DNA of 34,266 nt from Candidatus Martarchaeota archaeon (GTDB lineage: Archaea; Micrarchaeota; Micrarchaeia; Micrarchaeales; CABMGC01), in contig JAMCSX010000013.1 in assembly GCA_023379055.1 (NCBI GenBank), positions 1-34,266 on the forward strand, given 5' to 3'. The translations under genes were made by a program, and so were the position numbers. Positions 1-34,266 of this stretch are shown here, piece after piece. A model generated the notes under the pieces. It ran no database searches and was not told the origin of the DNA. It was given only the letters and a program-made list of their open reading frames with translations. Position 1 is the stretch's first letter; the number at the start of each line of letters is the position of its first letter.

Positions 1-34
1 AAGCCCACGCCGTTTACGGGTGGGAGGATGTCAC
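1..34 (+). mobile_element. Right end (RE) of an IS200/IS605-type TnpB element lying upstream of the window
   Basis: AAGCCCACGCCGTTTACGGGTGGGAGGATGTCAC closely matches the RE of the complete element at 15797-15829 (GAAGCCCACACGATTTATCGGTGGGAGGATGTCAC); CCCAC..CCG-TTTA-CGG..GTGGG hairpin followed by AGGATGTCAC. Confidence 0.75.
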
Positions 35-64
35 ATATCCATGTAATTATTCCTATGTGCATAT

Positions 65-1414
65 ATGAAGACAAAGATAATTGCAACATATGGCCCGGCG
101 CTTAACAAGCCATCAGTGTTATCTAGGGCCATAAAGCACGTAGACATCTTCAGGCTGAACCTGTCACATGGCAGCGAGCGGAGCTGGCTGGAGTACATCG
201 AGAATATAAGGAAAGCTGCAAAGTCTGCTCATAAGGAGGTTGCACTCCTTGCAGATCTTCCAGGCCCAAAGATAAGGCTTGGCGATATAAAGAGTGGCAG
301 CATGGAATTGCACAGGGGCGACCACCTGAAGCTTGCATATGGAACATACACAGGCAACGCAGTCCCTCTGGAGTATGATATACATTCATATGTCAAGAAG
401 GGTTCTGTGCTTTCAATAGGTGATGGCAGCATAGACCTTGCAGTGGAAAGGGTCTCAGGCAAGTCGATATTCTGCAGGGCACTTGGTTCTGGCGCACTTC
501 TCAGCAGGAAGGGCATCAATATACGTAAGGGCAATGTCACTGCAGTACCACCTACCGCAGAGGACGTGAAGCTTGCAAGATTCGCAAAAAGGAATGATTT
601 TGACTTCATTGCACTCTCCTTTGTGAGGTCTGCTGACAATGTGCGTTTAATGAGGAGAAAGGCTCCTGGTGCATTCATAATATCAAAGATAGAGCGCGCG
701 GAGGCGGTACGTGAGATAGATGAGATATCGCGCGAATCGGATGCCATAATGGTGGCACGCGGAGACCTTGCTTTTGATGTTAAGATAGAAATGGTACCCA
801 TAATGCAATCAAGGATAATACGCTCGGCAAGGAGATTCTCAAAGCCAGTTATAGTTGCAACGCAGATGCTCGCAAGCATGGTAGAGAATCCAATGCCCAC
901 CAGGGCAGAGGTAAATGATATTGCAACTGCAGTGACAAGCGGTGCAGACTGCCTTATGCTGAGTGAGGAGACTGCCATAGGGAGATATCCTGTTGATGCG
1001 CTGCGCACACTCTCGGTAACCGCAAGGAATGCCGAGACAGTGACCCTGGCCCAGCCTTCATTCAAGATCACAGGGATAAGCGACAGCATAGCATTTGCAG
1101 CAGCTGAAATAGCAGACAATTACCGCACAGACTGCATATTTGCACCTACGCAGACCGGGAATACCGCAGTAAAACTGTCTGCCCTCAGGCCGAGGTCTGA
1201 GATAATAGCGCTCAGCAGATCGGAAAAGGTAAGAAGAATGCTTAATATATATCATGGCATACACAGCGAGAAGATAAACCGATACGATACTGTAGATATG
1301 ATGCTTAGGGAGATGAAAGTGCTCGCTGCGAGGAAGGGGATAAGAAGGTACATTGTGGTCTCCGGGTCGCCAAACCAGGCCGGCGGGACGAATACCTTAA
1401 AATATATAGAGTAG
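65..1414 (+). CDS. pyk: Pyruvate kinase
   Basis: MKTKIIATYGPAL..., FRLNLSHGS, ADLPGPKIRLG, MVARGDLAFDV, KPVIVATQMLASMVENPMPTRAEVNDIATAV, SGADCLMLSEETAIGRYPVDAL motifs. Confidence 0.97.
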   Translation: MKTKIIATYGPALNKPSVLSRAIKHVDIFRLNLSHGSERSWLEYIENIRKAAKSAHKEVALLADLPGPKIRLGDIKSGSMELHRGDHLKLAYGTYTGNAVPLEYDIHSYVKKGSVLSIGDGSIDLAVERVSGKSIFCRALGSGALLSRKGINIRKGNVTAVPPTAEDVKLARFAKRNDFDFIALSFVRSADNVRLMRRKAPGAFIISKIERAEAVREIDEISRESDAIMVARGDLAFDVKIEMVPIMQSRIIRSARRFSKPVIVATQMLASMVENPMPTRAEVNDIATAVTSGADCLMLSEETAIGRYPVDALRTLSVTARNAETVTLAQPSFKITGISDSIAFAAAEIADNYRTDCIFAPTQTGNTAVKLSALRPRSEIIALSRSEKVRRMLNIYHGIHSEKINRYDTVDMMLREMKVLAARKGIRRYIVVSGSPNQAGGTNTLKYIE

Positions 1415-1421
1415 CAAGACT

Positions 1422-2051
1422 GTGCATATTATGCAATTCATCATACTCTCAATCATGTCTATGTTCTCCAGCACTTACGCAAATATAAGTGCACTCATAA
1501 TTGCGCATTACTCGCTTGCAATAATATTGCTGATGACACTTGAAAGCGCATCACTGCCGATACCAAGCGAAGTCGTGCTCCCAATTGTTGGAGATCTCAT
1601 AGCAAGAGGCATCCTTAATCCGTACATCGCATATATGGCTGCGCTTGTTGGCACGTTTATTGGCATAACCATAGATTATCTTATAGCGTATCTGCTTGGC
1701 AAGGAGGTCATATACAAGCATTTGCGCCTGTTCCACATAAAGAAGGAATCACTTGACGCGTTCGACAGCTGGTTCAGCAGAAATGGCTCGTTTGCGGTAT
1801 TTGTGTCGCGCCTGCTGCCCATCGTGCGGGGCTTGATAAGCCTTCCTGCGGGATTTGCACAGATGTCCCCAAAGAGATTCTACCTATATTCCATTGCAGG
1901 CGCAGCGATTTGGAATGCCGCGCTCATGGCATTCGGATATTACGCCCTCTCGGCATCAAATGCCCAGATGCTTCTTGCATCAATAGCAGTACTGTCCATA
2001 GTATTATACCTTATCTATGAAGCCTTCCTGAAAAGAATGATGAGATCGTAA
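1422..2051 (+). CDS. DedA/SNARE-associated family membrane protein
   Basis: LESASLPIPSEVVLPIVGDL, GxxxGxxxxYxxAYLLGKE, SRLLPIVRGLISLPAGFAQMSPKRF; multiple TM segments. Confidence 0.88.
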   Translation: MHIMQFIILSIMSMFSSTYANISALIIAHYSLAIILLMTLESASLPIPSEVVLPIVGDLIARGILNPYIAYMAALVGTFIGITIDYLIAYLLGKEVIYKHLRLFHIKKESLDAFDSWFSRNGSFAVFVSRLLPIVRGLISLPAGFAQMSPKRFYLYSIAGAAIWNAALMAFGYYALSASNAQMLLASIAVLSIVLYLIYEAFLKRMMRS

Positions 2052-2375
2052 TCAGGATGGCTCAAGTATGTAGTTTTTCACTATCTTTATTACCTGGTCT
2101 ATTGCCCGCTTTATGTCTGCCTCGGTCTTTGCTCCGGTGCAGATGATCTTGCCGTTCTTGAAAAGGAGCAGCGCGGTCTTGGGTTCGTGTATTTTGCATA
2201 TTGCACCGGGAAACTGCTCGGGTTCATAGTCTACGTCTGCAGATGCCTTTGCTATGCCATAAAGATCCAGGTCTACCCCAAGGCTTGCACTCGCAACTAT
2301 ATTTTCTATCTTGAATTTAGGGTTGAGCGTGACCCTCTTACCTGACTTTGTATGCGCAGTTTCAACTTTTCCCAT
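2052..2375 (-). CDS. tbp: TATA-box-binding protein, single TBP repeat (107 aa)
   Basis: FKIENIVASASLGVDLDLYGIAKASADVDYEPEQFPGAICKIHEPKTALLLFKNGKIICTGAKTEADIKRAIDQVIKIV is one complete TBP repeat; no second repeat upstream or downstream in any frame. Confidence 0.88.
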   Translation of the reverse strand: MGKVETAHTKSGKRVTLNPKFKIENIVASASLGVDLDLYGIAKASADVDYEPEQFPGAICKIHEPKTALLLFKNGKIICTGAKTEADIKRAIDQVIKIVKNYILEPS

Positions 2376-2394
2376 TATACCACTGCCTTTAAAT

Positions 2395-2425
2395 AGGCAC
2401 TGAAAGGTATTTATATATATTTGTG
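2395..2425. promoter_or_regulatory. Divergent AT-rich promoter region between tbp and rpl21e
   Basis: TATTTATATATATTTGTG upstream of rpl21e and TTTAAATAGG nearer tbp in the intergenic gap of divergent genes. Confidence 0.45.
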
Positions 2426-2468
2426 TAGCAACAATCGTATTTACATATCATCAGTTAGGCTGATTTTA

Positions 2469-2759
2469 ATGACACAGAAATCCCATGGACTCTTCGCAGG
2501 CAGGACAAGGAATCTTACAAGGCACTCAAGACCCTCAAGGCTTGGCATAACAAGGCTCATAAAGGACTTTAAGGTAGGCGATAGGGTAATCATCTCCCCG
2601 AAGTCTAATCTCAATAACATCCCACATCCAAGGTATAGGGGCCGGGTGGGCAAGGTTACGGAGAAGAGGGGAGACGCATACGTAGTGGAGATCTGGACAT
2701 CAAAGTCAACATCAAGGAGCATAATAGTGCCGCAGATGCACCTTGAGAAGTCTGCCTAG
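2469..2759 (+). CDS. rpl21e: 50S ribosomal protein L21e
   Basis: MTQKSHGLFAGRTRNLTRHSRPSRLGITRLIKDFKVGDRVIISPKSNLNNIPHPRYRGRVGKVTEKRGDAYVVEIW..KSTSRSIIVPQMHLEK; start placed at internal Met rather than the ORF-track start at 2421. Confidence 0.92.
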   Translation: MTQKSHGLFAGRTRNLTRHSRPSRLGITRLIKDFKVGDRVIISPKSNLNNIPHPRYRGRVGKVTEKRGDAYVVEIWTSKSTSRSIIVPQMHLEKSA

Positions 2760-2768
2760 AGTTCCATT

Positions 2769-3770
2769 TCACAGACTTCCGAATGAACTGAAGAAGTTGC
2801 CCATGAGCACGGACACGACGAAGAATATGGCCAACCCGAGAATTATGAAGATTGGCAGATATTTCAGTCCACGCAGCGGCCTGCCCGTTGAGATTGCAGA
2901 TATGATGAATGCGCCAAATCCTGCAATCACTACTATGGCCAGCAGCGAGAAATAAAAGTATGCCTGCGGCGTTATGAGAGGCTTTGACAGTTTAAGGAAT
3001 GATACGCCAAAGGAAGGCACTGACGTAATGCTTCCCAGTGATATCTTTGACCATACTGCCGAGGTTACCTTTATCATCTGACTGGTGAGCGCATATAGCG
3101 TAGGCGCGCCAACAAGTGCCGCGAACGCTATGAATATCGTGTACATGAAAAGCTGGCCCGAAACCTCCTTCTGCACAATGTCCTCGCTTCTCAAGTCCTT
3201 GGCTATCTGGTTGAGAAGGTCTGCCAGCCCGCCTCCGTACTGCTCTGCCTCTATTATTATCCTCACTGTCCTCCTCAGGGTGACGGATCTGTACCTGTTT
3301 GCAAGCTGGCTGAACGCGTTGTGGAGCGTCTCACCAGAATAAAGCTGTTTTCCAAGTATGTTTATGTCGTCTCCGAGGTACTTAAATTCCGGCCTTACTG
3401 CCATTATCATTGCCCTTGAAAGTGATATGCCGCTCCTTATGTTTGCTGAAGTAAGCTGAAGGTAGTCTGGCAGCACTGCCTCCACAAAATCCTTCCTCTG
3501 CTCTATCTTAAGTTCAAGGATTGAGTAGAGAAGCACCTCGTACATTAAGCTTACGAACACACCTCCAAGCAGCGCAGGTCCTGCGCCTATTGTCGTGAAT
3601 ATCTCCAATGCGAATGATACGGCTACAGTTATCGCAATCCACCCAAGTATAGCGGCCTCTATGAAGGTGTCTGCGCTTGTCTTCACCCCTGCCAGGTCAA
3701 GCTCCTCGGATATGGCGCGCGCCACGTTCCTTCCTACAAGCCTCTCGAATACTATTGCCATAAATGTCAC
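2769..3770 (-). CDS. Type II secretion system F / TadC / FlaJ-like membrane protein
   Basis: Polytopic protein with cytoplasmic F-domain-like segment (DFVEAVLPDYLQLTSANIRSGISLSRAM...ETLHNAFSQLANRYRSVTLRRTVRIIIEAEQYGGGLADLLNQIAKDLR), downstream of a secretion ATPase. Confidence 0.85.
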   Translation of the reverse strand: MTFMAIVFERLVGRNVARAISEELDLAGVKTSADTFIEAAILGWIAITVAVSFALEIFTTIGAGPALLGGVFVSLMYEVLLYSILELKIEQRKDFVEAVLPDYLQLTSANIRSGISLSRAMIMAVRPEFKYLGDDINILGKQLYSGETLHNAFSQLANRYRSVTLRRTVRIIIEAEQYGGGLADLLNQIAKDLRSEDIVQKEVSGQLFMYTIFIAFAALVGAPTLYALTSQMIKVTSAVWSKISLGSITSVPSFGVSFLKLSKPLITPQAYFYFSLLAIVVIAGFGAFIISAISTGRPLRGLKYLPIFIILGLAIFFVVSVLMGNFFSSFGSL

Positions 3771-4774
3771 GTTGTGAATGCGGGCCTCGATGAAGTCACG
3801 AGGTTCAGGAACACCACCTGAAGCACTATAATGCCTGCAGCTGCAAACAGCAGCGTTGTATTGGTTATCGGTATGATGCTTATGAATGAGGACATTATTG
3901 ATGCGACAGCAAGACCCATGCTCGGAAATATGACCCCGAAGAGCATATAGAACATCGCTATCGCATTAAGCTTCTGGCCGTATCTCCTCAACTCTATCAC
4001 CCTCTCCTGGCTGACGTCGCTGACCACCTCCTGTATCGCGGTTATTATGTCAGCGCCAACGCGTATCGATGTGCTTGCCTGCAGCATGAGCCTCTTGAAG
4101 GTCTTCGACTGGCTCTTTGCGCTTACCTCGTCTACCGCCTGTTCCATTGGCATGCCCAGCTGTACCCTGTCTATTATCTTCTTGAACTCGGTGCTTGCCG
4201 CCCCGTAGCCCGTGCTTACAGTTACCATCGCGTTGAAGAGGGGAAGTCCGGATCTCATGCTCACTATCATGTCCCTCGCAGCGAATAGTATGTCCTTCTC
4301 AACATCCTTTCCCATGGCCCTTATTTTATTGACAGGATATGAGAGCAGGGCCTGGTAAGAGCTGAAGTATGCTGCCATGCCGATGAGCACAATGAGTAAA
4401 AGTACCAATCCGGTTACAGGGATTCCGCCGGCGAACACCACGAGTCCGACAGCAATCACAGCTGCAATTGCGATAATCTCGGCCTTCCTCACGCACTGGC
4501 CAACATATGCCTCGGGCGAGACCCTCATTCCCATCTCAATAAGCGAGGCTGCAAGCTCTGCCCGGGCTGACGAGGCCAATGTCCCAAATCCCTTGCCAGG
4601 TGCTGCAGCATTCTGCTGCGCTGCAGGCAGGCTCTTACCGACAGGTTCTGTCTCCTTGTATATGGGCTTAGGCTTTATCGTGAAGAAAAGTATCTTTCTG
4701 GCCTTTGTAAATCCGACTATCTGCCTGTCTATCCTTTTTTTATTGCCAAGCCTCAAACCATCAACCCAATCCAA
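3767..4774 (-). CDS. Type II secretion system F / TadB / FlaJ-like membrane protein
   Basis: ILFAARDMIVSMRSGLPLFNAMVTVSTGYGAASTEFKKIIDRVQLGMPMEQAVDEV...FKRLMLQASTSIRVGADIITAIQEVVSDVSQERVIELRRYGQKLNAIAMFYMLFGVIFPSMG; overlaps neighbour by 4 nt. Confidence 0.85.
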   Translation of the reverse strand: MDWVDGLRLGNKKRIDRQIVGFTKARKILFFTIKPKPIYKETEPVGKSLPAAQQNAAAPGKGFGTLASSARAELAASLIEMGMRVSPEAYVGQCVRKAEIIAIAAVIAVGLVVFAGGIPVTGLVLLLIVLIGMAAYFSSYQALLSYPVNKIRAMGKDVEKDILFAARDMIVSMRSGLPLFNAMVTVSTGYGAASTEFKKIIDRVQLGMPMEQAVDEVSAKSQSKTFKRLMLQASTSIRVGADIITAIQEVVSDVSQERVIELRRYGQKLNAIAMFYMLFGVIFPSMGLAVASIMSSFISIIPITNTTLLFAAAGIIVLQVVFLNLVTSSRPAFTT

Positions 4775-5516
4775 TCTTGCGAGCTATCTCTGCAAGCCTT
4801 GCATCCCTTATTTCTGACAGTCCTGGCTGGACATTCCCAGGTTGCGCTGACCTATCTGCCAGCAGCCCTTTTATCTCAATTTTTATTATGTCGAGCTGCC
4901 CCCCTGTCAGAGAATTGCTGTCTATTACGCTGTTTATCTTTTCAAGTTCTATTATCTGGTCCTGCAGCGAGAGCCCTGGGAGCACAAGCGGCTGCTGCTT
5001 CATCGCCGTCTCGCGTTTTGCTGGTGCAGAGGGGCCATTCGGCTGCTTCTGCCCGGACACTGGATTCCTCTTCAGACTTCCATTTGCAGCCTTTGCCTCT
5101 GACCGCCACCTAATCCTGTCAGAGAACTCTCCCTCAGCCTTGGATATAAGGGAGCCTAGCTCCCTTGCTATCGCATCCTCTTTCTCCCTTGCAATATTCA
5201 TGCCCGTCGCCTCCGCGCCGCGCACTCCTGTCCCAAACGACTTTATCTCCGACCTCACCGCGTTCACCGAGCCCTGCATGCGCGCGACTGCGGCGCTGCC
5301 TGTTGCCTGCACCCTCTGCGCCTCTGGCGCGCGTTCTGAGGCAGCAGTCCGCTCCGTCGATTCGATAAATGTGAGGGTGCTCTCCACCTCCACGTCCGTG
5401 TACTTCCTGATTGCCACTTCAGGCCCGAGATCGTACACGTCTACTGCAGCCTGGCTGCCACCTGTACCCGACGTCTCAGCCGCGCCTATGGCCTGCACAG
5501 ATTCTTCGTAATTCAT
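4761..5516 (-). CDS. Hypothetical protein within secretion operon (polar, low-complexity/coiled)
   Basis: Overlaps both neighbouring ORFs by a few nt, same strand; no recognisable domain. Confidence 0.75.
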   Translation of the reverse strand: MNYEESVQAIGAAETSGTGGSQAAVDVYDLGPEVAIRKYTDVEVESTLTFIESTERTAASERAPEAQRVQATGSAAVARMQGSVNAVRSEIKSFGTGVRGAEATGMNIAREKEDAIARELGSLISKAEGEFSDRIRWRSEAKAANGSLKRNPVSGQKQPNGPSAPAKRETAMKQQPLVLPGLSLQDQIIELEKINSVIDSNSLTGGQLDIIKIEIKGLLADRSAQPGNVQPGLSEIRDARLAEIARKIGLG

Positions 5517-7039
5517 CGACTCAGTCCAAGAAGTTCTGGGGTGTATTTGGCATTCTCATCGACAAGCTTCACTATCCTGTCCTTGTCTTTGTAGTATTCA
5601 GCTATCACATATCCTGAGGCATCCACCCCTATTATATTGTTTCCAACCATCCAGTTCATTATCTTAACCTTCTCGTTGAGGCTCTCCTGAAGCTCTGGCT
5701 GTGTGTATCCTGCATAGAGCAATATTATATCAGATAGCCTCGACATGTTGGAGACCCGGGATACGGCATCCTCCCTCATGTTCCACCTGTACAGCACAGC
5801 GGCGTCGCCGGACTGCCCCATCTCGCCGAACTCAAGCACCCTCCTTATTCCAAGCCGCCTGTGCCTGAACAGAGACACTATGCCTCCAACAGAGTTAAGC
5901 ATTATCTTCGGTATCTCTATGGGCGGATTTGTCATCCTTATTACAGTGTCTAGAACGTTGTCTGCATGTATTGTCCCGTATACTGCGTGTCCCGTATGTA
6001 TTGCCTCAAATAGCGTCTGGCCATCATATTTTGACCTTACCTCCCCGACAAGTATTATGTCGGGTCTCTGCCTGAGCGAGTTCACCATCAGATTGTAAAG
6101 CCCGACCTCCCCCTTACCCTCCGGATTGGGCGGCCTTGTGAGCATTGGAACCCATTGGAGGAAGTTTGGAAGCGTGAGCTCCCTTGTCTCCTCTATCGAT
6201 ATTATCCTCCTGCTCGGAGGCATGAGCATAGACATTGCATTGAGGAAGCTCGTCTTTCCGCTTGCTGTGCCTCCTGATATCAGCAGGCTTATCTCGTTCT
6301 GCACGCACTCCCATATTATGGCTGCGACCTCCGGAGACACAGTCTTGTTTGCAATGAGCGCTGGCATGGTCCACGGATTCTTCGTGAACTTCCTTATTGT
6401 TATCGTATTGCCGTTCTGCGATATCGGAAAGAGCGTTGCGTTTACCCTGGATCCGTCCGCAAGCTCGGCGTCCATAAGCGGTGACAGAGTGCTTATCTGC
6501 CTCCCTATGCGCCTTCCTATTGCCTCCGCATGATCGTAGATTACCTCATCGCTGAAGAGCTTCAGGCTGGACTTGCACCACCCGTACTTCTTGTGGAATA
6601 CCCAAACCCCCTCCTTCGAAGAGTTTACTGCTATCTCTTCAAGGCTGTCGTCTGCCAGGAGCACCTCGAGGTCGCCCAGGCCGAGCATTATGTTGATTAT
6701 GTAGGCTATCAGCACCTTCTTCGTGTCCTCCTTTGTCCCGGGAAGATACTTGTCTATCACCACGCGCGCAGCGTTGGTGTACTTTACCGTGAGCTCCTTT
6801 GCATATTCCTGGTCTGCCATCTTCGCGGTGTCTATCGGCACTATGCTAAGAAGCTCCTGCCTAAGCGACGTAAGAAGCACGCGTGTCGCCTCACCGACCC
6901 CTGGCATTATCACGTCGTATACCGGCACAAATTCGCCGGTGTCAATTATGTGTATGTGCGCCACTATGCCATTCGCGTCCAGGTCATATGATTCGTACTC
7001 CTTTTTAGTGCCAGCAGGCTTTTTTTCCTCATTTGCCAT
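5513..7039 (-). CDS. Type II/IV secretion system ATPase (GspE/VirB11-like)
   Basis: Walker A LLISGGTASGKTSFLNAMSMLMP, RIISIEETRELTLPN, VNSLRQRPDIILVGEVRSKYDGQTLFEAIHTGHAVYGTIHADNVLDTVIRM; start at MANEEKKPAG preferred over ORF start 7117. Confidence 0.92.
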   Translation of the reverse strand: MANEEKKPAGTKKEYESYDLDANGIVAHIHIIDTGEFVPVYDVIMPGVGEATRVLLTSLRQELLSIVPIDTAKMADQEYAKELTVKYTNAARVVIDKYLPGTKEDTKKVLIAYIINIMLGLGDLEVLLADDSLEEIAVNSSKEGVWVFHKKYGWCKSSLKLFSDEVIYDHAEAIGRRIGRQISTLSPLMDAELADGSRVNATLFPISQNGNTITIRKFTKNPWTMPALIANKTVSPEVAAIIWECVQNEISLLISGGTASGKTSFLNAMSMLMPPSRRIISIEETRELTLPNFLQWVPMLTRPPNPEGKGEVGLYNLMVNSLRQRPDIILVGEVRSKYDGQTLFEAIHTGHAVYGTIHADNVLDTVIRMTNPPIEIPKIMLNSVGGIVSLFRHRRLGIRRVLEFGEMGQSGDAAVLYRWNMREDAVSRVSNMSRLSDIILLYAGYTQPELQESLNEKVKIMNWMVGNNIIGVDASGYVIAEYYKDKDRIVKLVDENAKYTPELLGLSR

Positions 7040-8276
7040 CAGAATCACCATCTCCATTTTCCTTCCCAACCTTTTCCCCTTTCCCATTTCCAAGAGCCCT
7101 GAATTTGTCCCCAACACCGTTGAGCTTCCCGTTTAGCTCCCCTACCGACTCGGTTACCTTCGCGGACTTTTTCCTTATCGACTCCGCCGACGTTGTCTGT
7201 ACTGCCCTCTTCTCAGAAAGTATGCGTGCATCATCCTTCATCCTCTTAAGCTTGTCCAATAGTACATCCCTCTCCTTGCCGACCTCATCAAGATCCTTTT
7301 TTATGCCAACAAGTCCGCTGTTAAGCTCTCCGATACTTCCAAGATCCCTTTTCATATTATCCACCTCAGGCCTGAGCTCGGACATGCTGGAGTTGACAGA
7401 CTTCGAGAGCCTTGCTATCTCGTTAGTCCCACTAGTGAGCTCATCAAGCACCCTCCTGCCAGCCTCACCGGTGTGCCTTATGGCTGCATCAGACGCCCTT
7501 TTGTATTCTGCAATGGATTTCTCGTAGTCGTCTATCTGATTATCCTCAAATTCAAGTATCTTGGCAAGCTCGTCGTGTCTCTCCCTTATCTTGCGCGATA
7601 TCTCAAGCGCATTCTTCCTGTACTGGTATATGACCGATTCAAGGCTCTTTGACATCTCGCCGATGTTCCTGTCATATGCCTCGAGCTGGCCGTGCAGGTC
7701 CTGCGATACTGCACGTGCATTGTTCGTGTCTGCAGTAATTCCCGACAGGCTTGCAAGATATTTCTGTACGGTCTCCAGGTCGGCCTGCGCCTTCTCCGAC
7801 ACGCTCTTTATGTGGGCAGTGCGCTTCTCCATCTTCTTCTCCACTCCCTCTATGTAGCCCTCTATCCTGTTTACCCTGTCTAGCATGTCCTTTACTCCCT
7901 TGTATTTTGTCCTGAACAGCTCATCTATCCTGAGAAGACCTCTGCTGAATTCTTCTATCCTTGCAGACACCTGATTTACTACTGCAATCTGGGAATCAAG
8001 CTCTTCTTCAAGATGCGCGGACTCTGCCTTTGCAACTGACCGCTCCACTGCGGTGCCTGCGTGCAGGCCGGTGACAGGCGAAAGAAAGGCGCGTCCTCCC
8101 TTGTATATTATGCGCAGTATGTTTGCCTTTTCAAGCACATTCGCCCATCCGAGTATGACTGATTCATTGACACCGAGCGCATGCGCCACTGCAGTTACGT
8201 CCGTCTCCCCGTGCTCGTTCAGGTATGCCACGAGGGCGTCTATGCTTGTCTTAACTTCCTGGTCGGCCATTCCCAA
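7029..8276 (-). CDS. wHTH N-terminal domain plus long coiled-coil protein, first gene of secretion operon
   Basis: VKTSIDALVAYLNEHGETDVTAVAHALGVNESVILGWANVLEKANILRI.. (wHTH-like) followed by heptad-rich helices. Confidence 0.75.
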   Translation of the reverse strand: MGMADQEVKTSIDALVAYLNEHGETDVTAVAHALGVNESVILGWANVLEKANILRIIYKGGRAFLSPVTGLHAGTAVERSVAKAESAHLEEELDSQIAVVNQVSARIEEFSRGLLRIDELFRTKYKGVKDMLDRVNRIEGYIEGVEKKMEKRTAHIKSVSEKAQADLETVQKYLASLSGITADTNNARAVSQDLHGQLEAYDRNIGEMSKSLESVIYQYRKNALEISRKIRERHDELAKILEFEDNQIDDYEKSIAEYKRASDAAIRHTGEAGRRVLDELTSGTNEIARLSKSVNSSMSELRPEVDNMKRDLGSIGELNSGLVGIKKDLDEVGKERDVLLDKLKRMKDDARILSEKRAVQTTSAESIRKKSAKVTESVGELNGKLNGVGDKFRALGNGKGEKVGKENGDGDSDGK

Positions 8277-8300
8277 TCGCTATAATCTATTATCTTCAAG

Positions 8301-8308
8301 CTTATAAA
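8301..8308 (-). promoter_or_regulatory. TATA box of secretion operon
   Basis: TTTATAAG on minus strand, about 25-30 nt upstream of the ATG at 8276, consistent with a leaderless archaeal promoter. Confidence 0.55.
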
Positions 8309-8423
8309 ACTAATCTGCACTGCGCAGCCGCGCCTGCCCTGCCAAGCGCCGCAGCTGCAGCCAGTTGCAGAGCATATCTTTATTAATTTTTTTGACACAA
8401 TACATCCTATTGTTGTGATTGGG

Positions 8424-8585
8424 ATGACAAAAGGAAGAACTAAGAGCCCGCGAAGATTGTCAAAAGGCGCTTTTTCTGCAAAGTATACTGCAAGGGTGAG
8501 GCGCATGTCAAATGCTGCGCTTGTTGCGTCTATTGCAGTCATACTGATTGTAGTGGTTGTATTGATAATAGTAGGATCCTTCTGA
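8424..8585 (+). CDS. Small (53 aa) single-TM basic protein
   Basis: MTKGRTKSPRRLSKGAFSAKYTARVRRMSNAALVASIAVILIVVVVLIIVGSF*; basic N-terminus plus C-terminal TM helix; below the length cutoff of the ORF track; AT-rich promoter-like TTTATTAATTTTTTT upstream. Confidence 0.6.
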   Translation: MTKGRTKSPRRLSKGAFSAKYTARVRRMSNAALVASIAVILIVVVVLIIVGSF

Positions 8586-8659
8586 AGGCAAATCCAATCC
8601 AGAAGGAAACCTGCATAAACCGGCAGCCTGTTTTTATAGGTTTGTGGCGTAAAGATATC

Positions 8660-9200
8660 TATGGCAGTCCAGCTCTGGCAGTGAATCCGTCACAAACGCA
8701 TACATTCTGGGCGCAATAATCATAATCGCCCTCCTCGCCATATTTCTATACGTATTCTTCGGCTCAGGTGCTGTCTTATCCCGGCCATTGCCACAAAGAC
8801 TACGACATACGCGACTACAACTTCCCTTGCCACAAGCACCGTGACCACAACAACCCATGCAAACATTATTGCCTCGGTGCCAATAACAATATACAACAAC
8901 CAGACCTTTGCATCAGGTTCCCAGTTTCAGCAGATGATCGCAGTGACATCCTCCAACCGATAAATCATGTGGGCTTCCAATGGTGTCTTTTTGATTGGTC
9001 ATCGTGAAACGCCAAGCGTAATTCCTGATTCAACGATCATGCCTGCAGCCTCCTTTTGAGGTGCAGAGGCAGAATCTCCAGAGGCGTATCTTCCCCTTGC
9101 CCAGAGGTATGCAAACGGCTTTGGGCCAATACTGTGGATAGGGAAGAAATCGTACCCGCCTGGCTGCGTTATGCCAGAGGCGGTTGTCGGCCAGGTCTCC
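8660..9200 (+). pseudogene. Decayed secreted/surface protein gene (Thr-rich stalk plus DUF2341-like N-terminal fragment)
   Basis: Frame-broken pieces: SSGSESVTNAYILGAIIIIALLAIFLYVFFGSG, then in another frame IATKTTTYATTTSLATSTVTTTTHANIIASVPITIYNNQTFASGSQFQQMIAVTSSN followed by stops; TTTTTATAGG promoter about 25 nt before an ATG that runs into an early TGA. Confidence 0.45.
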
Positions 9201-9284
9201 TAGATCCCGCTGCTCAGTTCGTCAGTTCCATAGCAAAGTTTTTAAACTGTTCCGAACATAATATACGCGTTAAAGGTTGAGAAA

Positions 9285-9686
9285 ATGGCTCTAATGAACT
9301 GGATAAAAAGATTGTATCTATTGGTATACGTTGCAATGTTCGGGTCCCTGATGTTGTCAGTTGCATATGCTCAGGCCACCACTGCCTTAGGAACCCCAAA
9401 TGCTGGAGTGACTTCCGCTTTGAGTTCTTCATTGTGTACAATAGTCGCTACAGTACAGTCAATTGTAACGATAATAGCATTGGTAATGTTCATTCTGGGC
9501 GGCGCACTTTATGCAATTGCACATATGATGCCAGCAGCAGGCAACCTGAAAGGAAACATGCAGGGCTGGGCGCTCGGCATGATAGTTGGCGGTGTAGTCG
9601 GCATAATAATAGTAATCGCAGCCCCTGGCATAATACATCTTATATCCAGCGCAGGAGGCATAGCTGCCGTAGTAACCTGCAGCTGA
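9285..9686 (+). CDS. VirB2/TrbC-like pilin candidate (signal peptide plus two TM helices)
   Basis: Signal peptide ...LLVYVAMFGSLMLSVAYAQA; then QSIVTIIALVMFILGGALYAIAHMMPAAGNLKGNMQGWALGMIVGGVVGIIIVIAAPGIIHLI, matching VirB2/TrbC size and topology; TATA-like TTTTTAAAC upstream. Confidence 0.6.
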   Translation: MALMNWIKRLYLLVYVAMFGSLMLSVAYAQATTALGTPNAGVTSALSSSLCTIVATVQSIVTIIALVMFILGGALYAIAHMMPAAGNLKGNMQGWALGMIVGGVVGIIIVIAAPGIIHLISSAGGIAAVVTCS

Positions 9687-9734
9687 TATCTGCCAGAGTC
9701 AAGTCGAAGTTTATAGGATGAGTCGGGCAATGAG

Positions 9735-11585
9735 ATGCCGGAGAAAGTACTGGGTGCAGGTAAATACGGCCTGACACTGTCCTTTCTTCTATTTGTGGCA
9801 GTGCTGGACTACTGGTTTCCATCGTTCTCTACATATGGGTCTGCAGTAGTGCTGTCCTTCACATTTCTCATCATATTCTATGCAACTGCATGCGGCTTGT
9901 ACAAGTCCAGGCCAAGCCGGACCCTTGGCCTGCTCATAAGCATATCCTTTGTGCTGTCCATCGCATTATTCCTCCTGGCTACCTTCGGATATGTACTCAT
10001 GGGCATGGCCTCTGCGCATGAAATCTACTTTATTGAAAATCTGGTAGTATTCTTCATGATGCTTTTTCTGCTTTTCTTCATACTTGAGGTATATTTTTAT
10101 ACCCGTAATAAATGGACAAGGGTATTCATACTGCTAATCGCAGTAATCCTGGTCGTATTGTATTTCTCAAACGTCAGGTATATAGCTGACGATGAGACAA
10201 CGCTCTCCTATTACGGCCTTGCCAGTTTCCTAAACGGATCCAATCCATATTCACAGTCTTTCTCTGCCATACTATATAACCTGCACGAATCCAGCGGACT
10301 TGTGGCAAGCATAAGCACAAGCAACAGGATAGCAGGGAGCATACAGTATCCTGCGCTGTTCTTTCTAATCAGCCTCCCATTATACCTCCTGGCAAATCCA
10401 ACAGCATCAAACCTGACCGGGAATTTCCTGCATTACCAGGCAATCACGTTCTTCCTGATCTTTATACTGGCGTACCTGCTTGTTGCCGAAAAAGGAAAGA
10501 GGTCTGGGCCGGCAATCTTGGCGTATATCTCGCTGGCACTGCTATTCAATTCGCTCAGCTCAATGCCCGTATTCATCATGGCCGCCTTAATTCTTGTCCA
10601 ATATTCCGATGTGGGCAGCAGGTATTCATGGCTATTCCTCGGGCTTGCAGCCTCAATCCAGGAACAGCTGTGGGTGCTGGTTGCCCTATTTGCAGCGTAT
10701 TCATTCAACACCAAGGGGATCAAGAGGGGGTTCATGGACGTGGCCGGAATTATTGCAGTCTTCATTGCAATAAACGGATATTTCATAATAATGAATCCTG
10801 CAGCGTTCATAAACAACATATTCGGAACTGCAACGAGCCTGTTGCCAAACAGCCTCTCTCCAATAGGGTATGCGCTGATAACATTGCTTAACGTATCATT
10901 GAACACTACTACCTACCTATTTGCCGTATCTATCCTTGCCACAATCCTATTGTCGCTCTATATAAACGAAAAAAAGCTAATACTGATATTCAGCATCATC
11001 CCGTTTCTCTTTCTGGGGCACGGCCTGCTTATGTACTATGTGCTTCCATTAAGCATATTTGCCATCATCTCTGCCATGGGCTTTGAAGAGAAAAGCAGGA
11101 ACCTGCTTAAAAGATCAATCAGCAGATCAGCACCTGCAAAGTATGCATATTATGGCACATTTGCCGCGCTGGCACTCCTGTCTGCCTACATGATACTCGC
11201 ATCGCACGGCACCTATTCCAGCCACGTGGGCATCTCAATCAGCAACATATCGATATCAATGCGCGATCCGAGGACACTGGCATATTCCTCTGATATCCGC
11301 TATGTGCCAGATACCAGCATGAAGCTATCCCTGCTAATACAGGAAAGCGCGGCTGGCAGCGTGGGATACCTCGGCCTATACAACGACAGCATTATAAACA
11401 GCAGTCTCAACTGCAGTTTCCCATGCTCTGTGAATGTGAATATAATAAACCTATCCGGTTCTGGGAACTACAACCTCACTGCCTACCTGCCGGCTAACAT
11501 GCCCACCCCTGCGTACATATCCGCGGTGCTCTACAACACAACCGTCTATTATGCGTCGCCAGCAGTATCATACATCAAATCCTGA
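9735..11585 (+). CDS. Polytopic membrane protein, GT-C-like glycosyltransferase candidate
   Basis: Many TM helices with extracytoplasmic YIADDETTLSYYGLASFLNGSNPYSQSF loop near the N-terminus and C-terminal soluble domain. Confidence 0.65.
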   Translation: MPEKVLGAGKYGLTLSFLLFVAVLDYWFPSFSTYGSAVVLSFTFLIIFYATACGLYKSRPSRTLGLLISISFVLSIALFLLATFGYVLMGMASAHEIYFIENLVVFFMMLFLLFFILEVYFYTRNKWTRVFILLIAVILVVLYFSNVRYIADDETTLSYYGLASFLNGSNPYSQSFSAILYNLHESSGLVASISTSNRIAGSIQYPALFFLISLPLYLLANPTASNLTGNFLHYQAITFFLIFILAYLLVAEKGKRSGPAILAYISLALLFNSLSSMPVFIMAALILVQYSDVGSRYSWLFLGLAASIQEQLWVLVALFAAYSFNTKGIKRGFMDVAGIIAVFIAINGYFIIMNPAAFINNIFGTATSLLPNSLSPIGYALITLLNVSLNTTTYLFAVSILATILLSLYINEKKLILIFSIIPFLFLGHGLLMYYVLPLSIFAIISAMGFEEKSRNLLKRSISRSAPAKYAYYGTFAALALLSAYMILASHGTYSSHVGISISNISISMRDPRTLAYSSDIRYVPDTSMKLSLLIQESAAGSVGYLGLYNDSIINSSLNCSFPCSVNVNIINLSGSGNYNLTAYLPANMPTPAYISAVLYNTTVYYASPAVSYIKS

Positions 11586-11602
11586 TTCTGCGCGAATCGG
11601 CT

Positions 11603-13018
11603 TTACGTCAGACTCCTGGCATCTGGGACATACACGTCCCAATCATACCCCGTATTATTGATATGGTAATTAGAATCTATCGCGTTTACTATGTTGGGAT
11701 AATAACCGAAACGCCCCATGCCGTTTTCAGGAACCACTATGGCAGCAAAACTGCGGTTTTCTATTCCGTGAACTATGTGTGAGTCATTCCACAATCCGTG
11801 TTCCTGCATTGCCCAGAATTCGCTTGGCTCGAAAAGCAGACTTTTACCTGCCGCCACGTTAACGGCAGGATTCTCGGTTAATATATTTCCTCCCAAAGCC
11901 CTAAGTGATGACCCAACCTCGTAAGCACCCAGATTATAAGATATCGATGCCGGCCAAGCTAAGGTCAGCATATATGCTAAAGAGTATGTGATAGCCAGGG
12001 TAAGTGTATAGGACAATGCGCTATACTTCCCCACTGTCTCCCTTCCAATAAACAAACTCCCCAGTCCAGAGGCCGCAGCTATGATATAAAGAGATAATGG
12101 CGCGAACAGATAAATAGGAGTCGCCTCGGCCTTGCCTGAACTGACTATCAGCATTATGTTGCAAGCTGCTGCGATTGACACCGGCGATCTGATATTCCTC
12201 GAAATCCACGTCCAAGCGAAAAAAGCAAGCGGGATAAACGGGGTAAAAAAGAGCAAAGATAACAGCGTACTAGCTAGATTGGCCCACTCAAACGGGGTGA
12301 TAAACGGCAATATAAATACAGACACTACGTAGCGCCCGCTAGAAACTAGGTTAAGCCATATCACCACAATCAGGCTTGCCGCAACGAAAATGCCGCCGAA
12401 CAGGGCAAGATCGCGCCTTTTGCCGTTCAGGAGCAGATAAATTGCCACCGCAACGGCAAATAATATTGCATCCTGCTTTATAAAGAAGGCCACAAGCAGC
12501 GCCACGGACGCGAATACGACCTGGCGCATTCCCTTGTAATCTATGATTAAAAAAAGCCCAAGAAGGTCGAAGAACAGGGCAGTGGCAGAAGGGTCCGGCA
12601 TCATTCCAAGGTACGGAACTATTAACGATGACAGAAACAGGACTGGCGCAAACAGGCTCAGCAGGCTCTTTCCCTTTAAGATCTTTCTTGTTATGAGATA
12701 CATCATCAGTGCGCTTCCGAGCACAGACGCAAGGCCTATGAATCTCGTATAAAAGTATATGGAGCCTGCACTATATGCCGAGCGCAGCGCCGCGACAAAT
12801 AGATAGTATAGTGGCGGATAATATGTGATTAGGTACGGATAGGAATCGAAGCTTTTATACAGGTAATGCAACTTGGTTAAGACAATCACGCCTTCGCTGT
12901 AATCGATGCTATACTGCAAGTTCAGCACGTTGAGCATACTTAAGAGATTGCCTATGGCCAAAACCAGGAAGAGGAAAAATAGAACTGCAAGTATGATCCT
13001 GAAAATTCCCGTCCCCAT
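11603..13018 (-). CDS. Polytopic membrane protein, GT-C/PMT-like glycosyltransferase candidate
   Basis: LQYSIDYSEGVIVLTKLHYLYKSFDSYPYLITYYPPLYYLFVAALRS loop followed by many TM helices, typical GT-C layout. Confidence 0.7.
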   Translation of the reverse strand: MGTGIFRIILAVLFFLFLVLAIGNLLSMLNVLNLQYSIDYSEGVIVLTKLHYLYKSFDSYPYLITYYPPLYYLFVAALRSAYSAGSIYFYTRFIGLASVLGSALMMYLITRKILKGKSLLSLFAPVLFLSSLIVPYLGMMPDPSATALFFDLLGLFLIIDYKGMRQVVFASVALLVAFFIKQDAILFAVAVAIYLLLNGKRRDLALFGGIFVAASLIVVIWLNLVSSGRYVVSVFILPFITPFEWANLASTLLSLLFFTPFIPLAFFAWTWISRNIRSPVSIAAACNIMLIVSSGKAEATPIYLFAPLSLYIIAAASGLGSLFIGRETVGKYSALSYTLTLAITYSLAYMLTLAWPASISYNLGAYEVGSSLRALGGNILTENPAVNVAAGKSLLFEPSEFWAMQEHGLWNDSHIVHGIENRSFAAIVVPENGMGRFGYYPNIVNAIDSNYHINNTGYDWDVYVPDARSLT

Positions 13019-13089
13019 AGAGCGCCATCCCGATTATTCAAGATACTGGAGCAAAAGATATATATCTGCCACACCGTATCTATGCGCAG

Positions 13090-14151
13090 GTGCTTTGCAT
13101 GAGAAGGCTGTTAAGTCTGGGCTATTCGGCACTGGCATCCAATTTCAGGCCGCTGACCAAACCCTATAAACTGAATTACGCAGTAACGCTATCGTGCCAG
13201 TCACAGTGCCGTACCTGCAACATCTGGTCATTAAGGCCAAAGGGAGAGCTGGACATAGGCGAAATAAGGGAATTTGCCAAGAAGAACAGCTACTTCAAAT
13301 GGATAGCCCTGACCGGCGGTGAGCCGTTCCTGAGGAGCGATATTGTAGATATTGTGCAGGCATTCAGCGAAAGCTGCAGAAGCCTGTATCTGCTGACAGT
13401 CCCTACAAACTCCCTTTGCAATGCAGACAAGGTCTTGGGCCGGATCTCCCAGATTGCAGAACTTAAGGTGCCTAGGATTGCAATAACCCTCAGCCTTGAC
13501 GGCTATAGGGAATTGCATGACAGTATCAGGGGAATACCTGGAAATTATGATAGAGTGATGACGCTATATAAAGGCCTGAGGGAGCTGAAGGAAAAGCACC
13601 GTGGCATATCCACCTTCTTTGGCTATACAATCAGCAGATTTAATGAAGGCAACCTTATAAAGACTGTTGAGAGGGTAGGGAAAGAGCTTCCCGGAGTAAA
13701 ATACAGTGATTTTCACATAAATCTGGCACAGACCTCCGATAATTATTACAGAAACGGCGGGGCGGCAATAACCTGTAGGAAAGATATTGCAACATCTGAA
13801 ATTGAAGAGATCATGAAGAGAACAAAGCCGAGTCTGGACCCCATGCATGTGCTGGAAGGGGCATTTATGTCCGGGCTTCTGGAATTTGTCAGGACAGATA
13901 GGCAGCCCTGCAAGAGCATGAGCCTGAACGCCTCCTTGTTCATGGACAGCGTGGGCAGTATATACCCATCAATAATGTGGGACAGAAAACTGGGCAACAT
14001 ACGCAATATAAACTATGACCTTTCAGGCATCTGGCACAGTGCACAGGCGGAAGAGATAAGGCAGAGTATATCGGAGGGAAAGGAGCCACGGCAATGGACA
14101 TCCTGCGAAGCGTACCAGTCCCTAGCGGCGCATGCGCTGAACATGCTATAA
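13090..14151 (+). CDS. Radical SAM protein
   Basis: NYAVTLSCQSQCRTCNIW (CxxxCxxC), WIALTGGEPFLRSDI, ITLSLDG; Cys-containing C-terminal region. Confidence 0.9.
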   Translation: MLCMRRLLSLGYSALASNFRPLTKPYKLNYAVTLSCQSQCRTCNIWSLRPKGELDIGEIREFAKKNSYFKWIALTGGEPFLRSDIVDIVQAFSESCRSLYLLTVPTNSLCNADKVLGRISQIAELKVPRIAITLSLDGYRELHDSIRGIPGNYDRVMTLYKGLRELKEKHRGISTFFGYTISRFNEGNLIKTVERVGKELPGVKYSDFHINLAQTSDNYYRNGGAAITCRKDIATSEIEEIMKRTKPSLDPMHVLEGAFMSGLLEFVRTDRQPCKSMSLNASLFMDSVGSIYPSIMWDRKLGNIRNINYDLSGIWHSAQAEEIRQSISEGKEPRQWTSCEAYQSLAAHALNML

Positions 14152-14410
14152 CACTTCAAACCATCCGCAGTCCCTGGAGCCACTTATTCACGGCCGCGCA
14201 AAATCCGCATGCTTTAGGCCGGCATAATTAATCTTTTCTCCTGACCCTGATACTGCAACAGACTAGCGGCTGGGCATAAGCCTGCGCGATCCGGAATTAT
14301 TCGGTCCGCAGCAGATCAGGCAAAGTTTTCAGATTCCAGGTTCCGGGCGCGCTTGGCATAGCGTTTTCCGAAGCCATTGTCCGAATTGAACCGACGGGCA
14401 TATATTTTTA

Positions 14411-15829
14411 ACAACGTGAGCGGGAAATCCCACATCCTTCAGGGGTGGGATGAGAGCGAACCGCAGATAAGCATATAAAGATAGATCGAGATAAAAATAG
14501 AGGAACAAAAGGGAGCGTAATGGAACTGACAAGAGCCTACAAATTCAGGATCTATCCTGATGCCACAAGGCAGGCAGAGATAGACGAAAGGCTAGTCCTT
14601 GCACAACAGTTCTACAACAAGATTCTTGAGAAGTCAGTTGCATCTTATAGGAATGGAAAGACAAAGGTATCTATTGCTCAGTTCAACAAGTTCGTCAAGG
14701 AAATAATCCAAGAGGACAAGAGATACCTGAAATTGTATTCGCAGACAAGATGCGAGATAGAATACAGGCTTATGAAGGCATATCAGAACTTCTTCAGGAG
14801 GCTCAAGGAAGGAAACAGAAAAGCAGGCTTTCCAAGATTCAGGTCAAGGGACAGGTACAAATCATTGACATACCCGCAGGACAACGGTTCCTTCTCCATT
14901 GAAAAGATAAAGAAAGAGGACAGGCTCAGGGTTTCACGAATCGGAACAATGAAGATTGAATTTCATAGGCCTATAGGAGGAAAAATAAAGATGCTTTCGA
15001 TAAAACGTGAGGCAGGCAATTATTATGCAATCTTTATAACTTCAACTGAAACTGCAATTCCAAAAGTAAAGGATACTGCACCGGTTGGGATTGACATGGG
15101 ATTAAATACGTTTGCGATGCTTTCCGACTTCACTAAAATCGAGAAACCCAAGTTCGCAAGGAAAAAGGAAAGGAAGCTTGCGCACTGGCAAAGGATCATC
15201 GCAAAGAAGGACGAAGTCGCAAAGAGGCAGAAACGGGGCAAATACACGAGTAACAGGAGAAGGGCAGTCATAAGGCTTCAGGATGCATGGAACGACGTGA
15301 ACAACCAGAACGACGACTTCATGCAGAAGGCTACTACCAATCTCGTAGATTCTGGAGAATACACCTCTTTCAAAATGGAGGCACTGCAACCGCAGAATAT
15401 GATGAAGAATCACAATCTCGCAAGGTCAATCGGCGAGGCATCATGGTCGAAATTCAGGCAAATCCTCTCATACAAGGCTGAAAGTGCCGGTATGGAGGTG
15501 AATCTTGTAGATCCAAGGGACACGACGCAGGAATGCAGCATCTGCCATAACGTAAAGAAAGGAAGGGAAAAATTGGCCCTGAAGGACAGAATATACCAAT
15601 GCTATGCCTGCGGAATGCGGATGAACAGGGGCTTGAACTCTGCGAGAGTCATAAATTACAGGCCGATACTTGAAAAAGCTAGGGAGGGACACTCCCGAAG
15701 TAACGCCTTTGGAGGCGCAGCCTCTACATTCCAAAAGGGAATGCAAACTACGCCAGTGAATCAGGAACATACCCTGCCTCGTTTCGATGCAGGGGAAGCC
15801 CACACGATTTATCGGTGGGAGGATGTCAC
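14411..15829 (+). mobile_element. IS200/IS605-type tnpB-only element (no tnpA in window); left boundary approximate
   Basis: Left hairpin ATCCCACATCCTTCAGGGGTGGGAT at 14427-14451, tnpB ORF, right hairpin CCCACACGATTTATCGGTGGG at 15799-15819, conserved terminus AGGATGTCAC shared with window-start copy. Confidence 0.75.
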
Positions 15830-15836
15830 CTTTTGA
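14520..15836 (+). CDS. tnpB: TnpB-family RNA-guided nuclease homologue, RuvC-III Asp replaced by Gly
   Basis: VGIDMGLNTFAMLSDF (RuvC-I), YTSFKMEALQPQNMM (RuvC-II Glu), CSICH...CYACG zinc finger, then MRMNRGLNSARVI where R-D-x-N is canonical. Confidence 0.92.
   Translation: MELTRAYKFRIYPDATRQAEIDERLVLAQQFYNKILEKSVASYRNGKTKVSIAQFNKFVKEIIQEDKRYLKLYSQTRCEIEYRLMKAYQNFFRRLKEGNRKAGFPRFRSRDRYKSLTYPQDNGSFSIEKIKKEDRLRVSRIGTMKIEFHRPIGGKIKMLSIKREAGNYYAIFITSTETAIPKVKDTAPVGIDMGLNTFAMLSDFTKIEKPKFARKKERKLAHWQRIIAKKDEVAKRQKRGKYTSNRRRAVIRLQDAWNDVNNQNDDFMQKATTNLVDSGEYTSFKMEALQPQNMMKNHNLARSIGEASWSKFRQILSYKAESAGMEVNLVDPRDTTQECSICHNVKKGREKLALKDRIYQCYACGMRMNRGLNSARVINYRPILEKAREGHSRSNAFGGAASTFQKGMQTTPVNQEHTLPRFDAGEAHTIYRWEDVTF
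15700..15829 (+). ncRNA. Putative omega RNA / right-end RNA scaffold overlapping tnpB 3' end
   Basis: Established TnpB biology: guide RNA scaffold derives from RE; the RE hairpin is present here. 5' boundary is a guess. Confidence 0.4.
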
Positions 15837-15857
15837 TCTGCATATTAATCCGGTGTA

Positions 15858-16595
15858 TTGTTGTCTGTACTTAATGAGTCATGGAATCTTTACAGGGACA
15901 AGATAAGCCTTGCACTGATATTCTCAATACCTTTTATCATAGCATTCGCCATACCCCTCATTGCGCCTCTTCCAACATACATGAGCGCAGGCGCAATATT
16001 CCTAAGGAGCGCGAGCATATTCGTGAACGGCAATATAGACCCGCTCAGCCTTGCAGTCATAACGCTCTCAACAATATTCTCCCTGCTCTTCCTCAGCTTC
16101 GCATTCGTGCTCATAAGTCTGCTTGTCAAGTCAAGAAGGACCCATTCCAGCACAAAGGCCATGGCGTTCAGGAACATCGAGTCATACATTGGAAAGGTAT
16201 TCTCCATCTTCCTTCTCTACGCCCTGATACTCACATTTGTCAACATAATAGGCTACTCGCTCGGGGCGTCAGCCCTGCTTACCGCAATAGTCGGATTCTT
16301 CCTCTTTGCAATCATATTCTACGCGCCAAGCGCTGTTGTTGTAGACGACAAGAGGGTATGGCGCGCAATAAAGGACAGCGCAAGGCTCGTAGTGCGCGAG
16401 CCGCAGTATTTCATACTGTGGCTTGTGTTGATAACAGTAGTGGTGTCGGTGCTTGACGTGGCATGCATATGGATATTCGGCACGTTCTTGTCAAGGTACG
16501 TTGTGCTAGTCCTCAACTCTCTGTTTGTGGTACCTTTCTTTGTGATCTTCATGGCAGAGGCGTACATGAGCAGATTCAAGCTGCTAAAGCATTGA
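15858..16595 (+). CDS. Polytopic integral membrane protein of unknown function
   Basis: 245 aa, about six TM segments; TTG start only 29 nt after the TnpB element end. Confidence 0.7.
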   Translation: MLSVLNESWNLYRDKISLALIFSIPFIIAFAIPLIAPLPTYMSAGAIFLRSASIFVNGNIDPLSLAVITLSTIFSLLFLSFAFVLISLLVKSRRTHSSTKAMAFRNIESYIGKVFSIFLLYALILTFVNIIGYSLGASALLTAIVGFFLFAIIFYAPSAVVVDDKRVWRAIKDSARLVVREPQYFILWLVLITVVVSVLDVACIWIFGTFLSRYVVLVLNSLFVVPFFVIFMAEAYMSRFKLLKH

Positions 16596-16635
16596 TTTAA
16601 ATATCAGAAAATCCATAATACAATTAGGTGAACGC

Positions 16636-18090
16636 ATGGCAACTAAAGCTGAGGCAAGTCGCTCCGCAGAGCAGGCTGAACCAACGGCAGAAATACCAGT
16701 TACAAGCAAGGCAACGCAGGGAGTAGCAGGTCAGTCTGGGACGGCGTTCCTATTCTGGCTGGAAAACAATTTACGCCCCTCATTTAATGATAATCTCGGT
16801 AGACTAGCTAATGGAGATAAGAGCGTTATAAATGATCTGAATGAGGACATTATGCATGCCCATGCATTTGAAATGGCATTGAGCTCGGAAAATGGGATAA
16901 CCGATAACACCAAATCCGACATCACAAAAATCTTAAACAAAATGGGAGATGATTATCGCAAAGCCTGCAAAGACGCGGGAGTAACTGTCAACAACGTAGA
17001 TATATCGCATATGGATGCAGTTAGCACGCACATAAGGAAAATATTCGATCACGACAAACACTCAGCAGAAGTATTCTCCAACATATCCCTCCTCGGTCCA
17101 GAATACAACGATGTTGCCGGACAGCAAGTGCAAAAAGACATATTGTCCTCTCTTGAAAAGATAGGCATAACAAACAATGGCACATATAACTCATCTAATC
17201 AGGTATACCGGTTCTTTGATAGGTTGGAAGAGATCAAGTCAATTATGCGGAGGGACAGCACACAGTATGGTAATGCCACGGAAACCAGTTCAATAGTACC
17301 GCAGGCAGTACTTGAAATGGATGAAAACGCACCTGCAGGATCTTCAGAGGCTAAACCATGGGCAGCGGCTTCAACTTCTACACAACCTCTGGAGGATAAT
17401 ACACTGCCGGGAGCGGCCAAAACAACTGGAAAAGCGTCTGTAGAAGATTCCCAGCAGCTACTTCTGGACATACTCAAAGACAACGCAAGTAAGCGTGGAA
17501 TTTCAGACTTAAATGATGCATTACAGCGTATAACTTATACCCTTACGGACATAGAGAAGATCTGCCCAAAAATAGAAATAAATGACAATACAGGATACTT
17601 CATCTCCGCAGCGATAAACAAAATAATCAAAGAGAGCGACACTGTGACACTTGACTTCAACGGAGCGAAAGTGGACCATGTGGCACATCATCTCCAGAAA
17701 GGCCATGTAATACTAAACGGCCCCGCAGGAGACTATGTAGGCTGGGGAATGTCCGGCTCCGCCAAACTCACAATCAACGGATCAGCAGGAGACTCTGCAG
17801 GTTTGGTTATGTCCGGCTCTGCATCCCTCACAATAAATGGCTCCGCAGGAAACCGTGCAGGCCAGGGAATGTTCAGATCCGCCAAACTCACAATCAAACA
17901 AAACGCCGGCAATGCTGTGGGGGGCTATTCATCAGGCGGAACAATAGAGATTGAAGGAGACATAGGCAGCATTGCAGATTCCTGCAAAGCAGAGGTATAC
18001 CACAACGAAGAGAAAGTTAGTATCTCTCCTCCCCCTCCATCTAAGCAAGGGACCGAATCCACAGGAGGCGGATCGGCAGAACCCAAATAA
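16636..18090 (+). CDS. Hypothetical protein with C-terminal GXGXG-like beta-helix repeats
   Basis: Repeats NGPAGDYVGWGMSGSAKLTI / NGSAGDSAGLVMSGSASLTI / NGSAGNRAGQGMFRSAKLTI / KQNAGNAVGGYSSGGTIEI resemble the GXGXG domain of glutamate synthase/FwdC; unrelated N-terminal ~340 aa. Confidence 0.75.
   Translation: MATKAEASRSAEQAEPTAEIPVTSKATQGVAGQSGTAFLFWLENNLRPSFNDNLGRLANGDKSVINDLNEDIMHAHAFEMALSSENGITDNTKSDITKILNKMGDDYRKACKDAGVTVNNVDISHMDAVSTHIRKIFDHDKHSAEVFSNISLLGPEYNDVAGQQVQKDILSSLEKIGITNNGTYNSSNQVYRFFDRLEEIKSIMRRDSTQYGNATETSSIVPQAVLEMDENAPAGSSEAKPWAAASTSTQPLEDNTLPGAAKTTGKASVEDSQQLLLDILKDNASKRGISDLNDALQRITYTLTDIEKICPKIEINDNTGYFISAAINKIIKESDTVTLDFNGAKVDHVAHHLQKGHVILNGPAGDYVGWGMSGSAKLTINGSAGDSAGLVMSGSASLTINGSAGNRAGQGMFRSAKLTIKQNAGNAVGGYSSGGTIEIEGDIGSIADSCKAEVYHNEEKVSISPPPPSKQGTESTGGGSAEPK
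17716..17940 (+). repeat. Three 60-nt in-frame tandem repeats plus one degenerate unit inside the GXGXG-like CDS
   Basis: Units start at 17716, 17776, 17836 and 17896, with conserved GCAGGA..., ATGTCCGGCTC and AAACTCACAATC segments. Confidence 0.8.
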
Positions 18091-18198
18091 TTAGCCAACG
18101 CATCGCGTATTCTTCAAACACACGTACGCGCTGGCACACTTGGGATATGTAATGGTCCAGAATCTTCTACACTGGCAGCAGTGCGGCAATTCTCAAAA

Positions 18199-18212
18199 GG
18201 GACCCGAGTCCC
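18199..18212. terminator. Possible hairpin between convergent genes
   Basis: GGGACCCGAGTCCC inverted repeat between the 3' ends of 16636..18090 (+) and the giant ORF (-). Confidence 0.3.
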
Positions 18213-18250
18213 CTATTTCATTCTAGAAATTGGCAGCAGAAGGGCATAAC

Positions 18251-21200
18251 CTAGGCGTAGCGTATTCTCTTCTTTGATATGCGCTTCTTGGTGCGCGTGC
18301 GCATGAACGCGAACGCCACAACAAGCGCAGCAATTGCCAGAAGCGCAAACGCAGACACGCGGCCGAGGCCGAGCAGGAACGTGCCTATCGGCACGCTTAC
18401 TGTCTGGTTTGCAGGCACCCATGAATAATTGAAGACACCGAAAGTGATTGGCGTTGGATGATTGAGGGTATATGCTGAGTATCCAAGTGGCACCTGTGTT
18501 GCAGTTGTCGGCTCCGGGGGCGGAGTGCCATAATATACTGCGGTTATTTTCGAGTATCCGTATCCGCATGCGCTTATCAACGCGTTGAATTTTCCATGGG
18601 CATTTGTCTGCGTTATGTTTGCAAGCCCAAGCTGGCTTGTGCATATCCCAGATCCGTTAAGTGCGATGGGCATGCAGTATTCTGGGTAGGGCGGCAAATA
18701 AGTTCCCCCTTTGGAATTGGTTACGTATGGAGGGCAGGCTCTGTTCAGACTGTCATTGTTGTATATGTTGCAGTTATATTGTATTGGCGTGAACAGGCTA
18801 CTCGGAGGAGGGCTGCATCTTCCTGTGGAGTTGTACTGCGTATTGTATGTTGTGACGTTAGGACCCACATATCCCATGTTGTGCTGGCCGTTAGGCGTAC
18901 CCTGCAGCCCGCTATAAACTGGATTTGCGAGCTGGCATCCAGAATCGGCGGCTCTCCTGCTGGCATTGAAAATGCACTGGGATGCGATGGCATGTACCTG
19001 TGCGTACGAACTTATCGCATTATACCCTTCTGTGTTCAAGTTTGCATCGTAGTACAGGTAAATCGGCGAGTTCTTAAGAGGTATTTCTGCTGTGGCACCC
19101 TGCGGGATCCAGCCAGCAGTCCCGGTTATGTTGATTATGGTGTCGTTTGCATTCGTGCTATTGACTATCGGGGTAACTGTCATGTTTATCTGCGTAAGAT
19201 TTGCTATGTCCGCATCTATCGGCTGGTATATTATGTTGTTGAATGCATCTGCGTAAGCGAATATGAGCCTGTGGTATCCAAGCAGCTTGCTGTATGACGT
19301 GCCAGACCTGTTAAGAAACAGCTGCTCATTAAATACGCGAGTCGGTATCTTGTTCATGTACAGCAATGCGATCTGTGTAGGCAGGTAAATATTCTGCGCA
19401 TCGAAGTTGCTATAACTACCGAAACTGTTTTTTGCGTTGGCGAATGACTGGGCGCATGAGGGTCCGTAGCACGGCACTCCGGGGTTCGCACTGGCAGAGA
19501 TATACGAGAAGCCAGGAAATGCCCCGCCCTGCTGTGTAGCTACAACATCAGCAAATGTCATCTGGGACGTAGCGTTTACTATGTCCTGCGCATTTTGGAC
19601 CCCGGTTCCTGGCACAGTTATGTTTACATATGCGGTGCCTATCATCCTATTGCCAAGCAAACGGGTTATTACCTGCGGCGGCAACGATACGCTGCCCAAT
19701 TTCGGGACGTACAATGTTCCGTTTCCATACTCGGAATAAAGGCTGCCTCCAGATACTGTGGCATTAAGGTAGTTAGGTACTACGTTTGCCTGTGTATACG
19801 CATATACTGTCTGCTGGGTTGTAGATTGCTGGAGCTTTGGTGGTGCGAATCCAGTGCATGCAGACTGGGAGACAGGATTGACATTGTCAATGCTCTGCGT
19901 AAGCGTATACGAATATGAGTACGGAAATAGTACATAACCGCTTATGTGGCTGTTCTCTGCAGTTGCAAGCTGGCCCGTGCCAGATGGCTGCGAAGTCCCA
20001 CCCCCGATCAGATTATTCAGGAATGTGCCGCTAGATGCACTTGATGCACTCTCCAAATCTGTGCCCTCCTGCACAGTGAAGGCAGACGGGTTATTGTTTA
20101 TGTTGGTACTTGAACCCACCCCGTACCCGAATTCGCTTGCCATCGTCTGTGCAAGTGACAGGCTCTGCGCATATCCCCTGTTTTGATCATACACAAACGG
20201 ATTGGTGAAGAAGTATATTGGCGGATTTATGCTGTAAACAAGATCAGCAGATGTCTGCCCATAGTTTTGGCAGAGTCCGGGAGACTGTGGTTTGGGAGCA
20301 TCGGTGATTCCATCCTGCCTATCCCAGATGAGGGGTTGCTCAATATCCACGCTTCCAGATCTTATGTAGCTTGAACTTCCGCTATCTGTCGTATAGCAGT
20401 TGTACGATGCGGTTCCAGGATATCCAACGCCTACAGGAAGCGTGTAGTTCTGCAGATCAAACTTGAGGAACAGCAGCTCGCCATAAAGGTTTGCAGGCGA
20501 CTTGTCAAAGTTTACACCCCCATTTCCGCCCCAGGCGCAGTCAGCTCCATTGAACTGGCCCTCACTTACCAGCTTGGCGCAGCTCGGCACATATATTGAC
20601 ACCGTATTATTGATTGACACAGAGAACTGTACCCCTGAAAGTGGAGTTGATGCACAACTATGATGGAATGTCGGACCAAATCCAAAAAGACCTACGTTAT
20701 CTGCCGTACACGACCATGATGCTATTTGCGGTCCTATCGGCGCATACGGTTTTGTATAAGTGAGTACACTTGTTGGATAGGTTGTGCACCCAACGTTCGT
20801 TTCGCTCTGGCTCGTAATGCATCCCTGTATTATATCAGAGCTTACATCTATGGTTGCGTGCGTCTGGCCGGATCCTCCTGCAGTTATCTGGCCTGACAGT
20901 ATCCATCCATATGGCGGATATCCGTATCCGCTATATTTGCCTGAATACGGCGTTACTGTCATGCACTCCTGTTCAAGCTTAGATGCTCCAAATAATCCTG
21001 CCGCAGCCGTAATGGGGCCGGAGGCCATTGCCACAGCCAGCAGTGCTATGCCTGTCCCTGGCGAAAGTGAATTACCGCAACCTCCCTGGTTTACCTGCCA
21101 GATATCGCTCTTTCCTCCTGCGCTGCTTGGAGGTATGTATGGGGTTATCGGTACGTCTACTCCGCTTGCATTTATCACTCTCAACGTAAGGAAATTGAAT

Positions 21201-24200
21201 GCAATCCCCCCTTGGCAGCCTGATGTATAAAGGTTTTGTATTACGGGAAACAACTCCTGTATCCCTGAGCTTCCGCACCCCCATTCTCCTGTCTTCCCGT
21301 TCCAGTCATCAAGCACATACAAGTATCCGTTAACATCGGCTATGCCCACCGGGTGATGGTATGTTGCCTTATCAAGATAATCAGCACTTATGCCGGGGTT
21401 ATTCTTTCCAGCTACATCTCCACTGGTGGGGATTGCATCACCTATTATATAAGACATTGCCTTTTGTAATTTGTTGGCATTTGCGGATTGTGATGGCGTT
21501 ATGCCATAAAAACCCCCATTTGCAAGCCAGTTTGTTATGTTCAGCCCTACGCCATTCTCGTCTATATGCGCCTGCACGTCCGCAGCTATGGATCCGACTA
21601 CCGGAATGCCGCTGATAGCCGCCTGCACGCCTGCACCTACTGCTCCGGCTGCCGAAGTGCTGCTATATCCGTGTACGATGTCCGGAGAATATGAGAGGTC
21701 TATTGCGCCAGCGCAGATGTTTGGGTTGCTTCCACTCAACACTACAATATACCCTCCTGTCGAGGCATTTGCAAGGTATATCTCAGAGCCATCAGGAGAA
21801 ACCGCTATCTCTGGCCACACAGTCGTATGCGGCCACCCGATGACCGAATAGGGCTTTGTTCCGCTCAGCGCGCTACTCAGTTCATTCTGCTGCTCGGATG
21901 TTAATGACGAACTACTAATCTGCGACTGCGATACAAGTGGCGATTGAGACAAGGCGTAGCAGTTAACAATATGCGACTGTATAAGCAAAGGCCCGTTTCC
22001 ATTTGCATGCGATATCGTGACTATTGCGGGAACCGTTACTGCATTTGAATAGGTTACTGCTGTTGAACTACTGCTCGCCGATGCCGCAATCACATAATAC
22101 CCTGTTACATATACGTCGCCAAGAGAATCCGAAGCCATCCCAAGCGGCACAAACGTGGAGCCGCCTATATCTCCGCTTGACAGCATATTTATCTTATTGT
22201 TCTCTCCAAATGTTGTAAGTTCCGTTGACGCTACATTAATATTCAATGCAGATGAGAGAGGTATTGCATTCGCCAGGTAGACTGAGCTTGTCTGCATTGC
22301 AAGTACGTTATTCCAGTAAGTGTTCCAATTGCTGGCGAATGTCTGCGAACATGTGCTTGCTGCGCTTGCCCCTTGCGTGCATGTTGCAATCTGCACGCTG
22401 TTAGGCTGGTATTGCGAAGTATTGTAGTATCCGGGCTGCACCTGCTTAAGGACAAACAGCTGCAATCCAGGGGTACTAAATACGTTTGACTTAGTGTTTG
22501 TCTGGGATCCGTCCGGCACCGCAGGAGCGCATACCCAAGCCAGCACATTATTTATTCCGGTCAATGGTGTACCGCTTTGAAGCGCCGAGGCCACTGCCTG
22601 GCACCCGGCAAACGGCGCCTTTTGCCAGGATGTCAGAAATTCATTAAACGAGTTCTCAACCTTGCCAAAATTACTGCCAATCTCGCCTGCAATCGTCTTT
22701 GGGGACCCTCCATTTACTAGTGCACTCAGCATTGCAGAATTCATGAGCTTTGCAGTTGCCTGCTCCCCTGCCTGCGCAGTGCTGAAACTGCATATCTGTT
22801 TGCCTGGAATTGTGTTGCTGCATGAAACCCCCCCATCACCGTTAGTTATGAGCAAGGGATTGTAGAACGGTTCGGTGCCTTTCCAGAGCAATGACGGTAT
22901 GCCAGAAATGCCCACACTCTCCCATTCAAAATACGATACTGCCTCCAAGAACTGGAGGGAATATTGCGAAGGCACAGTAGCCTGCAAGTTATTTGCTTTT
23001 TCCCCATACCAGATAGAGCACTGGAAGAATATGTCAGCAGTCACGGTGCCTGTGTCATATGGGCACTGCCCGGTCTGCGCGGTCTTTGTAGTGCCGACAA
23101 CATACAGGAATCCGTTTGGAGTTGCGGTCATCGCGTCTGCCTGTATATTAAATGTCACCCCTTCACTTGTTGCAGCTGGATTTGACGACAGACCAGACGC
23201 GCCTCCAGAAGCAAGGCCAGATGCAAGTGCAGAATATGCTGCTTGTGCCTGGCTTTCCCTTACGGGTCCATTACACAGCCCATAGTTCGGTGGATTATTA
23301 TATCCGCTGCATCTCTCAAAATTTTGCATGAATGCGATAGCCGCCCCTTTCGGAGTGGTTACTCCGCTCCACCATGCTGCCCCGGGGCCATAGCCGCTCG
23401 TGATAATAAGCTGTATCTGGTTCTGAATGTCCAGTTGCGGATTGCCGGTTATTAAACTTGGCGATGTCGGATATGAGGATGTAGTAAAGCATACAAATCC
23501 ATTGCACCCTCCGCCACTGCTCTTCTGTTCCGGATTTATGTTCTTGTAATTCTGACCGCCGGTCTCCTGTGCGGCATTGCCCATTATTCCAGCAGCCTCA
23601 ATCTGCGAATAACCCGCAGCTATCAAATCACACCAAGCTATCTTATAAAGCGGCTCTCCCGTCTGGCTTGCAGCACATCCCGTGGATATGGTGGTTGGTA
23701 TGCCCACTCCGCTCTCAGGATATGGCAGTCCGAAGTTAGTATCCGCTATCGCCTGAGAAAGTCCCTGTCCAAGTCCCGTTACATTATAATAGGCTAGGGA
23801 TGGATTCAGGAAGGTCGAGGATGCCGGATTTATGCTAAATACGCCACCGTTAAAAAATAGGCTTGTGGAATTCAGCGGCACAGGCTCTATCCTTCCCTGC
23901 GGCTTGTAATAGTTCCACGGACTGTAAAGGTCATAAGACAACTGCAGGTTATACGCCCCCTGCGGCGCAGGATTTGTAATATTGTAATTATAAATCAGGT
24001 AGGGAAGCACCTGTGTACTCAACGATCCGAAGTTGGGCTTGCCATTTGTTGGAGGTTCAACTATCGGAAATGGCACGCTCTGCTGCTGTATGTTGCTGAT
24101 CGAGATGGACGAGGTATAATCATAAGAGTAAGTGCAGTAATTTTTGGATGGTATCGCCGATCCAAGCCCATTCTTGCCGTTCCAGTATTCGCCTAACAGG

Positions 24201-25465
24201 TTATTCATGTCTCCTGCAGGATTGGGGGCCTTGCTCTGAATATCTATGTTCTCTACAAACGCAAACTGACTTAGCCGCGTATCTGCGGCAGTGTCAGTCC
24301 AGCCTGGGAACGGGCTATCAATCCCGCCAGGAGCAGCAAAAGACGAGAGCGGCTGATTCCCTTCCGTCAAATAGGTTCCCGGAGCAATCAAGGAACCCCA
24401 ATTTGCCTTCATTTCATATGCCAGGGCCTCCTCTCCAGCAGCTGCGTTTCCAAATACCGCTATTTCCTGCGTACTTGGCAGTTTGTCTCCAGGCGGTGTA
24501 TATCCGCACAATACTTTTGCACTGCCATAACTGCTCTGCGATGTCGAAATGCCCAGGGGATTCCATAGCAGGAAATTCCCGCCATCCGGTCCAAGATTTG
24601 GCGCTATCGATGCGCCGAGCGCCTCGAGGAAGTTTATGTTGTCAGTAGTTGCAGGATATCCTGCATCCTCCAACGCTGCTCCAAAGAAAGAATTGGCAAA
24701 CCCCGGCCAGTTTGTTGCAAGCTGATCTACCTGTGGCGTGCAGCTTGGCGCGCCTGGTGGCACATAGTATTCATGTGTTCTCTGCACCTCTGACAGGCTG
24801 CCAGACAGCTGGCCCAAGTTTGTATAAGCGGCAGCAGACCACGTCCACAGCCCCTGCTCACCATACGTCGGATTTGCGCTATATATGTACCTATTTCCTC
24901 CAGACGAGGTGGACACTATATCCTGCGGAGGTATACCTGCAGGTGCGTTTCCAGTAATGTTTATCATGGGATTATATCCCAGTATTACTGCATTTACTTC
25001 GGCTATGTCGCTGAATTGCAGGTCGGGTGACGAAACCGGGAAAGAGCTCGGCGAAGAGGGTGGGGAGACTGCTATCTTGAACTTTACGCTAGGGTTGAGC
25101 TGTGCAGTATTCGTGTAGCATCCATTCCCGGCGTAGTCTACTCTCTCACCTGGCTGCCAAGAGGTTGAAGTCTGGGACGGTGATATCAATGAAAGGGTAG
25201 TGTATGTCTTGCCTGGTGCGATAGGGCACGTTATCAGATCCATTGCATACTCGTTGTTATAATCCTTTACCTGCTGCACGGGGGAGGTGTTTGATTGCGA
25301 TACTACCTGGGTACTGAACAATGATTGAAAGGGTGAGGGTATTGCACTTGCACCTGGCTGCAATCCTGCGGGCTGCGATGCCGATGCTACGGCCACATAT
25401 TCAGAGAGCATAAATAACGATACCAGAACAGACAGAATAAGCAACGCGTTGTGAAACCTACCCAT
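18251..25465 (-). CDS. Giant secreted, C-terminally membrane-anchored surface protein (~2404 aa) with lysozyme-like and beta-propeller-like segments
   Basis: Signal peptide MGRFHNALLILSVLVSLFMLSEYVAVASAS; C-terminal TM plus basic tail LLAIAALVVAFAFMRTRTKKRISKKRIRYA; start chosen at 25465 because the minus-strand TATA (TTTAAATA near 25500) is about 35-40 nt upstream, whereas the ORF-track start (25543) lies upstream of it. Confidence 0.88.
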   Translation of the reverse strand: MGRFHNALLILSVLVSLFMLSEYVAVASASQPAGLQPGASAIPSPFQSLFSTQVVSQSNTSPVQQVKDYNNEYAMDLITCPIAPGKTYTTLSLISPSQTSTSWQPGERVDYAGNGCYTNTAQLNPSVKFKIAVSPPSSPSSFPVSSPDLQFSDIAEVNAVILGYNPMINITGNAPAGIPPQDIVSTSSGGNRYIYSANPTYGEQGLWTWSAAAYTNLGQLSGSLSEVQRTHEYYVPPGAPSCTPQVDQLATNWPGFANSFFGAALEDAGYPATTDNINFLEALGASIAPNLGPDGGNFLLWNPLGISTSQSSYGSAKVLCGYTPPGDKLPSTQEIAVFGNAAAGEEALAYEMKANWGSLIAPGTYLTEGNQPLSSFAAPGGIDSPFPGWTDTAADTRLSQFAFVENIDIQSKAPNPAGDMNNLLGEYWNGKNGLGSAIPSKNYCTYSYDYTSSISISNIQQQSVPFPIVEPPTNGKPNFGSLSTQVLPYLIYNYNITNPAPQGAYNLQLSYDLYSPWNYYKPQGRIEPVPLNSTSLFFNGGVFSINPASSTFLNPSLAYYNVTGLGQGLSQAIADTNFGLPYPESGVGIPTTISTGCAASQTGEPLYKIAWCDLIAAGYSQIEAAGIMGNAAQETGGQNYKNINPEQKSSGGGCNGFVCFTTSSYPTSPSLITGNPQLDIQNQIQLIITSGYGPGAAWWSGVTTPKGAAIAFMQNFERCSGYNNPPNYGLCNGPVRESQAQAAYSALASGLASGGASGLSSNPAATSEGVTFNIQADAMTATPNGFLYVVGTTKTAQTGQCPYDTGTVTADIFFQCSIWYGEKANNLQATVPSQYSLQFLEAVSYFEWESVGISGIPSLLWKGTEPFYNPLLITNGDGGVSCSNTIPGKQICSFSTAQAGEQATAKLMNSAMLSALVNGGSPKTIAGEIGSNFGKVENSFNEFLTSWQKAPFAGCQAVASALQSGTPLTGINNVLAWVCAPAVPDGSQTNTKSNVFSTPGLQLFVLKQVQPGYYNTSQYQPNSVQIATCTQGASAASTCSQTFASNWNTYWNNVLAMQTSSVYLANAIPLSSALNINVASTELTTFGENNKINMLSSGDIGGSTFVPLGMASDSLGDVYVTGYYVIAASASSSSTAVTYSNAVTVPAIVTISHANGNGPLLIQSHIVNCYALSQSPLVSQSQISSSSLTSEQQNELSSALSGTKPYSVIGWPHTTVWPEIAVSPDGSEIYLANASTGGYIVVLSGSNPNICAGAIDLSYSPDIVHGYSSTSAAGAVGAGVQAAISGIPVVGSIAADVQAHIDENGVGLNITNWLANGGFYGITPSQSANANKLQKAMSYIIGDAIPTSGDVAGKNNPGISADYLDKATYHHPVGIADVNGYLYVLDDWNGKTGEWGCGSSGIQELFPVIQNLYTSGCQGGIAFNFLTLRVINASGVDVPITPYIPPSSAGGKSDIWQVNQGGCGNSLSPGTGIALLAVAMASGPITAAAGLFGASKLEQECMTVTPYSGKYSGYGYPPYGWILSGQITAGGSGQTHATIDVSSDIIQGCITSQSETNVGCTTYPTSVLTYTKPYAPIGPQIASWSCTADNVGLFGFGPTFHHSCASTPLSGVQFSVSINNTVSIYVPSCAKLVSEGQFNGADCAWGGNGGVNFDKSPANLYGELLFLKFDLQNYTLPVGVGYPGTASYNCYTTDSGSSSYIRSGSVDIEQPLIWDRQDGITDAPKPQSPGLCQNYGQTSADLVYSINPPIYFFTNPFVYDQNRGYAQSLSLAQTMASEFGYGVGSSTNINNNPSAFTVQEGTDLESASSASSGTFLNNLIGGGTSQPSGTGQLATAENSHISGYVLFPYSYSYTLTQSIDNVNPVSQSACTGFAPPKLQQSTTQQTVYAYTQANVVPNYLNATVSGGSLYSEYGNGTLYVPKLGSVSLPPQVITRLLGNRMIGTAYVNITVPGTGVQNAQDIVNATSQMTFADVVATQQGGAFPGFSYISASANPGVPCYGPSCAQSFANAKNSFGSYSNFDAQNIYLPTQIALLYMNKIPTRVFNEQLFLNRSGTSYSKLLGYHRLIFAYADAFNNIIYQPIDADIANLTQINMTVTPIVNSTNANDTIINITGTAGWIPQGATAEIPLKNSPIYLYYDANLNTEGYNAISSYAQVHAIASQCIFNASRRAADSGCQLANPVYSGLQGTPNGQHNMGYVGPNVTTYNTQYNSTGRCSPPPSSLFTPIQYNCNIYNNDSLNRACPPYVTNSKGGTYLPPYPEYCMPIALNGSGICTSQLGLANITQTNAHGKFNALISACGYGYSKITAVYYGTPPPEPTTATQVPLGYSAYTLNHPTPITFGVFNYSWVPANQTVSVPIGTFLLGLGRVSAFALLAIAALVVAFAFMRTRTKKRISKKRIRYA
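23230..23690 (-). other. Phage-tail-lysozyme-like domain within the giant protein
   Basis: LYKIAWCDLIAAGYSQIEAAGIMGNAAQETGGQNYKNINPE...QLDIQNQIQLIITSGYGPGAAWWSGVTTPKGAAIAFMQNFERCSG; AGIxGNxxQE(S/T)G plus AxxFxxxFER pattern; putative catalytic Glu codon at 23564-23566. Confidence 0.65.
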
Positions 25466-25499
25466 GGCGACTAACACCCTAAGTATTCTGCATTGCCCT

Positions 25500-25510
25500 A
25501 TATTTAAATG
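25500..25510 (-). promoter_or_regulatory. TATA box of giant surface protein gene
   Basis: ATTTAAATATAG on minus strand upstream of ATG at 25465. Confidence 0.5.
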
Positions 25511-25599
25511 TTTGTCCAAATCGCCAGTACTTAACAACGACAAAACAGTCCCTTACCGGCGCTATTGTCCGATTTCCAGACATTGAAGGAGGCAGTTCC

Positions 25600-25697
25600 A
25601 GAAGAACTGAGAACCGATAAAACATGTCCCTTGCGGGATGCAGCGCTTGCATGAACGCAGAAGAAGCATGCATATTTTACTGGCTGGAGGATGTCAC
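25600..25697 (+). mobile_element. Degenerate right end / 3' remnant of a TnpB element
   Basis: AACATGTCCCTTGCGGGATGCAG...GAAGCATGCATATTTTACTGGCTGGAGGATGTCAC parallels AACATACCCTGCCTCGTTTCGATGCAG...GAAGCCCACACGATTTATCGGTGGGAGGATGTCAC; translated NAEEACIFYWLEDVT vs DAGEAHTIYRWEDVT. Confidence 0.6.
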
Positions 25698-25707
25698 TGT
25701 AGGAACA

Positions 25708-25780
25708 TATTGGAATGGACGCCATTATGGTATTTGGAATGGACGCTATTATGGTATTTGGAATGGACAACGCTATAATA
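25708..25780 (+). repeat. Three tandem ~24-nt direct repeats (TATTTGGAATGGACGCTATTATGG)
   Basis: Units 25708-25730, 25731-25754, 25755-25780 (third diverged); partial inverted copy TGTTCCAAATGCC at 25796-25808. Confidence 0.85.
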
Positions 25781-25839
25781 TTGTCCGGGCACGCCTGTTC
25801 CAAATGCCAACTCCCATACATAGTCATATACAAAAAGAT

Positions 25840-25847
25840 TTTATAAG
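25840..25847 (+). promoter_or_regulatory. TATA box of six-gene membrane operon
   Basis: TTTATAAG 21-28 nt upstream of ATG at 25868, consistent with leaderless transcription. Confidence 0.6.
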
Positions 25848-25867
25848 TGTAATAGAGATACATATGC

Positions 25868-27418
25868 ATGGGTCTGACCAAAGCTGCCATATTCTCCTTA
25901 CTAATGTTATTCTCTGCGTTGTTCTCCAATCTCCTGTATGCGTCAGCCGCTTCGCCGTTCTCAACAAGCGCAAATCCGTGCAGCTTCAGTCCATCCCCTT
26001 CTTCACCGAATTTCCAATCCGGCATCTGCTCCTGCCCGCTTTTCACCCAGCAGATATATCAGCAGCCATCTGGGTTCGGTGGTTTTGGCAACATCCTCCT
26101 GTCAGACTTCAGCATCTCGCTTATCGCACTCACGCTCTCATTCGATACAATAGCCATAGCGTTCATGCTGAGCAAGATATTCACGCATCAGGGCATCAGG
26201 AACTGGCTTCAGAACGAATACTTCGAAGTAATAAAATCCGCGCTGATCATAGCAGGGATATTTCTCCTTCTCATATTCCTGAGCAACATAGCGTACCTGA
26301 TAAGTCCGAGCTACAGCCAGTTCATCCCGTCTACTCTCTCCGGTTATCCTGGAAACATCGCCGGACTGACTTTGGGTTCTGAGTCTTATCTCTGCCTGGT
26401 CAGCACCAACCTCAATACCGTATTCACGGTCTTCGGGAACATGGCTTCGGGGGTTGCAATAGCCAACTCCTTCAATCTGGGCTTCTACATTCCTATCCCG
26501 CTGAAATATGTTACAATCCTGAGCGGAATAACGTGGAAGCCCTTCGGGAATCTGATGATTCAAACGGGCAACTTCATCATAGGCCCCTACGGATCGCTGC
26601 TTAACGACATGGTAAACTTCGTCCTATTTCCTGTAGACGACATTGTCGACATATCCATACTCATGCTTCCGTCAATAGTGCAGTTGGGCCTTGTCGTCCT
26701 GATACCGATCGGCATCCTATTCCGCGCATTCCCATTTGTGCGGGGCATAGGAGGCACCCTTATCGCAATGGGGATAGGGCTGGCACTCCTGTGGCCTTCA
26801 CTGCTTCTGCTCTTCAACTATCCAATAACCAACCTTGTCACAAGCGTATTTCCGGTACAGCCGATAGACCTCCATGTCCCTTCAACTACGAGCAGCACAA
26901 ACGTTGCCGGCCTAATCGAACACGCGGTTAACAAAGCCACAGGCAGCCCCTCCTCTAGCATCTCTAGCATAATACTGGGTAGCAGTAGCAAGTTGCAGAC
27001 GTGCCCCTCCTTGTCCAACCTCATATCCATTAGCGCAATCTTAAATCCTGGCAAAACCATTGCACAGTTCGCCGAATCAATTGCATGCAATACCTTTGAA
27101 GTCTTCTCAGGTACCATCAATGTCATGTTAACAACTGCATTCACAACTGCATTCAACCCTATCATAAATGCCGCTTCCGCCATTCAAAATGGACTAGTAA
27201 ATCTGGGCGAGACCCTCGTCTATTTCGTCGAAACCCTGTTCCCAGGAAATATATATCCATACCTGAGCGACATGATCTCTTATGGCGTATATCCGATAAT
27301 ACAGCTTCTTCTCTTCCTGTTCGACCTCATAATACTATATTCGCTTACCGATAGCATAGCGAAATCCCTTGGCGGAACAATAAGGGTGCAGCTTGGAAAC
27401 AAGTTGAGGCTTGGATAA
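25868..27418 (+). CDS. Polytopic membrane protein, paralogue 1 of 6
   Basis: Signal peptide; IRNWLQNEYFEVIKSALIIAGIF; GILFRAFPFVRGIGGTLIAMGIGLALLWPSLLL; C-terminal SIAKSLGGTIRVQLGNKLRLG. Confidence 0.85.
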   Translation: MGLTKAAIFSLLMLFSALFSNLLYASAASPFSTSANPCSFSPSPSSPNFQSGICSCPLFTQQIYQQPSGFGGFGNILLSDFSISLIALTLSFDTIAIAFMLSKIFTHQGIRNWLQNEYFEVIKSALIIAGIFLLLIFLSNIAYLISPSYSQFIPSTLSGYPGNIAGLTLGSESYLCLVSTNLNTVFTVFGNMASGVAIANSFNLGFYIPIPLKYVTILSGITWKPFGNLMIQTGNFIIGPYGSLLNDMVNFVLFPVDDIVDISILMLPSIVQLGLVVLIPIGILFRAFPFVRGIGGTLIAMGIGLALLWPSLLLLFNYPITNLVTSVFPVQPIDLHVPSTTSSTNVAGLIEHAVNKATGSPSSSISSIILGSSSKLQTCPSLSNLISISAILNPGKTIAQFAESIACNTFEVFSGTINVMLTTAFTTAFNPIINAASAIQNGLVNLGETLVYFVETLFPGNIYPYLSDMISYGVYPIIQLLLFLFDLIILYSLTDSIAKSLGGTIRVQLGNKLRLG

Positions 27419-27430
27419 TGGTGCACAATC

Positions 27431-28705
27431 ATGTTTATGCTAGCAACCAACCTACCGACCACTGCATACAATCTTGCATGCAACTATGGCTCAAACCTCG
27501 GGAGCCCCACCGCCTCACTCAACGCGTTCGGCTGGATCCAAATAAACCTGCTTGTCATAATCGCCGGGTTTATGATAGCCGCACTGGTATACATGCTGAG
27601 CGGCTTCTTCCCGGTATCGATGCGGGAGAAACTGAGGGGCGTAGTCAAGTACGAGTATTTCCAGATGACACTCGGCATAGTAATACTGCTTGCACTGATA
27701 GCCTTCTCATCTACAACCTGCCGGATAGGGCAGGCGCTTGCGATTGGCGCGCAGCCTGTCGGGCACATCCTTTACTCCGATCCGATGCAGTGGTCGCAGT
27801 CGTACCTAAGCAATCTTCTCTTTGTAAAAGGCTTCTCCCTTTTTTCCAACATCTACGCCGAATCGCAGTTAATAGTGTTTGATGCCAACATCATGGACAC
27901 AGCTGGCGAGATTGTCTCGTCACTTCTGGTAAATCCGTTCTTCGGAACGAACCTCAATCCCGGCCTGCTTGCCGTCTATTTCGCATTCTCAAGTACGCTG
28001 ACAAGCACGTTTGTCCTTCTTATGGTGGTGGCATTCGGAGTAATATTCGTAATCTACATGTTTCTCCCGATTATACAGGCAATGGCCCTTACTGTTGTAG
28101 TGCCGCTTACGCTGATACTGCGATCCGTGCCTTTCGCAGGGCCGAGACTCAGAGAGTCCGCTGACTCGATAATGGGTCTCGCAATAGGCTTCTATTTCAT
28201 ACTTCCCCTTGTCCTGATACTTAATCAGTACATCATTACCTGGCTATATACCCCGTGCATTATCCAGACCTCGCTTAACGGCCTCGCATCTACCCATCCG
28301 CAGTTCCTGCTGTGCAATCCGTACTACGAATTTACCGGCAGCTACAAGCTGATCAACATACCTGTTGATTCATTCTTTACTTCCTCGCCATCTACCCTTG
28401 CCTCCGGCGTGCAGGGTGTAGGAGTAGCGGGCCTTGTCAACGGAGTTGTCCCGTCATTCTTTGGCGGGGCGATAACCGGGGCCGGAGGCGCGGGTCCGTT
28501 TATTCAGAAGATATTCGGCAGCCTGTTCGGACTTCCGCAGGTAATAATCGCATACTCGCAAGAGGTCTCACAGTATCTATTTGAAGGCATAGTCCTTATA
28601 GGCATTGATATGGCCATAACCATAGGCTTTGCACAGGGACTGTCAAAGGGCTTCGGGTCGGTGTCAAGGATTATCGGAACAGGGCCGTTCTGGGGTAATA
28701 TCTGA
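27431..28705 (+). CDS. Polytopic membrane protein, paralogue 2 of 6
   Basis: REKLRGVVKYEYFQMTLGIVILLALI; LILRSVPFAGPRLRESADSIMGLAIGFYFILPLVLI; C-terminal GLSKGFGSVSRIIG. Confidence 0.85.
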   Translation: MFMLATNLPTTAYNLACNYGSNLGSPTASLNAFGWIQINLLVIIAGFMIAALVYMLSGFFPVSMREKLRGVVKYEYFQMTLGIVILLALIAFSSTTCRIGQALAIGAQPVGHILYSDPMQWSQSYLSNLLFVKGFSLFSNIYAESQLIVFDANIMDTAGEIVSSLLVNPFFGTNLNPGLLAVYFAFSSTLTSTFVLLMVVAFGVIFVIYMFLPIIQAMALTVVVPLTLILRSVPFAGPRLRESADSIMGLAIGFYFILPLVLILNQYIITWLYTPCIIQTSLNGLASTHPQFLLCNPYYEFTGSYKLINIPVDSFFTSSPSTLASGVQGVGVAGLVNGVVPSFFGGAITGAGGAGPFIQKIFGSLFGLPQVIIAYSQEVSQYLFEGIVLIGIDMAITIGFAQGLSKGFGSVSRIIGTGPFWGNI

Positions 28706-30585
28706 TGAAATTTGCCAGTATAATCGCATTGATGGCTGCATTCGGGATGGCGCATGCAGGCACCAGCACGCTCCAGTTTGCTCCGTCCTCGGCATTCAAC
28801 AACTGGGTCCCGATAGTCGGGGTGGGCATCCTCCTGGGGGTCATGATATCCGTAATATATTACCTCATAGGGTGGTTCCTCGGCAATGCAAGACTAAAGA
28901 CACAGACATTCGTGAAGAGCAATGCCCTCAACGAGCTGGAGCAGACGCTAGGAACCGTGCTTATAGTCATAATAATACTCGGCGTTCTCTACTCGGTAGG
29001 CACAGGGGAGAGCCTCGCCTTCAGCAACATACTGTCAAACAACGCTGCAAAGTCCATAACAAATATCTGCAAAACCTACCTTCCAAAATCACAGATATCA
29101 TTTTTGGCCAACACCGGCACGCTTTACGGCCAAACCCAGCTTCTCTCGCCGACGACACAGGTATGCCACCTCCTCTACGCAGCGGGAAGCACAAGCAACC
29201 AAAACCTTTATGGGGTAAGCAGCTCCACTGCCAACATAGACTACGGGCTTGCGGCAACGTACACCATACTCGCAAACCTGACAAACCAGTCCGCAGTCAA
29301 TCTCAATTCAATATTTCATTTCGAGAGCCTCCTATTCTTCTTCAGGGATGTTAACGTATATACAACTGTCTGCCTCGGAGACCAATGCGCTCTGCCAATC
29401 GCAATACCCGAATTGGGACCAAAGTACGAGTCCGAGGTTAAGTTATCCGCAAAGCCCTTCGACGGATACGTCCTCCACAGGCTCATAATGCCCACAATAA
29501 CCACCGAAGGCACATTGATGCTCTACCTGTACCTGTTCCAGATGATACTGATACTCCTACTGCTGCTCCTGTGGCCATATCTCCTTGTTGCCGGAATCCT
29601 GCTCAGGACTGTGTCGTACACAAGGCGCATAGGCGGATTGCTAATAGCGGTGGTCGTGGTCGCCCTCCTAATATACCCGACCATATTTCTCATAGAGTAC
29701 TCCGCGCTCTCCAATGCGAGCCCTCCGCTGCCGCTTCTCGGCCTTCCCGTAGCGCCAGGCAGCCAAATCACGCAACAGGCGACGCTTGCCCAGGCTCCCG
29801 GACTGTCACAGGACATGCCGGATGCGGTTCTGTGCGGTGCGCCTCCTGGTTGGAACTCCGAAAACCCTGGCACAGGGTTATATTGCTATGTAAGCAGCAG
29901 CGTTACCTCCCTGCCCTCAAGCATAGTATTCCGTGGATTGCAGATGCTGTGTACCGGCAGCAATGAACTGCAGCCATCGGGATATCCATGTATAAGCTCC
30001 CTATTCGCTTCAAACCAGCCAACATGGCATCTCATCCTAAACTACATCCTGCTTGCATTACCTGGAGTAGGCACTTCGGCCCTAGGAATTCAATCTGTTT
30101 TGGCTGAGACTACATTGCCCCCAATAATCTACAATTGCAATGATATCCCCCAAAGCTCTAACAATGGAAAACCCGACAGTACGCATCCATGCTTCACGGC
30201 AAGGAATCTTAACTTCTATGTTTTTCCTAGCGCAAAGGACATAATAAACCTGTATTCCTATTATCCGACCAGCGTGGTCGGCACAGAACTGGAATACACG
30301 ATCTTCAGCGTTGTAACATTCCAGGGGGCGCAGTCCATACTTGATGAAGGCCTATCCGTAATGAGCGGCGGGTATATAGCTGCCTTGCCAGTGCTTCCAG
30401 CCTCATATTACCCGCAGAACGTAAGCGCCACCATGTTCGCCCTTATCAACATGTACGGCATACAGGCCGTAACAGGGTTCATACTTCCGATACTGAATCT
30501 TCTGATGCTCATATCCTCAATAACCGGGTTGTCTACTCTTATGGGCGGCGAGACAAACATACTGGGTATAAGCAGATTTATATAG
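28705..30585 (+). CDS. Polytopic membrane protein, paralogue 3 of 6
   Basis: NARLKTQTFVKSNALNELEQTLGTVLIVIIIL; GILLRTVSYTRRIGGLLIAVVVVALLIYPTIFLI; C-terminal GLSTLMGGETNILGISRFI; start codon overlaps preceding stop (TGATG). Confidence 0.85.
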   Translation: MKFASIIALMAAFGMAHAGTSTLQFAPSSAFNNWVPIVGVGILLGVMISVIYYLIGWFLGNARLKTQTFVKSNALNELEQTLGTVLIVIIILGVLYSVGTGESLAFSNILSNNAAKSITNICKTYLPKSQISFLANTGTLYGQTQLLSPTTQVCHLLYAAGSTSNQNLYGVSSSTANIDYGLAATYTILANLTNQSAVNLNSIFHFESLLFFFRDVNVYTTVCLGDQCALPIAIPELGPKYESEVKLSAKPFDGYVLHRLIMPTITTEGTLMLYLYLFQMILILLLLLLWPYLLVAGILLRTVSYTRRIGGLLIAVVVVALLIYPTIFLIEYSALSNASPPLPLLGLPVAPGSQITQQATLAQAPGLSQDMPDAVLCGAPPGWNSENPGTGLYCYVSSSVTSLPSSIVFRGLQMLCTGSNELQPSGYPCISSLFASNQPTWHLILNYILLALPGVGTSALGIQSVLAETTLPPIIYNCNDIPQSSNNGKPDSTHPCFTARNLNFYVFPSAKDIINLYSYYPTSVVGTELEYTIFSVVTFQGAQSILDEGLSVMSGGYIAALPVLPASYYPQNVSATMFALINMYGIQAVTGFILPILNLLMLISSITGLSTLMGGETNILGISRFI

Positions 30586-30592
30586 TGGTTCG

Positions 30593-31774
30593 ATGAAGAC
30601 TCCGGCGCTATTATTGCTTGTGGCTGTCCTTGCTGCACCAATGCTGCATGCCTCAAGTACATCGCTGAATATCATAAACTGCAAGAACCTCTTCAACGGC
30701 ATCTCCTCCCTAGGCGCAACTCACGCTACCACCATCTACCTTGTCAACCAGAACCTTGTGTCAATAGCTGGCAATCCTGCAGGATTCCTTGGCGTGTCGC
30801 TCCTTATAGTGCTTGCAGTATTGACCATACTCGGCCTTGTGTTTGCTGCTGGCATAGCGTTCCACATAGAGACGCTAATGCAATACGCCAGAAGCGAGCT
30901 CTTCGAGGTATTCATAAGCCTGCTCCTTATTACACTGGTAGTGGGTGGCACTCCGGCATTCGACGGCGCAATAAGCACGCTTGCAAATTTTGGTTCGGCA
31001 ACTGCAGGCGCAGCCCCAACAGCAGCAATCACCAACGCGCGCAACGTGAATATAGAAGCGTGCGACAACATCCAAAACAACATAATGAACGCGGGCCTAA
31101 CAAATTTCGCGGGACTGTTCGCGGCCCTCATATTCAATAACATCATAGTTTCATTTACGGTGCAAGTCCAGCCCAACGGGCTTGGGTTCACGTTTGCCCC
31201 GTTCGCAGGAGACAGCCTGATAACCCAGCTACTGTACGACGAACAGATGATATTCTTCGGAAGCATAATGTTTGGCACATTCCTGATAATGCTGTTGTTC
31301 CTGATTTATTTCCTATTCCCGATATTCTTCTATGTCGGCATTGTACTGCGCTCATTCCCCTGGACAAGGGCTGCCGGCGGATCGCTGATAGCGCTCTTCG
31401 TCTCATTCTGGATAGTATTTCCCGCGCTTATGTACTCATTCTCGGCTGTCACGGCTCCGGTGAGTACGTCTACCTGCCCGACAGGATACGGCCTTCCAAC
31501 ATCAACATCAACATCCGGATGCCTGCAGTTTCCTAAATACACATCATTTTTCTCCGTATCCCAGTTTGAATCACTGTTCCCGAATCTGGCGAACATGGGA
31601 GGACAGTATGAAAGCAATCTAGACAGCTTTGCACAATCCATTGGCTATACCGCAGTGCAGATAGTCGGACTTTTAATATCTCTCTTCATATCATATGAGA
31701 TGGTAGAGAAGCTTGGCGGACTCCTCGGCGCCCCATCGATGCAGTCGCAGAGAATGCTGAGCAAGGTGCTATAA
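30593..31774 (+). CDS. Polytopic membrane protein, paralogue 4 of 6
   Basis: IETLMQYARSELFEVFISLLLITLVV; GIVLRSFPWTRAAGGSLIALFVSFWIVFPALMYS; C-terminal EMVEKLGGLLGAPSMQSQRMLSKVL. Confidence 0.85.
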   Translation: MKTPALLLLVAVLAAPMLHASSTSLNIINCKNLFNGISSLGATHATTIYLVNQNLVSIAGNPAGFLGVSLLIVLAVLTILGLVFAAGIAFHIETLMQYARSELFEVFISLLLITLVVGGTPAFDGAISTLANFGSATAGAAPTAAITNARNVNIEACDNIQNNIMNAGLTNFAGLFAALIFNNIIVSFTVQVQPNGLGFTFAPFAGDSLITQLLYDEQMIFFGSIMFGTFLIMLLFLIYFLFPIFFYVGIVLRSFPWTRAAGGSLIALFVSFWIVFPALMYSFSAVTAPVSTSTCPTGYGLPTSTSTSGCLQFPKYTSFFSVSQFESLFPNLANMGGQYESNLDSFAQSIGYTAVQIVGLLISLFISYEMVEKLGGLLGAPSMQSQRMLSKVL

Positions 31775-32907
31775 TGCTGGGATTCGTGCTTTCGGGGGTC
31801 GTCAACGGATGCGTTACTAACAGCGGGATACTGAATACCCTGTCTGGGTTTCTATGCGCAGGCCCAAACATATGGTTTCCGATAGTAATGCTCGGGGTGC
31901 TAATAGTAATCAGCGTGGCAGGCATAATATTCGCAATAGCGCCGCTACTGGGCAGGAACGACATACGCGTATGGGCCAGGGCAAAGATGTTCGACGGAGC
32001 AGTGTCAATAATATTCGCCCTGATATTCATCTCATTCTCTGCAACCCTTTACCATACCCCGCTGGCGCACATGTATTACAATGCCGGCCTGCTGCCGCCT
32101 TCCTGTACTCCGGCATCCGTATACTCTTTTAGTGGCACCACTCCCCAAGGTGCAGACCAACAACAGTTTATTGATCTATCTCCTTCCCCCTCAAACGGAG
32201 GCACGCTATATGGCATAGCTGCCTGTGATATCTATTCATATAACCAATTGGTAGCCCAATTCGTGCAGTCGGTATTCTACTTCTCACTTATAGCCAATGC
32301 GGCTCCAACTACCACAATCGCTCCGGAGTCCGATCTCGGTTTCACTTTTACGATAACCTGGGTTCCTATAGTGGTGGTATTCCAGTATATGGTGCCACTG
32401 ATGGGTGCGCTGTTTGCCTTAGTCATGGCATCCGACATGTTGCAGATACTGATCGGAGTATCAATGCTCCTGTTCTCAGTGTTTATGGTGGTCGGTCTCA
32501 TTGCAAGATCCTTCGGCATAACGCGGTCCTTCGGAGGAGCCATGATCGCCTTCGGTCTCGGCATAGGGTTCATCTACCCTCTTCTGATCAGCGTATCATA
32601 CGGTTTCCTTGTAAATGCGATAGAGTACAGGCCCTCAATAACCGGCGGAATCCTTCCTTCGATAGGGGCAATCATATCTCCGATATACCGCGCTCTATTT
32701 GGTGGTTCAGGCCTGAGCCTTACTGCCCTAATAAATAGCTTTGAGCCTATCCTCAACCCATTATTTATATGGGGAGGCATGGTTGCCGTAGGCCTTACAG
32801 TACTGCCGCTTCTTAATCTTGTTATAGTTGACGCATTCATAATAGATTTCTCAAGGGCTGTCGGGGAGAGGATGGACCTGCTGTCGATATTGACCAGAAT
32901 AGTGTAG
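31774..32907 (+). CDS. Polytopic membrane protein, paralogue 5 of 6
   Basis: RNDIRVWARAKMFDGAVSIIFALIFI; GLIARSFGITRSFGGAMIAFGLGIGFIYPLLISV; C-terminal DFSRAVGERMDLLSILTRIV; start overlaps preceding stop (TAATG). Confidence 0.85.
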   Translation: MLGFVLSGVVNGCVTNSGILNTLSGFLCAGPNIWFPIVMLGVLIVISVAGIIFAIAPLLGRNDIRVWARAKMFDGAVSIIFALIFISFSATLYHTPLAHMYYNAGLLPPSCTPASVYSFSGTTPQGADQQQFIDLSPSPSNGGTLYGIAACDIYSYNQLVAQFVQSVFYFSLIANAAPTTTIAPESDLGFTFTITWVPIVVVFQYMVPLMGALFALVMASDMLQILIGVSMLLFSVFMVVGLIARSFGITRSFGGAMIAFGLGIGFIYPLLISVSYGFLVNAIEYRPSITGGILPSIGAIISPIYRALFGGSGLSLTALINSFEPILNPLFIWGGMVAVGLTVLPLLNLVIVDAFIIDFSRAVGERMDLLSILTRIV

Positions 32908-34035
32908 GTGTCCATGGTGAATAGATTTATCCTGTTGATGTGCGCTGCCTTTGCAATAATGTCATTTGTTGCGTTTGCGCCCCTTGTAAGCGCTGCATCC
33001 GCAGCCCCTACTCCTTCGCAGCTTCTTCCATCTTACCTGCGCGGATATTGCAGCAAGGGCGGAACAATATATACTGTGGCAAACTGGTACTGCAACGACA
33101 TCAACACCCAGGTCCAAGAAGAATGGGCCACGGATCTGCCGATAGCCCTGCTTGCGATAACCATAGCGCTGCTTGTTTCAGTCTCCATATTCATGTTCGG
33201 GGTTGCATTAAGAAACGACAGGCTCAGGACGTTCGGCATAGGTGAGATCTACGAGGCGTTTGCAAGCATAATAATAGTGGTGCTATTCATGTTTATGGCC
33301 GCAGTATTATTTGGATTGCTTCCCTCAATTACAGGAACACTAAATCCATTTACCGCATCACTTACCTATATATCATCTATAATCTACGAGTCTTCAATAA
33401 TCTCAACACACCTCTTTACATTGCTGACCACAGCCAGATACTATGCCTCCATAGCCTTAATCGTCTGCCCATCTGAGGGAACGTGCATAAACACATTTTC
33501 CGTATTCTCATTGGCAATAAACTATCTCTTCTTCTGGCCAGGATTCTCGGTATTTGCCTTTACCGCAGAGGCAATGATATCCCTTTATGTGCAGTATTAC
33601 ATGATCATCTTCTTCATGGAGGCATCCATACCCGTGCTGTTTATTCCAGGAGTAATCTTCAGGACATTGCTCCCTACCCGCCATCTCGGCGGGATGATGA
33701 TGGCAACTGCAATAGGCTTCTACTTCATAATGCCAACGCTTTATGGCGTAGCCTATGCTACAACCTCCAATTCAATATTCTCGCAGCTAACCCAGTCTGA
33801 GAGCTATCTGAATCAGTATGGCTCAGGTACCGGGGTAATAACCAATTCGGTATCCCCCGGCGCGCCGCTTGTAGCAACGCTTAAGGGCATCGCCCAGACA
33901 TTTACCGCATTCTGGCTTGCAGTCCTATTCTTCCCCGCACTCATAATAGCCATAACCTATTCTTTCATAACCCAGATTGCAGAGCTTATAGGTGGAATGG
34001 CAAGACCGTCGAGCAGGCTGAGGAGTCTTGTGTAA
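32908..34035 (+). CDS. Polytopic membrane protein, paralogue 6 of 6
   Basis: RNDRLRTFGIGEIYEAFASIIIVVLFMFM; GVIFRTLLPTRHLGGMMMATAIGFYFIMPTLYGV; C-terminal QIAELIGGMARPSSRLRSLV; begins immediately after the preceding stop codon (read as a GTG start). Confidence 0.83.
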   Translation: MSMVNRFILLMCAAFAIMSFVAFAPLVSAASAAPTPSQLLPSYLRGYCSKGGTIYTVANWYCNDINTQVQEEWATDLPIALLAITIALLVSVSIFMFGVALRNDRLRTFGIGEIYEAFASIIIVVLFMFMAAVLFGLLPSITGTLNPFTASLTYISSIIYESSIISTHLFTLLTTARYYASIALIVCPSEGTCINTFSVFSLAINYLFFWPGFSVFAFTAEAMISLYVQYYMIIFFMEASIPVLFIPGVIFRTLLPTRHLGGMMMATAIGFYFIMPTLYGVAYATTSNSIFSQLTQSESYLNQYGSGTGVITNSVSPGAPLVATLKGIAQTFTAFWLAVLFFPALIIAITYSFITQIAELIGGMARPSSRLRSLV

Positions 34036-34266
34036 ACTACCCACGGCTAAAGCCTGTGGACTTTCCATAAGCTGATGAAACATGTCGCACAGCAACAATC
34101 GGTTCAACAACCGCATCTGGACGCACGAGCCCGTTTACAGGGACTCTCCTATTGGAAATCTGGAGAGTATTATGGTTAGTAGTATCTCTCCGCTCCAACA
34201 GGGATTTTATGGCAATATTCAAACTTGCCTTTCTATCGGAGTTGACAACAACTCCGCATTTCTTGC
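34032..34266 (-). mobile_element. Right-end part of a second IS200/IS605-type TnpB element, running off the window
   Basis: Minus strand: hairpin CCACAGGCTTTAGCCGTGG followed by GTAGTTTAC, preceded by a TnpB C-terminus. Confidence 0.75.
34037..34266 (-). CDS. tnpB: TnpB family protein, C-terminal part (partial)
   Basis: Translated minus strand ...KKCGVVVNSDRKASLNIAIKSLLERRDTTNHN...STGFSRG*; second zinc-knuckle Cys plus RuvC-III Asp (NSDRKASLNI). Confidence 0.8.
   Translation of the reverse strand, partial: KKCGVVVNSDRKASLNIAIKSLLERRDTTNHNTLQISNRRVPVNGLVRPDAVVEPIVAVRHVSSAYGKSTGFSRG

What the first reader, a model, noticed from the sequence alone, without database searches (positions are those of the whole stretch)
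25868..34035. Six tandem, translationally coupled polytopic membrane paralogues forming one operon
Six consecutive ORFs (516, 424, 626, 393, 377, 375 aa) share one architecture despite very low apparent identity: N-terminal hydrophobic segment; a [KR]-x-E-[YLI]-[FY]-[EQ] amphipathic motif just before a TM (QNEYFEVIKS, KYEYFQMTLG, RSELFEVFIS, GEIYEAFAS); a central R-[AST]-x(4-8)-R-x(2)-GG-x(2)-IA...P signature (RAFPFVRGIGGTLIA, RTVSYTRRIGGLLIA, RSFPWTRAAGGSLIA, RSFGITRSFGGAMIA, RTLLPTRHLGGMMMA, and a variant RSVPFAGPRLRESADSIMGLA); an extracytoplasmic insert; and a C-terminal GG/basic tail. Junctions are 12 nt or less or overlapping (TGATG, TAATG), and a leaderless TATA precedes gene 1. Six divergent copies kept in one operon suggest a hetero-oligomeric membrane channel or scaffold. 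VirB6/TrbL/CedA-type channels are the nearest conceptual analogue; that is inference.
Basis: partly seen in the sequence, partly recalled or inferred. Interest (0 to 1): 0.88.

Follow-up and report, generated by a model that had tools for sequence, protein, structure and literature searches.

The report
Six-part secretion channel in tiny archaea
Micrarchaeota, very small archaea that depend on other cells, carry a secretion or DNA-transfer machine in which the channel protein that other organisms encode with one gene (often used in five identical copies) is encoded by exactly six different, anciently duplicated genes in a fixed order, so the channel is probably built from six non-identical parts.

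Summary
The six ORFs are real, adjacent, and homologous in all 15 pairs by profile comparison (E 5e-9 to 3.5e-22); unrelated membrane proteins of the same operon do not match. They are not an isolated channel operon. They fill the VirB6 position of a type IV secretion (T4SS)-like operon: VirB2/TrbC pilin, two neighbours, g1-g6, two VirB3/VirB4N-like membrane proteins, VirB4/HerA ATPase. The window's contig ends right after g6, so the ATPase half is seen only in relatives. The six-gene profile matches 152 of 164 genomes of the order, the g6 profile 261 of 301 of the phylum (record titles: Candidatus Micrarchaeota). Every intact array has six genes. In a tree of 151 proteins, array position nearly equals clade (9 label changes, minimum 6, shuffled 100): one ancient six-fold expansion stayed colinear. 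Other orders carry two such hexads per genome, duplicated as whole units. Many genomes, including this one, also have a compact T4SS locus with a single VirB6-like gene. The g6 model resembles R388 VirB6 (Z 10 over 246 residues); no sequence-level link to VirB6/TrbL was found. Best reading: a T4SS variant whose VirB6 ring is a hetero-oligomer of six fixed subunits. The VirB6 role is well supported; the 1:1:1:1:1:1 ring is inferred.

The parts
25868..27418 (+). g1: VirB6-like paralogue, array position 1, 516 aa
27431..28705 (+). g2: VirB6-like paralogue, position 2, 424 aa; variant motif conserved among its orthologs
28705..30585 (+). g3: VirB6-like paralogue, position 3, 626 aa; the position with the largest insert in this order and in b-type hexads
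30593..31774 (+). g4: VirB6-like paralogue, position 4, 393 aa
31774..32907 (+). g5: VirB6-like paralogue, position 5, 377 aa
32908..34035 (+). g6: VirB6-like paralogue, position 6, 375 aa; AF2 model pLDDT 85.7, resembles R388 TrwI/VirB6
9285..9686 (+). VirB2/TrbC-family pilin, first gene of the conserved operon in relatives
   Evidence: PF04956 E=7e-7, 29.8 bits against cut-off 27.9; synteny
9735..11585 (+). polytopic 616-aa protein that lies between pilin and hexad in much of the family; looks GT-C-glycosyltransferase-like by eye, no Pfam hit
   Evidence: synteny; no Pfam hit
15858..16595 (+). 245-aa membrane protein usually directly upstream of g1 in relatives; here separated from g1 by inserted genes
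34036..34266 (-). contig end; minus-strand frame looks like the C-terminus of an IS605 TnpB by eye (not confirmed by blastx against the window's own TnpB); probably why the assembly breaks before the ATPase genes

Best explanation
g1-g6 are the VirB6-like subunits of a chromosomal type IV secretion-like machine of Micrarchaeota. In canonical T4SS one VirB6 gene makes a ring (a homopentamer in R388) that forms the membrane channel or pilus base on top of the VirB4 ATPase. Here that gene has expanded into six anciently diverged genes that are always kept together, in the same order and one each. The six products most likely assemble as one hetero-oligomeric ring, probably 1:1:1:1:1:1. Each occupies a fixed place, with the position-3 subunit carrying the largest insert in this order. 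The ring would sit above the hexameric VirB4/HerA-type ATPase and its VirB3/VirB4N-like membrane anchors, assemble the VirB2-like pilus and pass the substrate, plausibly to or from a host cell. Shown: homology of the six, operon context, invariance at six, ancient positional orthology. Suggested: fold resemblance of g6 to VirB6. Inferred: ring assembly, stoichiometry, substrate and direction.
For: Profile homology of all 15 pairs with negative controls. TrbC/VirB2 pilin in the window. VirB4/HerA ATPase with AAA_10 and TraG P-loop hits above curated cut-offs, matching solved VirB4 4ag5 over 59-326. Order pilin, neighbours, g1-g6, A280, B273, V4 conserved across most of the roughly 50 loci examined. 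Presence in 152/164 genomes of the order by the six-gene profile and 261/301 of the phylum by g6. Runs of exactly six in 67 cases, other counts explained by contig edges, split genes or ORF picking. Six clades with SH-aLRT 100 each within the order. Phylum-wide tree in which position nearly equals clade and the single-copy genes form their own clade. In two-hexad genomes the a- and b-type copies separate within most position clades, i.e. the hexad duplicated as a unit. Single-copy VirB6 loci with the order pilin, VirB6, B273-like, V4, including in this genome. Each hexad genome examined in other orders carries one high-scoring hexad-type VirB4. g6 model against R388 TrwI: Z 10.1, 9.4 and 9.2 in three entries, 198-246 residues aligned (TrwI identity).
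Against: No sequence-profile hit to Pfam TrbL or to PDB VirB6. hhalign to bacterial and Sulfolobus-plasmid VirB6 fails, though the control pair (bacterial against Sulfolobus VirB6) also fails. Z near 10 for an all-helical protein is within the range the tool warns can be common arrangement, and unrelated helical proteins score similarly. The solved VirB6 is a pentamer (PMC9259494), not a hexamer. V4 resembles HerA as well as VirB4. A280 and B273 have no detectable match to R388 VirB3 or VirB4. No direct evidence of complex formation.
Confidence: 0.6

Rival explanations
1. The six are VirB6-like T4SS proteins but do not share one ring. Each makes its own homo-oligomer, or one forms the channel and the others are accessory, exclusion or surface proteins, as has been suggested for the multiple VirB6 proteins of Rickettsiales.
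For: Rickettsia has five and Anaplasma four tandem, highly divergent VirB6 paralogues, with surface-exposed and very large members (PMC2653234, PMC7648143). Some members here have very large inserts.
Against: Copy number never departs from six and whole hexads duplicate as units. In Rickettsiales the number varies (PMC2653234 reports virB6e missing in R. massiliae). Independent homo-oligomers would not explain strict colinearity and absence of single losses.
Confidence: 0.25
2. It is a HerA-type ATPase-driven membrane or surface-assembly platform rather than a T4SS. The six proteins form a scaffold or polymer exporter, and the TrbC-like pilin is incidental.
For: V4 hits HerA (DUF87) at least as well as AAA_10/TraG. 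No relaxase was noticed near the arrays. A GT-C-like protein sits in the operon.
Against: The TrbC/VirB2 pilin is recurrent next to both hexad and single-VirB6 loci. The single-copy locus has the minimal Ced/T4SS gene order. g6 resembles VirB6 over almost its whole length.
Confidence: 0.1
3. Ordinary tandem duplication of a transporter family, with no shared complex.
For: Polytopic membrane proteins in tandem; weak profile similarity of A7 to ABC-transporter membrane regions (E 0.02).
Against: No Pfam, NCBIfam or PHROGs transporter family matches. Fixed number, order and T4SS context.
Confidence: 0.04

Closest known systems
VirB6 (TrwI) of the R388 conjugative T4SS
   Same: Polytopic helical protein in an operon with VirB2 pilin and VirB4 ATPase; g6 model aligns to 246 of 261 solved residues, Z 10.1
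   Different: One gene, homopentamer (PMC9259494); no detectable sequence similarity to the Micrarchaeota proteins
Ced (Sulfolobales) and Ted (Thermoproteales) DNA-import systems: CedA/TedA, CedB/TedB, CedA1/TedC
   Same: Chromosomal archaeal T4SS derivatives with pilin, VirB6-like channel and VirB4-like ATPase (PMC9905601); the single-VirB6 locus here has the same minimal content
   Different: One CedA/TedA gene rather than six; Micrarchaeota/DPANN are not mentioned in that paper
Rickettsiales rvh/vir T4SS with four or five tandem VirB6 paralogues (VirB6a-e)
   Same: Tandem, co-oriented, very divergent VirB6 paralogues beside virB3-virB4, some with huge extensions (PMC2653234, PMC7648143)
   Different: Number is four or five and varies; bacterial; here exactly six, positional orthology across a phylum, hexads duplicated as units, and a single-copy system alongside
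Patescibacteria T4SS (MPF-FATA-like)
   Same: Widespread chromosomal T4SS in ultrasmall host-dependent cells (PMC12102498)
   Different: That paper reports VirB6 homologues; the passages read describe no six-gene array
Nanohaloarchaeal giant proteins with VirB4/TraG domain
   Same: T4SS-like components in a DPANN lineage (PMC10266531)
   Different: VirB6 is not mentioned there; no six-gene array described

Membership tests
Type IV secretion system (VirB/Ced/Ted-type) | VirB2/TrbC-family pilin in the locus | tested here: met
   window 9285-9686, PF04956 29.8 bits over cut-off 27.9; recurrent beside hexads and single loci
Type IV secretion system (VirB/Ced/Ted-type) | VirB4-superfamily ATPase in the same operon | tested here: met
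   In relatives: AAA_10 48.0 bits (cut-off 27.5) and TraG P-loop 44.2 (25.8), conserved shortly after g6; not in the window because the contig ends. VirB4 and HerA are not separated by these profiles
Type IV secretion system (VirB/Ced/Ted-type) | VirB3 and VirB4 N-terminal domain | tested here: inconclusive
   A280/B273 are two-TM proteins homologous to each other (E 2.8e-10) placed directly before V4, but no hhalign match to single R388 VirB3 or VirB4 sequences
Type IV secretion system (VirB/Ced/Ted-type) | Demonstrated transfer of DNA or protein | not testable with these tools
   needs cultures
VirB6/TrbL family | Sequence profile match to TrbL/VirB6 | tested here: not met
   No hit in Pfam for the six, 44 g6 orthologs or 61 diverse members. 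hhalign to VirB6 sets negative, but the control pair of known VirB6 sets is also negative, so sensitivity is low. Hence described as VirB6-like, not filed as TrbL family members
VirB6/TrbL family | VirB6 fold | tested here: inconclusive
   R388 TrwI ranks 4, 5 and 8 of 996 chains, Z 9.2-10.1, up to 246 residues; helical proteins give such Z by common arrangement; Foldseek E 0.71
VirB6/TrbL family | Position between pilin and VirB4 genes | tested here: met
   hexads in the order, single-copy loci
CedA/TedA | Profile similarity to CedA/TedA | not tested

The most novel reading that the evidence does not exclude
A T4SS whose VirB6 channel/pilus base is an obligate hetero-hexamer of six paralogues with fixed positions. 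It arose by one ancient six-fold expansion in Micrarchaeota, is inherited colinearly and duplicated only as a whole. It departs from the C5 homopentamer of the solved T4SS and creates a built-in asymmetric secretion channel matched to the six-fold VirB4 motor.
Probability: 0.42. Interest if true: 0.9.

Novelty: new variant of a known kind. Interest (0 to 1): 0.78.

Why it matters
How DPANN archaea interact with their hosts is an open question, and I found no paper in the searched library that describes a T4SS in Micrarchaeota. A phylum-wide T4SS-like machine gives a concrete candidate. The invariant six-gene array, next to a single-gene version in the same genomes, is a natural comparison for how a homo-oligomeric channel ring becomes hetero-oligomeric. 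It makes VirB6 stoichiometry and asymmetry directly testable.

Tried and rejected
Pfam, NCBIfam and PHROGs scans of the six gave nothing, and PDB sequence search with the g6 and A7 profiles gave only weak unrelated hits. hhalign to R388/IncN/Rhizobium VirB6 and to Sulfolobus conjugative-plasmid VirB6 failed, and so did the positive-control pair, so this is uninformative rather than negative. An AF2 model of the single-copy VirB6 without an alignment was poor (pLDDT 42) and was not used; that was a poor use of the second job. The giants flanking the hexads were suspected to hold VirB4 domains; several are tRNA synthetases, the others have no Pfam hit. The apparent exceptions to six (G071, G096, G021, G251, L175, L190) were traced to ORF-picking overlaps or a split g4. 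Weak g2/g5 similarity to the pilin (E 5e-5, 1.4e-4) echoes the CedA-CedA1 relation in PMC9905601 but did not recur with wider alignments.

Full report
Setting. The window is a whole 34,266-bp contig (C13) of an 862-kb, 85% complete genome. Records from related genomes are titled Candidatus Micrarchaeota.

Six co-oriented ORFs, g1-g6, lie at the stated coordinates, with junctions of +12, -1, +7, -1 and 0 nt and a TATA-like box upstream. Pairwise, five of the six are linked by BLAST/phmmer, while g2 is marginal. With about 48 orthologs per family, hhalign joins all 15 pairs at E 5e-9 to 3.5e-22; other membrane families in the same operon do not match, apart from a weak, non-recurring g2/g5-pilin signal. 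Two details differ: g2 and g5 have no separate N-terminal hydrophobic segment, and the g2 motif variant is a conserved feature of position 2.

The context is a type IV secretion-like operon. In the window the upstream gene 9285-9686 is a TrbC/VirB2 pilin above the curated cut-off. In relatives the order is pilin, 9735-like polytopic protein, 245-aa membrane protein, g1 to g6, an optional two-TM protein with a long tail, two homologous two-TM proteins of about 275 aa (A280, B273), a 501-aa VirB4/HerA-type ATPase (V4), small proteins, a coiled-coil protein and an 800-aa membrane protein. Here the operon is interrupted by inserted genes (TnpB, radical SAM, a 2430-aa surface protein), and the contig ends 231 nt after g6. 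The hexad-type V4 and B273 are not found elsewhere in this incomplete assembly.

Distribution and number. The six-gene profile hits 152 of 164 genomes of the order, and the g6 profile hits 261 of 301 of the phylum, including 88 of 96 high-quality genomes. Counting tandem runs gives 67 of exactly six. Three are truncated at region ends. The four other multi-gene runs resolve to six genes each, one with g4 split. A further 80 loci, partly the same genomes, give 47 exact sixes; the sevens contain a short extra fragment or a split gene. In other orders many genomes examined have two separate six-gene arrays.

Evolution. Within the order, g1 to g6 are six clades each with SH-aLRT 100. With 24 hexads from many family-level lineages plus seven single-copy relatives, seven labels need 9 changes (minimum 6; shuffled mean 100). 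Positions 2, 5 and 6 and the singles are each on one side of a branch (quick tree, long branches flagged, so positions 1, 3 and 4 are less certain). The two arrays per genome separate within most positions, so hexads were duplicated whole. Position 3 is longest in this order (median 531 aa against 373-425) and in b-type arrays (664-1143 aa).

An internal contrast. Many genomes, this one included (C4, locus L219), also have a compact locus: TrbC-like pilin, one VirB6-like protein of 314-375 aa, and in several a B273-like protein and a VirB4-like ATPase. In the other orders most genomes carry one strong hexad-type V4 and one weaker copy; in several (G251, G206, G215, G239) the weaker one lies close to the single VirB6-like gene. 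Two-hexad genomes have only one hexad-type V4, so both arrays may share a motor (inference).

Structure. The g6 model (pLDDT 85.7) is a set of very long helices. Foldseek gives no significant hit. VIA-align places R388 TrwI/VirB6 at ranks 4, 5 and 8 of 996 chains with Z 9.2-10.1 and up to 246 aligned residues over most of the model (chain identity). For helical proteins this is suggestive, not proof. Sequence-level links to TrbL/VirB6 are absent, so I describe the proteins as VirB6-like by position and probable fold, not as proven TrbL family members.

Mechanism. In R388, VirB6 is a homopentamer that acts as pilus assembly platform above a hexameric VirB4 (PMC9259494), and VirB6 homologues have been modelled as pentamers (PMC12857230). 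A set of six genes that is never five or seven, keeps its order, and duplicates only whole is what a fixed hetero-oligomer predicts. The simplest form is a ring with one copy of each. Rickettsiales show that VirB6 can multiply in tandem (four or five copies, variable; PMC2653234, PMC7648143), and independent homo-oligomers or accessory roles remain the main rival. Substrate and direction are unknown; DNA import as in Ced/Ted (PMC9905601) or delivery to a host are both open.

Novelty. Searches of the held library for Micrarchaeota with T4SS terms found no description; the library is incomplete.

Noticed in passing
L219 (own genome contig C4) 9022-15986: Compact second T4SS-like locus: TrbC-like pilin, single VirB6-like protein (342 aa), B273-like 238 aa, VirB4-like ATPase 370 aa, coiled-coil plus HTH protein, and a 731-aa second ATPase with TrwB-type hits.
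   Followed up: partly
L195 14673-19595, L197 16750-19899, L201 224-4519, L212 667-5382, L221 1915-7482, L223 2-2887: b-type hexads in other orders are followed by mutually homologous giant proteins (960-1855 aa), most with N-terminal lipobox-like FGC motifs; the two scanned had no Pfam hit.
   Followed up: partly
window 18251-25543 (- strand): 2430-aa putative surface protein with a Phage_lysozyme2 domain (PF18013, E 2.6e-11) and a weak beta-propeller match, inserted between the operon's upstream genes and g1; not found in the ten relatives' clusters first examined.
   Followed up: partly
window 2769-8276 (- strand): T2SSE/FlaI-type ATPase, two T2SSF/FlaJ proteins and two coiled-coil or unknown proteins, divergent from the pilin; adjacent to the hexad operon only in part of the family.
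   Followed up: partly
G178, G227, G228, G259, G206, G215, G239: Genomes with two complete hexads have only one hexad-type VirB4, so both arrays may use one motor.
   Followed up: partly
g2 and g5 alignments against the pilin alignment: Weak similarity of the g2/g5 first hydrophobic region to the TrbC-like pilin (E 5e-5, 1.4e-4), reminiscent of the reported CedA N-terminus/CedA1 relation; not reproduced with wider alignments.
   Followed up: partly
A280/B273, e.g. L037 4840-5679 and 5690-6508: The hexad operon has two homologous B273-type proteins where the single-VirB6 locus has one, so this slot was duplicated too.
   Followed up: no
L097 and L098 (G030, G029): In two genomes B273 is followed by an 1844-1911 aa protein and no V4 was found by tblastn in the fetched stretch.
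   Followed up: no
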